In this document: piece after piece, positions 1 through 64,000 of the stretch | How positions within the stretch are numbered: the stretch's first letter is position 1 | Layout: the number at the start of each line of letters is the position of its first letter | Source: Cellvibrio sp. OA-2007 | Lineage (GTDB): Bacteria; Pseudomonadota; Gammaproteobacteria; Pseudomonadales; Cellvibrionaceae | Direction: 5' to 3' | Assembly: GCF_000953825.1 (NCBI RefSeq) | Contig: NZ_BBUL01000020.1 | Coordinates: 124,001-188,000 of the forward strand | DNA length: 64,000 nt | Made by a program: the position numbers and the translations under genes | Notes under the pieces: model-generated | Seen by the model: the letters and a program-made list of their open reading frames with translations, nothing else | What the model was told of the DNA's origin: nothing | Database searches by the model: none

Positions 1-75
1 ATGCTTCCCCCCTAAGAAATAACTTTTCGACAACGCTATTGCTGATAGCTCCTTTTTGGGAAGTATAGAGGGATA
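1..75. other. Chromosomal flank left of the Tn7-like element
   Basis: This short stretch lies outside the transposon and represents the chromosome that originally followed glmS. Bases 51-66 (CCTTTTTGGGAAGTAT) are the exact reverse complement of 41239-41254 on the other side of the element, so they belonged to one palindrome before insertion. Bases 71-75 are the left copy of the target duplication. No gene is visible. Confidence 0.8.
71..75. repeat. Left target-site duplication (GGATA)
   Basis: The five bases GGATA immediately precede the transposon terminus TGTCGG. The same five bases follow the other terminus at 41237-41241. A 5-bp duplication is characteristic of Tn7-family transposition. 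Confidence 0.93.
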
Positions 76-226
76 TGTCGGTTTAAAATAAACCTTCATA
101 CTCCCCGAAGCTGCTAACTCATTGATTTTGCTAGGCTTGCAAAAATCACATTTTAAAATAAACAATCATACTGTTTTGTCGAAATGACAAAAACACTCTT
201 ATTTACCTAAAATAAAGAAGTTACCT
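76..226 (+). repeat. Tn7 left end with three TnsB-type binding repeats
   Basis: Three copies of a 21-bp repeat are spread through the left end at 82-102, 152-172 and 206-226. The pattern is TTTAAAATAAA, three variable bases, then TCATACT; the third copy is more diverged. Wide spacing in the left end against tight packing in the right end is the known asymmetric layout of Tn7. The transposase subunit TnsB would bind these repeats. The terminal 8 bases are TGTCGGTT. Confidence 0.9.
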
Positions 227-874
227 TTCCTTTAAAATCAAAGACTTATAAAAAAACAGGCTTTAGCTGAGTGCTTAATGCAACTGGCGTCATCATATAT
301 GTAAATTGGACTGTATTTCAGCATTAAATTATCTCACAACAATGCGGTAAAACTTATATAACCTTTTATTAATACTGATTGAATATTCTGCACGATAACA
401 GGGTGCGGTCTATCTCAATAGCGCTTCTGATAAATAGATAACCCCAGCCAAATAGTCTTTCTGAATGCAGTAGAGCCGCAGAAAAAATAGCGTACTCAAA
501 TGAATATAGCTAATCGTATGAGCGCAACATATTAAAAATATGTCTTCTTCATTTATTTTTGTTACTTCCCGGAGTAGCTACCTATTTATTTCTAATAGAT
601 CGGTTAAATTAGATCTAACAGGTTGAAGATGACTTGCTCGAAGTCGATTAGTTTCTTCGTAGCCTACTAGAAAGATGGTCGCCCGCTTGGTTTGGAGCTT
701 AGTCCCGCAGGCGGTTCCGGCCAACCAACTGTGATTAATGCAGTTTATTTTATAATTTCATCTCTCGGCTTCAATGCGACAAAATGAACGGGCATATTTT
801 TCATGTAGAGAAAGCAAAGTTTATTTTTCCTATTGATAATTAAATAACTTCTGATTTTAACTAAGGAATTTACG
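227..874. other. Non-coding stretch inside the left end
   Basis: No convincing gene is visible in this 650-bp AT-rich stretch. Bases 564-591 closely resemble 13043-13070 (24 of 28 identical). Both copies lie upstream of the two homologous small ORFs at 875 and 13187, so this is probably the leader of a duplicated unit. Confidence 0.55.
564..591 (+). repeat. Leader repeat, copy 1
   Basis: The core AGTAGCTACCTATTTATTT matches AGTAGCTGCCTATTCATTT at 13052-13070. Over 28 bases, 24 are identical. It lies 284 bp upstream of the small ORF at 875. Confidence 0.5.
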
Positions 875-1093
875 ATGACTGCGAATGAGATTGATTTTGA
901 GGAGCTGTTTCGCAGAATCAGCTCTCCCCAAACAAGTGAGCGTTTTAAAGCATTGCGCCTAGCTACAACTGAGGGCTTAGCCAGCACATTTAAACCTAGC
1001 GCCGCTGATTCAGAAAAAACCGAAGTTGCAGCCAAATTTCCCATCGGCATCAATTGTTCTTTTGAAAGGAGGAAAAAGAGTGACTTGGAATAA
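875..1093 (+). CDS. Small hypothetical protein (72 aa), paralogue of the 13187 ORF
   Basis: I do not recognise a family. The ATG is preceded by AAGGA at a suitable distance. Residues 6-41 align with the 65-aa protein at 13187-13384: both have an E-L-F-x-R-I-x-S-P-Q-T core, then R-F-K-x-L-R-x-A-T-T-E and T-F-(K/R)-P. Conservation at the protein level with clear DNA divergence argues that both are real genes. The C-terminal part differs between them. The next gene overlaps its end by 14 bp, suggesting translational coupling. No signal peptide or membrane segment is visible. Function unknown. Confidence 0.65.
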   Translation: MTANEIDFEELFRRISSPQTSERFKALRLATTEGLASTFKPSAADSEKTEVAAKFPIGINCSFERRKKSDLE

Positions 1094-1334
1094 CCGCATT
1101 TATAAGCATCTCATCAAAGGCAAGGAGTGCTTCGCCCTTCACGAAACATTTTATAACAACGAGACCGGTTTGATAGAAAACTGGACAGAAGAGCCACTTA
1201 CCGAATTCAGCGATTCGATTGACGAACTTATACAGGATCTGGAACAGAAATTGGTTGATGCCAAGCGATTCAGAAATGCAGTTCTACTCCCTAATGCAAG
1301 CGTGGAAGAGAACAATAGAATTGCATGCAAGTAA
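1080..1334 (+). CDS. Small conserved hypothetical protein (84 aa)
   Basis: The start chosen is GTG at 1080, because AGGAGG at 1067-1073 is a very strong ribosome-binding site for it; an in-frame ATG at 1026 has none. The protein begins (V/M)TWNNRIYKH and continues with an F-A-L-H-E-x-F-Y motif, a W-T-E-E-P motif and an acidic amphipathic stretch (residues 43-60). From memory this resembles a small soluble family of unknown function found on bacterial accessory elements, beginning MTWNYR and containing a WTE-x-P motif. It overlaps the preceding 72-aa ORF by 14 bp and so is probably co-translated with it. Confidence 0.65.
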   Translation: MTWNNRIYKHLIKGKECFALHETFYNNETGLIENWTEEPLTEFSDSIDELIQDLEQKLVDAKRFRNAVLLPNASVEENNRIACK

Positions 1335-1622
1335 ACTAATAATTATCAAACATGCTGAGTTGCACTACTCATAATCAACACCCTAAAGAACATATTCAGG
1401 AAGGCTATAAAGCGTCTCACATACAAATAGCCAAGCATTAATCAGCATGCTATTTTTTATAGCAATCGGTTTGGTAATTTTACGACATTCTATAAATTGA
1501 GATTTTTCTCAATATCCGCAATTACTAGTAGGGTGTTTTATTGACGACTGGGGTCTCCTGCGAGACAACAATCCAAGCTGACTGGTGACTGTGCCATGGT
1601 AGCTATCTAAATGGTGATGCTT

Positions 1623-2009
1623 ATGGATTCCGTTAAAACCATCTCTAAGCACAATCGAAGCCGCATTAGCAAAATGTTAATAATGCTCTTCGAGCATTGG
1701 AACCTGTCAGCAAAGGATCAGCTCGGCCTACTCGGAGTATCGAAGAATAATAGATCACCGCTGCAGCGCTATCGGCGGGGAGGTCCCTTAACCAATGACC
1801 GAGATAAGTTAGACCGCGTAGCGATATTGCTGAGCATCCATAAATCCCTGCGTCTGCTATTTCCCCATAATCGTAATTTGGTATATTCCTGGATGACGAC
1901 TCCCAATCGTGCCTTCAATGAACGTACCCCTACAAAGCTAATTGATGAGCAAGGGATGATGGGACTTTATATCGTGCAAAACTATCTTAATCGCCAGATA
2001 GGGCGATAG
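1623..2009 (+). CDS. Xre/MbcA/ParS-type antitoxin (DUF2384-like), orphan
   Basis: The protein has an N-terminal helix-turn-helix region (around W-N-L-S-A-K-D-Q-L-G-L-L-G-V) with an R-Y-R-R-G segment. A C-terminal region follows with L-x-x-L-F, S-W-(M)-T-T-P-N-R-A-F and P-x-x-L-I motifs. This layout is typical of antitoxins of the Xre/MbcA/ParS (DUF2384) family, which neutralise RES-domain toxins and autoregulate. ATG 1623 is preferred because GGTGA precedes it; the frame is open from ATG 1611. No RES-type toxin follows within the next 800 bp, so the gene seems orphaned, or its partner was lost near the possible IS remnant at 2136. Confidence 0.7.
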   Translation: MDSVKTISKHNRSRISKMLIMLFEHWNLSAKDQLGLLGVSKNNRSPLQRYRRGGPLTNDRDKLDRVAILLSIHKSLRLLFPHNRNLVYSWMTTPNRAFNERTPTKLIDEQGMMGLYIVQNYLNRQIGR

Positions 2010-2135
2010 TAGTATCCCGCCAGCCGCTTTATGTTTGTGGTGATCTGCATTCAAAGTGGATTTACGCTTTAGTCTAGTCATGGGGGCGAGAAAATCTCAC
2101 AAGAGGATTACTAGCCCGACGCCGCTTTGTATATA

Positions 2136-2284
2136 TGTTGAATTTCGCCTAAATTTGACCCGCATTTGCATCTAATAATGATCCGGAATAATAGATATGA
2201 GGCACAGTCCTAAATGGATTTTAGATGTTTTACATGAGTCAATATTCGACACAAAAGTGGGTCAGTTTTGAGCGCAAATCAACA
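2136..2284. repeat. Possible IS21-type end remnant or MITE (26-bp imperfect inverted repeats)
   Basis: The 26 bases at 2136-2161 and 2259-2284 are inverted repeats with 20 of 26 positions matching. The outer ends read TGTTGA and TCAACA, and the inner parts contain GGGTCA. GGGTCA followed by a T-run and ATCAACA resembles, from memory, repeats in IS21-family ends. No transposase is encoded between them and no target duplication is obvious. It may be a remnant. Confidence 0.35.
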
Positions 2285-2805
2285 GTGTCCATTTAAAGGG
2301 AGCGTTTCACCCGTTGGGGCTTCTTTGTCATATGGAAATTTGGAAAATTTCCGTTTAATTTCCGAAAAATGAAAGGTCATTCTAGCCCCTAAGTCTCTGG
2401 ATGGCCGAATATTTTCTATTCCATCTACGCGCCACAATTCTGGATGCCGCGCTAGTCTCCCACAGATAAATCCAGCCACATTGAATAACTCGTTGCCAAT
2501 TTGCGCTATTGATCACCACATAAATTTGTTCATTTGCAATTATTTATAGAATTCACAGCTGAGGATAATTGAAAAGCTTGGTGTCGTCGTTACCAGTTCC
2601 TGATTTCGCAGACAGAAACCTTTCTTATCGAAATTATCCTGTTTCAGCTGATTTGATACATGCTCACATGATCACCATAAAAATTATGGAGTTTTCCACG
2701 AATACGGGTTAAATACTTCCCGCGATGATAGGACAACTGACCACTAGCCTGTCAAAAAAGTGTAGGATCAAAATATATGGTTCTGATCCGTTTAGGAGAC
2801 TCAGT
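2285..2805. other. Non-coding stretch without recognised content
   Basis: About 520 bp with no ORF I can support. A 66-codon open frame on the minus strand (2279-2479) has no ribosome-binding site and no recognisable family. Confidence 0.4.
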
Positions 2806-3147
2806 ATGCAAGTTGAAGGTAAATTATTCGGCTGGTTTGAAACTGGTCTTGAGGGAGTAGTCTGGGCTCTTGAGCAAGACGGGGTTGCTGGCTACGACGG
2901 TCTATTCATTCTAGAGGAAGGAGATCACCTTGTGATTAGCTCACCATCGGGACAAGTATTATTCGATGATTATATTGTGACGGATACCGAAATTGGAAAA
3001 GAGCCGAGACCCTTCAGTCAAATAGTTCAGCCGCAAGCTAAAGGGTTATGGATTCATTGGACGCAAAAAGGCTTTTCACCTGATAAATGGGCTGAACTAT
3101 TTATAAGCGAAGTAAACCGCGGTCTTCTTACAAAGAAGCAGGGTTAG
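2806..3147 (+). CDS. Hypothetical protein (113 aa)
   Basis: The start chosen is ATG 2806, which has TAGGAG 8 bases upstream; the frame is open from 2725 but without a ribosome-binding site. The protein starts MQVEGKLFGWFETGLEG and has alternating hydrophobic segments that suggest a small beta-rich domain (G-Y-D-G-L-x-x-L-E-E-G-D-x-L-x-I), then a W-I-H-W motif and a basic C-terminus. I do not recognise the family. No signal peptide or membrane segment. It is convergent with the minus-strand gene that ends at 3258. Confidence 0.65.
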   Translation: MQVEGKLFGWFETGLEGVVWALEQDGVAGYDGLFILEEGDHLVISSPSGQVLFDDYIVTDTEIGKEPRPFSQIVQPQAKGLWIHWTQKGFSPDKWAELFISEVNRGLLTKKQG

Positions 3148-3257
3148 GTCAGGCCTTAAACTACGTTCCGCTTTTGATCAGAAGTGATAGTTGAAAATAA
3201 TTTTCTTTTAGTCCTCGAATGTTAAAAGCACCCTCGATAGAGGGTGCGATCAAATCT

Positions 3258-4637
3258 CTATAAAATAAATTTTCCTTCAGCTAGATATCCAATGGGTTCG
3301 GGGTTCGGAAGATCTTTTAAAATCTCTAATTCTCCCTTACGGGCATACTTATTGGTTATATGCTCGGTGCCCTTACCTTGGAGATATTGTCCTCGTTCAC
3401 GCTCTAACCACACTGAAGCTACAACTCCAACAAAGTCTTGATAACGAGACCTGTGTGCTAAAGGGGTCTGTGAACGGCTTTTTTCGCTGGCTCTGGGATC
3501 TCGTGATTCATCATAATTCCACCATACCGTTATTAAAATTTCACCTGACCCATGATCTCGCCAGGTAATCACTGTAATTTTTTCGGCAATTGTTGTTTCA
3601 AGGAATCCATCGTTATCCCTTGATGACCCATCCCAATTGATTGTTAGGAGCTTTTTCTTTAATAGCTCATTTAGCGCAAGTACAAATAATTTTCGGTGCG
3701 GGTTCATCCCAGTTTTAATTTTACTAGCGCTTGGCTTTTTATCTTTTGGCGGTAAAGTTGGCTGAGTTTGTAACATGGCCATTCGCTCCATTTTTCCTGG
3801 ACTGTTGAAATGAACATTAGAACCCAGTGACTCACCTTGCCAATCCTCAAGCACATATGGACTGGGAAGTGTACTAAGGGCGCTCATGATTTCATTAATC
3901 AGGTCAGTTTTAGATTTGGGGGCAGCCAAATACAGCTCTGAATTTCCAGCAGGGTTATACATTCCCTGCCAACGAGATTTAATCAAGACGAACTCATGTT
4001 TCGTAGCCCAGGCCGTTCGGGCTTCTACATTGGATTGAGATTGAACAGCTGGACCATATGGTTCGTCCGCCAATATGTACGTCTTTGTTTCCGGGTGATA
4101 CCAAGAGCTATAGTGATCTTGTCCTGGTATTCGATTTTTTGAGCTACTGCCCGGATAAACACGCGAGTGGCTTTTAGATGGTCGCAAATTTGTTGCCGCA
4201 ATGAATTGAATAACCCGCGCAGCTTTACAAATGTATTCTCGTGCGGCGGTTTGTTCTGTTGCTTCCTTTGTGCTGTCTAAATGGTCAATCTCAGTCTGAC
4301 GAAAATGATACAAGTCTTTATGTAAGCCAAGATGCGACTGAGAAAGCAAAGAAGGGAAAGGTTGGCTAACAGGTACTTTTAATAATTCAAAACCGCTAGT
4401 GTTTGATTGCTTGTCCCACCAGCTCATTGAAATAAACACAAAATACAAAGGTTGCGCAGACGCTTTTTGCGCTATTGGCTTAATTGCATTCTGAGCATGT
4501 TTGAAATTTGAGAACCCGGCTTGTTGCGCCGCTAAATTAAGCGCTGTGGAATGATTGCAGTTTTGGTCACGTTTAATCGTTTTTGCTAAACGCTTAATCC
4601 CATCTAATGTAGACGGACGAACAGTAGTACTCAACAT
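3258..4637 (-). CDS. Hypothetical protein, DUF5623-like (459 aa)
   Basis: The protein begins MLSTTVRPSTLDGIKRLAK; an N-terminal helical region with a G-F-S-N-F-x-H-A-Q motif follows. The rest is a long soluble protein rich in W and Y without transmembrane segments. From memory the opening resembles proteins annotated DUF5623, of unknown function and common on accessory elements. The ATG at 4637 is chosen because AGGAGA lies just upstream; the open frame extends six codons further to a GTG. It stands alone, with a 500-bp non-coding region upstream. Confidence 0.65.
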   Translation of the reverse strand: MLSTTVRPSTLDGIKRLAKTIKRDQNCNHSTALNLAAQQAGFSNFKHAQNAIKPIAQKASAQPLYFVFISMSWWDKQSNTSGFELLKVPVSQPFPSLLSQSHLGLHKDLYHFRQTEIDHLDSTKEATEQTAAREYICKAARVIQFIAATNLRPSKSHSRVYPGSSSKNRIPGQDHYSSWYHPETKTYILADEPYGPAVQSQSNVEARTAWATKHEFVLIKSRWQGMYNPAGNSELYLAAPKSKTDLINEIMSALSTLPSPYVLEDWQGESLGSNVHFNSPGKMERMAMLQTQPTLPPKDKKPSASKIKTGMNPHRKLFVLALNELLKKKLLTINWDGSSRDNDGFLETTIAEKITVITWRDHGSGEILITVWWNYDESRDPRASEKSRSQTPLAHRSRYQDFVGVVASVWLERERGQYLQGKGTEHITNKYARKGELEILKDLPNPEPIGYLAEGKFIL

Positions 4638-5149
4638 GGTAGTCTCCTGGGTCACGCAGATTCGTCGCCCGTCTACCGATCAATAACCCATAACCAGACA
4701 TGTGATTAATACATGTGATTAGAAAGGGCTTGTAGTGCTGCTAACAGCTTTGCAAAGACGGACGTCAGGCTTCTACCAAAACCTTGTCTTGATACTAAAT
4801 GAAAAAAATTATTTGTGAAAGAGGTGATGTAAATCAAATACGAACTTCATGTTGGAACCATCGAGTAATACATTCGGCCACTGATGCGTACTAAAAAGGC
4901 ACAATTAGCTCCTCCCCCAGCCCCCTTTATAACCCCAGGATCACGCGAGCACATGGAGCAGCGGATCACAGGATCACGGCGAGCACCGATTTTCTTCTTT
5001 AACTCATTGAATTGGCACAACTTTCTCAAAATTTTTGTGCGATTTTGCACGTTACAGTTAGTTACTCCTCGCGAAATTGAATCGGGTCGATGAATCTAAA
5101 CTTCATTTTAGAGATATGAATCGCGCTATATGATGCGCGTGGTTAAACG
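4638..5149. other. Non-coding stretch between divergent genes
   Basis: About 510 bp between the divergently transcribed genes at 4637 and 5150. It presumably holds both promoters. Short open frames on both strands (4847-5093) lack ribosome-binding sites and family resemblance, so I do not call them. Confidence 0.4.
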
Positions 5150-5188
5150 TTGATTATTACTTGTGATCGGTTACGCTGGCTTCATCGG

Positions 5189-5824
5189 ATGGAGAAACAT
5201 TGGAGTTCAAAAGTGGCAACGGTCAAGCAGAGTAAGACACGGCGGCTAAAAATGGCTGAGCGTGCAGAGCAATTAAAGAATCTTCATTTTCCTGATTTTC
5301 CGGCTCCTCTAGTATGGGATCGTAAGCAACATGATGGGTTTAGCACCATTCCCCGAACTTTGCCTATTGTAATGCAGGTCATTGATCATCAAACCAAAGG
5401 GCACGCCGCTGGCCACACATTATTTTGCTTATGGGCCCGCATGCCTGATCATCCAATGATTACTATCGAGAATCCCACAACTTATGCTGCAGAAGCAGGT
5501 TTCTCCGGCATACGCGCTACAGACACCTGGCGCCGAAGAATGAAGCTATTAAAAGAGCTGAGTTTTATTGATTCCAAATCCGGACCATCTGGGGATTTTC
5601 ACTATGTATTGTTACTCAATCCTAATGTTGGAGTAGAGCAATTGCGAGCCAAAGGGCTTGTTCAAGACGAATTGTACGGACGCTTTATTGATCGCGTCGC
5701 AGATGTTGGGGCGATGGGGGAAATTGAAAGTTGGAAAAAATACCAAGCGGAATTGTTGAAGCGGACTGCTAATGAAGGTAAGGCACCTCCAAAAGCAAAA
5801 AAGATTTCGGTGAAAAAGACTTAA
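5189..5824 (+). CDS. Hypothetical protein of mobile elements (211 aa)
   Basis: The central part (P-L-V-W-D-R-K-x-H-D-G-F-S-T-I-P-R-T-L-P) precedes an F-C-L-W-A-R segment, a Y-A-A-E-A-G-F motif, and an R-R-R-M-K-x-L-K-E-L segment that could be a winged-helix DNA-binding region. I have a loose memory of similar proteins on conjugative elements and plasmids but cannot name a function. The frame is open from a TTG at 5150; ATG 5189 or ATG 5252 are alternative starts and none has a strong ribosome-binding site. The C-terminus is lysine-rich (P-K-A-K-K-I-S-V-K-K-T). Confidence 0.6.
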   Translation: MEKHWSSKVATVKQSKTRRLKMAERAEQLKNLHFPDFPAPLVWDRKQHDGFSTIPRTLPIVMQVIDHQTKGHAAGHTLFCLWARMPDHPMITIENPTTYAAEAGFSGIRATDTWRRRMKLLKELSFIDSKSGPSGDFHYVLLLNPNVGVEQLRAKGLVQDELYGRFIDRVADVGAMGEIESWKKYQAELLKRTANEGKAPPKAKKISVKKT

Positions 5825-5839
5825 AGAGGAGCACGAAAA

Positions 5840-5911
5840 ATGAAAAGAAGAGCGACGGTGTTTTCTGCTGTTCACCCGGAGAACGCCGAGATGAAGCCCC
5901 AATTGCAATAA
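5840..5911 (+). CDS. Possible micro-ORF (23 aa) after the 5189 gene
   Basis: AAGAGGA precedes the ATG at 5840 by 9 bases, a good ribosome-binding site 15 bp after the previous stop codon. The product would be 23 residues (starts MKRRATVF, ends PQLQ). It could be a small coupled protein or the remnant of a longer truncated gene. Nothing else supports it. Confidence 0.25.
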   Translation: MKRRATVFSAVHPENAEMKPQLQ

Positions 5912-5946
5912 TGTTGGTAGCAGGACTGCAAAGGGGCGTGGTGCGC

Positions 5947-5985
5947 AATCAAAGTGGCTTGAATACATGCTGAGCCACTTTGATT
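5947..5985. promoter_or_regulatory. 13-bp perfect inverted repeat upstream of the HEPN gene
   Basis: AATCAAAGTGGCT (5947-5959) and AGCCACTTTGATT (5973-5985) are perfect inverted repeats around a 13-base loop. No T-run follows on the plus strand, so an operator or mRNA leader structure is more likely than a terminator. It overlaps the upstream-most possible start of the next ORF (5967), arguing against that start. Confidence 0.55.
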
Positions 5986-6041
5986 ATACAACTAATTTAC
6001 AACATGGTAAAAAATTCACTCAGCCTACAGATAGGTCGATA

Positions 6042-6743
6042 ATGGCACAGCTCCCAAGTTTGTTAGCAAAGAAATTAGGTAGCCATTATCCCGGTATATC
6101 TATCAATGTAGAATTCATCGTAATGGAGTCATGGCTGGAAAATATGCTACATGGTGTTAATTTTGCAGCCGAAAGATACATGAAAAGTGAATTAAGTAGG
6201 TTCGGTCCAGACGCAGATTATTCAGAGTACAGTCATGCATACGATATAGCTGAACAAGAAATTCCTAGAATTGTGAATGCATCGTTCGTAGTGTCAATAA
6301 TAGCGTTATTCGAAGCATCGCTCGAAAAAATCCTAACTTTTTGCTGCACTCAGGAAAACGCTACCACATTAAAATCTTATTTGAAAAAGAATAATGTAAA
6401 ACTTAGGAATTATTCAGTAGCAGATAAATTTATAAGTTATCTTTCCGAAGAACTAAAATTTGATTACAGATTTGATGAACAGAACATGCAGCAAATTCGA
6501 AATATGATTCATCTGCGAAATATTATTGCTCACGGTGGCGCGCTAATAGTTGACTATGCATTTTTTTCGCATGAATCGGAGAGTAGGCTGAAACAAATAG
6601 TTGATAGTTCAAATGCGACATTATCAATATCTTTTGGCCAATTAGTGGTGACAACTGAATACCTCACTGAAAGATTTCAAATTATTGATAGTTGCTTGGA
6701 AGATTTCATGGAATATGTAGAGAATCGATACTTTTCTGATTGA
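6042..6743 (+). CDS. HEPN-domain protein, putative RNase (233 aa)
   Basis: The C-terminal half carries H-L-R-N-I-I-A-H-G, which fits the R-x4-H signature of HEPN ribonuclease domains (e.g. MAE_28990/RiboL-PSP-like families). It lies within a helical protein (around residues 70-230). HEPN proteins often act as toxins or abortive-infection nucleases. The start is uncertain: the frame is open from 5967, but that codon lies in an inverted repeat; ATG 6042 with AGG upstream is preferred, ATG 6123 is possible. No cognate nucleotidyltransferase (MNT) antitoxin gene is adjacent. Family assignment rests on the one motif and the helical pattern. Confidence 0.6.
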   Translation: MAQLPSLLAKKLGSHYPGISINVEFIVMESWLENMLHGVNFAAERYMKSELSRFGPDADYSEYSHAYDIAEQEIPRIVNASFVVSIIALFEASLEKILTFCCTQENATTLKSYLKKNNVKLRNYSVADKFISYLSEELKFDYRFDEQNMQQIRNMIHLRNIIAHGGALIVDYAFFSHESESRLKQIVDSSNATLSISFGQLVVTTEYLTERFQIIDSCLEDFMEYVENRYFSD

Positions 6744-6897
6744 GTTGATATCGCTACTTGCGAGCTTTTAAAGTTAGCGGCCGGATGTCACATGCTTGCA
6801 TCCATTTCTAACACTGAAGAGTTGGGTGTTGATAAGCGCGATGTGACTTTCGAGAATTGGGCTTCGCATGTCAGCTGAATTTTAATCAGCCATTAAA

Positions 6898-7794
6898 TTA
6901 TTCGCAATTGGATAGCGTTAGCTTATAACTAATTAAGCTTGCGGTTTTTTGATTTTCGTATTTATTGTCGTAATATTCGCCACTAACATACCAGACCGAA
7001 GCCTCTGGATGGATTAATGCAACAATCAGAGAAGTGGAAAAAAATACTTTAGGCCCAAATGGAAATAGTGCAGGTTTACTAACTTTTTTCGTTTCAGCAA
7101 TAATAGAATTCAACATATATATTGATTCAACGGGGTCATGTACATTGTATTGGATGATATTTTTCTCACTAATTCCTTTTAGTAGTACGGCATTTTGCTC
7201 GTAAACACTTTCAATATATTTTTCTTCGGACGAAGATGGAACAAATATGTAACTATTATCTGCTTCTATATATTCGATAGCACCGATAGCCTTATCTTTT
7301 TCATATCCCAGGCCAACAATTGCAGTTACCGGAAATTGTGGCTTAGCATACCATCCCGAAAAACGCGGATGTGCAGGCGATACTCTATCATTGGGTGTAA
7401 AATTATTTGTGGGTGGATTGTAAACAGCTAAAGCATAGATTATAACAACATCAATACAAAAATCTCCTTCAATTGAATCTGCTATGATGGAAAAAATTGT
7501 AGCCATTTCATTCCTTTCTATATAGGTTATATCAACGCAAATAGTGATTTTTTTTGACGATATTTTTCTGTCAATAATATCTCTAAGTTCAGACCCACCA
7601 GAGTAGTTTGAGGCATTAATATCCATACGGATAGGATAGGATTTGTTATCCAAAGATTGCAAAATATTAAAAAGATTTTTTGACCTATCATTGCCATTGT
7701 CAGCATAGATACAAATGTCACTATTACTAACTAATTCTGTTAGTTCTGTAGTATTTAGATTTTCTAAATTCTCTACGGCTTTAGCAAGGCTCAT
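6898..7794 (-). CDS. Unrecognised protein, last gene of candidate defence operon (298 aa)
   Basis: I do not recognise this protein. Residues 25-140 alternate hydrophobic strands and helices (I-C-I-Y-A-D, I-T-I-C-V-D-I-T-Y-I-E-R, I-D-V-V-I-I-Y-A-L-A), a Rossmann-like pattern; residues 155-250 look similar (A-I-V-G-L-G-Y-E-K-D-K-A). A hydrophobic F-F-S-T-S-L-I-V-A-L-I segment follows near residue 255, probably a buried strand or helix. No signal peptide. Its ATG overlaps the TAA of the ATPase gene by one base (TAATG), so it is translationally coupled and most likely works with the ATPase, perhaps as an effector or sensor subunit; that role is inference. Confidence 0.8.
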   Translation of the reverse strand: MSLAKAVENLENLNTTELTELVSNSDICIYADNGNDRSKNLFNILQSLDNKSYPIRMDINASNYSGGSELRDIIDRKISSKKITICVDITYIERNEMATIFSIIADSIEGDFCIDVVIIYALAVYNPPTNNFTPNDRVSPAHPRFSGWYAKPQFPVTAIVGLGYEKDKAIGAIEYIEADNSYIFVPSSSEEKYIESVYEQNAVLLKGISEKNIIQYNVHDPVESIYMLNSIIAETKKVSKPALFPFGPKVFFSTSLIVALIHPEASVWYVSGEYYDNKYENQKTASLISYKLTLSNCE

Positions 7795-9587
7795 TAAAAT
7801 AACTTCCCTTGTTCTGTATTTTTAATAGTTTTGTCTTTACCTAAAATAGTTGACAGCTTTCTGGCTTTAGAAGCCCTTAACGGTAACCCTAGCTTGGGTG
7901 CCAAAAGATAAGAAACTCTAAATCTTTTATCCTTTAAATCATCATAGTCTTCAATGTCACCTCCTTGAGTCATGGATATCAAGGCACCATAATTTAAAGC
8001 AATTTTAAGAGCATTAATCACATCTGGAAGCTCGTTTTTATCGACCTCAAAAGAAAGATATGGATCTTCATTAAAGGCTTCGTTGACAACATTTTCTTTT
8101 AGGCATTCACCGATGGATTGTATTAGCTGACTCGGAGATCGACTCGTTGAAATGCCCAAATTATCTTTAAGTGCGGCGGTTTTTAGCATTGCCCAGTAAG
8201 TTTTGCTGGATTCTGTAACTTGTTGTGCCTGAGCGGCCCGGCTTATTGGAAGTTCTTTTGGATTATTCACCAATGTATTTAACGTCAATATCAGCCAGCG
8301 TGGATTTCCCTCACTAATAGCCGCAATCGCCTGCCAGCCAGCATATAATGTTTCCAATGATTTTCTGGTACGAGTATTTCCTTGTTCATTGCGAAATTCA
8401 TTTCTGTAGGCCACGATAGGAGCTACCTTTCGTAACCAATCATCCGGTTTTCTTTTAAGATTTTTTACATCCTTATAGTCCATTCCTTTCTTTTCCATAT
8501 ATTCACGGAATGTCGCATCCTTGTCGCCGAGTTCCTCAAAAACGTCACCCCACTTTTCACCCCATTCGAGTGTCGAATTTTCTAAAAAGGGAGTTTCACC
8601 AAAAAGCGCAAGCGGGGTATTTTTATATTTCGCTTTAATAAAATGAGAGAAAAATTCTTGAATCTCATTTTTCGATTTGTGCCAAAGTTCAATGATATTG
8701 TAATCATTATTTTTTGAGCTTTTTATATTTCGCTCGCTACCGCTTCGTACATGCTTTAAATATCCTCGGCACGGAATCAGTGCAATTTTATAAATAAATT
8801 TTTTACTACTTGATCGCAAGTCGCTAAGTACGTCATTTTGCAGGGCTTCAGGTGCTATCTCAAACTCATCAAGAAGAAGGGCCCACTTGTGGTTAGCGGG
8901 CCTATCAAGGGCCGAATCAAAAAGCCCTAACATCATGTCAAATGTATTTTTAAACTTTATGGTGAGATAAGGATATTGATCAAAAATCTCATTTTCTGTC
9001 ATTTGATATCCATGAGATAGCTTATAGGCAAGAGATCCAATTTCTTGCTGCCTTTTTTCTAATGAAAATTTTAGTGATTCTAGCGATATACCATTCATCT
9101 GAATTAGCAAAATATTTGCTATTTCTTTTATACTTTTGATTAAAGATATTTTTAATGATTTTAATGCATCACTTCCTAAAGAACTTGATTTTAATTGATA
9201 GGAATTGATAAATGCTTCTGTCGCTGAAACAAATATACATGTATTAAATGCTGATATTGCTAATGTTTCAGCCGCGTTGGTTGAAATATTTAATTTTGAT
9301 AGAGAGCTAATGATTTCCGCCCAAACTTTATCTCCACCAACGTAAATCCCCTCATAAGGAAAAGACTCTCGAAAGAGTGAAGCATTTTCCCCATTCCAGT
9401 ATGGAAGTGCATCATTAGCCAACATGCGCAGAATGGTTGTCTTCCCACTTCCTCGTGGCCCAAGAATAACGCTGTGACCATTTACTAGAGATGCCTTAAA
9501 CGGTTCCGAAGGAACAAATTCCTTAATCAAATCTGCAGTCTTTTGATGTTTTGCGTTGAACTCTTTTAGTATTACTTCTTCATTCAT
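7794..9587 (-). CDS. P-loop AAA-type ATPase of candidate defence operon (597 aa)
   Basis: Walker A G-P-R-G-S-G-K-T-T lies near residue 43 and Walker B L-L-L-D-E-F-E near residue 237. The N-terminus (F-N-A-K-H at residues 10-14, then V-P-S) recalls, from memory, proteins named ORC-CDC6 family AAA ATPases, often found in phage-defence contexts. The large C-terminal part is helical and may contain a winged helix near the end. ATG 9587 is preferred because GTGAGG lies 6-7 bases upstream; the frame is open from a GTG at 9599. It overlaps the phosphoesterase gene upstream and couples by TAATG to the gene downstream, so all three are probably made together. Confidence 0.85.
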   Translation of the reverse strand: MNEEVILKEFNAKHQKTADLIKEFVPSEPFKASLVNGHSVILGPRGSGKTTILRMLANDALPYWNGENASLFRESFPYEGIYVGGDKVWAEIISSLSKLNISTNAAETLAISAFNTCIFVSATEAFINSYQLKSSSLGSDALKSLKISLIKSIKEIANILLIQMNGISLESLKFSLEKRQQEIGSLAYKLSHGYQMTENEIFDQYPYLTIKFKNTFDMMLGLFDSALDRPANHKWALLLDEFEIAPEALQNDVLSDLRSSSKKFIYKIALIPCRGYLKHVRSGSERNIKSSKNNDYNIIELWHKSKNEIQEFFSHFIKAKYKNTPLALFGETPFLENSTLEWGEKWGDVFEELGDKDATFREYMEKKGMDYKDVKNLKRKPDDWLRKVAPIVAYRNEFRNEQGNTRTRKSLETLYAGWQAIAAISEGNPRWLILTLNTLVNNPKELPISRAAQAQQVTESSKTYWAMLKTAALKDNLGISTSRSPSQLIQSIGECLKENVVNEAFNEDPYLSFEVDKNELPDVINALKIALNYGALISMTQGGDIEDYDDLKDKRFRVSYLLAPKLGLPLRASKARKLSTILGKDKTIKNTEQGKLF

Positions 9588-10836
9588 CATAGGCCTCACT
9601 TTTAAGTGATAGCATAGTTATTTTTTCATTTTCATCGTATTCCATAGCAACCCCCAAATCACTTAGGTAATCACATAATTCATCGAGATCTTGAGGTGTA
9701 ATATTACAGACGCGAGGGACTTTAGTTTTTATACTTTCCCAATTGCAAAAATATTCTTCTTTAATTATTTCTGTAATTTCTTGTGCTACTTTATATGTAT
9801 CTTTTTCACCAAATCCTGTATCACTGAATAGCCCATCCAATCTACTGTCTGCTTTTTTAAAGGAATTCATTTCTGTCCAATTCCAAACATTTATTTTTCC
9901 CTTGAGTGAAAATGGTCTTTGATGTAATTCAACATCAAGGATATAAAATTGATTTCTGAAACCTTTCCCAAGTTTTATGTGGGCAGACAATGTTCCGGCA
10001 GAAAAGACGATGGGGCATCGGGTCCCGCGATTACTTTGTGCATAAACAATCCGTCCTTCATGTTTATGACCATGAATTATTAACCAGGCTCCATGTTCAT
10101 TTAATGCAGCCAATAGTTGATCGCCTTTGGCCATGAAGTCAAAATCATTTCCTTGATTTTGAGTGTGTAATATAGGGTGGTGATGGCATAGGAAAATATT
10201 TATTTTGGGGTCAGAAGAACAATTTTTTAATTCTTCTTTGAGCCAATTAATTGCTGATTCCGCAGCTCTGCCACGCTGGTAATCATCTGAGTTGGATGTG
10301 TGGCGAGCGCAACTATTAAAAACGACTAATCGGAAATGCTCAAATTCATCAATAAATAAATAATCTGCACCAAAATAATGCACTCGTTCGGAGTGAGGAA
10401 TTTTTTTATTGCGCGGATAGAAAACGGGGTAAGGTGGCGAAAGTTGCTTTAGATTTTCAAAGTAATCAGTGGGATTATTTAACGCCTCCAGAGAGGTTTT
10501 ATATTTGACCTCTCTGGAGCATACATCATGATTACCCGTAGCGCAGGCCACAACTTGAGCTTCTAATTTCTGGCCAAGCTCCGTAAGACAGTTCCATGCC
10601 TTAACTAAACCTGTCTTATCGGCGTATGTAGTGATATCTCCGGGACAAAGAAGGAGATCAGCCGAAATTTGTTCTTTTTCTATTAGCCGTAATAAGTCAT
10701 CCCATAAGGATGATGAGAAACCTCCACAAGGTTTTAACGTCAACCAAGACGGCTTTGTTGTCCCTGCTTTGGCTTCGTCAATAAAGTGTAAGTCACTACA
10801 AACGGCGATTTTTATATGAGTTATTTTTGAGTCCAT
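9580..10836 (-). CDS. Calcineurin-like metallophosphoesterase of candidate defence operon (418 aa)
   Basis: All signature metal-binding motifs of the calcineurin-like phosphoesterase superfamily are present: S-D-L-H (14-17), G-D (66-67), G-N-H-D (101-104), H-H-H (218-220) and G-H-K-H (256-259). The enzyme is therefore probably an active two-metal phosphoesterase or nuclease. The C-terminal 100 residues form an extra domain not typical of the core fold. No signal peptide, so it is cytoplasmic. It lies 15 bp after the adenine methylase gene and overlaps the ATPase gene by a few bases. In defence systems such enzymes can act as nucleases; the substrate here is unknown. Confidence 0.88.
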   Translation of the reverse strand: MDSKITHIKIAVCSDLHFIDEAKAGTTKPSWLTLKPCGGFSSSLWDDLLRLIEKEQISADLLLCPGDITTYADKTGLVKAWNCLTELGQKLEAQVVACATGNHDVCSREVKYKTSLEALNNPTDYFENLKQLSPPYPVFYPRNKKIPHSERVHYFGADYLFIDEFEHFRLVVFNSCARHTSNSDDYQRGRAAESAINWLKEELKNCSSDPKINIFLCHHHPILHTQNQGNDFDFMAKGDQLLAALNEHGAWLIIHGHKHEGRIVYAQSNRGTRCPIVFSAGTLSAHIKLGKGFRNQFYILDVELHQRPFSLKGKINVWNWTEMNSFKKADSRLDGLFSDTGFGEKDTYKVAQEITEIIKEEYFCNWESIKTKVPRVCNITPQDLDELCDYLSDLGVAMEYDENEKITMLSLKSEAYDE

Positions 10837-10851
10837 TTCACAACTTTTAAA

Positions 10852-11733
10852 TTAATAGTTCTTTATCAAAAGTTCACCAACTTTTGTCCTTTGCGTTGTA
10901 TCGCTTGAAACACTTCTTACAACAGACACATTTTTAACATTCCAGCCGGGCAGCTTACCAATCACATGCTCGTCGCATCGATATGAAAGTAAAATCTTTA
11001 CTCCACGTCTAGTAGCTCTTTGCATGGACTCCAACAGCCGATCAAGATGAGAGTCATCGAAATTTCCGGATCCGTATTCACCTCTGTCACGCTTATTACG
11101 ATCTAAATAAGGGGGATCAAGATATATAAAGTCATCTTTTGTGGCTACGTCAATGATCGGTTCAAAATTAGAGCATAGCACCTCTACACCTTTCAACCGA
11201 TTTGAAAAAGCTTTAATAAGTTCAAACTCTGGAATACCTAAATTTCCAAGTCCTCGTGAAACGTTGAACTGTCCTTCTAAATTTGTACGAAATACCCCAT
11301 TGAAACAATATCGATTCAGATACCAAAAGCGGGCCGCTTTTTCTAATGAGCTCAATGTATCAGGGTTTAGGGAACGCAACTCATAATAGAAGCTTTCTGC
11401 GCTTGGCATTTGACAGACCGCATCCCATAATTTTTTGGGATGATTTTTTATTGCCTTATAAAGATGTATTAGGTCAGTGTTTATATCTGACAGAATTGCT
11501 CCTTTAGGCGACAGCGACAAAAAATATGCGGCCGAACCTGCAAACGGCTCAAAGTATGTTTTATAAGTATTCGGTTTCGCTTCCAGCAAGGCCGGTAATA
11601 GGCGTCGCTTGCTACCCGCCCAACGTATAACCGACGTCGCCCCTGGGACACCCTTTATATAAGCACTTTTTTCCAAAGACCTGTAAGACGGTAGCTCTGG
11701 AATTGTTGTTTGAATAGCCTCTAACCTTCTCAT
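10852..11733 (-). CDS. DNA adenine methyltransferase, Dam (D12 class) type (293 aa)
   Basis: R-W-A-G-S-K (37-42), F-E-P-F-A-G-S (61-67, the AdoMet-binding motif) and D-P-P-Y (206-209, the catalytic motif) identify an N6-adenine methylase of the Dam/DpnM (D12) family. The usual family length is 260-300 aa. The ATG directly follows the stop codon of the Xre regulator gene (TAAATG). No adjacent restriction endonuclease is recognisable; the phosphoesterase and ATPase genes follow instead. It may therefore protect host DNA from an unusual partner nuclease, or act as the self-marker of this system. The recognition sequence cannot be read from the protein. Confidence 0.9.
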   Translation of the reverse strand: MRRLEAIQTTIPELPSYRSLEKSAYIKGVPGATSVIRWAGSKRRLLPALLEAKPNTYKTYFEPFAGSAAYFLSLSPKGAILSDINTDLIHLYKAIKNHPKKLWDAVCQMPSAESFYYELRSLNPDTLSSLEKAARFWYLNRYCFNGVFRTNLEGQFNVSRGLGNLGIPEFELIKAFSNRLKGVEVLCSNFEPIIDVATKDDFIYLDPPYLDRNKRDRGEYGSGNFDDSHLDRLLESMQRATRRGVKILLSYRCDEHVIGKLPGWNVKNVSVVRSVSSDTTQRTKVGELLIKNY

Positions 11734-12051
11734 TTAAATCCCTGCCGTTGCCTTAAGTATTTCCTGAATTTTTCTTGCCCTTGACGGGCTTCTTTGAACT
11801 GCAAGATTTATCGCCGCTATAAACGACTCATCCTTTAAAGGGTCGTAGCCCGCATCGTCAATTAAATATGGGCTTACTAATACATAATTGCATATTTTTA
11901 TAAATGCAGGGCTGATTCTCTTGCCGTTAATTACGCGTGAGATTTGACCCTGACTTAGACCGGCGTATGTTTCCATATCTTCTTGTTTTATATGCTTTTT
12001 TTTCAATGCTAGCTTAATATCGCTGCGTATATCATCGATTTTACGGTACAT
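11734..12051 (-). CDS. Xre-family transcriptional regulator of candidate defence operon (105 aa)
   Basis: A Cro/C1-type helix-turn-helix is visible (I-K-Q-E-D-M-E-T-Y-A-G-L-S-Q-G-Q-I-S-R-V-I-N-G), followed by a short helical C-terminus. ATG 12051 is chosen because GAGGTGG precedes it closely; the open frame starts 11 codons earlier at 12084 inside AT-rich promoter-like sequence. It is the first gene of a five-gene unit with no gaps larger than 15 bp. It probably controls the operon through the inverted repeat at 12066-12093, like the C-proteins of restriction-modification systems. Confidence 0.82.
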   Translation of the reverse strand: MYRKIDDIRSDIKLALKKKHIKQEDMETYAGLSQGQISRVINGKRISPAFIKICNYVLVSPYLIDDAGYDPLKDESFIAAINLAVQRSPSRARKIQEILKATAGI

Positions 12052-12065
12052 TGACCACCTCACAA

Positions 12066-12093
12066 TCAAAATACATAAATACATATATTTTGA
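12066..12093. promoter_or_regulatory. Inverted repeat, candidate operator of the defence operon
   Basis: TCAAAATA (12066-12073) and TATTTTGA (12086-12093) are perfect 8-bp inverted repeats separated by 12 AT-rich bases, just upstream of the Xre gene start. The position fits autoregulation by the Xre protein. Confidence 0.45.
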
Positions 12094-13186
12094 ATACTAA
12101 TTAATCGTTCGATAGTTGTAAAGGCGTAAATACGACTCAATGGAGCCCTCTAAAACTGGGAATAAGAGCGTTGCCGATGAGGAAGTGACAAAATTGGTAT
12201 TTTCTGGGGGAAGCCTTGGATCGTAGTCCGTTGGCGGTCGTGGTTTATTGCATTGGGCGTTATTAGCAAGGCTCAGCGAGATGAGCATTGAGTTGATCGG
12301 CTTGATCAGGAAGAGCTAGTGCTTGTTTGGGGCCTGGAGTCAACGTAACGATATTGAGCCCTGCTAATCCTTTTGCTCTTGCTGCCGACCTTGAGCTTCT
12401 TCAGGGCGACAATCTTACGTGTTGGTGTTCTCGGTAAAATGAATTGTTTAATCGCCTGTGACGATGACTCTCTGAAGGACAAGCTTTTGAAATGGTGTGT
12501 GGGTCAACTGCTGAAAATTGAAATATGGAGATAGGAGCAGACTACGATTCGCCAGCATTTACTATAAGTCAGTTAAATCAAGCCGAAGTTAGCTAAAGTT
12601 GCCCTTCATCAATTTCTGGTGTTCAATATTTTCCGTTGTTCATGCGGCATGAAAAGAATCGATTTGCGCACCTAATTTTAGTTTAATAATTAGAGCGGGT
12701 AAGCTGGGCAACGTTCTCGCTCCTAAGGCCTTTAAGGCCAATCCATTAAGGCAACTCATGCAACATTTAGCGGTAAGGCTCCGGGCCCTAGTTAGCAAGC
12801 TAGCTTCTTTCTTCATAAACGACATTGTTTGTAATGCGACCACTAGCTTCATCACCGCGAATACATTGTCTGCGGGGTTGGGCTGTGTCAAAACAATCAG
12901 GATATGGTTGGGGCAATGGTAGTGACAAATTGATGCGAGCTTAATTAATTATATGTAGGTAACCAGAACCGAACCTGTGTTGTACTCGTATCAACCGTTT
13001 CAAAAAATACATCGACATCTATGCTTCTACTATGCATTTCGAACTTGCCGCAGTAGCTGCCTATTCATTTCCCCATTTTCCGATAGAGTAATTGTAGCTA
13101 GCTCCCCTAAACAGCTACCAAGCTAAGCGGGTGTGTTGCTAGCATGGGGTATATTTTATTTGTTGTTGATCATGAGGTGACTTCTT
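12094..13186. other. Long non-coding stretch (about 1.1 kb)
   Basis: No gene is supported here. A minus-strand open frame at 12097-12288 ends with a segment vaguely like the C-terminus of IS481/IS3-type transposases (Y-L-R-L-Y-N-Y), which could be a decayed fragment. Another at 12640-12891 has no recognisable family. The last 150 bp (from 13043) repeat the leader seen at 564-591 and lead into the small ORF at 13187. Confidence 0.4.
13043..13070 (+). repeat. Leader repeat, copy 2
   Basis: 24 of 28 bases match 564-591. It lies 117 bp upstream of the small ORF at 13187. Confidence 0.5.
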
Positions 13187-13384
13187 ATGGGTTCTAATAT
13201 GGATCAAGAAATTGAAGCGCTTTTCGCTCGCATTCAGTCACCTCAGACGGCCAGACGCTTCAAGCTCTTGCGTTCTGCGACGACCGAAGAGTTAGCTCGA
13301 ACATTTAGACCTGAAAAGACCGAACTTCCCAAACAGGAAGAACTGTTAGGTTTTCTGTCTGACTCAAAACTTCAGACCCCATAG
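13187..13384 (+). CDS. Small hypothetical protein (65 aa), paralogue of the 875 ORF
   Basis: A good ribosome-binding site (GAGGTGA) precedes the ATG. Residues 7-41 match the 72-aa protein at 875-1093, sharing the A/E-L-F-x-R-I-x-S-P-Q-T core, the R-F-K-x-L-R-x-A-T-T-E segment and T-F-(K/R)-P. The protein is charged, probably helical and soluble. No downstream partner overlaps this copy; the next gene starts 174 bp later. Function unknown. Confidence 0.65.
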   Translation: MGSNMDQEIEALFARIQSPQTARRFKLLRSATTEELARTFRPEKTELPKQEELLGFLSDSKLQTP

Positions 13385-13558
13385 CGAGTTCCGGTAAATA
13401 CCTCTTCGACTTCGGTCTGGTGTTACATGCATGATCCCAATTGATCACCTCAAAGCAATACCGCCAATTCTGCATCATGATGCGTTAGCACTATCCCTCT
13501 CAGTTCATGATCTGCAAAACCTATAGTTACCATATAACTTTAACGTGAGCTGGATGTT

Positions 13559-14086
13559 ATGGATACAAATGGAATGGCGCAAATGATTGTGGATAGCGTG
13601 AGCTTTGCCAAGCGTGCCCACATCGACTTACCAAATTCTCCCGATGACGCAATCCGTTTTCATGATCGCACCACTCCCTATATCGTGCATCCTATCTGGT
13701 GCGCCATGACTATCATGACTGAAACGATTCTGGATGAGGGATTGCGACTGAAAGGATGCCAAGCGCTGATGTGGCACGATGTGCTGGAAGATACCTGTGC
13801 GGAACTGCCAATTGATACGAGCGACGAGGTTCGGCAACTTATTCATGATATGTCCTCTGCAAATTTTGCCGTCGAAGTAAATTTAGTGTGGGAAAAATCA
13901 AAAGAGGTTAGGCTGCTGAAGCTTTACGATAAAACTTCCAACTTATTAGATGCTTCGCATTTCTCGAAAGAGAAGTGGAATAACTACGTCAAATTCACAC
14001 AATTATTAATTAATGATGTTGAAAATAACTTTGGCCAACTAAACATTATAAAGATTGCGCGAGCAATAGCGGTTTCTAGACTTTAG
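13559..14086 (+). CDS. HD-domain protein related to RelA/SpoT-type hydrolases (175 aa)
   Basis: The sequence shows F-A-K-R-A-H near residue 17, R-F-H-D-R-x-x-P-Y-I-V-H-P near 33-45, W-H-D-V-L-E-D-T near 73-80, and a later L-x-K-L-Y-D-K-T-S-N-L segment. This order (H, HP, HD-ED, K-D-K-x-N) is that of the HD hydrolase domain of SpoT/RelA and small alarmone hydrolases, but only the hydrolase part is present. Possible activity is Mn-dependent hydrolysis of (p)ppGpp-like nucleotides; this is inference. It is shorter than the full SpoT HD region. It may be a defence or stress-response gene in the cargo. Confidence 0.65.
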   Translation: MDTNGMAQMIVDSVSFAKRAHIDLPNSPDDAIRFHDRTTPYIVHPIWCAMTIMTETILDEGLRLKGCQALMWHDVLEDTCAELPIDTSDEVRQLIHDMSSANFAVEVNLVWEKSKEVRLLKLYDKTSNLLDASHFSKEKWNNYVKFTQLLINDVENNFGQLNIIKIARAIAVSRL

Positions 14087-14208
14087 CTTCGGAAAATTAA
14101 TTGGCAGCGACCAACTAGTAGTTCGCTGCACAGGTCGCACGCATGTGTCCGTACCAATTAAATTCTACTCATTTCTGTAGTGTATGATAGACACCACGTT
14201 GCTACGTG

Positions 14209-15342
14209 TTAGCCAACTATTTCCTTCCAATTGTCCGTTAAAATTCGGCCGACCTGTTTAATTTCGTCCTCCGTTGTTGATATCCCTACTGACAATCTTA
14301 CTGAACCGCGCGCGCGGTCAGCAGATGCACCTATCGCCGCCAATACTCCGCTGATTGCATCGCCATGTGAATGGCAGGCTGATCCTACTGACGCAGCGAT
14401 CTGGTCCGCTGCACTTTCAAGAAGTGCCCGGCCACTAACACCGGGAAACGAAATATTTAGTGTGTTAGGAAGTCTATGCTCTGGATGGCCATTCAAAATG
14501 ATTCCGGGAATACCTGCTTGTAATCGGCTGAGTAATTCGTCGCGTAATTGTTTTAAATAAGGTTCAGCCTCCGGTAGCCGTGCGGCAGCTAAACGCGCAG
14601 CTTCGCCCAGTGCTGCAACTGCAATAACATTTTCTGTTCCCGGTCGAAGACTGCGCTCGTGACCTGCGCCATACATGATCGGGTTAATAGGTGTGCCTTC
14701 ACGCACATACAACGCTCCCACACCTTTTGGGGCATAAAATTTATGGCCTGCAATGGTTAATGCATCAACCCCCAATTCGTTCACATCGACTTTCACTTTG
14801 CCAATGGATTGAGCAGCATCTACATGCAGCAGTACGTCCCGCGCCCGCGCGATCCGAGCGATATCGGAAATGGGCTGGATGGTTCCAATTTCATTATTGG
14901 AATGCATGATGCTGATCAGCGCGGTATCCGGGCGGATGTGGCTCGCAAGTACTTCAAGATTGATTAATCCATTGGCATCAACTGGCAATACCGTAAGATC
15001 CCAACCTTCCCGTTGTAATTGCAAACAGGGCTGCATAACGGCTGGATGTTCAATTGCGCTGGTGATGATATGTTTTTTATTTACGTTGGCGCGCGCCATT
15101 CCGAGGATCGCAAGATTATTGGACTCGGTGGCGCAGCCAGTAAAAATAAGTTCTGCTGGATTGGCAGTAATTAGTTGCGCAACCTGCGCACGTGCAAGCT
15201 GAACCAATTCATTGGCGCGACGACCGTAGGCGTGACTGGAGGACGGGTTTCCAAATTCAGCCAGGCACTGAGTGATCAGGCTGATCACCTCTGGCGCAAT
15301 AGGTGTTGTTGCGTTGTAGTCGAGATAAATGGGTGTGGTCAT
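14209..15342 (-). CDS. PLP-dependent cysteine desulfurase / selenocysteine lyase-like (377 aa)
   Basis: This is a class-V aminotransferase fold enzyme of the NifS/IscS family: N-terminal Y-L-D-Y-N-A-T-T-P, the PLP lysine in A-G-H-K (Lys201) and the catalytic cysteine in S-V-G-S-A-C-H-S (Cys323). The short loop A-C-H-S-x-G-D around the cysteine resembles mammalian selenocysteine lyase (A-C-H-S-D-H-G-D) as I recall it, more than the longer IscS loop. It releases sulfane sulfur, or selenium, from cysteine or selenocysteine. It is the last gene of a minus-strand operon, 21 bp after the outer-membrane protein gene, and shares the region with sulfur-handling genes on the other strand. Confidence 0.88.
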   Translation of the reverse strand: MTTPIYLDYNATTPIAPEVISLITQCLAEFGNPSSSHAYGRRANELVQLARAQVAQLITANPAELIFTGCATESNNLAILGMARANVNKKHIITSAIEHPAVMQPCLQLQREGWDLTVLPVDANGLINLEVLASHIRPDTALISIMHSNNEIGTIQPISDIARIARARDVLLHVDAAQSIGKVKVDVNELGVDALTIAGHKFYAPKGVGALYVREGTPINPIMYGAGHERSLRPGTENVIAVAALGEAARLAAARLPEAEPYLKQLRDELLSRLQAGIPGIILNGHPEHRLPNTLNISFPGVSGRALLESAADQIAASVGSACHSHGDAISGVLAAIGASADRARGSVRLSVGISTTEDEIKQVGRILTDNWKEIVG

Positions 15343-15363
15343 AGAATAAAACCCTATTGGTAA

Positions 15364-16608
15364 TCAGTAGGCAAGGCGCAGTGTTAAATAGAGGTTGTCG
15401 TTACGATCAAACGCACCGAACATGCCTTGCGAATTTCCTGAAAAAACATTTGTTCCGATTTCGCCCCAAAGATTATCGTTAAACGCATATCTGAGTGTGG
15501 ATTGTAAAAATCGGTCAGATTCGCTCAGCCCCCAATAACTAAATACATTAACCGTTAACGTTTGGTGCATGAGGAATTGTGTGAATCGTAGCGTAGCAAC
15601 CCTGTTCAACTCCGCCGATATTGCCGAAGCCGATGACGCGGCGGCTCGGTATGCGGAATAGTTTTCCATGTGCTCAATATAAAATTGCACACCCAGTGTG
15701 GAGTCTTTCCAAAGCTGCCGATTGTAACCGCTCAATAGGCGGATCTGGCTATTTTGAATGAAGGGATTTGAACCAGATACATCATCACGTGAATCGTAGT
15801 AACCCGCTTCAAGATTCAATACACCGTTTTTAATTTGCCCTGTAACACTTGCACCGTAGGTGTTCATGCGTGGGTAGAAAACGTTGGTTCCCGGCGCTGC
15901 AATGGCCGGTTGATACGCTGCTCTGCGCCAATAACCTCTTGATACATAACCGCTGACATCCCACCCTGAAAAGGAACGAGAAAGTTTTCCGGCGTATTCC
16001 AAATCATCATCATTCGATTCACTTGTAATCGGAGGCGCTAATAAGGGGAATTGCATTTCAAAGCGTCGCATCTCCGGCAAATGATCCTCATCGAAGCGCG
16101 CGATAACTGTTTCAATCGTTGTATTGCCAGGATAGAAATCAAACTTGATCGCATCGGTTGGACGTTTGAGGAAGTCCATTGGCATTCCACCAAAAAAAGC
16201 ATTCCAATCTTTGGCGAACACATCGTTGATAAACAGCATATCACCTGTGCCCCAAGTGATCATTTGCCGCCCGGATCTTAAATGGATGGCGCCTTTTGTC
16301 CAATCCCAATAGAGTTCACGCGCCCGTGCACTGGTTTCGTCAAAGACGAAATCCTGAACCAGCTCCAGATTTGCAGTAAACGAATGCGCATTCTCATTGG
16401 TTGTATAATCTGCTTTTAGTTGTGCACGCAGTTCTGAAAATGGAATCTCACAATCACTGCTGTCACACGATTCAGTGTGCGCCCTGGCGGTGGTGTGAGA
16501 CTGTAAAATCCCATTCACCTCGGCGCTGACTTCCGGGTTAATAAGTATCAAGAGACTCATTGCCAAAATCGGTAACGATTTACTGTATACAAAATCCATG
16601 CGCGTCAT
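15364..16608 (-). CDS. Outer-membrane beta-barrel protein (414 aa)
   Basis: An N-terminal signal peptide (about residues 1-29, ending V-S-A) precedes a sequence of alternating amphipathic strands, ending in L-T-L-R-L-A-Y with an aromatic last residue, as in BAM-inserted barrels. The family resembles DUF1302-type or porin-like proteins that accompany RND/MMPL transporters. The W-G-T-G-D motif near residue 107 recurs in such proteins from memory. The ATG overlaps the stop of the LolA-like gene (ATGA). It probably forms the outer-membrane part of an export route with the two upstream genes. Confidence 0.75.
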   Translation of the reverse strand: MTRMDFVYSKSLPILAMSLLILINPEVSAEVNGILQSHTTARAHTESCDSSDCEIPFSELRAQLKADYTTNENAHSFTANLELVQDFVFDETSARARELYWDWTKGAIHLRSGRQMITWGTGDMLFINDVFAKDWNAFFGGMPMDFLKRPTDAIKFDFYPGNTTIETVIARFDEDHLPEMRRFEMQFPLLAPPITSESNDDDLEYAGKLSRSFSGWDVSGYVSRGYWRRAAYQPAIAAPGTNVFYPRMNTYGASVTGQIKNGVLNLEAGYYDSRDDVSGSNPFIQNSQIRLLSGYNRQLWKDSTLGVQFYIEHMENYSAYRAAASSASAISAELNRVATLRFTQFLMHQTLTVNVFSYWGLSESDRFLQSTLRYAFNDNLWGEIGTNVFSGNSQGMFGAFDRNDNLYLTLRLAY

Positions 16609-17408
16609 TTAACCCATTGCTGCGGTGGGTTGCGCAGATAGCGTTCCGTAAAGATATCGACCTCAAGCCCGGAGTTATAATTGATGTCTTGATAAGTGAC
16701 ATCTGTGCGATATCCGGTTTGTAAGTTTTTCATTGTTCTGGCGGTGATCGTCCATATGTCAGCGATGCTCTCCACTTTAACGGCACTGAACACACGGGAT
16801 GGACGGTTGCGCAAATCAAAATATTCTTCACTCAAGGGCAACCAGCGCTCTTTGTCGATCAATGAGACCCGGCGACTATAATCAATCGGTTTTACCGGCT
16901 TGCTTTCAATGCGATAGACCGGTCTGCCTTCAAATGTTTCTTCACCGAGCAGTGCATGTGTTTCGTCGGCAACCTCTCTGCCAGAAACATCTTCGTAGGT
17001 AAAATCTGATCCCACAAACGAAGAGCGTTTATCATCAGACGCAATACGCTTCACTAATTTAATCGCGGGCACAAAGATCCAGCGATCATCTTCTTTTCCG
17101 GTGAATTTCTGCACTAGAAATGCAGTCCCTTTCACATCAGTGGGGCGATGGAAATAGGTGTAGTAACGTTGCTCACCTTCAGCTCCATTTAAACGGAGCA
17201 TAGTCATCTCCCGCTCGCGTATATCACCTTTTGGATTCACTAACTGCATGGTAACTTTGGTACGCATATCAGTACCGGCATAGTAGGTCGCATCCAGTGA
17301 ACGCTGCACAATCTCAGTCGCGTCCATTGCTAAACTCATTGAGGGCACAACGGCCAGACCCGCCAAAAAAAGTCCGGGATTGATGAGTTTTTTAATCAAG
17401 AAAATCAT
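16605..17408 (-). CDS. LolA-like outer membrane lipoprotein-sorting protein (267 aa)
   Basis: A signal peptide (to about residue 27, S-L-A-M) is followed by the LolA/LolB-like fold seen in proteins annotated as outer membrane lipoprotein-sorting proteins: M-D-A-T-E-I-V, M-T-M-L-R-L, R-W-I-F-V-P-A, G-S-D-F-T-Y-E-D and W-L-P-L-x-x-E-Y-F-D motifs. Such proteins are regularly encoded next to MMPL/RND transporters. It overlaps the genes on both sides by ATGA, so the three are one operon. It is probably a periplasmic carrier for a hydrophobic or lipid substrate. Confidence 0.85.
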   Translation of the reverse strand: MIFLIKKLINPGLFLAGLAVVPSMSLAMDATEIVQRSLDATYYAGTDMRTKVTMQLVNPKGDIREREMTMLRLNGAEGEQRYYTYFHRPTDVKGTAFLVQKFTGKEDDRWIFVPAIKLVKRIASDDKRSSFVGSDFTYEDVSGREVADETHALLGEETFEGRPVYRIESKPVKPIDYSRRVSLIDKERWLPLSEEYFDLRNRPSRVFSAVKVESIADIWTITARTMKNLQTGYRTDVTYQDINYNSGLEVDIFTERYLRNPPQQWVK

Positions 17409-19765
17409 GCGCCTTCTCCAATAGAAGTGACTGCGGATGCTGAAGAGCGGGTATCAGACAGTGCTTTTTTGACGAATAACCAACGTTGAAATAGTAGGAT
17501 TAACGCCGGGAGATAAATTAATGTGGTTAATGCGCTCACTAACATCATGCTCAGGATGAATGCGCCTACCGTAATGTAAGGGGTCAGCGGTGCAAACATC
17601 ATTACTGAAAACGCAGCAGCAAATAAAATGGCATTACGCATGATGCCTTTGCCGGGGCGCGCAGCTGTCCAGAGTAAATTATCGGCAAGGGTTTCGCCGG
17701 TTGTTGCTGTCTCATCCATTCGCTGGCGCAAACGGCTAATGAAATGAATGGAAAAATCGACCGCCATGCCGAGTGATAGACATGAGAGTACGGAGATGGG
17801 CATATCAAAATCTTTGCCAGTAAATCCGATCACGGCATAAATCATCATGATGGTAAACAATAGTGGGATGTACCCAATCAATGCCCACCGGATTGAGCGG
17901 AAATTAAAGGCGAGTAATATAAAAACAACGAGCAGTGCCAGAATAAATCCTTTGAGCATGTCCCAGAGAACTTCGTCATTCCACACTACGTTGAAATAGG
18001 CTGTGCCCGCTGGCTTGAATTCCAGCTCGATGGGGTTTTGCAGTTGGTAGTCCTCAACAGCGCGAATAACAGTTCGCATCGCCTCCGCATCCCATGTCTT
18101 CAATTGCAGCCAAATGTTGGCTTGCTGGAATGGGTAGTCAACCACGTTATCGAGGTCGGACTGTTTAGCAGACATACCGAATAAAAACAGATATTGGGCA
18201 ATCGTATCGGCATCGGTTGGAATCACATAAAAATCGGCGTCGTCTTCGTGCAATACGCGATTGATGCGTTTGACATAATCGACAATCGAAAAGGTTTTAC
18301 CGACCTCTGGTAGAGACTCCAAATGGCGCTGCAAACCATCGAGATATTGCATAGCTTCTGGTGTTTTTATCCCTTCGGCTTGTGGTGCAATGGCAACAAT
18401 ATAGCCTGATGCTGTACCACCGAGAGATTGGTTGATTTTTTCATCTGCAATTCGCACTTCACTGCTTTTGGTAAACCATTCGACCAAATTATTATTGATG
18501 TTTATTTGGGTAATACCGATAACGGAAACTCCCATCAACACAGCGCCAATTGCGATTATCTTTTTCGGGTGGTTGACGCCGGTACCGGCAAGTCTTGTTA
18601 GCCAATGTGTGGAAGCTTGCTCTTTGCTGTTTTCACGAGCGACGGCGGCGAGAATTTTTTTCTCATCCATCATCATCAATAACGCGGGGATTAAGGTAAA
18701 GCTCAACAGGCGAAGCAACAAGGTACCGAAAACAATCACACCGCCGAAGACTTGTACGGGAATGATTTCCATAAATAACAGCACTGCAAATCCGGCGGCT
18801 GTTGCGAAGGCCGTATAGCGTACCGGACGACTTACCGCATCCAGAGTTTCATGAATGGCCTGTTGTTTGTTGCCGCCAATGCGATAGCGATGATAAAACT
18901 CATTGAAAATATGAATACTGTCTGTGGCAATCGCCATCAGGAAGACGGGTGCCATGGAACTCATAATATGCACCGGAAAACCCAATCCGATTAATAATCC
19001 CATGCTGCATAAAATACTGACCATAGCGACGGCCATCATGGACATGGCCAGAGGCAAACTGCTGAACATCCAGAGGATAGCGATAAACATGATCATCCCG
19101 GCGATGGGTGCAAACAGTCCCATCATGGTGAACATATCCGCACCAAAGGTATCCCTGACAACCGGATCACCGGCAACATAAAAATCATCACTGCCCTCTT
19201 GCGCAGCGATAATGGCGCGGATGTTATCGGCTACCTGTTTGCCGTTAGCACCTTCTTCCAAGGGCACATAGAGAGCGGCCATGGTTTCGTCTTCGGAGAT
19301 AATCCGGTCGGTGAAGAGCGGATTTCCAATTAGTTTGGCGCGCAGGGTTTCAAGTGCGGCAGTAGTCGTTGGTGCTTCCGCCATCAGCGGAGCGACATCC
19401 AGTCCCTCGCTGTCCGCACTGATATGGTCAATCGTGTTGAAGCTGACCAAATCGCGCGCGGCGACACCCTCTATCGCTAATATCTGTTCAGTGACCTGAT
19501 GTATTTTGCCCAACGTCTTGAGGTTGAGGACGCCAGCATCGTTGTGCACAGCCACAACGATGGTGTCTTCATATAGCCTGAAGGTTTGTTCGATCTCATC
19601 ATTCCATACCCGTACCGCCGATTCAGGCGGCAGCATATTTTTCGGATTGGTATCCAGAGTGATGCGCGGGAACTGGGTGCAGAATAACGCGGTAATGATG
19701 AGTGTTATGGCTGCAACCCAGCGGGGATGATGGGTCGCGAATTCCACTAATGTGTGTTTGCGCAT
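17405..19765 (-). CDS. RND/MMPL-family transporter (786 aa)
   Basis: A single N-terminal membrane helix (about 15-32) is followed by a periplasmic domain, a group of membrane helices at about 215-370, a second periplasmic domain and a second helix group at about 610-765. This two-fold arrangement is the RND superfamily plan in its short MMPL/sterol-sensing-like form. Motifs G-D-P-V-V-R and A-T-D-S-I-H-I-F in the first half and M-A-V-D-F-S-I-H-F in the second are typical. It is the first gene of the operon with the LolA-like, barrel and desulfurase genes. Its start lies 290 bp from the divergent arsR-type gene, with a palindromic site between. Confidence 0.88.
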   Translation of the reverse strand: MRKHTLVEFATHHPRWVAAITLIITALFCTQFPRITLDTNPKNMLPPESAVRVWNDEIEQTFRLYEDTIVVAVHNDAGVLNLKTLGKIHQVTEQILAIEGVAARDLVSFNTIDHISADSEGLDVAPLMAEAPTTTAALETLRAKLIGNPLFTDRIISEDETMAALYVPLEEGANGKQVADNIRAIIAAQEGSDDFYVAGDPVVRDTFGADMFTMMGLFAPIAGMIMFIAILWMFSSLPLAMSMMAVAMVSILCSMGLLIGLGFPVHIMSSMAPVFLMAIATDSIHIFNEFYHRYRIGGNKQQAIHETLDAVSRPVRYTAFATAAGFAVLLFMEIIPVQVFGGVIVFGTLLLRLLSFTLIPALLMMMDEKKILAAVARENSKEQASTHWLTRLAGTGVNHPKKIIAIGAVLMGVSVIGITQININNNLVEWFTKSSEVRIADEKINQSLGGTASGYIVAIAPQAEGIKTPEAMQYLDGLQRHLESLPEVGKTFSIVDYVKRINRVLHEDDADFYVIPTDADTIAQYLFLFGMSAKQSDLDNVVDYPFQQANIWLQLKTWDAEAMRTVIRAVEDYQLQNPIELEFKPAGTAYFNVVWNDEVLWDMLKGFILALLVVFILLAFNFRSIRWALIGYIPLLFTIMMIYAVIGFTGKDFDMPISVLSCLSLGMAVDFSIHFISRLRQRMDETATTGETLADNLLWTAARPGKGIMRNAILFAAAFSVMMFAPLTPYITVGAFILSMMLVSALTTLIYLPALILLFQRWLFVKKALSDTRSSASAVTSIGEGA

Positions 19766-19835
19766 AGGGTTAAGGAATCCTTTTAGCTACGGGTGCTTAT
19801 ATCAATACCTGACACCTGAAGCGTCATTATCTTAT

Positions 19836-19855
19836 ATTCAATTATTTAATTGAAT
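19836..19855. promoter_or_regulatory. Palindrome, candidate ArsR operator upstream of the RND operon
   Basis: ATTCAATTA, two bases, TAATTGAAT: a near-perfect 9-2-9 palindrome, followed by GCTTGA. The right half with its extension (TAATTGAATGCTTG) matches the right arm of the palindrome at 21215-21244 in all but one base. It sits 70 bp upstream of the RND gene start. Confidence 0.6.
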
Positions 19856-20026
19856 GCTTGACTAGAATATCTGCTTCAAATAGATTGTCAAGGCAATGAG
19901 GATTCAGGGGTTGATCAGTAGCAGCCGCCAATAAGAGTTTTTTTGCAGGCAATACCGTTTTATTCAGTGAATTAGAGTCTGGGGAGCACATAGCTGTTTG
20001 ATGAATGGCGTTTGGAATCTATAATT

Positions 20027-20040
20027 CAAGCAATCAATTG
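20027..20040. promoter_or_regulatory. Half-site, candidate ArsR operator at its own gene
   Basis: CAAGCAATCAATTG is identical except for the last base to the left arm of the 14-2-14 palindrome at 21215. It lies 14 bp upstream of the start of the regulator gene, overlapping its probable ribosome-binding region. This is the place expected for autorepression. Confidence 0.5.
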
Positions 20041-20054
20041 AAAATGGAAAATCC

Positions 20055-20729
20055 ATGACCTCCTCAAACAGACAGTTCAAAGATTCACTTTACGAGCAAT
20101 TGGCGCGTATCGGAAAAGCCTTGGCTAGTCCCATTCGATTAGAACTGCTTGATGTATTGAGCCAAGGGCCGCGCACCGTTGAATCGATTGCCAATGAAGT
20201 AAACCAGAGTGTGGCGAACACGTCGCAGCACTTGCAGATTCTCCGATCTGCGCGGGTGATTGAGTCCGAACGCAATGGAGTCAACATCATCTACCGGCTC
20301 GCTGATCAGGAAGTACTTGGGTTATGTGGAGTACTTCGTCGCGTGGGTGAAGCGCGATTGTTGGAAGTTCGCCAGGTGACCGAAGCATTCTTACGCGAAC
20401 GCGGCGCGCTTGAGCGAACCGACAATGAAACGTTGCTTGAGCGGGTAAGGCGCGGAGAAGTCACCGTATTGGATGTACGTCCATCGGATGAATTTTTAGC
20501 AGGCCATATTCCGGGCGCAATCTCTGTTCCCCTGTCTGAGCTGGAACAGAAAATGGCTGGTCTGCCCCCGGATCGTGAAATTGTTGCCTACTGTCGTGGG
20601 CCATTGTGCGTCATGTCGATTGAGGCCGTGAATCGGTTAAACGAAAAAGGCTACCAGGCAACACGTTGGGAAGAAGGCGTGGCGGATTGGGTAGCGAGAG
20701 GATTTGCAATACAAACGGGTGCTGTTTGA
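20055..20729 (+). CDS. ArsR-family regulator fused to a rhodanese domain (224 aa)
   Basis: Residues 12-95 form an ArsR/SmtB winged helix (I-G-K-A-L-A-S-P-I-R-L-E-L-L, V-N-Q-S-V-A-N-T-S-Q-H-L-Q-I-L). Residues 115-220 form a rhodanese domain with V-L-D-V-R-P-S-D-E-F, G-H-I-P-G-A and the active-site loop Y-C-R-G-P-L-C. The classical metal-binding C-V-C motif of ArsR is not present, so the likely signal is sulfane sulfur or a related thiol/selenium species sensed by the rhodanese cysteines. It is divergent from the RND operon and upstream of the DsrE and ABC transporter genes. Three related palindromes at 19836, 20027 and 21215 are its probable operators. Confidence 0.9.
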   Translation: MTSSNRQFKDSLYEQLARIGKALASPIRLELLDVLSQGPRTVESIANEVNQSVANTSQHLQILRSARVIESERNGVNIIYRLADQEVLGLCGVLRRVGEARLLEVRQVTEAFLRERGALERTDNETLLERVRRGEVTVLDVRPSDEFLAGHIPGAISVPLSELEQKMAGLPPDREIVAYCRGPLCVMSIEAVNRLNEKGYQATRWEEGVADWVARGFAIQTGAV

Positions 20730-20809
20730 CGGGAGATTAGTAGGAAGTTACGAACGTCCCTCTTGATCCAGTGCCTACCAACACCACAGGAAATCAAGAG
20801 GAAACAGAC

Positions 20810-21163
20810 GTGAGCAATATTTTATTCATATTGAATGATGGACCATACGGAACCGAACGTAGCTACAACGGTGTACGCCTTGCAGGCGCTATCGCCAAGC
20901 GCGCGTCTGACGATGTGCGCATATTTTTGATGGGAGACGCCGCTGTCTGCGCCAAGCGCGGCCAGAAAGTTCCTCAAGGTTATTACAACCTTGAACTGAT
21001 GTTTGGGCCGGTTATTCGCCGTGAAGGCAAGATTGGTGTTTGCGGCACTTGTATGGACGCGCGCGGTATGACCGAAGAAGAGTTAGCAGAGGGTACCCAT
21101 CGCGGAACGCTGGAAGAACTCACTGATTGGACACTTTGGGCTGACAAAGTCCTGGTTTTCTAA
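20810..21163 (+). CDS. DsrE-family sulfur-relay-like protein (117 aa)
   Basis: The start chosen is GTG 20810, preceded by AAGAGGAAA, giving the typical opening V-S-N-I-L-F-I-L-N-D-G-P-Y-G-T-E-R-S; the frame is open from 20771 without support. The protein carries M-G-D-A-A-V-x-C and a G-V-C-G-T-C-M-D-A-R-G motif typical of DsrE/DsrF-like proteins that carry persulfide on a cysteine. It ends at V-L-V-F as in the family. It lies 80 bp after the ArsR-rhodanese gene and before a terminator, so the two form one short transcription unit. Confidence 0.88.
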   Translation: MSNILFILNDGPYGTERSYNGVRLAGAIAKRASDDVRIFLMGDAAVCAKRGQKVPQGYYNLELMFGPVIRREGKIGVCGTCMDARGMTEEELAEGTHRGTLEELTDWTLWADKVLVF

Positions 21164-21182
21164 GTAGTACTGAGAATGTGAT

Positions 21183-21202
21183 ACGCCTACTGGCGTTTTT
21201 TA
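21183..21202 (+). terminator. Rho-independent terminator after the dsrE-like gene
   Basis: ACGCC, four-base loop, GGCGT, then a run of T. The stem is short but the T-run is clear. Confidence 0.6.
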
Positions 21203-21214
21203 ATAATAAATAGT

Positions 21215-21244
21215 CAAGCAATCAATTAAATAATTGATTGCTTG
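21215..21244. promoter_or_regulatory. Perfect 14-2-14 palindrome, candidate ArsR operator of the ABC transporter operon
   Basis: CAAGCAATCAATTA, AA, TAATTGATTGCTTG. This is the most perfect of the three related sites around the arsR-type gene, and lies 136 bp upstream of the ABC ATPase start. It probably overlaps the promoter of the transporter operon. Confidence 0.65.
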
Positions 21245-21379
21245 GCAAAACCACTGACTCAGATGCATTACTTCAACACTACCCAGCGTCCAGGATGCGG
21301 CTGTCGTGAGTGTTGTAGACGTTTATGAGCAGCCAGTAAACCCCGTGAAACCTGACACTCGGGGGAAAGGAGTCAAGTT

Positions 21380-22198
21380 ATGAATCCACATATTTTGCCA
21401 AGTTCACAACCTGTGAGTGGCCAAGCTCCCGTCCTCGAACTCAAAGCGGTATCGCGGTATTGGGGTAAACGGGCAGCCATCAACAATCTCAATCTGACCA
21501 TTAAACCTGGCGAAACGGTCGCCCTTATTGGGCCAAGCGGTGGCGGAAAATCCACGCTTATCCGCCTGTTGGCAGGTGTACTTAAACCCACTCAAGGGCG
21601 GGTACTGGTCGCGGGAAAAGACTTGGCCAAAATGTCAGCCACCGAGCTGCGTTATCACCGCGCCCATTCACGCATTATTGAACAAACCCATTTGCTGGTG
21701 CCGCAATTGTCGGTTCACCAGAATGTGGTCGCGGGAAAATTGCCTTTGTGGCCATGGCACAAGGTCATGGCCTCAGCGCTTTGGCCCGTAGAAAAGAAAC
21801 CGGTACATGCCCTATTGGAATCCCTTTCCATTGGTGAGCACCAATGGCGCCCGGCAAGTGACCTTAGTGGTGGTCAAATGCAGCGCGTCGCCATTGCACG
21901 GGCACTTATTTCTGCGCCCACCACATTGCTGGCCGATGAGCCAACAGCTTCGCTTGATCCAGCCACCGCCCGCGCGGTAACCGAAATTATCCTCAATCAA
22001 GCCAAAGAGCGTGGCGTCACCTTGGTTTTTTGCACCCATTGGCTCGACGCAATTATGCACCGCTGCGACCGCGTCATCGGATTGCGTGAAGGCACATTAG
22101 TGCTGGATGCAAAACCCTCAGAAGTTACTCAGGATGCACTCAACTTGCTTTATCAGGGGAGTGAAGAACTGCATGAGGGAAACAATGAGCGAATTTAA
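21380..22198 (+). CDS. ABC transporter ATP-binding protein, PhnC-like (272 aa)
   Basis: Walker A G-P-S-G-G-G-K-S-T, the signature L-S-G-G-Q-M-Q-R, Walker B L-L-A-D-E-P-T-A and a switch histidine (C-T-H-W-L) are present. The size and sequence fit the phosphonate-type importer ATPases (PhnC group). GGGGGAAAGGAG lies upstream of the ATG. It overlaps the permease gene by 14 bp, and the substrate-binding protein gene follows. The substrate is not necessarily a phosphonate, since no phn catabolic genes are nearby; selenate or another oxyanion is more likely from context (inference). Confidence 0.9.
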   Translation: MNPHILPSSQPVSGQAPVLELKAVSRYWGKRAAINNLNLTIKPGETVALIGPSGGGKSTLIRLLAGVLKPTQGRVLVAGKDLAKMSATELRYHRAHSRIIEQTHLLVPQLSVHQNVVAGKLPLWPWHKVMASALWPVEKKPVHALLESLSIGEHQWRPASDLSGGQMQRVAIARALISAPTTLLADEPTASLDPATARAVTEIILNQAKERGVTLVFCTHWLDAIMHRCDRVIGLREGTLVLDAKPSEVTQDALNLLYQGSEELHEGNNERI

Positions 22199-24299
22199 CC
22201 GTAAGCAGGAGCTTAAGCGTTACCTGGTTTGGTTCGTCGTTGGGCTCACCTTTGTTCTGGCGATGGAAGGAACCCATGTTAATCCGGGTGCACTTTTTGA
22301 TCGCGATGGGATACGCAACGCCGGTGAATTGCTAAGCGGCTTGCTTAGCCCAAATCTATCGCCGGATTTTCTCCACCGTATTTTCCTGCTGTCTTTCGAG
22401 AGCTTGTTTGTCGGGATTCTGGGGACAGTGTTTGCCGTTGTTATTGGTATTGGTTTGGCGATGTTTGCCATCCGCATACCTGAATTACCCGATCCTCCAG
22501 GGCGCCAGGGGCGTCGTCAATCTTTTGTGGTTGCCACTGCCAGAACAGTGTCCCGTTTTACGCTGGGCTTTTTCCGGTCAATTCCCGAGATTGTGTGGGC
22601 TTACCTATTTGTGCAGATCCTCGGTCTCGGGCCGGGCGCGGCGGTACTGGCTATTGGCTTAACCGTGGGTGGTTCTATCGGCAAGCTCTACGCTGAGCTG
22701 GCTGAAGCAGTAGATCGACAAATTATCGGTGGCCTGCGAGCTGCTGGCGTGGGGCGCTGGGGCATTTTAATGCACGGTATTTTGCCGCAGGTAAAGCGCC
22801 AATGGGTCGCTTATGCGCTCTTCCGGATGGAGTGCAACATCCGCACGGGCACGATTCTGGGTGTGGTCGGTGCTGGTGGTTTGGGTAGTGAAATTGCCCT
22901 GAGTATTCGCTATCTCGAATTCGATAAATTAGCTACCACACTCATCGCGGTGCTCATGTTTGTAATTGCACTCGAATGGGTCAGCGCTTATCTGCGGCGT
23001 CACCCGGTTAAATGGTCATTGCTGTTCGCCGCTGTTGGCGGGATAGCCAGTTTTGCGTATCTCGATATTCCCTGGATGGATTTGCTAACAGGAAACTGGA
23101 GCAATTTGCCCGGCACTACCGAGTTCGATCTCAGCGCTGAATTTCTCGGTAAAACCGCCACGTTGGTATGGCAAACCTTATTGATGGCATGGATCGCCAC
23201 GCTGCTTGCCGCCGTCTTCGCATTCTTCCTTGCTCCGCTATCCACTAGATCGTTAGTAACGGGTAGCTACCTGAGTCAAACCTACGGTAAACGTGGGCTT
23301 TCGCTGTGGATGTCGCGTTTGCTGCAAAGCGGTTCGCAATTTTTCTTGCAAGTTACGCGCGCAATGCCGGAGCTGACACTGGCGCTGGTTTTTGTTGTCT
23401 GGGTTGGGCCGGGTGCCTTGGCCGGGATTCTTGCGATTGCGGTACACAATATTGGCGTATTGGGTCGCCTCTACACCGATGTTTATGAGGAGGTAGAACC
23501 CGGCCCCGCCAAGGCGATGCAAGCGAGCGGTGCCAGTGGTTTATCGACCTGGTTGTACGCCGTACTACCTCAGGTCAGTCCGCGTGTACTGGCGTTTACG
23601 CTCTACCGGTTTGAGGTCAATGTAAGGGCAACAGCGACGGTCGGGTTCGTGGGCGCGGGTGGTATTGGTGACTCGCTCTATACCTCTATCAGCTTGTTCC
23701 ATATCAGTGATCTGGTAGTGCTACTTGTGGTAATGGTGGCGGTTGTCACGCTAGTGGATCAGGTAGGCGACCGCATGCGCAAACGCATTCTCAATGGCCC
23801 TTCATGCGAGCCGCCTTTAGCGCAGCGGTTGGCGAACTTGTTTTCACGCACGAGCGGCGCGCCGCTGACATCACCAATGACAAGCGATATTCCAAAACTG
23901 GAAGTAGCCCAGCTTTGTTGTCGTTGTGGTGCTGCGCCTGCTTTCAGTGTTATTCGCCCGGTCTCACTCTCATCCCAAGGATTAACATTTATTTCCGACA
24001 AGTTTCTACCCACTGGATTGATGGTGCAGCTTGTCGTGGTGTATCCCGATGGAAAATTATCGTCTGTGATAAGTGCCCGAGCATGCCCTGCTGTTTCACC
24101 TGCACACAGCATTGACAGTAAAACTATAAAAAATTATCTCAGCTTTATTGAACCAGCACCGGATTTTCTCTCGGCGATGATTGTTATTGCGCAGCGAGAT
24201 GCCGCGTATTTTATTGACGATAGCGAGTGCTCTACTCACGAAAAAAATGCACGCGGTAATGCATCTATCTCTAGCCAACTGGATAGCACTATCGCATGA
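22185..24299 (+). CDS. Duplicated PhnE-type ABC permease with extra C-terminal domain (704 aa)
   Basis: ATG 22185 is preceded by GAGGGAAACA; the frame is open from 22107. The protein contains two fused permease units, each with an EAA-type loop before L-P-Q-V (L-A-E-A-V-D...A-A-G-V-G in the first, E-V-E-P-G-P-A-K-A-M-Q-A-S-G-A in the second). Phosphonate-type importers are usually homodimers; this fusion supplies both halves. The last 165 residues (about 538-704) are not membrane-spanning and carry S-L-S-S-Q-G-L-T-F and G-L-M-V-Q-L-V-V-V-Y-P-D-G-K-L, which look like a degenerate PilZ-type domain. The RxxxR part of a c-di-GMP site is not visible. Confidence 0.88.
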   Translation: MSEFNRKQELKRYLVWFVVGLTFVLAMEGTHVNPGALFDRDGIRNAGELLSGLLSPNLSPDFLHRIFLLSFESLFVGILGTVFAVVIGIGLAMFAIRIPELPDPPGRQGRRQSFVVATARTVSRFTLGFFRSIPEIVWAYLFVQILGLGPGAAVLAIGLTVGGSIGKLYAELAEAVDRQIIGGLRAAGVGRWGILMHGILPQVKRQWVAYALFRMECNIRTGTILGVVGAGGLGSEIALSIRYLEFDKLATTLIAVLMFVIALEWVSAYLRRHPVKWSLLFAAVGGIASFAYLDIPWMDLLTGNWSNLPGTTEFDLSAEFLGKTATLVWQTLLMAWIATLLAAVFAFFLAPLSTRSLVTGSYLSQTYGKRGLSLWMSRLLQSGSQFFLQVTRAMPELTLALVFVVWVGPGALAGILAIAVHNIGVLGRLYTDVYEEVEPGPAKAMQASGASGLSTWLYAVLPQVSPRVLAFTLYRFEVNVRATATVGFVGAGGIGDSLYTSISLFHISDLVVLLVVMVAVVTLVDQVGDRMRKRILNGPSCEPPLAQRLANLFSRTSGAPLTSPMTSDIPKLEVAQLCCRCGAAPAFSVIRPVSLSSQGLTFISDKFLPTGLMVQLVVVYPDGKLSSVISARACPAVSPAHSIDSKTIKNYLSFIEPAPDFLSAMIVIAQRDAAYFIDDSECSTHEKNARGNASISSQLDSTIA

Positions 24300-24348
24300 A
24301 AGGATTAACCCCAACCCTCAACACTAACCCTTAACAAAAGGAATCTTT

Positions 24349-25236
24349 ATGAAAACTTTTTCTTCAATGTGTAAACCCTGGCAGCGTTTGATCGCGGCTT
24401 TGGTTGTCGGCGGTAGCTTGCTGACATCTGCTGTTTCCTATGCGGCTGACGACGTTATCCGCGTGACAGGTATACCTGATGAAAACCCGACTGAACTCGC
24501 ACGCAAGAATCAACCATTGGTGGATTATCTTGAAAAGAAACTCGGTAAAAAAGTGACTTATGTTGCCGTCACTGACTATGGCGCAGCTGTTTCCGCCCTT
24601 TCAGCTGGCAAAATTGATTTTGCCTGGCTAGGTGGATTTACATTTGTTCAAGCACGTCATCTGGCAGGAGCCGAACCACTGGCCATGCGCGACATTGATC
24701 GTAAATTCAAAAGTGTGTTCATCGCTAATACAACTTCCGGTATTGAAAAGCCTGAAGATTTTAAAGGCAAAACCTTTGCGTTTGGCTCAAAAAGCTCAAC
24801 CTCAGGCCATCTAATGCCACGTCATTATTTGCTCAGCCTCTTGGCGATAAATCCTGAAAAAGATTTTGCAAGTTTGCCTGTTTACAGCGGCGCTCACGAT
24901 GCAACCGTAAAGTTAGTTGAATCCGGCAAGATCCAAGGTGGTGCGCTCAATATTGAAGTGTGGGACAGAATGTTGGCGGAGAAAAAATTCGACGCTAAAA
25001 AAGTCAAACTGGTATGGACTTCACCCGAGTACGTAGATTATGTATGGGCTGCCCGTAAAGGTTTATCGCCAGAATTGGTTGCCAAATTTAAAGATGCATT
25101 TTTGAATCTTGACCCAAGTGTTCCCGAGCAAAAAGCAGTGCTTGAATTACAAGGTGCAAAAGTATTCGTTGCCGCGAATCAAAGCGATTTTGACTCGATT
25201 GAAAAAGTCGCACGCGATACAGGTCTGTTGAAATAA
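24349..25236 (+). CDS. Periplasmic substrate-binding protein, PhnD/selenate-type (295 aa)
   Basis: A signal peptide (residues 1-32, ending S-Y-A) precedes a type-2 periplasmic binding protein. The motifs I-P-D-E-N-P-T-E-L, V-T-D-Y-G-A-A-V-S-A-L, W-L-G-G-F-T-F-V-Q-A-R and S-G-H-L-M-P-R match, from memory, the family called putative selenate ABC transporter substrate-binding protein (a PhnD relative). AAAAGGAA lies 6 bases upstream of the ATG. It follows the permease by 49 bp and completes the importer. The substrate is not proven; phosphonate, phosphite or another oxyanion remain possible. Confidence 0.85.
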   Translation: MKTFSSMCKPWQRLIAALVVGGSLLTSAVSYAADDVIRVTGIPDENPTELARKNQPLVDYLEKKLGKKVTYVAVTDYGAAVSALSAGKIDFAWLGGFTFVQARHLAGAEPLAMRDIDRKFKSVFIANTTSGIEKPEDFKGKTFAFGSKSSTSGHLMPRHYLLSLLAINPEKDFASLPVYSGAHDATVKLVESGKIQGGALNIEVWDRMLAEKKFDAKKVKLVWTSPEYVDYVWAARKGLSPELVAKFKDAFLNLDPSVPEQKAVLELQGAKVFVAANQSDFDSIEKVARDTGLLK

Positions 25237-25260
25237 ATAGCAGCAGCGTTTAGCAGAATA

Positions 25261-25298
25261 CAACCTGAGGCGAATGTTTCACTGTTCGCTTCAGGTTG
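25261..25298 (+). terminator. Hairpin between the binding-protein gene and the transglutaminase gene
   Basis: Arms CAACCTGAGGCGAA and TTCGCTTCAGGTTG pair over 14 bases with one G-U, around a 10-base loop. The T-run after it is weak, so it may be a partial terminator or an mRNA-stabilising structure that raises the level of the upstream binding-protein transcript. Confidence 0.5.
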
Positions 25299-25316
25299 AT
25301 TTAACGGAGAAAGTCC

Positions 25317-26237
25317 ATGAACAGAAGTCGCCGGTTTCAAACCAACTATGATGTAAAAGTGCCCGATTTTCCAAAGTCGGCGAAAGAAATTAATGTGTGG
25401 ATCCCCTTTCCCCGTTCAACTATCGATCAGGAAATACATGCAATCGATATCCAATCTAATATCGATTATAAAATCGAGTACGAATCAACTTATGGTAATG
25501 CCGTGTTGTGCGCAACACTGGATACCAGCAAAACCAGTTTGATCGATCTGGTTATTACCACTACGGCAACTCGCCATGAACACACTACGGATTTCCAGCG
25601 CTTTGCTGAAGTTCCCAATTCCAGTTGGCAATTGCACCATCAACCGCAATTGTTACCCAATCGCCTGATTCAATTCACCGCCGATATTTTGGGTATCGCC
25701 AGAAGCATCAAAGAGCAACATGTAACCGCAATAGATATCGCCAAAGCAGCTTATGATCATGTGCTCGAACACATGCAATATGATAAATCTGGAGATGGTT
25801 GGGGCAGTGGTGATGCGGACTTTGCCTGTTCCATCGGCAAAGGGAACTGCACCGATTTTCACTCATTATTTCTCGCCATTATTCGCGCGTGTGGAGTACC
25901 CGGCCAGTTTGAAATTGGCATGGCATTTCCAACGGGTATGTCCGAAGGTGATATCACGGCATTTAAATGCGGCTACCACTGTTGGACAAGCTTTTACGCC
26001 CATGGCATTGGCTGGGTGCCAGTGGATTGTTCTGAAGCGGCACAAAAAACAGATCTTCGTGACTACTACTTTGGAGCCATCGATGAAAACCGCTTTTTAT
26101 TAAGTTATGGCCGCGATTTGTTGTTGCCAGGAAGAAAAATTGATGATCCCGTCAATTTCTTCACTGACCCGATTATAGAAACAGAATCAGGCCGGGCGGT
26201 GTACTACGAAAAGAAATTAAGTTTTACCGACGTTTAA
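25317..26237 (+). CDS. Transglutaminase-like domain protein (306 aa)
   Basis: The catalytic triad of the transglutaminase-like superfamily is visible: Cys178 in G-N-C-T-D-F-H, His221 in Y-H-C-W and Asp237 in P-V-D-C-S-E-A. The N-terminal 120 residues form a beta-rich region that starts V-W-I-P-F-P, as in transglutaminase-like proteins of bacteria. No signal peptide is visible, so it is probably cytoplasmic and may act as a cysteine peptidase or amidase. GGAG precedes the ATG. It is in the same direction as the ABC transporter and the flavoprotein genes and probably in one operon with them. Confidence 0.85.
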   Translation: MNRSRRFQTNYDVKVPDFPKSAKEINVWIPFPRSTIDQEIHAIDIQSNIDYKIEYESTYGNAVLCATLDTSKTSLIDLVITTTATRHEHTTDFQRFAEVPNSSWQLHHQPQLLPNRLIQFTADILGIARSIKEQHVTAIDIAKAAYDHVLEHMQYDKSGDGWGSGDADFACSIGKGNCTDFHSLFLAIIRACGVPGQFEIGMAFPTGMSEGDITAFKCGYHCWTSFYAHGIGWVPVDCSEAAQKTDLRDYYFGAIDENRFLLSYGRDLLLPGRKIDDPVNFFTDPIIETESGRAVYYEKKLSFTDV

Positions 26238-26270
26238 CCCCATCACCAACTCAGCGTAAAAGGTAAGTAT

Positions 26271-27425
26271 ATGACTTCAGGAAAAACCATTCTGATACTC
26301 GGTGGTGGAATCGGCGGCATTGTCGCCGCTACTGAATTACGAAAAAAATTATCCAGCCAACATCGCATCGTGGTAATCGAACGACTCGCCGACCATGTAT
26401 TTCCACCATCGTTATTGTGGGTTGCATCTGGGGCTAGAGACGCAAAACAAATATCAAAACCCCTTAGTAGTCTTGCACGGAAAGGTATCGAGGTTATCCA
26501 GGGCACAATTGAACAAATTGATGCTGAAAAGAAAGCGGTGATTGTTAACGGTCAGCACCTCAATGGTGACTATCTCATTATTGCTACAGGCGCAGAGCTT
26601 GCCCCCGAAACCGTACCTGGATTAATGGCAGCAGGACATAATCTTTATTCACTAGAGGGTGCACAAGCGATCAGGAATGCCAGTTTGCAACTCAACAAAG
26701 GCAAGGTTGTGGTTCTCGTGTGCTCGATGCCCTTTAAATGTCCCGCTGCGCCCTACGAAGCGGCCATGTTGCTTGAATCGGATTTCCGCAAAAGGGGCTT
26801 GGCTAAAAATGTGAGCGTTGAGATCTATTCACCCGAACCTGGCCCAATGCCGGTTACCGGGCCGGAGGTGTCACAACAAGTTCGCACTATGGTTGAAAGC
26901 AAGGGCGTGACTTATTTTCCGCAACATGCGGTAAAAGAAATCGACCCTGTAATGCGTGAAATATATTTTGCCAATGGTGACAAAACACCATTCGATTTAT
27001 TGGTTTACATTCCTCCCCATCGCGCGCCCACCGTTGTTCGTGAGGCAGGTCTGCTAGGTGAGAATGGTTGGGTTCCTGTTGATCGCTTTAATCTGGCAAC
27101 AAAGTATCAAGATGTTTACGCCATTGGTGACGTGGCAGGTATTCCGCTCAAAAATGGAAAGCCTTTGCCTAAGGCGGGCGTATTAGCCCACGGTCAAGCC
27201 GAAGTAGTTGCCAATAATATTGCAGTCGCTATAAACGGCTCAGGTGATACAGAATCTTTCAACGGCCACGGTGAATGCTTTCTGGAAATCGGTGATGGTA
27301 TGGCAGGCATGGGTAAAGGTAATTTCTATGCCGAACCTAATCCCGATATCAAGATGAAACCGCCTGGTCGATTGTTACATTTTGGCAAGATATTATTTGA
27401 GAAATACTGGTTGTATAGGATTTGA
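26271..27425 (+). CDS. Sulfide:quinone oxidoreductase-like flavoprotein (384 aa)
   Basis: The FAD-binding G-G-G-I-G-G (11-16) is followed by the A-T-G motif (105-107) and, near residue 295, A-I-G-D-V-A-G for the flavin ribityl. Cysteines 151 and 157 in C-S-M-P-F-K-C-P-A-A-P-Y-E match the motif of SQR and flavocytochrome-c sulfide dehydrogenase relatives. The usual membrane-anchoring C-terminal region is short but ends with aromatic residues (Y-W-L-Y-R-I). It probably oxidises sulfide or a selenium analogue to sulfane form, which the rhodanese downstream would transfer. Confidence 0.85.
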   Translation: MTSGKTILILGGGIGGIVAATELRKKLSSQHRIVVIERLADHVFPPSLLWVASGARDAKQISKPLSSLARKGIEVIQGTIEQIDAEKKAVIVNGQHLNGDYLIIATGAELAPETVPGLMAAGHNLYSLEGAQAIRNASLQLNKGKVVVLVCSMPFKCPAAPYEAAMLLESDFRKRGLAKNVSVEIYSPEPGPMPVTGPEVSQQVRTMVESKGVTYFPQHAVKEIDPVMREIYFANGDKTPFDLLVYIPPHRAPTVVREAGLLGENGWVPVDRFNLATKYQDVYAIGDVAGIPLKNGKPLPKAGVLAHGQAEVVANNIAVAINGSGDTESFNGHGECFLEIGDGMAGMGKGNFYAEPNPDIKMKPPGRLLHFGKILFEKYWLYRI

Positions 27426-27474
27426 ATGAAAGGGTTTTAAAAAGTATCAAAGATTCCTAATTGAGTTACAGTTT

Positions 27475-27840
27475 ATGGCTACCACGCACCAAACACTTTG
27501 TATTCAGCCCCTAGAGCTTGAACGTTTAATTGCACAAGATAAAAGATTAATGATCATTGACCTGCGCTCGATTGGGGAATATATGCACAACCATATTTCT
27601 AATGCTACTAACATGCCCTCGACTAAGCGCCTCGTAACGCATCTTGAAGATGTGGATCGTAGTCTGAATGTCGTAATAGTTTGTAGGTTTGGGGATCAAT
27701 CGGCTCTCTTGGTAAGCCAATTTAAAGCTTTGGGCTTTGAAAATGTATTTTTTCTTTTTGGTGGAATGTCTGCCTGGGAAGAATCGCACGTGACCTCTCG
27801 CATCGTTCCTAGTGCTTCTAATACTCACCATTTGCATTAA
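27475..27840 (+). CDS. Rhodanese-domain protein (121 aa)
   Basis: A single rhodanese domain: I-I-D-L-R-S near residue 26, active-site cysteine in V-I-V-C-R-F-G-D-Q-S, and G-G-M-S-A-W at the end. The length is the normal single-domain size. It follows the SQR-like gene by 49 bp and is the last gene of the cassette. It would carry sulfane sulfur as a cysteine persulfide. Some key loop residues differ from the GlpE type. Confidence 0.85.
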   Translation: MATTHQTLCIQPLELERLIAQDKRLMIIDLRSIGEYMHNHISNATNMPSTKRLVTHLEDVDRSLNVVIVCRFGDQSALLVSQFKALGFENVFFLFGGMSAWEESHVTSRIVPSASNTHHLH

Positions 27841-28385
27841 TGGTCATCGGCTCTCCACTTTCCGACAATTTTCTTTAATGGGCGTGGCAATTTTAGCAGC
27901 CGTTATAAATTATGATAGTCGTCTGTTTTGGATTATTTGCATTTTTGGTGCGCAAGGTTGAAATTGAGTTGACGTGATGGAAAATGGGTAGGTTCCAATA
28001 CAAATCATCTCGTTAAGAGCATCATAAGACTTATCCAAAAAAATACCACCAAACAAAATTCCCGGTGTTTTGCATCGGGCATTCAGAATTATCTAATAAC
28101 GTAAATAATCAGGACAGCAAAGCGAGAGGCGTTCAACTTCAGTACTGATAAGCATCTCTTTGCGATGGCACGATTGAGCATGGATTGGAGCCCGCTCCGG
28201 TTGAAAACTTGCGTCTCAATTGGAGGAATGTATAGCAAAGTATAAGCATGTATAGCCATGTATAGGGGAAATTGGCTATACATGCTTATACTTGGCTATA
28301 CATTTCTATGAAAGGGTAGGATTTAAATATATTCGCTTTAAATATCAGTAAGTTAACGGAAAGAAACGATGCGAGGGCCAAAGCA
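27841..28385. other. Non-coding stretch with a long inverted repeat
   Basis: About 545 bp between the sulfur cassette and the HAD gene. The only strong structure is the 31-bp inverted repeat at 28227-28304. No ORF is supported. Confidence 0.5.
28227..28304. repeat. 31-bp inverted repeat with internal ATGTATAG repeats
   Basis: Arms at 28227-28257 and 28274-28304 are inverted repeats with one mismatch, around a 16-base spacer. The unit ATGTATAG occurs three times in the left part (28228, 28248, 28258), the last in the spacer. It could be an operator, a recombination site or the boundary of a former insertion. It is not an integron attC site, since the R-Y-Y-Y-A-A-C type ends are absent. Confidence 0.65.
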
Positions 28386-29012
28386 GTGAGTAACACTGAA
28401 AAACCCAAAGTGGTAATTTTCGACCTGTATGGCACCTTGGTTAAATTCGGAGTCATGCATCATCCGTTTCGCGTACTCCTTAAGTGGGCTCGCGAGCAAG
28501 GGCGGGCTGCTCGTGGCGATGATGCGCGACAATTGATGACCGTCGATGCGGATCTATTTCAACTTGCAAAGCATCTTGGCATTAACGCCCCTAAGCAAAT
28601 TTTGGCTCAACTACAATCACAAATTGATGAGGAGTTAGCAAGCCTTACATTATTTGAAGATGTAGTTCCCACCTTGGAAACACTGCAATCACTGCGTATT
28701 CCCATCGCCATTTGTTCAAATCTGGCTCAACCCTACGGAGCCGTTATTGATCAACTACTTTCCCGAATGGAGTTACATCGATTTTTGAGTTATGAGGTTG
28801 GCTTTATTAAACCGGAACCGCCGATGTATAACCAAATTGTGACGGAATTACGCGTGAAAAGCGCCCATTGTCTTTTCATAGGGGACACATTTATCGCTGA
28901 TTACGAAGGTCCAATCAAAAATGGAATGCAGGCGCGCCATCTTGCCCGAGATCACCCACCGACAAATCACACATTGAGTAGCCTTGATGCAGCGATTGAA
29001 TTATTGATTTGA
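28386..29012 (+). CDS. HAD-superfamily hydrolase, subfamily IA-like (208 aa)
   Basis: Motif I D-L-Y-G-T (nucleophile Asp in V-I-F-D-L-Y-G-T-L), motif II C-S-N-L, motif III K-P-E-P, and motif IV G-D-T-F-I-A-D are all present. A helical cap lies between motifs I and II. It is probably a small-molecule phosphatase or dehalogenase in the cytoplasm. The start is GTG 28386; upstream GAGGG is a little distant. It precedes a terminator and stands alone between the sulfur cassette and the restriction-modification module. Confidence 0.82.
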   Translation: MSNTEKPKVVIFDLYGTLVKFGVMHHPFRVLLKWAREQGRAARGDDARQLMTVDADLFQLAKHLGINAPKQILAQLQSQIDEELASLTLFEDVVPTLETLQSLRIPIAICSNLAQPYGAVIDQLLSRMELHRFLSYEVGFIKPEPPMYNQIVTELRVKSAHCLFIGDTFIADYEGPIKNGMQARHLARDHPPTNHTLSSLDAAIELLI

Positions 29013-29140
29013 CGACTAATTGTCGTAAAAAACGAAATAGGCCCTTCGCTGATTCGCCAACTATATGCTCGCCACCTGTTTGACTTAGTAATTGCGCTAG
29101 ACCGAAAGGCTGTACGGGTTGGGAGGCTTGTTCGAAAACA

Positions 29141-29162
29141 GCCTAATTTACAGGCGTTTTTT
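29141..29162 (+). terminator. Short terminator-like hairpin after the HAD gene
   Basis: GCCT, seven-base loop, AGGC, followed by GTTTTTT. Weak stem but a clear T-run. Confidence 0.45.
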
Positions 29163-29323
29163 CGCTTTTGCTCTATGGTAATTTGCTAATAATCGTACCA
29201 ATTCATAGCCTCAAATGAGTCGCTTAAAATTTCAATCCGGTGTTCATTTATACAGAAAGCTTCTTGTCCAGTCGTTGTATCAACTAATCCTCCATATCTA
29301 CCTAGTTAAGAAATAAAGAGTTA

Positions 29324-29363
29324 ATTATCAATTTTAGGTTGTTAACAACCTAAAATTGATAAT
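29324..29363. promoter_or_regulatory. Perfect 40-bp palindrome upstream of the restriction-modification module
   Basis: The half-site ATTATCAATTTTAGGTTGTT is followed directly by its exact reverse complement, centred on GTTAAC. It lies 49 bp upstream of the MerR-like gene start. It is probably the operator of that regulator, since a dimer of a helix-turn-helix protein would bind it. Confidence 0.75.
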
Positions 29364-29412
29364 GCTTTACATAAACAGTATACTTAATCAGCTAAATTAG
29401 GGAGTGCACTGC

Positions 29413-29895
29413 ATGAAAACGTTGCGAACAAGCCAAGTTAATGAATTGCTTGAGATCAATTCTCAGACGTTAAGGGTTTGGACAAATACTTTGCCCCCAT
29501 TTTCATTACGTAATGTTGGATCTAGAAAAGCAAGAACATACAGTGCACAAGATGCGTTATTTTTTTTAATTGTGAAGTTTCTTAGCCGCGACTTGGGTAT
29601 TCAAGTTAGCTCTATAGCTGCCTACTCGTCTGGGCTATTAAGTATCTGTATGCATAAACCCCTTGGTGAGCTTTGTAATGACACTCTCGTTATATTTCCA
29701 TTGACACAGAGCACCCAATTAGTTGCATCGACAAATCAAACCATTAACACATATGAGGATGCTGTTGTGATTGTGCCACTGAAGGCAATGGTTGATCGAA
29801 TTTTCTGCTTCTTGACAGGAGATGTGGTTCGACCAGTTAATTTAGAAATTCCTTTTCCTCTTCAAGCGGTGAGAAGCAATGAAAAAAGAGCATAA
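29413..29895 (+). CDS. MerR-like helix-turn-helix regulator of a restriction-modification module (160 aa)
   Basis: Residues 1-70 resemble a MerR-type winged helix (T-S-Q-V-N-E-L-L-E-I-N-S-Q-T-L-R-V-W), followed by a hydrophobic, probably dimerising region (about 85-145). ATG 29413 is chosen because AGGGAG lies 8 bases upstream; the frame begins at a GTG at 29404. It overlaps the methylase gene by 17 bp. It probably controls the module through the 40-bp palindrome, in the way a C-protein times restriction. Confidence 0.75.
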   Translation: MKTLRTSQVNELLEINSQTLRVWTNTLPPFSLRNVGSRKARTYSAQDALFFLIVKFLSRDLGIQVSSIAAYSSGLLSICMHKPLGELCNDTLVIFPLTQSTQLVASTNQTINTYEDAVVIVPLKAMVDRIFCFLTGDVVRPVNLEIPFPLQAVRSNEKRA

Positions 29896-32644
29896 TGGAA
29901 TTAGTTCATTGCTTCATGAGCACGGTTTTTTAGCGAGTGACTTACAGCACCTGAAAGAAATTCCAGCTGCGGTCAAAGTAAATCCCGTAGGTTCCATGGC
30001 GCCTATTTATTGCGTTCCTGATGGAAGCGACACATGTGAAACACGAATAAAAATTTGGAATGAAAATGAAGCCGAGGTCGTGTTTATTATTGGAGATGGA
30101 CACAACATTCAAGTCTACGATGCAAAACAACCACCCTTTAGTGCAAAGCAATTTGATAAGCCGATAATTTTTCCGACGCGTGACGCGTTGGTAAGTGGGC
30201 GTTTTTATGCTGATAATGCCTCACTATTTAATAGGCAAAAACGCAAAACAGTAGACGTTCATCTTGTCGAAGCTCTGGAAGGTCTATTAAGATTGCTATC
30301 GGAGCTCGGATTAAATAATGACTTGGCGCATGGGCTTATTGATCGATGTCTATTTGCATCATTTCTAGATCATAGGGGACTTTGGGATCGTCAGTTATCG
30401 CTAGCCGAAGCCCTTGATAGCCGAAATGTTTCAGCAGTCAATACTATTTTTAATGATCTTGCTACTCAATTTAATGGGGAGCTATCGCGAGCGCCAAGAC
30501 AATCACTTAGCCGAAATATTTTAACTGCACTTACAAATGTGTTTGGCTCCACACCATTTAATGAAGGGCAGCAACGCCTTTTTCCTTATAGATTTGATTT
30601 AATAAATACCGATTTAATAAGTTCTATTTTCGAGCGCTTTATTGAAGCAACCGCACGTTGGTCAAATAATGATTCTGGTACGCACTACACACCACCGCAG
30701 ATTGCCCTACGGGTTGTAGAGAAAACATTAACTCCCCTGCTAATTAACAAAAATGAACGTGAGTTGCGAAAGCTTACTATTCTTGACCCTTGCTGCGGTT
30801 CGGGTATCTTTTTAGTGCAAGCTTTTTTAACCATTAAAAAATCAATTAACAATCTTCGTATAAATTCAAATAAGCCTATACTTTCTGCTCAAGAAAGCGC
30901 AGATCTTGTGAGTTGCACAATAACAGGTTGGGATATAGAACCGACTGCAATTCGAATTGCAGCATTTAGTTTAACCTTGGCTATTTTGGATGGCGTAAAG
31001 CGCATTCCTTCCACCTTCAAATTTCCATACCTGATTAATTCGGTACTTTTTGTTCGTGACGGTTTATTGAACGGAATCGTTAAAAACAAAGACGAAGATG
31101 CTTATAGCCCTTCGTTACTATTTCCTCCGTTGTCTCCGTATGTTGAACCAAAACAATTTGATGTCGTAGTTGGAAATCCTCCTTGGGGATTTAAGTCTTT
31201 TTCGACTAATTATAAAGAAATTCTTAAATTAAAATATCCACAACCTAATAAAGGCAGCAGTTCAGAGGCATTTGCATTCAAATTTTTAGAATTAGCTAAA
31301 CAGGACGGACGAGTAGGTATTCTTTTAAATAGTACCGTCTGGACAAATAGAACCTCAAAATTCCGAATAGAGCTTGAAAAAACTCAGCGATTGGATTCTG
31401 TAATTGATTTTAGTGGGGTGCATGAAATTTTGGGTTATTCTACATCAAGTGAGCATACCTCTGCATTATTTTTTGGTGCCCCGGGGAAAAATAGTAAGAT
31501 TGATTTACTAACGCCAACCCATACGCCATTTTCAAAAATGATGAATTTCATCATGATTCATGATGCTCATTACAAATCTTTTAATTTAACTGAACTGAAT
31601 AGCTTTGAAAGCCAATATGGTTTGAATCCACTCTCATTGATGAGCGCGTCAATAGCTGAAGCAAAACTAATTGAGCGAATATTCTCGACGAGTCGACAAG
31701 GTCTAATTGAAGCACAGAAGGGCGGTCAAATCTTAAGAGGTGCTACCATTAAAATGCCATTTAAGGCAAAAAATATTGGCTTGATGTCTCACAGTAGCGG
31801 TACTTTTTCCGTAATTAAAAAGACTGACATGAGGCGAACTGCTGAAAAAGCTCAGTCATTACCATTATTATTGCGTCGTCATGAAGTAAAAAGTAGATTA
31901 CATATTGCTGTTAAGTCAGAAAATTTTACCATCCTAGATGATGTAATCGCATTAGGTAGTAAGCATTTTGATAAGTATGCACTTGCTAGTGTTTTTTCAT
32001 CGAAATTTTCTTCCTTCGTTATTAGATTTATTGCACGTCAATTTGGACAGCGATCACATAGTTATTTGGATGACACATCTATTCAACTGTTCCCGCTCCC
32101 AAAAAATAATATGGGTAAACAAGATAAATTAATAGAAGCATTATCCGTTTTAGGACGTGAAGTAGAACAGCTACGGCGCAATACATCCAACTTTCTAGCC
32201 GTTGATCTAGACTCTGAGTCATTGTTGATTGAGATTGACCAATTAGTTTATAAGCTTTATGACTTATCGTATTGGGATATAGAAATTGTCGAAAGCTTTT
32301 TTGACCGTACAGTTATCAAGCCTAATATTGAAGAACAAAAAATTCCCTACCAAAAACTTTTATCGGAAATAACGGAAACCGATTTTTCAGCCTGGAAGTG
32401 GGGTTTATTATTCGGAGGAATGGTAACGAGGCTAGTTCATGGCGACAATCTCCAGCCTCTACCTGACTATGCTGTAGCATCCGTCTTGGCAGGAGAGCCA
32501 TATTTCGCTTGGGATCCACAATTTCGTAACGTGACAGTTTATAAAGCAAATATAAGCCACTTGTGGAGCTCAGCTTATGCGCTAGCTGACGGCGAACAAA
32601 TAAATCTTAAATGGCTTGCTATCAACATAAAACAGAGTGCGTAA
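29879..32644 (+). CDS. N6-adenine DNA methyltransferase, Eco57I-like (921 aa)
   Basis: Motif I D-P-C-C-G-S-G (303-309) and motif IV N-P-P-W (433-436), with H-Y-T-P-P at 269-273, identify an N6-adenine methylase of the type I/IIG (Eco57I-like) group. The protein has an N-terminal alpha-beta region (1-250), the catalytic domain (about 250-550) and a C-terminal region (550-921) that probably recognises the target. I see no clear PD-(D/E)xK motif in it; that activity is in the next gene. It overlaps the MerR-like gene, and the nuclease gene starts 3 bp after its stop codon. Confidence 0.88.
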   Translation: MKKEHNGISSLLHEHGFLASDLQHLKEIPAAVKVNPVGSMAPIYCVPDGSDTCETRIKIWNENEAEVVFIIGDGHNIQVYDAKQPPFSAKQFDKPIIFPTRDALVSGRFYADNASLFNRQKRKTVDVHLVEALEGLLRLLSELGLNNDLAHGLIDRCLFASFLDHRGLWDRQLSLAEALDSRNVSAVNTIFNDLATQFNGELSRAPRQSLSRNILTALTNVFGSTPFNEGQQRLFPYRFDLINTDLISSIFERFIEATARWSNNDSGTHYTPPQIALRVVEKTLTPLLINKNERELRKLTILDPCCGSGIFLVQAFLTIKKSINNLRINSNKPILSAQESADLVSCTITGWDIEPTAIRIAAFSLTLAILDGVKRIPSTFKFPYLINSVLFVRDGLLNGIVKNKDEDAYSPSLLFPPLSPYVEPKQFDVVVGNPPWGFKSFSTNYKEILKLKYPQPNKGSSSEAFAFKFLELAKQDGRVGILLNSTVWTNRTSKFRIELEKTQRLDSVIDFSGVHEILGYSTSSEHTSALFFGAPGKNSKIDLLTPTHTPFSKMMNFIMIHDAHYKSFNLTELNSFESQYGLNPLSLMSASIAEAKLIERIFSTSRQGLIEAQKGGQILRGATIKMPFKAKNIGLMSHSSGTFSVIKKTDMRRTAEKAQSLPLLLRRHEVKSRLHIAVKSENFTILDDVIALGSKHFDKYALASVFSSKFSSFVIRFIARQFGQRSHSYLDDTSIQLFPLPKNNMGKQDKLIEALSVLGREVEQLRRNTSNFLAVDLDSESLLIEIDQLVYKLYDLSYWDIEIVESFFDRTVIKPNIEEQKIPYQKLLSEITETDFSAWKWGLLFGGMVTRLVHGDNLQPLPDYAVASVLAGEPYFAWDPQFRNVTVYKANISHLWSSAYALADGEQINLKWLAINIKQSA

Positions 32645-32646
32645 AT

Positions 32647-33303
32647 ATGAAATTTGTTGACATTGGATCGTCTAATACTTTAACGCCCATCAATGAAAAC
32701 TTTACTACCGAAGAGCATATGGAATATGTTCTTGCAGCAATTCATAAGGCTTGGAAGCTCATTCTCAGATATGAAAACCCACAGAAAATTTCTCATAAAA
32801 TTAAGCAACCGCCTTTATCGGAATTATCTGAAGATGACCTTAAGCGAAAAATAGTTTTGAATATTTGCCAGAAATTTGAAGATTCACTTGAGGGTCGAAG
32901 CTATTCTGTATCAGCTGAAGAGCAGCTTACAGGAGCTGAGCCCGATATAGTTTTGGGTGTTCGAACGTCGAAGGTATCCGTAAAACTGGACATCGAGTGT
33001 AAAAAGTCTAAAAACGACCTGCACTCTGCTAAGCAGTATCGTTCAGAGGGCGTTGAGCGATTCACGAGCAATAAATATGACCGTAGCGGCCATAACGTGG
33101 GGGGAATGATTGCATTTGCGCTCAACGATGAAAATAATAGACTAGACGATATCATTAGAAATTTGCGAGACGCTACAGATATAAATCGCATAGCAATTTT
33201 TTCTACATCTTTCGATGGATCGCAAATGTTTATTTCCGAGCATCAGAGAACGGCAACACACCACACGATTCGAATTCGTCATTTAGTGTTGAATTGCCGT
33301 TGA
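32647..33303 (+). CDS. PD-(D/E)xK nuclease, putative restriction endonuclease (218 aa)
   Basis: P-D (99-100) followed 16 residues later by E-C-K (117-119), in a strand context (I-V-L-G-V...K-L-D-I-E-C-K-K), is the PD-(D/E)xK motif of many restriction enzymes. An upstream glutamate-containing helix (R-K-I-V-L-N-I-C-Q-K-F-E-D-S) fits the fold. The ATG is 3 bp after the methylase stop; the frame is open from 32611. With the methylase and regulator it completes a restriction-modification module. The target sequence is unknown. Confidence 0.8.
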   Translation: MKFVDIGSSNTLTPINENFTTEEHMEYVLAAIHKAWKLILRYENPQKISHKIKQPPLSELSEDDLKRKIVLNICQKFEDSLEGRSYSVSAEEQLTGAEPDIVLGVRTSKVSVKLDIECKKSKNDLHSAKQYRSEGVERFTSNKYDRSGHNVGGMIAFALNDENNRLDDIIRNLRDATDINRIAIFSTSFDGSQMFISEHQRTATHHTIRIRHLVLNCR

Positions 33304-33435
33304 ACATAATAACCATTAATACTCTATGAATTTCGGATTAAGTTGCGTTAACGTTGACCCATCTAGTGGCAAATTTTTATTTCTAAATACTCCAGACCTA
33401 ATCTGTCACTTTAGATTTGAGCTAATGAATCTTAA

Positions 33436-35025
33436 TTACCACAGCTCTCGCAGTAATCGATGTGCCCAACTGTCATAATCGATCTTTTCAGTTCCTTCCA
33501 CCAGATTTTTAGGATGAGCAATGTAAGTCGCTATATCGCTGAGTTGATCTATTTGTTCTTTGTTCCAACGGCCCGCGTGCTCCACTAAACTATCTAAGAT
33601 AACCTCTATCAGATCGTAATTCTCCGGTGGCAGCCGAATAAGCAATGTTGCCAGGCCGTGTTTATCAGACAGATCTATTTCAATCAATGTAATAACGTTA
33701 TCGCCTTTTGCTCGTATTTCGCCACAAAAATAACGCCGTCGAATGCCTAGTACCTTACTAAAAAAGCGATCATTCTCATCAGTTAACTCTCCAACGCTTT
33801 CACGAATTTGCCATTGTTCTTTATCTTGAATTTTCTTTAATGCCTTCCGAATATGTTTAAAAAAATCTGTCGGTATCGCGTCAGGGTCTTTCAGTGTTTG
33901 GAAGTCAACTTTACGGTTTTTGCTTTTTGTATCGCCTTCAGTAACGCCGGTATTAACATTCTCTTTATCCTTATTGTTCGAACCTTTCTTTCCACCCTTT
34001 TTCTTTTCTTCGACTTCGACCTCCGTATAATGACGCTTTGGCTCCATGAGGACTGAGAAAAATAATCTACCCCTTGGTATTGCAAGAATCCTCTGCTTAG
34101 AGTCTGCGGAGGGATCGCTGGAATCGTCAACATTCGGATCTATAGTAATATCGGCCTTAGGTGACCTTGGTTTTTTGTCTGGCTCCCCATCAGCGGCTTT
34201 CCATTTATATTTGATATCTTCCGGATGCTCAATGATCACTTTCTTGTATCGGGGATTGGTAGGCACTCGACCCACGGATATGATCTCGTTGACGAAAAAA
34301 TGCGAATCAATTTCTTTACCATAGACAGTGACAACGGCACCTTCCAACTCAGGCGGTGCGAAATCGAAGGTCCACTGTGTTTGATTCGCTAGATTAACCG
34401 ATTGTGCATTTCGCATTTCGAACATGGAGCAAAAGCTTTCTGTAACGTCACGATTGAGTAGCAACCAGGCTAAATATTGCTGGTGCAGTTTGGTGTCAAG
34501 CAATCGACGAGGATATTGTTTCGATAGACGGATTATCGATTGATCACTTTCAAAATCCAGACTTGCCATGCCTAACAAATTTGTCTCGTAAAACGCATAG
34601 CGTGCATTCTCAGCGGTTTTTAAAAACAATATGCGGGCCAGCTCCAGCACGGGAATCCAGACAACTTTGGATCCGACCTCGATCTGGTATACCCACTGAA
34701 GTTTGCACTCATCAACGTAGTAGGCCTTGTATATGTCTGGTGGGACGTTCGCAACTCGCAGTTTCTTCCATGTTGAAACTGATGGAAGTTGGAAATAACC
34801 TAAATCTTCTTTGTTAACTGTTATTTTCCCGACTGAATATACTCGTCGCAATGCAAGTGCGGGTAGTATCTCCACAGCAGGTGTAACCGTTGCATAAATG
34901 TCATTGGGCGATCTGAAAATGCAGGTGATTCTCCATATTTTCTTGTCGTCCAAAAAGCAATCACCAAAAGCGATTAATGTAGAATTTTTACGAATGGGGA
35001 GGAAGGTTGGGTGAAGATGATCCAT
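33436..35025 (-). CDS. tnsE: TnsE, target selector for conjugating plasmids / replicating DNA
   Basis: The 529-aa length is close to that of Tn7 TnsE (538 aa as I recall). Two regions match my memory of Tn7 TnsE: around residues 187-255 (L-A-W-L-L-x-x-x-D-V, S-M-F, W-T-F-D-F-A-P-P-E-L-x-G) and the C-terminus (H-P-K-N-L...W-A-H-R-L-L-R-E). The middle (about 310-370) is a charged, low-complexity linker rich in K, E and D. TnsE directs transposition into mobile plasmids and discontinuously replicated DNA via the processivity clamp. Its start overlaps the end of tnsD by 38 bp. It is the last gene of the tns operon and its presence makes this a full TnsABC+D+E set. Confidence 0.88.
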   Translation of the reverse strand: MDHLHPTFLPIRKNSTLIAFGDCFLDDKKIWRITCIFRSPNDIYATVTPAVEILPALALRRVYSVGKITVNKEDLGYFQLPSVSTWKKLRVANVPPDIYKAYYVDECKLQWVYQIEVGSKVVWIPVLELARILFLKTAENARYAFYETNLLGMASLDFESDQSIIRLSKQYPRRLLDTKLHQQYLAWLLLNRDVTESFCSMFEMRNAQSVNLANQTQWTFDFAPPELEGAVVTVYGKEIDSHFFVNEIISVGRVPTNPRYKKVIIEHPEDIKYKWKAADGEPDKKPRSPKADITIDPNVDDSSDPSADSKQRILAIPRGRLFFSVLMEPKRHYTEVEVEEKKKGGKKGSNNKDKENVNTGVTEGDTKSKNRKVDFQTLKDPDAIPTDFFKHIRKALKKIQDKEQWQIRESVGELTDENDRFFSKVLGIRRRYFCGEIRAKGDNVITLIEIDLSDKHGLATLLIRLPPENYDLIEVILDSLVEHAGRWNKEQIDQLSDIATYIAHPKNLVEGTEKIDYDSWAHRLLRELW

Positions 35026-36556
35026 TCCCTAGGATTCCTTGGCTTTTATCGATAAATTTTAGTAAGGTTTCAGAAAGAAATTCCTTTCGTATGCCCGCGC
35101 GTCTTATAATTTTCCATGTTTGTAACTCTTCATTCTCGGCTCGAAGATTACAAATGGCGCTTTCAATCCGGCGCCGCTGGAATTCTTCAACGCTTTCAGC
35201 ATGACTGTCAATAAACTTTTTGCATAAAGGTAGCTTATCGCGATGCTTTTCAAGTATTGACGGGGTGCTTGAGTTTTTTATGTACCACGCTTTAGATTTT
35301 CGAAAATTTACGCTCTCGACGTGTGCTCTTGCTTCCAATATCAAAAGATTTTTTAATAATGATTTATCCCTCTGTTCCCAATTTACTCTATTGCAGAAAA
35401 ATGTCGCTTTAATTCTCTCAGGGGAGTTGCTTTGTAACCACTCCCGGTCATTTCGGTAAAGCCAGGCATAGATCCCTGCGGCATTTCCTTCATGACGTAA
35501 CCACTTTATCCCCTTGGTTGGATTTTTCTTACATATTGAAGCCCACTCCTTTCGATGCTTTTTTACTTGGTGTGAGGGTGGTAAGTAGGTTTGTACTATT
35601 TGCGTTTTCTTTGGAGCAGGCAAGCTCTTGATAGAATGTAGTGTTGATAACGAGTCTGGCATATTGAATGCCTGCCAGACTAAGAGATGACATAACGGAT
35701 GGAACGATTTTCGGTGTTTTCTAAAGAGAGATTTTAGCCATTCGGGCTTAAACTTAAACAGGTTGGGCAAGATCTGATCGCAGGGTTCTTTCCAGTATGC
35801 ATGAAATTTGTTGGCTACACCGATGTGATCCACACGTGTACCCTTTCTGAGGTCGTGTCGCTGCGCCAGTTCGGAATAGAATTGACTCAGCTTTTTGAAA
35901 CTCATTTTATTGTCGCAAGAAGCATGCATTAACAAATGCATGTTCTGTGCAAGCAATATAAATAATTTTTGATTTTCCCGCGTAGCAGCGCAATTCAGTG
36001 GCGCAACTATTTGCGTATGTTCTGCGGCCTCGAAATCAAATTTTCCAATCGGATGATAACGCGTGTTGCTTACATGCAACGGCAATTCGTGATGCGGGCA
36101 AAATATTACGCCTGGCATTTGCAAACTGCGTTGCCAATAAACCTCACCGAAACGGTCGCGCTGTTCCAGCTGACATTGCTTGCATACTCTCAAATATTCT
36201 GGTGGTTTAATAAAAGAGGCGCAAACCCCTAAGCGCGTGTGAATATTTCCAGCATTCCTACCATACGCAGACTTAAGAATTTGTTTTTGCCGATCTGCTG
36301 GAGCGAATGCAAGGAACGCGGGGTATAACGTGTGGTGCTGGATCCACTCTTCGATAGATAACGAGCAAGCATTCCCCACACATGCACAAAATGTTTTCAA
36401 GTGCCCAGGAAAGTCAACTACGGCCGTGATATCAGTTTGATGGAATAGGTCGCGTAATAATTCTTTGGAGGAGGTTATTCCACAATGCACGCCGTAACGC
36501 GCAATCACGCTATAAAGAAGCTCATCCTGATAGGGGTTTGGAAAATAGGGAAGCAA
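34988..36556 (-). CDS. tnsD: TnsD/TniQ-family target-site selector for attTn7
   Basis: The N-terminus (F-P-N-P-Y-Q-D-E-L-L-Y-S-V-I-A-R-Y) is typical of TniQ/TnsD proteins. A CCCH zinc-binding pattern is visible with Cys125, Cys128, Cys153 and His156. The 522 aa fit TnsD (about 508). TnsD binds the end of glmS and recruits TnsC. It starts 2 bp from the tnsC stop. Location of the element next to glmS shows that this copy, or a close relative, has functioned. Confidence 0.93.
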   Translation of the reverse strand: MLPYFPNPYQDELLYSVIARYGVHCGITSSKELLRDLFHQTDITAVVDFPGHLKTFCACVGNACSLSIEEWIQHHTLYPAFLAFAPADRQKQILKSAYGRNAGNIHTRLGVCASFIKPPEYLRVCKQCQLEQRDRFGEVYWQRSLQMPGVIFCPHHELPLHVSNTRYHPIGKFDFEAAEHTQIVAPLNCAATRENQKLFILLAQNMHLLMHASCDNKMSFKKLSQFYSELAQRHDLRKGTRVDHIGVANKFHAYWKEPCDQILPNLFKFKPEWLKSLFRKHRKSFHPLCHLLVWQAFNMPDSLSTLHSIKSLPAPKKTQIVQTYLPPSHQVKKHRKEWASICKKNPTKGIKWLRHEGNAAGIYAWLYRNDREWLQSNSPERIKATFFCNRVNWEQRDKSLLKNLLILEARAHVESVNFRKSKAWYIKNSSTPSILEKHRDKLPLCKKFIDSHAESVEEFQRRRIESAICNLRAENEELQTWKIIRRAGIRKEFLSETLLKFIDKSQGILGNGSSSPNLPPHS

Positions 36557-36558
36557 TA

Positions 36559-38181
36559 TCAGCCAGCTTTAAGATAATCGGCAATGCTGCAGATAATGCC
36601 TTTCTCAAGTAATGTTTCATGCATCGTTGTTTCTCCTTTGCTGAAATACATTTTTCGCATGTCAGTATCGGCATGCTGTTGCCAATCATTTATCTTGGGC
36701 TTTTTAGAGGCGCCTTTTTTCTTTTCCGGCACGGTGGTGCCGATCATGAGTGTGGAGATACGGCTCATCAAGTGCACAACATTTAAGTCAGGATTTTTTG
36801 CGACCTCTCCCTCTATCAGCGGTACAGCAATGTCATGCTCCAGTCCAAGCTCCATCGCGACTTTCAATAATTTTTTAACTTTTTCACGTTGTTCATCAAC
36901 CGCTTCTAATTCTTGCGCTTCGTTTTGTTCTATAGGAATTTCACCCTCGAAAGCCTGGATCATTTTGTTATCAATATCCGGCATTTTTAGATCACCAAAT
37001 CTCTCAAGTGCATCCGGGTTGTTTGACCGTAGCGCCGCTAACATGGGGTGCACAGCCTTGAATTCATCTTGGTAGGTTTTCTGTATCAAACCCGCTGAGA
37101 GCTCCTCCGTCTTGATTAACATCGCTCGCCACTGCGAAAGCACAAATAATTTAACGAGAATATCAATAATTCCCTGAGAGCAGTCATAAAGTACATTGCG
37201 TATTTCGTCGCTGAGTTCAGCTTTGCGATGCAGCCACTGATACGTCCACATCAGGTCTGTCAGTTTTTCCCAATGCGTATCTTGATTGAGCCTTTGCCAC
37301 ATGACACTGCCCAATCCCGAGCCGCGACGCGCTTGGCTGAAATCTTTGGCTAGTAACCGGCGTGCCTTTGGAGTTCCGACTAAAATAACGGGGACACCGA
37401 TATCATTCACCAGTGTCACAAAGAAATTCATCATCGGAGCTTCACCACCAGATCGATGTACACTTAAGTTTTGTATTTCGTCGATGATAAGAACGCCGAT
37501 AGCATGCAGATTTGCCAAATGCGCCATCTCGGCGATCATCTCATCGACACCAGCACGGGCTTTGCCGTACTTACTTTTATATTTAGAACCTAAGCGTTTA
37601 TCCAGTGCAACGAAGAAGCTTTTGCATAATTGTTTTAACGAGCCATTGCTCGGGCATTCTAGTTTTAACCAGGGAATTTGAGTAAGTTTGAGACCCGGAT
37701 GATAAATTACCTTGTCATAACACTTTAAAATTTTTTCGAGTGCTTTTGTCTTACCGCAGCCTGACGGCCCAATGACACTGAAGGAGTTTGCAGTGATGTT
37801 GACATCGGTTCTGGTTGTCAAAGAAATATCTTTGTTAACGATGCGGTCATAACCGTTATTTAGGTGTTTAATGAAATCTGACGTTGCAGGATTTCTTCCG
37901 ATATATCCTTGCCGTATCAAAATGCTAATTCTAGTTTCAAGATTGATATGTTGTGCTTGTGGTTGAAAAAAATCGGTGATCAGCCGTTGCATCGCGTGTA
38001 CGCGGATATCAGGACCATAGTCTAACTCTTCTTCTGAGAAATCAGGAGTGGAAACCAACGATGCAATTGCCGTTTTGCGATCATTGATTAATGGCAATGC
38101 CGCGATAAAGGGGTTGCTATCGTATTCAGGTAAGCCCTGCTTTTTATAAACAGCCTCTGGTATTCGAATTAAATTATCCAT
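36559..38181 (-). CDS. tnsC: TnsC, AAA+ ATPase regulator of Tn7 transposition
   Basis: Walker A G-P-S-G-C-G-K-T-K (138-146) and Walker B L-I-I-D-E-I-Q (231-237) are in place. The protein is 540 aa, near the size of Tn7 TnsC (555). It joins target selection by TnsD or TnsE to TnsAB activation through ATP-dependent filament formation on DNA. It follows tnsB by 3 bp. Confidence 0.95.
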   Translation of the reverse strand: MDNLIRIPEAVYKKQGLPEYDSNPFIAALPLINDRKTAIASLVSTPDFSEEELDYGPDIRVHAMQRLITDFFQPQAQHINLETRISILIRQGYIGRNPATSDFIKHLNNGYDRIVNKDISLTTRTDVNITANSFSVIGPSGCGKTKALEKILKCYDKVIYHPGLKLTQIPWLKLECPSNGSLKQLCKSFFVALDKRLGSKYKSKYGKARAGVDEMIAEMAHLANLHAIGVLIIDEIQNLSVHRSGGEAPMMNFFVTLVNDIGVPVILVGTPKARRLLAKDFSQARRGSGLGSVMWQRLNQDTHWEKLTDLMWTYQWLHRKAELSDEIRNVLYDCSQGIIDILVKLFVLSQWRAMLIKTEELSAGLIQKTYQDEFKAVHPMLAALRSNNPDALERFGDLKMPDIDNKMIQAFEGEIPIEQNEAQELEAVDEQREKVKKLLKVAMELGLEHDIAVPLIEGEVAKNPDLNVVHLMSRISTLMIGTTVPEKKKGASKKPKINDWQQHADTDMRKMYFSKGETTMHETLLEKGIICSIADYLKAG

Positions 38182-38184
38182 AAC

Positions 38185-40284
38185 CTAATCGTCCTCGCCA
38201 AAAAGGTCATCAACCATATCAGGTATGTCATAGTTCGTTGGTTTCTTTGAGTTTATGTAAACCACATTATCCTCATTCGACTTTTTCGATTTGCCTGAAA
38301 TTAAGTCGGGAGCACTCTTGCGGTGTCGCGCAACTTCTTCTGTGCGATTTTCACGAATGCCTTTAAGGCGTGAGGCTTTACTCACATCTGACATATCAGG
38401 ATTTTTTTCCCTGGCTTTACTGGTAATTTCTTCAATCGTTTCATCAAGGCTCTGACGACCTTTTTGTTTATTTAATTTTGCCTTGCTTGCGGTTTTGGCT
38501 TTGATATTTTTGATACGCCAGACATCCCAAAATGTTAAATCACGGAATTCCCGGCTTCGCTCCGTTAATTCGCAAACAATATAGCTATCGAATTTTCCGT
38601 CAGGCCGCAGATAAATTTTGTTCGCAGAATAAGGGTGATAAGCCACCACTACTTTTTTGGGTTTGTCGGTATCGATACGATGAAACCAACCTTCCTTGAT
38701 CGCCGTTGCGGTACTATACCTGCACTTGAAAAGACCTATCCCTTCTTCGGTTACAGTAGCTTCTGTATGTGGGAGAAGGTTTACCATCGCCAAGTCTTGT
38801 TTCACCCCACGTAATTTTCCCGTGCGATGACTAATACCCCAATTCCATAGCGCCAGTGGATTGTGAGGTAACTCAGGTGGCATATCTTTGTCGGCATCAT
38901 AGTTTTTCATAGCGTGTGTTGTGTTGTATTCAACGACGCAAGCAATTATTAATCTGGTGAATTCGCTTAATGTTAGTTCAGCATCCAATCGATAATCATG
39001 GCCGCCGCGTTTTTTGCCGATTTCACCAGTCACATACCCTTCAACATAGGGTTGAAATTTTGCTTGGAGTGTTCCGAAGTGCCGCTCAACGATACCTTTC
39101 CAATCAGCGCGATAAGATGGTGTATTTTGAATATCAATATGGAGAGCGTGACTAAGCACCTCCACCGTGCGTCCCAACATTTCACCTTTGTCACCAAGAA
39201 TTGCTTCAGGCTTTCCTTTCACCGGCCAATCATCATGGGAAATTTCGATTCCATGAGAAGCACAATATTCCACTTTATCTATCATTGCGTTTGCCAGTGC
39301 GCTCATAGCAGTAACCCAAGATGGATTTTCGAAACCAACATAAATACCAGTGACAAGCCGACTAAAAACATCGATAACAATATAAAGTGTAGGGCGACCA
39401 ACGATTTTGGTTCGGTCATTCTCGGCCAATAGGTAGATGTCAGCTATGGTGGCGTCTATCTGGTAGAGACTGCCGGGACCCATTACTTCAGCAGCTGATG
39501 TTCCCAGAACTGGGCGCATGTCTTTGTTATATTGGATTTCTCCGGCGCGTTTTCTTGCTCTCTCGACTGCGCCAGTTTGCTTTCTCATAAAATAGTAAAA
39601 CTGTTCGTACGTGGGAAATTCTGCCAGTTCTTCGATAGTCATCTCTTTAGGTTTAACACCAAGCGCTTTTAGTGCTTTGTCGTAAGCAAATTGCAACGTA
39701 TTATTTTTTGTAGTGGAATAAAACGTTGTGATCATTGTACGAAAAACGGCAGCTATTTCTTCCGTGATATTTACACCTACACCCATCATGATAGTTCTCG
39801 GCCGTCCGCGTTTTTTATCACCTGCTGTTTTCGTCTTTCCGGCTCCTCCAATTTTTCGAGTGTCTGGATACAAACATGAAGGGCTTTTTCCTTTCTGCCA
39901 GTAATAACGTAATTTGGTATAAATAGTTTGTTTGGTTGTATCGTGAGACTGAAGTATCAATTGAACCATCTTCCCACGCGCGACAGGTTCATAGATATCA
40001 GGTTCTTGATCAACATAAGAAGAAACTAAGGCCCAACCCGTCGCCTGGATTTTGTCACCCCATTTGGTCTTTTTTGACGGTGGGGAAATTACAAACTCTT
40101 CATCAGGGTCAGGAATAGTTTGGATTGATTGGGCTTTGATTAAAGAATTGAGTTCATCAATTTTTACCAGTTCAGGCAATGCGCGTTTGGACTCTATGTC
40201 GATCCAATAAGCTATCTCGGAGTTCAACCATAAGATCCGAAAACTCCGTCTGCCATAACGGTAAACCTCATTCACCAACAACAT
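38185..40284 (-). CDS. tnsB: TnsB, DDE transposase of the Tn7-like element
   Basis: The catalytic triad is readable: Asp277 (Y-Q-I-D-A-T), Asp365 (L-G-D-K-G-E) and Glu400 (G-I-V-E-R-H-F-G). The spacing agrees with D273, D361, E396 in Tn7 TnsB. The 699 aa match the family (about 702). The N-terminal part binds the end repeats; the C-terminal tail is lysine-rich, with a region that in Tn7 contacts TnsC. It overlaps tnsA by 17 bp. Confidence 0.95.
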   Translation of the reverse strand: MLLVNEVYRYGRRSFRILWLNSEIAYWIDIESKRALPELVKIDELNSLIKAQSIQTIPDPDEEFVISPPSKKTKWGDKIQATGWALVSSYVDQEPDIYEPVARGKMVQLILQSHDTTKQTIYTKLRYYWQKGKSPSCLYPDTRKIGGAGKTKTAGDKKRGRPRTIMMGVGVNITEEIAAVFRTMITTFYSTTKNNTLQFAYDKALKALGVKPKEMTIEELAEFPTYEQFYYFMRKQTGAVERARKRAGEIQYNKDMRPVLGTSAAEVMGPGSLYQIDATIADIYLLAENDRTKIVGRPTLYIVIDVFSRLVTGIYVGFENPSWVTAMSALANAMIDKVEYCASHGIEISHDDWPVKGKPEAILGDKGEMLGRTVEVLSHALHIDIQNTPSYRADWKGIVERHFGTLQAKFQPYVEGYVTGEIGKKRGGHDYRLDAELTLSEFTRLIIACVVEYNTTHAMKNYDADKDMPPELPHNPLALWNWGISHRTGKLRGVKQDLAMVNLLPHTEATVTEEGIGLFKCRYSTATAIKEGWFHRIDTDKPKKVVVAYHPYSANKIYLRPDGKFDSYIVCELTERSREFRDLTFWDVWRIKNIKAKTASKAKLNKQKGRQSLDETIEEITSKAREKNPDMSDVSKASRLKGIRENRTEEVARHRKSAPDLISGKSKKSNEDNVVYINSKKPTNYDIPDMVDDLFGEDD

Positions 40285-41119
40285 ATTGATATCGCTCCGT
40301 TAGCCAGAATTCAGAGGGCACTAAGTCTTGGAATTTGAGGTTTTTTACAGAAACGTTTTCCATATCAAAAGTAAATGCACGCTGCGCGAGCAAATGCCTG
40401 AGTACTGACAAATGTGTACCGGACTCGATGTTGTAATCAGAATCTAACCGGTTGGTTAAAGCAGCGACTTTCTGATTTCCGTAATGGCTGGATGTATCAA
40501 GGAAAATGGCAAAGTATTCTTTCTGCTCCTGTTCAGTCAGCTCATGATGATTCAGGTAAGGCCGAAACCATTTAATATTTTCCGTTAATACCTGAGGGAT
40601 CTCTTTTTCGGTGATGATGGCAAAGGGAATATCCTTCTCTAACCAATAACTACGTTCGAGTTCAAGCTTTTCCAAGATCCTGGGGTCTTCCAAATCGCTT
40701 GCGTACTTGGCACAAATGGCTTTCCGGTGGGTTCGCCCGTTCCAATTCACATCCACAATAAAATCAGTTGTCATGACCTGATCAACGCCACTATGACTTG
40801 GATGAGCAATGCCGAGAGTTTCAGCTAATCGACGGGAGTCTTCACGGGGAATAGGGAACTGTTCACGAATGTCTTCGACATCATCATGCCAGTCGAGGAG
40901 ACAGAAGATTTGGTGTTCCAAATCAGATAAGAGATGATGGACGCGACCTACTGTAATACTGGGAAGACGGTGGATCCGTCCTTTGGAAGGGACGTCTCTG
41001 ACAGTAAGGAACGGCTGGTAATTCTGGCCTGAACCGGAACCACGCCCCTCCTTAAAGCGTCTGGCGATGGCCGCTTCGGCCAATTCGACATACTTATTTC
41101 CACCCGTGGGTGTGTTCAT
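40268..41119 (-). CDS. tnsA: TnsA, endonuclease cutting the 5' transposon ends
   Basis: The restriction-endonuclease-like domain shows Glu68 (L-E-H-Q-I-F), Asp119 (T-D-F-I-V-D) and Lys138, corresponding to E63, D114 and K132 of Tn7 TnsA. The residue corresponding to Q130 appears to be Cys136 (A-I-C-A-K). The downstream L-E-K-L-E-L-E-R-S-Y-W segment is a strong match to the Tn7 protein. The length, 283 aa, is close to 273. It is the first gene of the operon, directly inside the right end. Confidence 0.95.
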   Translation of the reverse strand: MNTPTGGNKYVELAEAAIARRFKEGRGSGSGQNYQPFLTVRDVPSKGRIHRLPSITVGRVHHLLSDLEHQIFCLLDWHDDVEDIREQFPIPREDSRRLAETLGIAHPSHSGVDQVMTTDFIVDVNWNGRTHRKAICAKYASDLEDPRILEKLELERSYWLEKDIPFAIITEKEIPQVLTENIKWFRPYLNHHELTEQEQKEYFAIFLDTSSHYGNQKVAALTNRLDSDYNIESGTHLSVLRHLLAQRAFTFDMENVSVKNLKFQDLVPSEFWLTERYQYVVGE

Positions 41120-41169
41120 ACCGGCTGCCTTGCTTACCTAGATTAGATAAGCGTAGACCTAGGCAGCTC

Positions 41170-41236
41170 CAGTATGAAACTATTTTTTCGAGTATGATAC
41201 TTTATTCTGAGTATGCTACTTTATTTTAAACCGACA
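41170..41236 (-). repeat. Tn7 right end with three tightly packed TnsB-type repeats
   Basis: On the plus strand AGTATG followed by two bases and ACT recurs at 41171, 41191 and 41210, about 20 bp apart. The outermost copy runs directly into TTTAAACCGACA, the terminus. Each is the reverse complement of the left-end repeat type. The tnsA start at 41119 lies just inside this region, so TnsB bound here would also repress the tns operon, as known for Tn7. Confidence 0.9.
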
Positions 41237-41241
41237 GGATA
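41237..41241. repeat. Right target-site duplication (GGATA)
   Basis: Direct repeat of 71-75, directly following the terminal CCGACA of the element. Confidence 0.93.
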
Positions 41242-41258
41242 CTTCCCAAAAAGGGAAG
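41242..41258 (-). terminator. Short hairpin downstream of glmS
   Basis: CTTCCC, five A, GGGAAG on the plus strand. It starts 4 bases after the glmS stop codon on the minus strand. Its outward partner (51-66) was separated by the transposon insertion. It may serve as the remaining glmS terminator, but no T-run follows on the minus strand. Confidence 0.45.
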
Positions 41259-41261
41259 TTT

Positions 41262-41297
41262 TTATTCCACCGTCACACTCTTCGCCAAATTACGTGG
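41262..41297 (-). other. attTn7 recognition region (3' end of glmS)
   Basis: The last 36 bp of glmS, encoding N-L-A-K-S-V-T-V-E and the stop codon, are the known TnsD-binding sequence in other bacteria. The transposon lies 21-25 bp beyond the end of this segment, at the expected distance. Confidence 0.85.
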
Positions 41298-43094
41298 TTG
41301 ATCCACATCTGTGCCCTTAATAATCGCTACGTAATAACTCAATAATTGCAGTGGCAATGTGTAGAGAATGGGTGCGAGCCAAGGGTGAATATGCGGCACA
41401 TTGATTACACGCATGGTTGCATCGGATTCAAATTTTGCATCTTCGTCGGCGAAGACATACAAGATGCCACCGCGCGCGCGCACTTCTTCGACGTTGGATT
41501 TTAATTTTTCCAACAAATCATTATTCGGTGCGACAACGATGATCGGCATGTGTGCATCGATCAGTGCGAGCGGGCCGTGTTTCAATTCACCGGCGGCATA
41601 GGCCTCTGCGTGAATGTAAGAAATTTCTTTTAATTTCAGTGCACCTTCCATCGCGATGGGGTACTGATCGCCGCGACCTAAAAAGAGTGCGTGGTGTTTA
41701 TCGGCAAATTCTTCCGCAAGCGCTTCAATTTTTGGTGCAAGAGCTAAGGACTCTTCCAATTTGGCTGGCAGATTTTTTAACGCGGCAACCATTTCTTGTT
41801 GTTGTGCAGCAGAGAGGCCGTTGTATTTGCCGATGGCTAATACCAACATCGCCAAACCAACCAGTTGCGTGGTAAAGGCTTTAGTAGAAGCCACACCAAT
41901 TTCTGCTCCGGCGCGGGTCATAAACGCAAGATCAGATTCGCGCACCAGCGATGAACCAGCGACGTTGCAAATACTCAAGCTGCCTAAATAGCCGAGCTCT
42001 TTGGCCAAACGCAATGCGGCGAGTGTATCTGCAGTTTCACCGGATTGACTGATGGTGACGACCATACTGTTAGGCTGCACAAACGATTTGCGGTAGCGAA
42101 ATTCGCTGGCGATTTCGACGTTGCAGGAAATACCGGAAAAGGTTTCCAACCAATAGCGCGCCACCATGGCCGAGTGATAGCTTGTGCCGCAGGCGACGAT
42201 TTGAATATGTTTTACTTGTTTAAATAATTCGGCGGCGCCGTTGCCGAAAGTTTCATCCATAACGGATTCATTACTCAAGCGGCCTTCAAGTGTATTCATC
42301 ACCGCATTAGGTTGTTCGTAAATTTCCTTGAGCATAAAGTGGCGATATTGGCCCTTATCGCCGGCATCGTAACTGGCGGTAGATTCGTGAATTTGACGCT
42401 CAACGGCGACGCCATCTTTATCAAAAATATGAATGCTAGTGCGAGTAATTTCAGCAACGTCGCCTTCTTCTAAAAAGATAAAGCGGCGCGTAACAGGCAA
42501 AAGTGCAAGCTGATCGGAAGCGATAAAATTTTCGCCAATGCCCAAACCGATTACTAAGGGGCTGCCGGAACGTGCAACCACTAAACGCGATGCGTCGTTT
42601 TTATCCATCAACACTGTGCCGTAAGCGCCGTGCAATTGTTTAACGGTTTTTTGTACTGCCGTTAATAAACTGTCGCTATTTTTTAATTCTTTTTGTACCA
42701 AGTGGGCGATGACTTCGGTATCGGTATCGGACGTAAATACATAACCTTCTTCTTGTAACAGGCGACGTAAATTTGCATGGTTTTCGATAATACCGTTGTG
42801 TACCACCGCGATATGTTCTTGCGATACATGTGGATGCGCATTGCGCTCGCTCGGCTCACCGTGTGTCGCCCAGCGAGTGTGCGCAATGCCGGTGCCGCCG
42901 GGTGTTGGGCTGCTGTGTACTGCATCGGACAACTCTTTCACTTTGCCCAAACGGCGCAAGCGTTGTAACTCACCATTGCTATTGACCACTGCAACACCGG
43001 CAGAGTCATAACCGCGATATTCAAGGCGACGCAATCCTTCCACCAGAATATCCACCACATCACGTTGCGCTACAGCGCCGACAATTCCACACAT
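41262..43094 (-). CDS. glmS: Glutamine-fructose-6-phosphate aminotransferase (GlmS)
   Basis: The protein starts M-C-G-I-V-G with the N-terminal nucleophile cysteine of the glutaminase domain (1-240), followed by two SIS isomerase domains (about 290-440 and 460-600). The 610 aa are the normal length. It makes glucosamine-6-phosphate for peptidoglycan and lipopolysaccharide. The C-terminus [13 protein letters not shown] is the conserved end used as the Tn7 target. The reading frame is intact, since the transposon is downstream. It follows the DeoR-type regulator by 112 bp. Confidence 0.98.
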
Positions 43095-43160
43095 AATTTT
43101 TCTCCTTAAGCTGTTTAGTAGTAGTAAAAATATTGTTTGTTTAAGAACGAGAGCAATCCC

Positions 43161-43194
43161 TCCTAACCTCCCTTTGAAAAAGAGGGGTTAGGGG
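43161..43194. repeat. Imperfect hairpin between the deoR-type gene and glmS
   Basis: TCCTAACCTCCCTTT pairs imperfectly with AAGAGGGGTTAGGGG around GAAA. Such CCTCCCTTTGAAAAAG sequences are often dispersed intergenic repeats in gammaproteobacteria (from memory). It could also attenuate transcription into glmS. Confidence 0.4.
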
Positions 43195-43206
43195 AAGATT
43201 AGGGGT

Positions 43207-43968
43207 TTAACCGATTATCACTTGCACACCCTGTTGTTCAATTTTCTGTTTGTCTTTTGCAGCAATACCATCATCAGTGACGAGTACTTTAATCGCCGAC
43301 CAGGGCAGTTCGAGGTTGTGAATTTTGCGCCCGATTTTTTCTGACTCGGCCATCACAATCACTTCGCGGGCGACTTCAGCCATCACCCGGCTGAGGCTGT
43401 AGAGTTCATTAAATGTGGTAGTGCCGCGCTCCAAGTCCAGCCCATCGGCGCCGATAAAAAACTGATCGAAGTTGTAGGAACGCAGAATCTGCTCGGCGAG
43501 CTGGCCTTGAAAGCCTTCGGATTTTGGGTCCCAGGTACCGCCGGTCATCAAAATAGTGGGTTCGTTTTCCAGCTCGCGTAGGGCGTTGGCGATGCTGAGG
43601 GAATTGGTCATCACCACTAGCCCCTGCTTATGGGACAGTTCCGGTAAAAGGGCAGAGGTGGTGGAGCTACCGCTGTCGAGAATAATTCGGTTGTGGTCGC
43701 GGATCAGTTCGGCGGCGGCTTTAGCAATGGCTTGCTTACGAAGTGAAACTTTTTCCACTGGATCAGTCATCAATTCCTTGGGCACAGGGATTGCGCCACC
43801 ATAGCGGCGCAGCAGTAAACCGTTAGACTCCAGCGCGGCCAAATCCTTGCGAATAGTGACTTCTGAGGTAGAAAACTGCTCTGCGAGCGATTCAACACTC
43901 ACTTCGCCGCTGGCATTGAGCAAATCAATAATCGCCCGCCGGCGCTGTTGGGTGTTGCGTTTGGTCAT
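43207..43968 (-). CDS. DeoR-family transcriptional regulator (253 aa)
   Basis: An N-terminal DeoR helix-turn-helix (R-R-R-A-I-I-D-L-L, F-S-T-S-E-V-T-I-R-K-D-L) is followed by the sugar-phosphate-sensing domain (I-L-D-S-G-S-S-T-T, I-G-A-D-G-L-D). Similar regulators lie upstream of glmS in pseudomonads and probably sense an amino-sugar phosphate. It is 112 bp upstream of glmS and probably in the same operon. A long inverted repeat at 43972-44032 just upstream of its start is a likely operator for autoregulation. Confidence 0.88.
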   Translation of the reverse strand: MTKRNTQQRRRAIIDLLNASGEVSVESLAEQFSTSEVTIRKDLAALESNGLLLRRYGGAIPVPKELMTDPVEKVSLRKQAIAKAAAELIRDHNRIILDSGSSTTSALLPELSHKQGLVVMTNSLSIANALRELENEPTILMTGGTWDPKSEGFQGQLAEQILRSYNFDQFFIGADGLDLERGTTTFNELYSLSRVMAEVAREVIVMAESEKIGRKIHNLELPWSAIKVLVTDDGIAAKDKQKIEQQGVQVIIG

Positions 43969-43971
43969 TTT

Positions 43972-44032
43972 AACTTGCCAATAAGTTTCGACTTGAAAGA
44001 TATTTTAGTCTTTCGAAACTTATTAGCAAGTT
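43972..44032. promoter_or_regulatory. 20-bp inverted repeat, candidate DeoR-type operator
   Basis: AACTTGCCAATAAGTTTCGA (43972-43991) and TCGAAACTTATTAGCAAGTT (44013-44032) pair with one mismatch around 21 bases. The inner TTTCGA/TCGAAA resembles DeoR-family half-sites. It lies directly upstream of the deoR-type gene, over its probable promoter. Confidence 0.6.
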
Positions 44033-44058
44033 TTTGTTTTATTTCAACCAAAATAAAA

Positions 44059-44080
44059 GGCGATAACTTTCGTTATCGCC
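44059..44080 (-). terminator. Terminator after the GH9 cellulase gene
   Basis: GGCGATAAC, TTTC, GTTATCGCC: a strong 9-bp stem with A- and T-runs on both sides, so it can work in both directions. It is 24 bp after the cellulase stop codon. Confidence 0.85.
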
Positions 44081-44103
44081 CCTTTTTTATCACCGGTACT
44101 TGG

Positions 44104-46158
44104 TTAGTTGGCAAACTTGGACAACAACCGTATATAGGCGACTTGATAGTCGTTGTGGTTTTCCGTGATCTGCCATGAATTGAGCGGCCAACTGGTATTG
44201 AAGTCCAGATAGGCTTTCATCGCCGGTTGACCCTTAGGCGGATTGGGCGCGGCAGCACCACAACCAGCATTTGGACTTCCCGATGTGCAGTTGCCATCCC
44301 AGTCGTAAGACGGATTGGGGCCACCGACCAAAAAACCAGGGGCAGGGCCATAAGTTGAAGTGCCCACCCTGTCCCACAGAGCGCTGCCGTTGGTAAACCA
44401 GGAGTGGTAGAACTCGTTGACTGAACTGTGCACACCGAGGCTGTACATATTGGATAGATACACCATGCCCTGTGGGTTAACCCCATGGAGATAGTTCAGA
44501 TAGCCGATTGCTGTATTGCGCACTTCGCTGTTATCGGTACCGCTGATGCTGTAATCGATCAGGTTGTAAAAGGTTTGACCTTTACGCGCCATGGTGCGGT
44601 TGCTGCCCCAGGTAAAATTGCTGGTGCCTATGTAAGCCCGGTAGGGGTCGTCGCCATTGCGCACCGCTGGCCAATTATTGTTGCCGGTATCCAGCGCGGA
44701 TTTGTATTGGCTTTTGAGCGTGCTGGCGCTGGGCGCATCCGGCAGACTGGCGTAGTAGAGCCACGCGGAGACTTCCGGCTCGTTCCAGACATCCACCCAG
44801 CTGGTGGCATTTGCAGCTTTGGATTCTACAAAGTCACGGTAAGTGGTTGAGCCAGTGGCGGCAAACAGGTAGATAGCCGCGGTGAGTTTTTTAGTGGCGC
44901 GACCCGCGTCATCTACCTCTTGCTGACCGGCACCCAAGCCCGCCGATGCACCTTCGTTATTGCGGAAGCTGACATTGGGGTTAGCCATCGCCCAAGTCCA
45001 GGCATTTTCCGCGCGGGTTTTTAGATCAGCGGCGTAGCTGTTCAACTCCGCATTACCTAATCCCGCCAGAATTTTACTGCCCAGTGCAAAAGCACCGGCG
45101 CTGGTCAGGGTTGCCGAGGTATTAGCGGGGCCGTAGTAACTGGCGCCTGCCGCTGTCGATGGCGGGCTGGCGTGTTGATTACTGGCATTGGAGTGCGACA
45201 GACCGACAATCGACAGCACTGAGCCATCGCTGTTTTGCATTTTCTTCAGCCAATCAAAACCCCATTTGATCTCATCGATTATGTCGGGAACGCCATTGCC
45301 GGATTCGGGAATATTGTAGTCATCGCCCCAAACACCGGGGTTTTCGGCGTAGGCGTGGAGCAAGGCGACCAGATAATAGGCATGCCAGTTGGTGTATTTG
45401 TTGTAATCGCCGGCATCGTACCAACCACCGGACAAATCTTTTTCAGTCGCGGCATTGTTTTTGTCGTTATAGAGACGCGCGTTTTTATCTTGCCCGGCAC
45501 CTATATGGCTGGCGCTGTCGGTCCAACCGGCCTCCGCAAAAGGCAGTTGTTTTGCAAAACCGGCGCGCTGGTAGAAGAAGGTGCGCATTGCATGTTTAAG
45601 AACAGGTTTGTAAATGTCTGCACCTATCTTAAAACCGGGTGAGCGGACGTTTTTGTCTTTATCCAACACGGCATAATTGCCCGGTGTAGTGACGCTGGAA
45701 AAATCGAACTGCCAGGCTTTATCGCCCGCCGCCGCAAAGGTCGCGCCGGATTTCCAACTCACCGCCGCACCACTTAGTACCACGGCGTTGGTATCCAGAT
45801 TAATCAGTTGGTAAGTCGCGCCGGGGGTAAAACTCAATGCGGCATCGTAGCCAGTTTGTGGATCACGGATTACTGCGATTTTTTTGGTATCTGGTAGATA
45901 GCCAAATTGATCCACCACGATAAAGGCACTGATCGCCGCTGCTTGGATCGATGAAGTGGAGGACGAAACATTCGATACTGGAATAGACGACGGAACTGTG
46001 GATGAAGCTGCCACCGAAGAGGGTGCAACACTGCTGGTAGGTATTATAGATGAGGCAGGCTTGGGGGCAGATGTTGATCCGCCACCGCCACCGCCACCAC
46101 CGCACGCTGTTATTAATCCACTAAGGGTGAATGTCAGGAGTAATTTGGATCGGTTCAT
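44104..46158 (-). CDS. Glycoside hydrolase family 9 cellulase, lipoprotein (684 aa)
   Basis: A lipoprotein signal (lipobox L-I-T-A-C, Cys19) is followed by eight glycines, a serine-rich linker to about residue 72, an Ig-like N-terminal cellulase domain (about 78-175) and the GH9 catalytic domain. The motif G-G-W-Y-D-A-G-D-Y-N-K-Y contains the catalytic base aspartates (Asp248, Asp251), and W-Q-I-T-E near the C-terminus probably supplies the acid glutamate. It hydrolyses beta-1,4-glucans such as cellulose at the cell surface. The poly-Ser linker is typical of Cellvibrio-group enzymes. It is a single gene between the deoR-type gene and glmU. Confidence 0.93.
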   Translation of the reverse strand: MNRSKLLLTFTLSGLITACGGGGGGGGSTSAPKPASSIIPTSSVAPSSVAASSTVPSSIPVSNVSSSTSSIQAAAISAFIVVDQFGYLPDTKKIAVIRDPQTGYDAALSFTPGATYQLINLDTNAVVLSGAAVSWKSGATFAAAGDKAWQFDFSSVTTPGNYAVLDKDKNVRSPGFKIGADIYKPVLKHAMRTFFYQRAGFAKQLPFAEAGWTDSASHIGAGQDKNARLYNDKNNAATEKDLSGGWYDAGDYNKYTNWHAYYLVALLHAYAENPGVWGDDYNIPESGNGVPDIIDEIKWGFDWLKKMQNSDGSVLSIVGLSHSNASNQHASPPSTAAGASYYGPANTSATLTSAGAFALGSKILAGLGNAELNSYAADLKTRAENAWTWAMANPNVSFRNNEGASAGLGAGQQEVDDAGRATKKLTAAIYLFAATGSTTYRDFVESKAANATSWVDVWNEPEVSAWLYYASLPDAPSASTLKSQYKSALDTGNNNWPAVRNGDDPYRAYIGTSNFTWGSNRTMARKGQTFYNLIDYSISGTDNSEVRNTAIGYLNYLHGVNPQGMVYLSNMYSLGVHSSVNEFYHSWFTNGSALWDRVGTSTYGPAPGFLVGGPNPSYDWDGNCTSGSPNAGCGAAAPNPPKGQPAMKAYLDFNTSWPLNSWQITENHNDYQVAYIRLLSKFAN

Positions 46159-46293
46159 AAATCGCTCTTATTAATTATCTGATTTAATCACCCAATGATA
46201 ACGGTTTCATTTGACGAGTTACATTATTTCATCTGTCCTTATTAGATCTTTACTCTTGCGATAGGGAATTTTCAGCAAATTTCACTCATAAAA

Positions 46294-46314
46294 AACGAGG
46301 CGCCAGGCCTCGTT
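46294..46314 (-). terminator. Terminator after glmU
   Basis: AACGAGGC, five-base loop, GCCTCGTT, with five A on the plus strand just before (T-run on the minus strand), 15 bp after the glmU stop codon. Confidence 0.85.
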
Positions 46315-46328
46315 ACTTGTAAACCACT

Positions 46329-47687
46329 TTATTTTTTAACCGGCCGCTCCCAACCCTGAATATTGCGCTGCTTGCTGCGTGCTATTGCCAATTCTGCTGC
46401 TTCAACGTCTTTGGTGATAATCGAACCGGCACCCACAGTGCTACCGGCGCCAATTTTGACTGGCGCAACCAGTGCGGAATTGGAACCTATAAACGCGTTA
46501 TCGCCAATTTCAGTTTTGAATTTATTCACACCGTCATAGTTACAGGTAATAGTGCCTGCACCAACATTTACTTTGCTACCGATGGTTGCATCGCCGATAT
46601 AACTCAAGTGATTTACCTTGCTGCCTTTAGCGATCACCGCTTTTTTCGTTTCAACGAAGTTGCCGATTTTCACCTCGTCCGCGAGGTTGGTGCCAGGGCG
46701 CAAGCGCGCGTAGGGGCCAATATCACAATGCTCGGCGAGCACTGAATCTTCAATATGGCTAAAGGCTTTGATGTGCGTATTGTTGCCAATTTTGCTGTTG
46801 ATAATCACGCAGTTAGGTTCAATGACAACCCCATCGCCCAATACAACATCACCTTCAATCACACAGTTGATATCAATCACTACATCGCGACCAGCAGTTA
46901 AGTTGCCGCGAATATCAAGGCGTGTTGGATCGAGTAAAGTAACACCCGCTACCATCAACTCATTGGCTTTTTGTTTTTGATAAAAGCGTTCCAGTGCCGC
47001 TTGTTGTTGGCGATTGTTAATCCCTTCAACTTCTTCAACAGCATCGGGTTGTTCTACATGAATGGCGATACCATCGGCCTTGGCCATGGCGATAATATCA
47101 GTGAGATAATATTCACCTTGCGCATTCTGGTTACTTAAATGTGGCAACCATTTTTGTAAGTGCACTGCTTTAACCGCCATGATGCCGGTATTAATTTCAG
47201 TGATTTTTTTCTGCTCATCACTCGCATCTTTGTGTTCAACAATGGCGACGACCGCGCCAGAATCATCGCGCACTATGCGACCGTAGCCGGTGGGATCTTG
47301 CATATTAACGGTGAGTAAACCCATTTGCTGATCGTTCACCCCGCCGATTAATTTTTGCAGGGTTTCCGCGCGAGTCAGGGGAACATCGCCGTAAAGAATT
47401 AATACCGTGGCGTCATTTCGCAATTGCGGTAGGGCTTGTTGCACTGCGTGGCCAGTACCAAGTTGCTGCGCTTGCAACACAAACTTCACGTCGGGCGCCG
47501 CCATACGCTGCTCAACTTTTTCAGCACCATGGCCAACGATAATTAGAATCTGCTCACCACCCACATTGCGTGCGGTATCGACTACATGTTGTACCAGCGC
47601 TTTACCACCAATTGGATGTAACACTTTAGGTAGATCGGAACGCATACGTGTGCCTTTACCGGCAGCGAGAACGAGGATGTCGAGCAT
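46329..47687 (-). CDS. glmU: Bifunctional GlcNAc-1-P uridyltransferase / GlcN-1-P acetyltransferase (GlmU)
   Basis: The N-terminal pyrophosphorylase domain has L-A-A-G-K-G-T-R-M; the C-terminal left-handed beta-helix has the hexapeptide repeats (V-I-E-P-N-C-V-I-I, I-G-D-N-A-F-I-G-S). The 452 aa fit the family. It makes UDP-GlcNAc, the step two reactions after GlmS; linkage to glmS and to the atp operon is a common gammaproteobacterial order. It lies 171 bp after atpC and has its own promoter region after the atp terminator. Confidence 0.97.
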   Translation of the reverse strand: MLDILVLAAGKGTRMRSDLPKVLHPIGGKALVQHVVDTARNVGGEQILIIVGHGAEKVEQRMAAPDVKFVLQAQQLGTGHAVQQALPQLRNDATVLILYGDVPLTRAETLQKLIGGVNDQQMGLLTVNMQDPTGYGRIVRDDSGAVVAIVEHKDASDEQKKITEINTGIMAVKAVHLQKWLPHLSNQNAQGEYYLTDIIAMAKADGIAIHVEQPDAVEEVEGINNRQQQAALERFYQKQKANELMVAGVTLLDPTRLDIRGNLTAGRDVVIDINCVIEGDVVLGDGVVIEPNCVIINSKIGNNTHIKAFSHIEDSVLAEHCDIGPYARLRPGTNLADEVKIGNFVETKKAVIAKGSKVNHLSYIGDATIGSKVNVGAGTITCNYDGVNKFKTEIGDNAFIGSNSALVAPVKIGAGSTVGAGSIITKDVEAAELAIARSKQRNIQGWERPVKK

Positions 47688-47815
47688 GATTAAGTCCTTT
47701 GGAGTTTCGATGAGTAGTGTACAACTTGTTATTTTTACGCTTGGCGTATTTTAACCCGTTGTTTTACGATTGAAATGACAAGGAGCCAAGATCCGAAAAA
47801 TTGACCAATAAAAAA

Positions 47816-47833
47816 GGCGACTCGAAAGTCGCC
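47816..47833 (-). terminator. Terminator of the atp operon
   Basis: GGCGACT, CGAA, AGTCGCC, flanked by A-run and T-run, 25 bp after the atpC stop codon. Confidence 0.88.
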
Positions 47834-47858
47834 TTTTTTAGAGTTCAACAATAAACGC

Positions 47859-48284
47859 TTACTTGCCCGCTTTTTTCTTGATTGCTTGCAAGGTACGCAA
47901 TTGGGCAGCAGCTTCAGCCAATTGCGCCGCAGCGCGCTGGAAATCAATCTCATTGGATTGTTCAGCCAATTGTTGTTGTGCCAATTGCTGTGCTTCTAAT
48001 GCCGCAGCTTCATCCATATCATCCGCACGTAAAGCAGTGTCTGCCAATACAGTGATGTGATAAGGCTGAACCTCAAGGTAGCCACCGGAAACAAAAAAGA
48101 TTTCCTCGCTTCCACCTTGTTTGATAAGACGCACAGGGCCTGGTTTGATACCCGTCAGTAAAGGTGCGTGACCATAGGCAATACCTACTTCACCCAGACT
48201 ACCGGTGGTAATTACCATCTCCACCAAGCCGGAGAAAATTTCACGCTCAGCACTGACGATATCGCATTGAATAGTCATGGCCAT
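47859..48284 (-). CDS. atpC: ATP synthase F1 epsilon subunit
   Basis: The N-terminal beta-sandwich ([11 protein letters not shown]) with G-H-A-P-L-L-T and the C-terminal helical hairpin rich in A and Q identify AtpC. The 141 aa are normal. It couples the central stalk to the c-ring and inhibits ATP hydrolysis. It is the last gene of atpIBEFHAGDC. Confidence 0.96.
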
Positions 48285-48334
48285 ACTTGTGTCTCTTCAC
48301 TGAAATAACGCTGTTCCCGAACAGAACAACAGAC

Positions 48335-48360
48335 AACCCCTGCGGTTTAACACAGGGGTT
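48335..48360 (-). other. Intercistronic hairpin between atpD and atpC
   Basis: AACCCCTG and CAGGGGTT pair around a 10-base loop. No T-run, so it probably tunes mRNA stability or atpC expression rather than stopping transcription. Confidence 0.5.
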
Positions 48361-48365
48361 GGCGA

Positions 48366-49772
<1,407 letters not shown>

Positions 49773-49857
49773 TCAGATCCCTTTTAATAAAACTCAAGGG
49801 GCTGAAAGATTAAACACAAAAACAGTTTGGCTTGCTGCGCGCTGGGTGAACAGGGTA

Positions 49858-50721
49858 TTAAGATACCGCTGCAGCACCACCTACGATTTCCGACAGCTCT
49901 TGCGTAATGGCTGACTGACGCGCTTTGTTGTAAATCAGTTTCAAACTATCAATTAATTCGCCGGCGTTGTCGGTTGCGCTTTTCATTGCAATCATCCGCG
50001 CTGCTTGCTCACAGGCCGCGTTTTCAACTACCGCTTGATAGACTTGCGATTCAATAAAACGAGTCAACAACCCTTTCAACAGGAACTCGGCATCTGGTTC
50101 GTAGATATAATCCCAATGATGTTTCAACTTGGAATTTTCTTCAGCCACCAGAGGCAACAATTGGCGAACTTTCGGCGTTTGCGTCATGGTGTTAACAAAA
50201 TCATTACTCACCATAAACAGCTTATCGATCTTGCCTTCTTCAAAAGCATCGAGCATAACTTTCACACTGCCGATCAAATCAGCAACCGCAGGGGCTTCGC
50301 CGATATCGCGCGTGGAAGCAACAACATTGCCACCAAAACTTCTGAAAAACTGGGCCGCTTTTGCACCCACCAAACACAGATCAATGGCGATGCCCTTGTC
50401 GTTCCAGGATTTCATGTCTCTAATTGCAGCTTTAAACAAGTTAGTGTTTAAACCACCGCAGAGACCGCGATCACTGGACACCAGAACATAACCAACGCGC
50501 TTTACTTCGCGCTCTTTCATAAAACGGTGTTTGTATTCGGGGCTGGAATTTGCCAGATGCCCGACTACCTCACGAATGCGATTGGCGTAAGGTTTGCCCA
50601 ATTGCATACGGTCTTGCGCACGACGCATTTTACTTGCTGCGACCATTTCCATCGCGCTGGTAATTTTCTGCGTGCTTTTGACGCTCGAAATTTGCGTCCG
50701 AATTTCTTTAGTGCTTGCCAT
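49858..50721 (-). CDS. atpG: ATP synthase F1 gamma subunit
   Basis: The N-terminus ([21 protein letters not shown]) and C-terminal coiled coil ([24 protein letters not shown]) are those of AtpG, the rotating central stalk. The 287 aa are normal. It lies between atpA and atpD. Confidence 0.98.
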
Positions 50722-50757
50722 ACTCTCGAACTCAGGTTAACGGCCTAAGACGCTTGA

Positions 50758-50794
50758 GGTCGTATAAGCCGATCATACATCGGCTTATACGACC
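50758..50794 (-). other. Strong intercistronic hairpin between atpA and atpG
   Basis: GGTCGTATAAGCCGAT and ATCGGCTTATACGACC pair perfectly over 16 bases around a 5-base loop. It starts 6 bp after the atpA stop codon. No T-run. It probably protects the upstream mRNA or dampens transcription into atpG. Confidence 0.7.
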
Positions 50795-50800
50795 ACCAAA

Positions 50801-52345
50801 TTACCAGGTGCGGCTTGCCTTCAGCTTGGTGATCAGTTCTTTGAACTTGCCTTCCAATTCGCCATTCCAATCACCGGTTGCATCTATGTGAGCCATAGTG
50901 TCAGCGATTTCAGATTTTGCGAAAGAGAGCAGGGCAGCTTCAAAATCCAGTACTTTGTTAACGGCGATATCTTTCAAATGACCTTCGTTAGCAGCGAACA
51001 AGACCAATGCCATTTGGGCAACACTGAATGGTGCAAATTGTTTTTGCTTCATCAGTTCGGTAACACGTTGACCGTGCTCCAATTGCGCTTTGGTCGCTTC
51101 GTCCAAATCAGAAGCGAACTGCGAGAACGCAGCCAATTCACGGTATTGGGCCAATGCGGTACGGATACCACCAGAGAGCTTTTTAACTACTTTAGTTTGA
51201 GCTGCACCACCTACACGCGATACCGAAATACCGGCGTTCATCGCAGGGCGAACACCCGAGTTGAACATGGACGACTCAAGGAAGATCTGTCCATCGGTAA
51301 TCGAAATAACGTTAGTTGGAACGAATGCAGAAACGTCACCCGCTTGGGTTTCAATGATAGGTAACGCGGTCAAAGAACCGGTTTTGCCTTTCACTTCACC
51401 TTTGGTGAATTGCTCAACATAAGCTTCGCTTACGCGAGAAGCACGCTCAAGCAAACGGGAGTGGAGATAGAATACATCGCCAGGATAGGCTTCACGGCCT
51501 GGTGGACGACGCAACAACAATGAAATCTGACGGTAAGCCCAAGCTTGTTTAGTCAAATCATCATAAATGATCAATGCGTCTTGGCCGCGATCGCGGAAAT
51601 ATTCACCCATAGTACAACCGGTGAAAGCCGCGAGAAATTGCATAGCAGCCGGGTCAGAAGCAGTCGCTGCAATAACTACGGTGTGCTCCATCGCGCCGTG
51701 TTCTTCCAACTTGCGTACAACGCTTGCAACAGAAGAGGCTTTTTGACCGATCGCTACATAAATACATTTAATGCCAGAGCCTTTTTGGTTGATGATCGCA
51801 TCAACAGCAATAGCAGTTTTACCGATTTGACGGTCGCCGATGATCAGCTCACGCTGGCCGCGGCCAATAGGTACCATTGCATCGATAGCTTTCAAACCAA
51901 TTTGTACTGGTTGATCTACCGACTTACGCCAAATTACGCCAGGTGCAATTTTTTCAATCGCATCGGTCATTTTGGTATTCAGTGGACCCTTACCATCGAT
52001 TGGATTACCCAAGGCATCCAGTACACGACCCAATACTTCTGGACCAACAGGTACTTCCAGAATACGGCCAGTGCACTTACATTTTTGGCCTTCGGCCACA
52101 CCGCGGTAATCACCCAGAATTACAGCACCAACGGAGTCGCGCTCCAGGTTCAGTGCCATACCGTAGATGCCGCCTTCAAATTCAATCATCTCACCGTACA
52201 TAACATCGGCGAGACCGTGAATACGAATAATACCGTCAGTTACTGAAACGACAGTACCTTCGTTTTGTGCTTCTGTTGAAAACTCAAGACCAGCAATACG
52301 CTGCTTGATGATTTCACTGATTTCAGAAGGATTCAGTTGCTGCAT
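50801..52345 (-). CDS. atpA: ATP synthase F1 alpha subunit
   Basis: Walker A G-D-R-Q-I-G-K-T, the S-V-R family context ([13 protein letters not shown]) and the 514-aa length identify AtpA, the non-catalytic nucleotide-binding subunit of F1. Confidence 0.98.
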
Positions 52346-52367
52346 GCTCTGTTCCTCGACCCTAAGA

Positions 52368-52904
52368 TTAGGATTTCATTGCTTCGGCGAGCTTCGCCAA
52401 GCGACCACGTACTGAACCGTCAATTACCATGTCGCCAGTGTGGATAATTGCACCACCTAGCAGGCTCTTATCAACCGAGCCTTGAACACTAACGTTACGA
52501 TCCAATTTGGCGCTCAGTGCTTGAGCCAATTTGTTTATCAAGTCAACCGGCAACTCATAAGCTGCGGTTACCTCAACATCGATGGTTTTTTCTTGCTGGG
52601 CTTTCATTCTGGCGAACAGCTCTTTCACAAACGGAAGCAGCGCCAGACGTTTATTGCTTGCAAGGGTGTGGATGAAATTCTGTTGATTTTCATCCATCGC
52701 TTCACCACAAACTTGTACAAAGATGGAAGCTTTCTGCGCAGCAGACAAACCAGATACGCCCAAGGCTTTTTTCACCTGATCTTGTTCTGCTACCGCGGCT
52801 GAAACTTCCAGAGCTTCAAACCAAGACTGCAATTTGTTTGCAGCCAAGGCGAATTCAAATGCTGCTTTGGCATAAGGTCTAGCCAAGGTGGTCAGTTCAG
52901 CCAT
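52368..52904 (-). CDS. atpH: ATP synthase F1 delta subunit
   Basis: The opening [12 protein letters not shown] and the C-terminal D[24 protein letters not shown] signature identify AtpH, which joins F1 to the b stator. The 178 aa are normal. Confidence 0.98.
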
Positions 52905-52915
52905 AACTACCTCTC

Positions 52916-53386
52916 TTAGAGCTCGGCAGCGAGTTTATTTACCAACTCGTTGTGAGCATTTTGATCGATAGAAGATTCGAGAATCTTTTCTGCACCAGCT
53001 AATGCCAGAGTTACCACTTTGCTGCGCAATTCTTCGCGCGCTCGGCTGGTAGCCTGTTCAATTTCCGCTTGCGCAGAGGCTTTCAGACGATCACCTTCCA
53101 AACGGGCTTTCTCTTTTGCTTCTTCAACAATTTCGATAGCGCGCTTGTTCGCTTGATCAATAATGGTCGCCGCTTCTTTCTTAGCAGAAGTCAGCTGCTC
53201 AACCACTTTCTGTTTAGCCAATTCGAGATCTTTTTCAGCTTTATCTGCAGCCTGGAGACCGTCGGCGATACGCTTGGTACGCTCAGCCATTGCCGCAACA
53301 ATGGGTGGCCATACAAAACGATGTGTCAGATAAATAAAGATGACAAATGCCACCATCTGACCAATAAAAGTTGCGTTCAGGTTCAC
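52916..53386 (-). CDS. atpF: ATP synthase F0 b subunit
   Basis: One N-terminal membrane helix (about 6-26), with V-W-P-P-I, is followed by a long charged coiled coil. The 156 aa are normal for the b subunit of the peripheral stalk. Confidence 0.97.
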
Positions 53387-53436
53387 GTTTAGATGCCTTT
53401 GTTAGAGGGATTAATCGCTAACGCGACTACTTAAAA

Positions 53437-53703
<267 letters not shown>

Positions 53704-53746
53704 TTAAAAAACAAAAAACAAAACTTAAAAAAACAAACTAAAAACC

Positions 53747-54691
<945 letters not shown>

Positions 54692-55123
54692 CTAGCGGCG
54701 CCCAGCGGGGCTGCGGACTAGCGGATATAGCCAGGCAATTGCCTGAACCACCACATAAGCCAGGATCATAGTTGCTGCGTAAGTGGCGTGTTGAAACAAC
54801 GCAATCTGCTTAAACGCCAACAAAAATAACAAGGCCGTGATAACAAACTTTCCCAACTCACCAGCGTAAAAAGCCGCCAGCAGTTTTTGGGGAGGCGCGC
54901 CCAATGGGGGACGAAACGCCACTAGTGCCAGCCACAAATTAGCTGCCACACAAATAATTCCACCTGCAAACAATGAGATTGCGATCTGCTGATCGATCGC
55001 AAGAGCCAAGACGCTGAACGCCAAGGTTGCCAGCAATTGAGCTGCCACTGTTCGGAGAGCAAAGCCACGCCCTTTGAGATAACGCGACATTCCGGATTCC
55101 GCCCTCTTTTTTTGCGGCGGCAT
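54692..55123 (-). CDS. atpI: ATP synthase accessory protein AtpI
   Basis: A small protein (143 aa) with four hydrophobic helices and a basic N-terminus, first gene of the atp operon, as in other gammaproteobacteria. It is thought to help c-ring assembly. Sequence conservation in the family is low; position supports the name. Confidence 0.85.
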   Translation of the reverse strand: MPPQKKRAESGMSRYLKGRGFALRTVAAQLLATLAFSVLALAIDQQIAISLFAGGIICVAANLWLALVAFRPPLGAPPQKLLAAFYAGELGKFVITALLFLLAFKQIALFQHATYAATMILAYVVVQAIAWLYPLVRSPAGRR

Positions 55124-55385
55124 TCTGTCACAAAGAATTACTTATTACCATTGGTAACAAACTTATGCTTCAGACGCCCAAACGTGGCGCATTATAGAGA
55201 TTAAGCCCCCCAGCAGCAACCGTCGCATTAACACTAAAGACAAAAACTGACTAGTAAATTTGTTGTAAATTTAGTCGCCGATCTATCGATCACTGTAATT
55301 AGTGTTTAAATATGAAATCTACAACTAGATATAGGGGAACGGCACTTTTGCAATCGGTGCCGATGAAATGGATTAAATAAAAAAT

Positions 55386-56297
55386 TTATTTGATATGGCC
55401 CAGAATGCCATCAAGTTCGTCCAAGGAGTTATAACTAATCACAAGCTTGCCCTTGCCTTTGGCGCCGTGTTGGATTTCAACTCCGGCACCTAAAGTATCT
55501 GAAAGCTGATCTTGTAAACGACGGATATCGGCAGAAACAACAACATCGGGTTTTACTTTTTCGCTGTTACGCCCTTCCTGATGCAAACGCACCAAGGCTT
55601 CCGTCTGACGTACCGATAAACCCTTGGCGACAATTTGCCGCGCAATCGCACATTGGGTTTCCGCATCAAGGGTCAGCAGTGCCCGCGCATGACCCATTTC
55701 CAGATCGCCATGCTCCAGCAGGGTCTTTACTTCGTCACTCAGCGCAATCAGGCGCAGCAAGTTAGTGATAGTGGTGCGCGATTTTCCAACCGCCTGCGCC
55801 ACTTCGGCGTGGGTCAACTCAAATTCGTCTTGTAAACGTTTGAGTGCAACTGCTTCTTCAATTGGATTTAAGTTTTCGCGCTGAATGTTTTCAATCAACG
55901 CCATTGCAATTGCTGCCTCGTCAGGCACATCGCGAATTACCGCAGGGATTTTATCCAGCCCGGCAATTTGGGTGGCGCGCCAGCGGCGTTCACCGGCGAT
56001 AATTTCATAGCGGCCTTCGCCAATCGGACGCACCACAATTGGCTGCATCACACCTTGGGCTTTAATCGATTCGGCTAATTCTTCCAGCGCTTCAGTGTGC
56101 ATATCACGGCGCGGTTGGTATTTTCCGCGCTGAATTAATTCAACTGGTAAATGCGCGAGCTTGCCATCACGATAATCGAGTTTGTTATCTACTTCCGCAG
56201 GATTAATCGGCATTTCGGGCGCAGGTGCAGTGACACCCAGACCAGCACTCAAGAGTGCATCCAAGCCTTTTCCTAATCCTTTGCGTTTTGTCGACAT
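55386..56297 (-). CDS. parB: Chromosome partitioning protein ParB
   Basis: The ParB/Spo0J N-terminal domain shows G-K-Y-Q-P-R-R, I-A-G-E-R-R-W-R-A and E-N-I-Q-R-E-N-L-N-P-I-E; a helix-turn-helix follows (H-A-E-V-A-Q-A-V-G-K-S-R-T-T-I-T-N-L-L-R-L). The 303 aa are normal. It binds parS and loads as a CTP-dependent clamp. It follows parA by 26 bp. No perfect parS (TGTTTCACGTGAAACA) was noticed in the window. Confidence 0.97.
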   Translation of the reverse strand: MSTKRKGLGKGLDALLSAGLGVTAPAPEMPINPAEVDNKLDYRDGKLAHLPVELIQRGKYQPRRDMHTEALEELAESIKAQGVMQPIVVRPIGEGRYEIIAGERRWRATQIAGLDKIPAVIRDVPDEAAIAMALIENIQRENLNPIEEAVALKRLQDEFELTHAEVAQAVGKSRTTITNLLRLIALSDEVKTLLEHGDLEMGHARALLTLDAETQCAIARQIVAKGLSVRQTEALVRLHQEGRNSEKVKPDVVVSADIRRLQDQLSDTLGAGVEIQHGAKGKGKLVISYNSLDELDGILGHIK

Positions 56298-56323
56298 CTG
56301 AATCAGCCTTATATAATTTTTTG

Positions 56324-57127
56324 TTAAAGAGTTTCTGTTGAAGCAGCAGCGGGTTTATTGCTTGTTTCATTGCGGCGCAAAATTTCACCGGCCAGTGCAA
56401 GATAGGCAATTGCACCTTTGGACTGACGATCAAACGCCAATACTGGCATACCAAAACTGGGCGCTTCCGCCAGCCGCACATTACGCGGAATACAAGTGCG
56501 ATACAAACGATCGCCAAAATGCTGTTGCAACTGCGCCGATACATCGTTGGTCAAGCTGTTGCGCGGATCATACATAGTGCGCAACAAACCCTCGATTTTT
56601 AAAGTGGGATTTAATACTTTTTGAATTTGATTAATGGTGCCGACCAACGCCGATAAACCTTCTAGCGCATAGTATTCACATTGCATTGCAATGATGACGC
56701 CGTCGCACGCGGCCAGTGCATTCAAGGTGAGCATGTTAAGCGACGGTGGGCAGTCAATAAGAATATAGTCAAATTGGTCGCGCACCTGGTTGAGTGCATT
56801 TTGTAAACGGCGCTCTTTGTTATCCAGCGCCAGCATTTCAACTTCCGCTGCGGTTAAGTCGCCGTTTGCCGGTAGTACCTGGTATTTGCCGCTTTCTGAT
56901 AATACTAAACAATCGTGAATGGACTCGCGTTCGGTAAGCACATCGTAAATTGAATTTTCAATTTCATTTTTGTTAACACCACTGCCCATAGTGGCATTAC
57001 CTTGCGGATCAAGATCCACCAACAAGACACGCTTTTTGGTTGCTACCAATGAAGCAGCTAAATTCACACAGGTGGTGGTTTTACCAACGCCACCTTTTTG
57101 ATTGGCAATAGCGTATATCTTGGTCAA
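56324..57127 (-). CDS. parA: Chromosome partitioning ATPase ParA (Soj)
   Basis: The deviant Walker A motif A-N-Q-K-G-G-V-G-K-T-T-T and the D-L-D-P-Q-G-N-A-T motif are those of ParA. 267 aa. It segregates the origin region with ParB. Confidence 0.97.
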   Translation of the reverse strand: MTKIYAIANQKGGVGKTTTCVNLAASLVATKKRVLLVDLDPQGNATMGSGVNKNEIENSIYDVLTERESIHDCLVLSESGKYQVLPANGDLTAAEVEMLALDNKERRLQNALNQVRDQFDYILIDCPPSLNMLTLNALAACDGVIIAMQCEYYALEGLSALVGTINQIQKVLNPTLKIEGLLRTMYDPRNSLTNDVSAQLQQHFGDRLYRTCIPRNVRLAEAPSFGMPVLAFDRQSKGAIAYLALAGEILRRNETSNKPAAASTETL

Positions 57128-57163
57128 GTGAAAATCCTATAACCACCCAGTGGTTGAAAATTT

Positions 57164-57823
57164 TTATTGTTTCGGCTGCAAAACTAACAGGTGGCGCTCG
57201 CCCTCTGTCTCTGCAACCAACAGTTTTACAGTTTCAAGCAGTGCAACTTTATCGGCGATAGGTGCAAGTTCATCTTGCGGGAACAAGCCTTTCATCGCGA
57301 GAAAAATACCTCCGGCGGCCAACATGTGTGCACAACCTTCCGTCATATCTTGCAAACTGGCAAATGCCCGGCTGATAACCGCATCAAATTTTTGCTCAGG
57401 TTGAAACTCTTCAACCCGACGGTTTTCAACACTTATGTTAGTTAAACCCAGCAAGGTTTTAACGTGAAATAAAAACCGCGTTTTTTTACCGTTGCTATCG
57501 AGCAGGGTAAATTGTTTTTCTGGAAACATAATCGCTAATGGAATTCCGGGTAAACCACCACCGGTGCCGACATCAATTACCCGCGTAGCGGAAAAATTTT
57601 TATTGCCGGTAAACCAAGGCACCACACTTAAACTATCTAGCAGGTGACGCGCCACCATTTGGCGAATATCGCGCACCGCAGAAAGATTATAGGCTTTATT
57701 CCATTTTTCGAATTCGCGCACATAGGCCAATAAGTTTTCAATTTGGCTCTCGCTTAATACCACCGACATTTCAGTGGCGCCGCGTACTAATTGATTGCGT
57801 AATTCAGTGTTTAAATCAGTCAC
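57164..57823 (-). CDS. rsmG: 16S rRNA m7G527 methyltransferase RsmG (GidB)
   Basis: The AdoMet-binding motif V-I-D-V-G-T-G-G-G-L-P-G-I-P-L-A-I and the family-typical order mnmG-rsmG-parA-parB identify it. 219 aa. The start is a GTG within the 7-bp tandem repeat at 57820-57840; an in-frame ATG follows later at M19. Confidence 0.96.
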   Translation of the reverse strand: MTDLNTELRNQLVRGATEMSVVLSESQIENLLAYVREFEKWNKAYNLSAVRDIRQMVARHLLDSLSVVPWFTGNKNFSATRVIDVGTGGGLPGIPLAIMFPEKQFTLLDSNGKKTRFLFHVKTLLGLTNISVENRRVEEFQPEQKFDAVISRAFASLQDMTEGCAHMLAAGGIFLAMKGLFPQDELAPIADKVALLETVKLLVAETEGERHLLVLQPKQ

Positions 57824-57840
57824 TCGTCACTCGTCACTCG
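57820..57840. repeat. 7-bp tandem repeat (3 copies of TCACTCG) at the rsmG start
   Basis: Three perfect copies of TCACTCG overlap the GTG start of rsmG (57821-57823). Copy number changes would move the upstream region and frame relation, not the gene body. Confidence 0.75.
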
Positions 57841-57865
57841 TCAATAAATTCGGTATGTGTTTTTT

Positions 57866-57898
57866 GTAGGATGAGTGGAGCCTAAGCGATACCCATCG
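57866..57898. repeat. GTAGG...CCCATC intergenic repeat-like sequence
   Basis: GTAGGATGAGTGGAG to GCGATACCCATC resembles a dispersed sequence frequent in gammaproteobacterial genomes (from memory). Only one copy is seen here. Confidence 0.3.
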
Positions 57899-57909
57899 AT
57901 TTTTCAAAA

Positions 57910-59820
57910 TTACGATGCCTGCTGTTCAGGTGCATCTTCCTGCAAACGTTTTAACACACCACGTTTTTTCAAATAAACCAACACCAAGGATATTGCCGCT
58001 GGGGTAATTCCAGAAATGCGCGAGGCGCGTGCCAAGGTTTGTGGCCGCGCAGCGGTCAATTTTTGTTTGACCTCGTTGGATAAACCATCCACAACCGAAT
58101 AGTCAAAGTCATCCGGAATAATCGTATTTTCATACGCACGCAAACGATCTACATCTTCTTGTTGCCGCTCGATATAGCCGGAATATTTTGCTTCTATCTC
58201 AACTTGTTCAGCAGCCGCTTCATTAGCAATGGGTTCACCTTTGAGTGATGCGATATCGCCGTAAGATAATTCCGGGCGACGCAACAAATCCATCAAACTG
58301 TATTCGCGGGTCAGTTTGGTTTGGATAATCGCTTCCACTTTTTCCGCTTCAGTAGAACCGGCTTGAATCCAGGTGGAGCGCAAGCGCTCTTTTTCCAAGG
58401 CAATTTGTTCGCGTTTATCGCAGAACACTTGCCACTGCGCTTCACCAATCAAACCAAATTCGCGCGCTTGCTCAGTTAAACGCAAATCGGCATTGTCTTC
58501 GCGCAATAACAAACGGTATTCCGCGCGGCTGGTAAACATGCGGTAGGGTTCTTTAGTGCCAAGCGTAATTAAATCATCTACCAGTACGCCCACATAAGCT
58601 TGATCGCGAGTTGGGCACCAAGCCGGTTTTTCTTGCGCGCGCAGCGCCGCATTAATTCCGGCGAGCATACCTTGCGCACCCGCTTCTTCGTAACCAGTAG
58701 TGCCGTTGATTTGACCGGCAAAAAATAAGCCGCCAATTACTTTGGTTTCCAAGCTGTGTTGCAAATCTTGTGGATTAAAATAATCGTACTCAATCGCATA
58801 ACCAGGGCGAAGGATGTGAGCGTTTTCAAAACCTTTCATTGAGCGCACGATTTCCAACTGCACATCAAATGGAAGGCTAGTAGAAATTCCGTTGGGATAA
58901 AGCTCGTGGGTAGTCAAACCTTCCGGCTCGATAAATACCTGATGTGAATCTTTATCCGCGAAGCGGTGAATTTTATCTTCGATCGACGGACAGTAGCGCG
59001 GACCAATTCCTTCGATCACACCCGAGTACATCGGTGAACGATCCAGATTGCGGCGAATCACATCGTGGGTTTTTTCATTGGTGTGGGTGATGTAACAACA
59101 AATTTGTTGCGGCTGCATAGCGCGATTGCCCATCACCGACATCACCGGACGCGGATCATCGCCGTATTGTTTTTCCAGCACATCAAAATTCACCGTGCGC
59201 GCATCAATACGCGGCGGCGTTCCGGTTTTTAAGCGATCAACCCGCAGCGGTAATTCACGCAAACGTTTTGATAAAGCGATCGACGGTGGATCACCGGCGC
59301 GACCGCCGGAATAATTTTGCATACCTATGTGGATAAGACCACCGAGGAAAGTACCGGCAGTCAACACCACTTGGTTGGCCATAAATTTCAGGCCCATTTG
59401 AGTGACCACACCGCGCACTTGATCATTTTCCACAATCAAGTCGTCAGCGGCTTGTTGGAAAATCCACAAATTTTCCTGATTTTCCAGCGTTTCACGAATC
59501 GCCGCTTTGTAGAGAATCCGGTCGGCCTGCGCGCGAGTTGCACGCACCGCTGGACCTTTGCGCGCATTCAGCACCCGAAATTGAATTCCGCTTTTATCGG
59601 TTGCCAGTGCCATAGCACCACCCATGGCATCGATTTCTTTTACCAGATGGCTTTTGCCAATCCCGCCAATTGCGGGATTACAAGACATTTGGCCAAGGGT
59701 TTCAATGTTGTGGGAGAGTAATAAGGTCTTGCAGCCCATACGCGCCGCAGCCAAACAGGCCTCGGTACCGGCATGGCCGCCGCCGATCACAATCACATCA
59801 AAACGATCCGGGAAAATCAT
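57910..59820 (-). CDS. mnmG: tRNA uridine-5-carboxymethylaminomethyl modification enzyme MnmG (GidA)
   Basis: The FAD-binding motif [11 protein letters not shown] at the N-terminus, [11 protein letters not shown], and the length of 636 aa identify MnmG. It works with MnmE at the wobble uridine of several tRNAs. The candidate origin region lies directly upstream. Confidence 0.98.
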
Positions 59821-59977
59821 CGCTTACTACCTTGCAGCAGGGCTGCATACAAATACCTTGAACAGGCTGGAGACAAAAGGGGCGACATTATAGGGCTTGT
59901 CAACGATTTGCACAAAACTTGTACAGGGATTAATCAGTATATTTTTTATGCTCTGAGCACCTAAGACTTTCTGGCCA

Positions 59978-60132
59978 ATGGAATCCGAAATTGATTCTGA
60001 GACTGTCTGAGACATGGATGTCGAAGATAAGCCCCCATGGACGACCCACAGGGATGTGGGAAGTTTCCTGAAGCGCCGGGAGCGCGAAGGGATGGGTTCA
60101 CGGCGGGTCTCAGAATTGATTTCGGATTCCAT
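59978..60132. repeat. MITE-like repeat element with 26-bp inverted ends
   Basis: The ends 59978-60003 and 60107-60132 are inverted repeats (24 of 26 positions match; outer end ATGGAATCCGAAAT). The interior contains GACATGGATGTC, CCCACAGGGATGTGGG and GGGATGGGTTCACGGC, a type of dispersed small element common in marine and soil gammaproteobacteria from memory. Its 72-codon open frame (60014-60232) is probably not a gene. Confidence 0.7.
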
Positions 60133-60149
60133 CTCTCTGAAAACTAAAT

Positions 60150-60560
60150 ATTTATCCAAAAAAAGTATTCGCGTTACAACAAAGGAAAATATTTTAAGTA
60201 ATGAATATATGTGTTGTTATTTAGGTATTTAAAAGATGTTGTTATATATATAGAGCGATATCTCTGTGGATAAGCCAAAAAAATATAGGTTTTTCAATAA
60301 GTTAATATAAGGATAAGGCATTGCAAAAGCATCGCGCAAGCTGGGCTAAAGCTGCTGGGAAGCTGGATATAAAAGCCTTTGTTATACACGGAGTTGGTAA
60401 AAGCTGACTTATCCCCAAAAGCCTGCCCAGCTTTTGTCACTAAGACCCACAGGATTGTGCACATCAGCATAGGTTAATAATAAAAATTCTTGTTAAAACA
60501 GTTATTTACAGCATAAAACTCGATTTAACTGTGGATAACCTGTGTAACTGTGTGGAAAAC
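60150..60560. other. Candidate replication origin (oriC) with DnaA-box cluster
   Basis: Two perfect DnaA boxes (TGTGGATAA at 60265-60273 and 60530-60538) and several near matches (TTATCCAAA 60152, TTATACACG 60381, TTATCCCCA 60408) lie in an AT-rich non-coding region upstream of mnmG. In E. coli and Vibrio, oriC is in the same place next to mnmG. In Pseudomonas it is between rpmH and dnaA, which would lie just beyond yidC outside this window, so this call is not certain. Confidence 0.6.
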
Positions 60561-60657
60561 ATTGGAGATAAGTCTGTATTAAGGTTCTTTTTAGTGGAAG
60601 GTTTGTAAAATAGAGGGTATTTAAGGAAGGGAAATAGCAACGCAATAATCTTGGTGA

Positions 60658-61443
60658 TTAAGAGGCGTTTGTAGCATCTGAATCCACATCTTCAGCTGCA
60701 GGATCATCCAACCATTGGCTGGGCGAAGCTTGTGCATCCAACCAACATAAGAGTAATTCCCAATCGTTGCGGTCCCGTTCATGGCTCTGTTGGGGGTAAT
60801 CGGCAATGCCGCGACCTTCGCTATAAGCGCGCACATAGTGTTGGGTATCGCGCAACCTGGCGGGAAAAGGAATATTCAGGCTCAGTAAAAATTTTTGTAA
60901 TCGTTCCCAAGCGGTGGTTTGCTGTTTTACGCGATTGGCTACTACCGCAATGGGGCGACGTTGGCGACGCATAGAGCGGGTCAGCAAGAGTTCACCGATA
61001 AAACGGGCACTCGCGCGGATATCTATATCGGAGGGCAGCACCGGCACTATGATCAGATCGTGGTTCTGGATGAGATCGTCCAATGCCGGGCCTGTCAGGC
61101 CGGGGGCGGCATCGGTAATCAGCCAGCGGGTTGATTTAGGGGCGCGCCATTGGAAGCTGCGGGTTATCCGGCTATTGAGTTCGATTTTCACGCCAAAAAT
61201 ATTAGGCAACTCGGGCGCGCGCGAACTGAGCCAATAACTGGCGGAACCCTGTGGATCGGCATCGACTAATACGGTTGTTTCACCGCGTTGTTGTAACCAT
61301 GCGGCGAGATTGGTGCTAACAGTGGTTTTGCCTGATCCACCTTTGCCATTGATAACCAAAATCCGGCACGCCGATAGCAATTGAATAGCGACCAGAGGTT
61401 CTGCGTGGGGTTTGCTGGAATTGATCTGTGGCGGGATGCTCAT
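60658..61443 (-). CDS. ParA/MinD-like ATPase near the origin (261 aa)
   Basis: The deviant Walker A motif N-G-K-G-G-S-G-K-T-T and V-D-A-D-P-Q-G-S-A mark a ParA-family ATPase distinct from the parA at 56324. No ParB-like partner is adjacent. A 25-residue N-terminal extension precedes the ATPase core; ATG 61443 has no visible ribosome-binding site and abuts a 16-bp inverted repeat. It lies between mnmE and the candidate origin. The role may be positioning or plasmid-like partitioning; not known. Confidence 0.85.
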   Translation of the reverse strand: MSIPPQINSSKPHAEPLVAIQLLSACRILVINGKGGSGKTTVSTNLAAWLQQRGETTVLVDADPQGSASYWLSSRAPELPNIFGVKIELNSRITRSFQWRAPKSTRWLITDAAPGLTGPALDDLIQNHDLIIVPVLPSDIDIRASARFIGELLLTRSMRRQRRPIAVVANRVKQQTTAWERLQKFLLSLNIPFPARLRDTQHYVRAYSEGRGIADYPQQSHERDRNDWELLLCWLDAQASPSQWLDDPAAEDVDSDATNAS

Positions 61444-61447
61444 TGGC

Positions 61448-61486
61448 TGTGTCTATACTGTTTAATTTATAAACAGTATAGACACA
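61448..61486. promoter_or_regulatory. 16-bp perfect inverted repeat upstream of the ParA-like gene
   Basis: TGTGTCTATACTGTTT and AAACAGTATAGACACA pair perfectly around seven bases. It ends 5 bp before the ATG of the ParA-like gene. It may be an operator for autoregulation, since ParA-family proteins can repress their own genes, or an mRNA hairpin. Confidence 0.7.
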
Positions 61487-61558
61487 CAATGGTGCAAATT
61501 TTTGGTGAAAACTCACATAAATGGGATATATGTGGAGTGCGACGACGTGTTAAGCCGA

Positions 61559-62923
61559 TTATTTGCCGATACAAAAACTGCTAAAGATACGGCCTAGCAA
61601 GTCGTCCGGGGTAAATTCACCGGTAATTTCGCTCAGCGCATTCTGTGCGTGGCGCAGGTCTTCGGCGAGCAATTCACCGGCGGCATAACCTTGCAGCTGG
61701 GCTTTGCCTGAAGCGAGAAAGGTTTGGGCGCGCTCAAGTGCATCCAGATGGCGGCGGCGGGCAGTAAAACCGCTTTCTCCGCTTTCGCTAAAACCCATGA
61801 TGGTTTTGAGATGGTGTTTTAAGTCGTCGATACCGGCACCGGTTGCGGCACTGATACCTATATATAGATCATCTGAATTTGATTGAAACAATCCTGCCGC
61901 TTCGCCACTTAAATCAATCTTGTTGCGTACCAGGGTGATTTTGCTGGCATCATCCTGCTTATCAACAAATTCTGGCCATATTTGACGAGGATCGGTGAGT
62001 TGGTTTTGGCGACTATCAACCAAGAGCAATACGCGGTCTGCTTGTTGGATTTCTTGCCAGGCGCGTTGGATGCCGATTTGCTCAACTTCATCCGGGCTCT
62101 CACGTAATCCGGCGGTATCGATAATGTGTAGTGGCATGCCATCGATATGAATATGTTCACGCAATACATCGCGCGTGGTGCCTTCAATACTGGTGACGAT
62201 GGCGGATTCGCGCCCACTTAAGGCATTGAGCAGACTGGATTTTCCCGCATTCGGGCGGCCGGCGATAACAACTCGCATACCGTCGCGCATCAACACACCC
62301 TGACGCGCTTCTTTAAATACTTGCTGCAATTTGCTGGTGATGCCATCCAAGTCCCGCGCTACCTTGCCGTCGCTGAGAAAATCGATCTCCTCTTCAGGGA
62401 AGTCGATGGAGGCTTCAACATAAATACGCAAATGGATCAGTGCTTCTACCAGTTCATGGATGCGCTTGGAAAAGGCACCTTGCAGCGAGTGCAGGGCATT
62501 GCGCGCCGCTTGTTCGCTGGTGGCATCGATTAAATCGGCAATGGCTTCGGCTTGGGTGAGATCGAGTTTGTCATTGAGAAAGGCGCGCTCAGAAAACTCA
62601 CCCGGGCGGGCGAGGCGAATCCCCAACTGGGTAATTTCGCGCAGGAGTAGATCGAGAATAACCGGGCCGCCATGGCCTTGCAGTTCAAGGACATCTTCAC
62701 CGGTAAAGGAATTGGGGCCGGGAAAGAACAGGGCGATACCCTGATCCAGCACCTCACCAGCGCGATTGTTGAAATCGCAATAATGGGCGTGGCGCGGTTG
62801 GAGATTAATAGAAAGAAGACTTTCAGCCACAAGTCTGGCTTTGGCACCAGAGACGCGGACTATGCCGACCCCACCGCGGCCAGTGGCGGTGGCGATGGCG
62901 GCGATGGTGTCGGTAATGATCAT
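61559..62923 (-). CDS. mnmE: tRNA modification GTPase MnmE (TrmE)
   Basis: The N-terminal folate-binding domain ([17 protein letters not shown]) is followed by the G domain with [15 protein letters not shown] and N-K-I-D, and the C-terminus F-C-I-G-K with the conserved cysteine. 454 aa. It forms the wobble-uridine modification complex with MnmG. It starts 10 bp after the yidC stop codon. Confidence 0.98.
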
Positions 62924-62932
62924 AGTCGTAAC

Positions 62933-64000
62933 TTATTTAGCGGCAGGTTCGGCGTCGATTTGTTTGGTAATAATGTACTGCTGCAAAATCGACAAGCTGT
63001 TGTTGGTAACCCAGTAAAGTACCAGACCGGCGGGGAACCAGAGGAACATAAAGGTGAAGACCAAGGGCAGCATTTGCATAATGCGCGCCTGCATTGGGTC
63101 AGTCGGTTGCGGGTTTAACTTCTGCATAAAAAACATAGTAATACCGTAGATGACCGGCAATACAAAGTAGGGGTCTTTTACCGACAGATCCATAATCCAG
63201 CCAAAGAAAGGTGAATGGCGCAGTTCCACCGATTCCATCAATACATAATAAAGTGCGAGGAATACCGGCATTTGGATCAGCAGCGGTAAACAACCACCAA
63301 ACGGATTCACCTTTTCAGTTTTGTACATCTTCATCATTTCTTGTGAGAGCTTTTGGCGATCATCGCCCAAACGCTCTTTCAACTCAGCCATCTTCGGCGC
63401 TAACTTACGCATTTTCGCCATGGATTTATAGCTAGTTGCTGACAATTTGAAGAACAGCAGTTTTACGCAGAGGGTCAGGCCGATAATCGCCAAGCCCCAG
63501 TTGCCCACCAGATTGTGGATAAATTTCAGCACCCAAAACAGTGGTTTAGCCACCCACCAGAGCCAGCCGTAGTCTACGGTCAGGTCGAGGTAGGGAGAGA
63601 TCTGTTCCAAGCGCTCGGTATCTTTTGGACCGGCGTAAAAACTGGCCGAAATAGTGCCTTGGGTACCGGCAGCGACTTCATTAACTTTGCCGGTAAAACC
63701 CAGCAAATACAGGTCATTGTCGCCTAACTTGCGCAAGTGATAGGTGTTCTGACTGTCTGCATCTGGAATCCAGGCGCTGATAAAGTAATGTTGCACCATC
63801 GCGACCCAACCGCCCTGCACACCAATTTTTTCCTCTTTTTCGGCCAGATGAGCAAAGGTGATTTTTTTGTATTTGTCATCTGGTGTAGTAATCGCTGCAC
63901 CCAGGAACGGGTTCATTTCCAAGGCGCTGACTTTGACGAAGTTTTGGCTATCGCGTTTGATTTGGCCATAGAGTTGAGCAGACCAATTATTAGCACTTTG
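62933..64000 (-). CDS. yidC: Membrane protein insertase YidC (partial, N-terminus outside window)
   Basis: The frame stays open to the end of the window, so the gene is cut off at its 5' side; about 355 C-terminal residues are present. The end of the periplasmic domain ([12 protein letters not shown] near the edge) and the five-helix insertase core ([26 protein letters not shown]) are visible. YidC inserts membrane proteins such as AtpE. Confidence 0.97.

Follow-up and report, generated by a model that had tools for sequence, protein, structure and literature searches.

What function would bring a selenate-type ABC importer, a NifS/IscS-type enzyme, sulfane-sulfur proteins and an RND/LolA/barrel exporter together around one regulator? 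The question is raised by a 64,000-nucleotide stretch of Cellvibrio sp. OA-2007 DNA (the window), in which a sequence-only reading had pointed out such a collection without knowing of a pathway to match. Family searches found all of the parts it had named, including the rhodanese, DsrE and SQR families it had linked to sulfane sulfur, as twelve genes (13.6 kb, 14209-27840) in two divergent operons flanking one ArsR-rhodanese regulator (Table 1); our literature searches likewise found no described pathway with this gene set. The reading we favour, at a probability of roughly 0.43, is that the cassette is mobile, handles chalcogens and includes an importer for selenium. Here, genomic context bears solely on the importer's link to selenium, and we infer both the chemistry and the exported cargo.

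Table 1. Coordinates of the features discussed, in window positions, with the principal match or observation for each.
Feature	Position	Strand	Match or observation
Tn7-like element, 41,161 bp	76..41236		Paired ends; GGATA duplication at both flanks
NifS/IscS-type PLP enzyme: cysteine desulfurase / possible selenocysteine lyase	14209..15342	-	Aminotran_5, 264 bits
Outer-membrane beta-barrel, apparent signal peptide (by eye)	15364..16608	-	Model pLDDT 80.6
LolA-like periplasmic protein	16605..17408	-	PF17131 (LolA_like), E 7e-58; DUF1329, 1e-8
RND/MMPL (HAE3-type) inner-membrane exporter	17405..19765	-	PF03176, 1e-29
Candidate operator, inverted repeat TATTCAATTATTTAATTGAATG	19835..19856		Block unchanged vs G698 cassette
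ArsR/SmtB repressor-rhodanese fusion	20055..20729	+	HTH_5 and Rhodanese domains
DsrE-family protein, start perhaps some codons downstream	20771..21163	+	PF02635, 3e-22
ABC importer ATPase, PhnC-like	21380..22198	+	TIGR02315, 210.6 bits (cut-off 266.1)
Fused double permease PhnE	22182..24299	+	TIGR01097, 382.7 bits over 216.7, 2 stretches
Periplasmic binding protein, "putative selenate" family	24349..25236	+	TIGR04553, 314.8 bits (cut-off 250)
Transglutaminase-like cysteine hydrolase, no apparent signal peptide (by eye)	25317..26237	+	PF01841 (Transglut_core), 1e-19
Type III SQR-like flavoprotein	26271..27425	+	Pyr_redox_2; solved sulfide-quinone reductases, 1e-32
Single-domain rhodanese, right edge of shared unit	27475..27840	+	PF00581, 1e-16

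The claim that these genes are mobile was borne out, as they lie in an element with the hallmarks of a Tn7-like transposon: tnsA-E, paired ends, a 5-bp duplication and a glmS site. The element begins with TGTCGG at 76 and closes with CCGACA at 41236, the first 17 bases (TGTCGGTTTAAAATAAA) being the same at both ends and the 5-bp flanks (GGATA) identical. TnsA, TnsB (Mu-transpos_C), TnsC (TniB/AAA), TnsD/TniQ and TnsE domains are spread across 33436-41119, a 19-nt site is repeated near the tnsA end, and glmS adjoins the element at 41262-43094. Within it, the cassette is one unit and not a chance gathering, in keeping with the coherence proposed for it. When window positions 11001-30000 were compared with Cellvibrio UBA7671, in which the copy sits in an island splitting comM, shared DNA was confined to 14207-27844, identity stopping just past the second rhodanese; in a Rhizobacter MAG, 11 of the 12 genes occupy one cluster of ~17 kb, with protein identities of 46-71% (27% for the barrel). 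Its boundaries being sharp in two settings, the cassette could be moved as it stands into a laboratory strain. Near the G698 cassette lie a norB-like gene and nar-operon-like genes (by eye; names so marked denote predicted proteins from a simple home-made gene finder, read manually).

Co-occurrence of the gene set proved true of a core (RND, LolA-like, barrel, SQR, DsrE and desulfurase genes), which recurs in three other lineages (G400, G242 and G247) and is joined by the regulator in two of these. Among the loci examined, the importer and the transglutaminase-like gene accompany the core only in Cellvibrio and one Rhizobacter, and no importer was found beside the core in the G400, G242 and G247 loci. 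Given this distribution, the importer and the transglutaminase-like hydrolase look like additions to a wider core. In G247 and G333 the TIGR04553 gene is found at another genomic location, a point against the selenium-importer reading; in its favour, 3/5 RND-bearing genomes of our class sample carry an over-cut-off TIGR04553 protein vs 15/369 overall (P 5e-4), or 2/4 vs 14/368 with the own genome left out (P 0.008). The transglutaminase-like gene was detected at E 1e-20 in 4 of the 369 class genomes, i.e., the own genome and three distant homologues; it was dropped as a cassette marker, as the 20-kb neighbourhoods of those three contain no other cassette genes. The lone exception there is one distant ABC ATPase match (26%). 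For the encoded protein (model pLDDT 87.1; best fold match 3isr, a putative cysteine protease), a candidate triad of Cys178/His221/Asp237 is discernible, with Cys178 and His221 invariant in 7/7 sequences and Asp237 in all 4 cassette copies.

What, then, might the importer carry? The binding protein exceeds the curated cut-off of the "selenate" family TIGR04553, a name that denotes a hypothetical NCBIfam equivalog and not a tested ligand. Its closest solved relatives are the picocyanobacterial PhnD structures 7s6g and 5lq5, followed by PtxB, and it keeps all ten pocket residues of phosphite-bound Pm_PhnD (5lq5; PMC5700983). With a pocket of the phosphite-binder type, pyramidal selenite is predicted over selenate; the family assignment of the sequence-only reading stands, with the ion shifted. 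The same residues are nearly as conserved in 14 below-cut-off homologues, so the pocket cannot separate selenite from phosphite and was discarded as a discriminator between them. The permease carries a C-terminal extension of ~150 residues, with a length of 705 aa here, 673 aa from the match start in Rhizobacter, and 536-563 aa in 10 close non-cassette importers.

It is through gene neighbourhoods that the importer leans to selenium, as had been suspected, the ion itself being a further step. mnmH and selD lie beside 8/10 of the nearest non-cassette importer relatives, a count that leaves out four loci of 26-31% identity (L017-L020), the cassette loci L004, L010 and L016, and L034, which is of the same species as L014; the other two have no selenium neighbour in the stretch read. 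In the class sample, selD and/or senB/senA homologues occur within 10 kb of 7/14 over-cut-off importers vs 0/14 below-cut-off controls, these being lower bounds in both groups because several neighbourhoods end at contig ends (e.g., L156, L159 and L169); the remaining seven over-cut-off importers show neither a selenium neighbour in the stretch nor a visible common theme. Moreover, a Paracoccus relative (36% identity) adjoins selA, selB and fdnG, and in the tree the binding proteins from Cellvibrio form the sister group of the mnmH/selD-linked clade, with the Rhizobacter one nested inside it. In Rhizobacter, SenA and SenB surpass their NCBIfam cut-offs and are encoded 2.9 and 4.1 kb past the FCSD-like gene at the cluster end. 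This places senA on the opposite side of the cluster, 10.5 kb past DsrE; its distance to the gene for ArsR-rhodanese is ~21 kb. Two close importers adjoin narK-like and narG-like genes (by eye), and a Sphaerotilus plasmid bears an annotated rhodanese-like gene ~1 kb past selD.

Within the genus, SelD over the cut-off was detected in 0/21 genomes, 16 of which have a completeness of 90% or more and a contamination no higher than 5%. The top match in the own genome (76.8 bits) is ThiL-like, with ribH/nusB/pgpA-like neighbours (by eye). The Sec, SeU, Se-cofactor and selenoneine traits require the selenophosphate synthetase SelD/SenC; uses in selenoproteins, selenouridine or selenoneine are thus unlikely by known requirement, and no known selenium trait fits the import. 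This suggests that import may serve a purpose other than selenoproteins, tRNA or selenoneine.

Turning to the remaining cassette proteins, Cys180 and Cys185 of the ArsR-rhodanese regulator are invariant in 12/12 homologues aligned, and its NCBIfam BigR score is 39.6 bits (cut-off 155). The palindrome TATTCAATTATTTAATTGAATG was matched by 22/300 mononucleotide shuffles and was therefore rejected as a statistically significant operator, such that solely its conservation argues for the candidate operator. The nearest solved structure to DsrE is YchN (1jx7). The desulfurase scores 318.7 bits against IscS subfamily NF002806 (cut-off 304), 426.3 bits against NifS (cut-off 530.75) and 116 bits against SclA (cut-off 525); in the PDB, IscS-type chains (best 315.8 bits) outrank the chains of selenocysteine lyase, which form two sets at 272.6 and 260.8 bits. 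Its Ala-Cys323-His motif is invariant in 8/8 homologues aligned, and Pro100 follows an invariant Glu-His, after which human SCLY has an Asp said to confer selenium specificity. Of the SCLY likeness first perceived, the cysteine loop thus survives but the identity was abandoned: judged by its sequence, the protein is a cysteine-desulfurase relative for which selenocysteine lyase is only a candidate role. In the SQR-like flavoprotein, an FAD-binding fold is paired with redox cysteines (Cys157 and Cys336, conserved in 5/5) that align with cysteines of the solved SQR u55239 (the catalytic C160 and C356). For the exporter, the RND component scores 187 bits against TIGR00921 (cut-off 351.9) and is not of the HpnN hopanoid type (TIGR03480, 101.5 bits vs a cut-off of 751.85). 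At E 0.001 the barrel had no family match in Pfam or NCBIfam, and its Foldseek matches are generic (porins and AlgE, TM about 0.4-0.6), for which reason its fold was set aside as a clue to cargo.

Under the selenium-importer reading, the binding protein and PhnC/PhnE would bring in Se(IV) as a pyramidal oxyanion, hydrogen selenite being the likeliest, with context suggesting the element and the pocket the ion. Cytosolic thiols would reduce Se(IV) to perselenide or selenide, perhaps helped in Rhizobacter by a thioredoxin reductase encoded in the cluster. Judging from their families, the desulfurase, DsrE and two rhodanese domains may then carry zero-valent selenium (and sulfur) as protein perselenide/persulfide, whereas SQR, with both redox cysteines conserved, would oxidise HSe-/HS- into the quinone pool. 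The RND, LolA-like and barrel proteins would move a hydrophobic or particulate product through the periplasm and outer membrane. The regulator would sense persulfide/perselenide at Cys180/Cys185 and derepress both divergent operons. As the core (SQR, DsrE, desulfurase, exporter and usually regulator) exists without the importer, it would be this machinery to which selenium import was joined. A bolder version, which we consider rather unlikely as a whole, holds that this is a SelD-independent mobile selenium trait, leading from dedicated high-affinity ABC selenite import via protein perselenides to RND-LolA-barrel export; as a corollary, PhnDCE-type importers of TIGR04553 generally, perhaps including picocyanobacterial PhnD1, would be the missing high-affinity selenite transporter. 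In this regard, the neighbourhood counts make the TIGR04553-type importer one concrete, testable candidate.

A role in sulfur handling alone competes seriously with the selenium-importer reading and is quite possibly the correct account. Here, SQR would make persulfide for DsrE and the rhodaneses to carry and the ArsR-rhodanese to sense, polysulfide or S8 would be exported, and sulfite, likewise pyramidal, or another sulfur oxyanion would be imported. Such a role suits a core that occurs without the importer, in a genus without over-cut-off SelD. It also suits the shared neighbourhood of ArsR-rhodanese and DsrE in 14/14 Burkholderiaceae genomes with a DsrE at least 60% identical (ten matches below 60% being left out), in which a sen gene lies within 10 kb of the pair only once (L079) and, in 3/10 loci read (L074, L075 and L078), the gene after DsrE resembles a persulfide dioxygenase (by eye). 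Additional genes of the Rhizobacter cluster, namely those for a PhsA-like molybdoenzyme, an Fe-S subunit, c-type cytochromes (by eye) and an FCSD/SQR-like protein, would fit as well. What this account must contend with is an importer family that sits with selenium genes, and the finding that homologues of the cassette SQR, DsrE and rhodaneses were not found beside the ten close and 28 sampled importers alike, a finding that the rhodanese-like gene of the Sphaerotilus plasmid tempers.

An importer for phosphite, phosphate or a simple phosphonate, in an otherwise mixed bag of genes, is improbable in our view: the PhnD and PtxB relatives would favour it, as would the binding of phosphite by Pm PhnD1 at 50-120 nM (PMC8786288) and the title of PMC10284923, in which PhnD1 is a likely constitutive phosphate transporter, but neither a phosphite dehydrogenase nor a C-P lyase family is among the cassette matches, and the selenium neighbours (8/10 and 7/14) speak otherwise. 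Slightly less probable still is tellurite/selenite detoxification centred on the RND exporter, with import for trace-level scavenging. The mobile-element setting, exporter and redox genes are all consistent with this, and selenite and tellurite are treated as pyramidal ions sharing carriers in PMC8981825; an importer would nonetheless be odd in a resistance cassette, from whose matches a tellurite-resistance family is missing.

The cassette resembles several known systems in part. With Tn7, the element has in common the TnsA-E domains, glmS-adjacent site and 5-bp duplication, differing in its cargo, which includes the twelve-gene cassette. BigR and SqrR are persulfide-sensing ArsR-type repressors; their operons are akin to the cassette in having an ArsR repressor with sulfur-transfer genes nearby, whereas in the cassette ArsR and a rhodanese domain form one fusion protein. 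The cassette SQR shares two aligned cysteines with type III SQR, yet differs from the seleno subtype (NF049943, 253.6 bits vs a cut-off of 525), containing no in-frame TGA. Picocyanobacterial PhnD1 (5lq5 and 7s6g), with which the binding protein shares its pocket residues, has been tested with phosphorus ligands; words starting with "selen" are absent from the main text of PMC10284923 and PMC8786288, as is "selenate" from PMC5700983. Near the Rhizobacter cluster and over-cut-off importers, senB and senA of the selenoneine sen cluster are found, whereas the Tn7-borne cassette has no sen gene among its own. Also similar are the TIGR04553 systems (mnmH-phnC-phnE-SBP-selD) of Sphaerotilus, Leptothrix and Aquabacterium, whose binding proteins are 63-70% identical to that of the cassette and whose ATPase and fused permease are of the same type; the cassette differs in its permease extension and in that no mnmH or selD was matched beside copies L004 and L010.

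Our preferred reading of the twelve genes, to which we assign a probability of roughly 0.43, is that of a mobile chalcogen cassette equipped with a selenite importer; the gene block as a unit, its mobility and the selenium context of the importer family are established by the data, and the ligand, chemistry and exported cargo are predictions. All parts listed by the sequence-only reading are present in two divergent operons of this 4.6-Mb genome (G000:C78:124001-188000 for the window), and its remark that no described pathway holds such a set agrees with the literature searched, in which we found no description of it. By alignment, the SQR-like flavoprotein has both redox cysteines, the two rhodanese-domain cysteines of the ArsR-rhodanese regulator are invariant (12/12) and so is the desulfurase cysteine (8/8); because these cysteines are all conserved, a persulfide/perselenide relay could be active. 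Structure models and fold searches place the barrel in the general porin/AlgE type and give the transglutaminase-like protein, with its candidate catalytic triad (alignment), the fold of 3isr.

Features of the cassette, its element and related loci (window coordinates unless prefixed)
Feature	Location	Strand	Remarks
Tn7-like element	76-41236		41,161 bp; first 17 bases identical at both ends; GGATA on both flanks
Likely defence genes	7794-11733		same element; ORC-CDC6-like ATPase, calcineurin-like phosphoesterase (weak match to anti-phage phosphoesterase model), Dam-type methyltransferase
Short protein	13559-14086		just outside cassette; weak RelA/SpoT similarity
Cassette	14209-27840		twelve genes
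Leftward operon		-	RND/MMPL protein, LolA-like protein, outer-membrane barrel, PLP desulfurase
Rightward operon		+	ArsR-rhodanese, DsrE, PhnC-like ATPase, fused PhnE permease, binding protein, transglutaminase-like protein, SQR-like flavoprotein, rhodanese
PhnE C-terminal extension	23850-24299		~150 residues
tnsA-E domains	33436-41119		adjoining glmS
comM N-terminal part, UBA7671	L033 1625-2662 (contig 477624-478661)
comM C-terminal domain, UBA7671	G370:C1:439416-439691
ComM C-terminal domain, own genome	G000:C26:9646-9921		open frame 234 aa long, against 538 aa in G698
Setting of the G698 cassette	L102 3270-19685		cassette near genes resembling norB/nar (by eye); possible nitrate-respiration link
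Fatty-acid-hydroxylase-like genes	L103 7590-9408; L104 13603-15592		each with a rhodanese-fused DedA/VTT-type gene

The cassette is cargo of the Tn7-like element, both ends of which were traced with the help of a repeated site close to tnsA. When window positions 11001-30000 were compared with stretches of Cellvibrio UBA7671, 14207-27844 proved to be shared at 91-95% DNA identity and the remainder unshared. Since the UBA7671 cassette is flanked by two comM parts ~38 kb apart, it probably lies inside an island interrupting comM. Near the other end of this island are two phage-integrase matches below threshold, and the fetched stretches contain no tns match. A third copy, in Cellvibrio G698, has 73-75% DNA identity and no tns match within the 80 kb fetched. 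The three copies thus show the 13.6-kb block to be a unit that occurs in more than one setting; of the 21 genomes in the genus, 4 carry its RND gene, at 83-100% identity. The short ComM frame of our own genome may likewise reflect an interruption, or else truncation at the contig end.

Outside the genus, a Rhizobacter metagenome-assembled genome (L010/L028) carries every cassette part except the last rhodanese in one cluster of ~17 kb, together with an Fe-S subunit, a PhsA-like molybdoenzyme with a TAT-like start (330 bits, below the cut-off of 694), a thioredoxin reductase (TIGR01292, 384.8 bits against a cut-off of 343.45), c-type cytochromes (by eye) and an FCSD/SQR-like protein. Past the FCSD/SQR-like gene, which closes the cluster, come SenA at 2.9 kb (507 bits against a cut-off of 420) and SenB at 4.1 kb (442.9 bits against 300). 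The permease extension recurs on the Rhizobacter cassette permease, with little resemblance by eye to that of the window, and is absent from ten close importers. A core of DsrE, SQR, RND, LolA, barrel and desulfurase genes stands without the importer and transglutaminase-like gene in genomes G400 (L073), G242 (L103) and G247 (L104); the regulator accompanies it in the first two, and the SQR of G247 is more distant (31% identity). RND homologues of at least 50% identity occur in 2/299 Burkholderiaceae, both within this gene set. Among 369 evenly drawn genomes of the class, five have an RND match at E 1e-100 or better: G000 (our own), G242 and G247 with the core present, G131 with RND, LolA and barrel, and G333, where a 4.7-kb contig holds LolA and an RND gene containing one in-frame stop. 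In G705, of the Cellvibrionaceae, an RND homologue of 35% identity, likewise interrupted by one in-frame stop, has none of the other cassette genes beside it. ArsR-rhodanese and DsrE genes share a neighbourhood in 14/14 Burkholderiaceae genomes with DsrE at least 60% identical (Rhizobacter and 13 others). Near DsrE or ArsR-rhodanese genes, a fatty-acid-hydroxylase-like gene recurs (L103, L104, L081, L082), accompanied in L103, L104 and L081 by a DedA/VTT-type gene; the Pfam analysis covered the L104 pair.

Relatives of the importer have a selenium context. A binding-protein search gave 17 loci, namely, three cassettes, four remote relatives (26-31%) and ten close ones (63-70%); mnmH and selD adjoin the importer in eight of the ten, and genes resembling narK and narG (by eye) in the remaining two (L012/L013), a possible link to nitrate respiration. 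An annotated Sphaerotilus plasmid has the order mnmH, ATPase, permease, binding protein, selD, and on a Paracoccus plasmid an importer relative adjoins selA, selB and fdnG; an Aeromonas relative (53%) has no selenium gene by eye. In the class sample, 29 genomes hold a homologue at E 1e-50, 15 of them over the TIGR04553 cut-off. Homologues of selD (SelD and SenC counted together) and/or senB/senA lie within 10 kb of 7/14 over-cut-off importers (our own excluded) versus 0/14 below the cut-off (one-sided Fisher's exact P ~0.003, by hand). In the binding-protein tree, Cellvibrio is sister to the mnmH/selD-linked clade and Rhizobacter falls within it. Together, this context is good evidence for a selenium role of the importer family, in line with the pointer to selenium that the sequence-only reading took from the binding protein. 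Independently of the window, the TIGR04553 phosphonate-type system is a candidate dedicated selenium importer, standing beside mnmH/selD or selD/senB/senA homologues in L005-L009, L011, L014, L015, L151-L153, L155, L159, L161 and L163.

As to the ion, selenite is a pyramidal trioxyanion like phosphite and is mostly singly protonated near neutral pH, which would suit an aspartate contact. Given the selenium context, selenite thus appears a better fit than selenate, the tetrahedral ion in the TIGR04553 name, so that the binding protein earlier called selenate-type would keep its selenium association and lose selenate itself. Among solved structures, picocyanobacterial PhnD and PtxB come nearest, and the residues that PMC5700983 lists for phosphite in Pm_PhnD are all kept (D44, Y77, F120, S150, T151, S152, H183, N201, D230, Y231). 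These ten residues are nearly as conserved in 14 below-cut-off homologues and therefore allow no choice between phosphorus and selenium; we discarded them as a discriminator.

Ranked not far behind the selenite importer is a sulfur-only cassette, a strong competitor. SelD over the cut-off is found in 0/21 genomes of the genus, and the best match in our own genome (76.8 bits) has ThiL-type gene neighbours (by eye). The known selenium-utilization traits (PMC9312934, PMC9814287) require SelD or SenC; the ion imported in Cellvibrio must therefore have another fate, or is not selenium.
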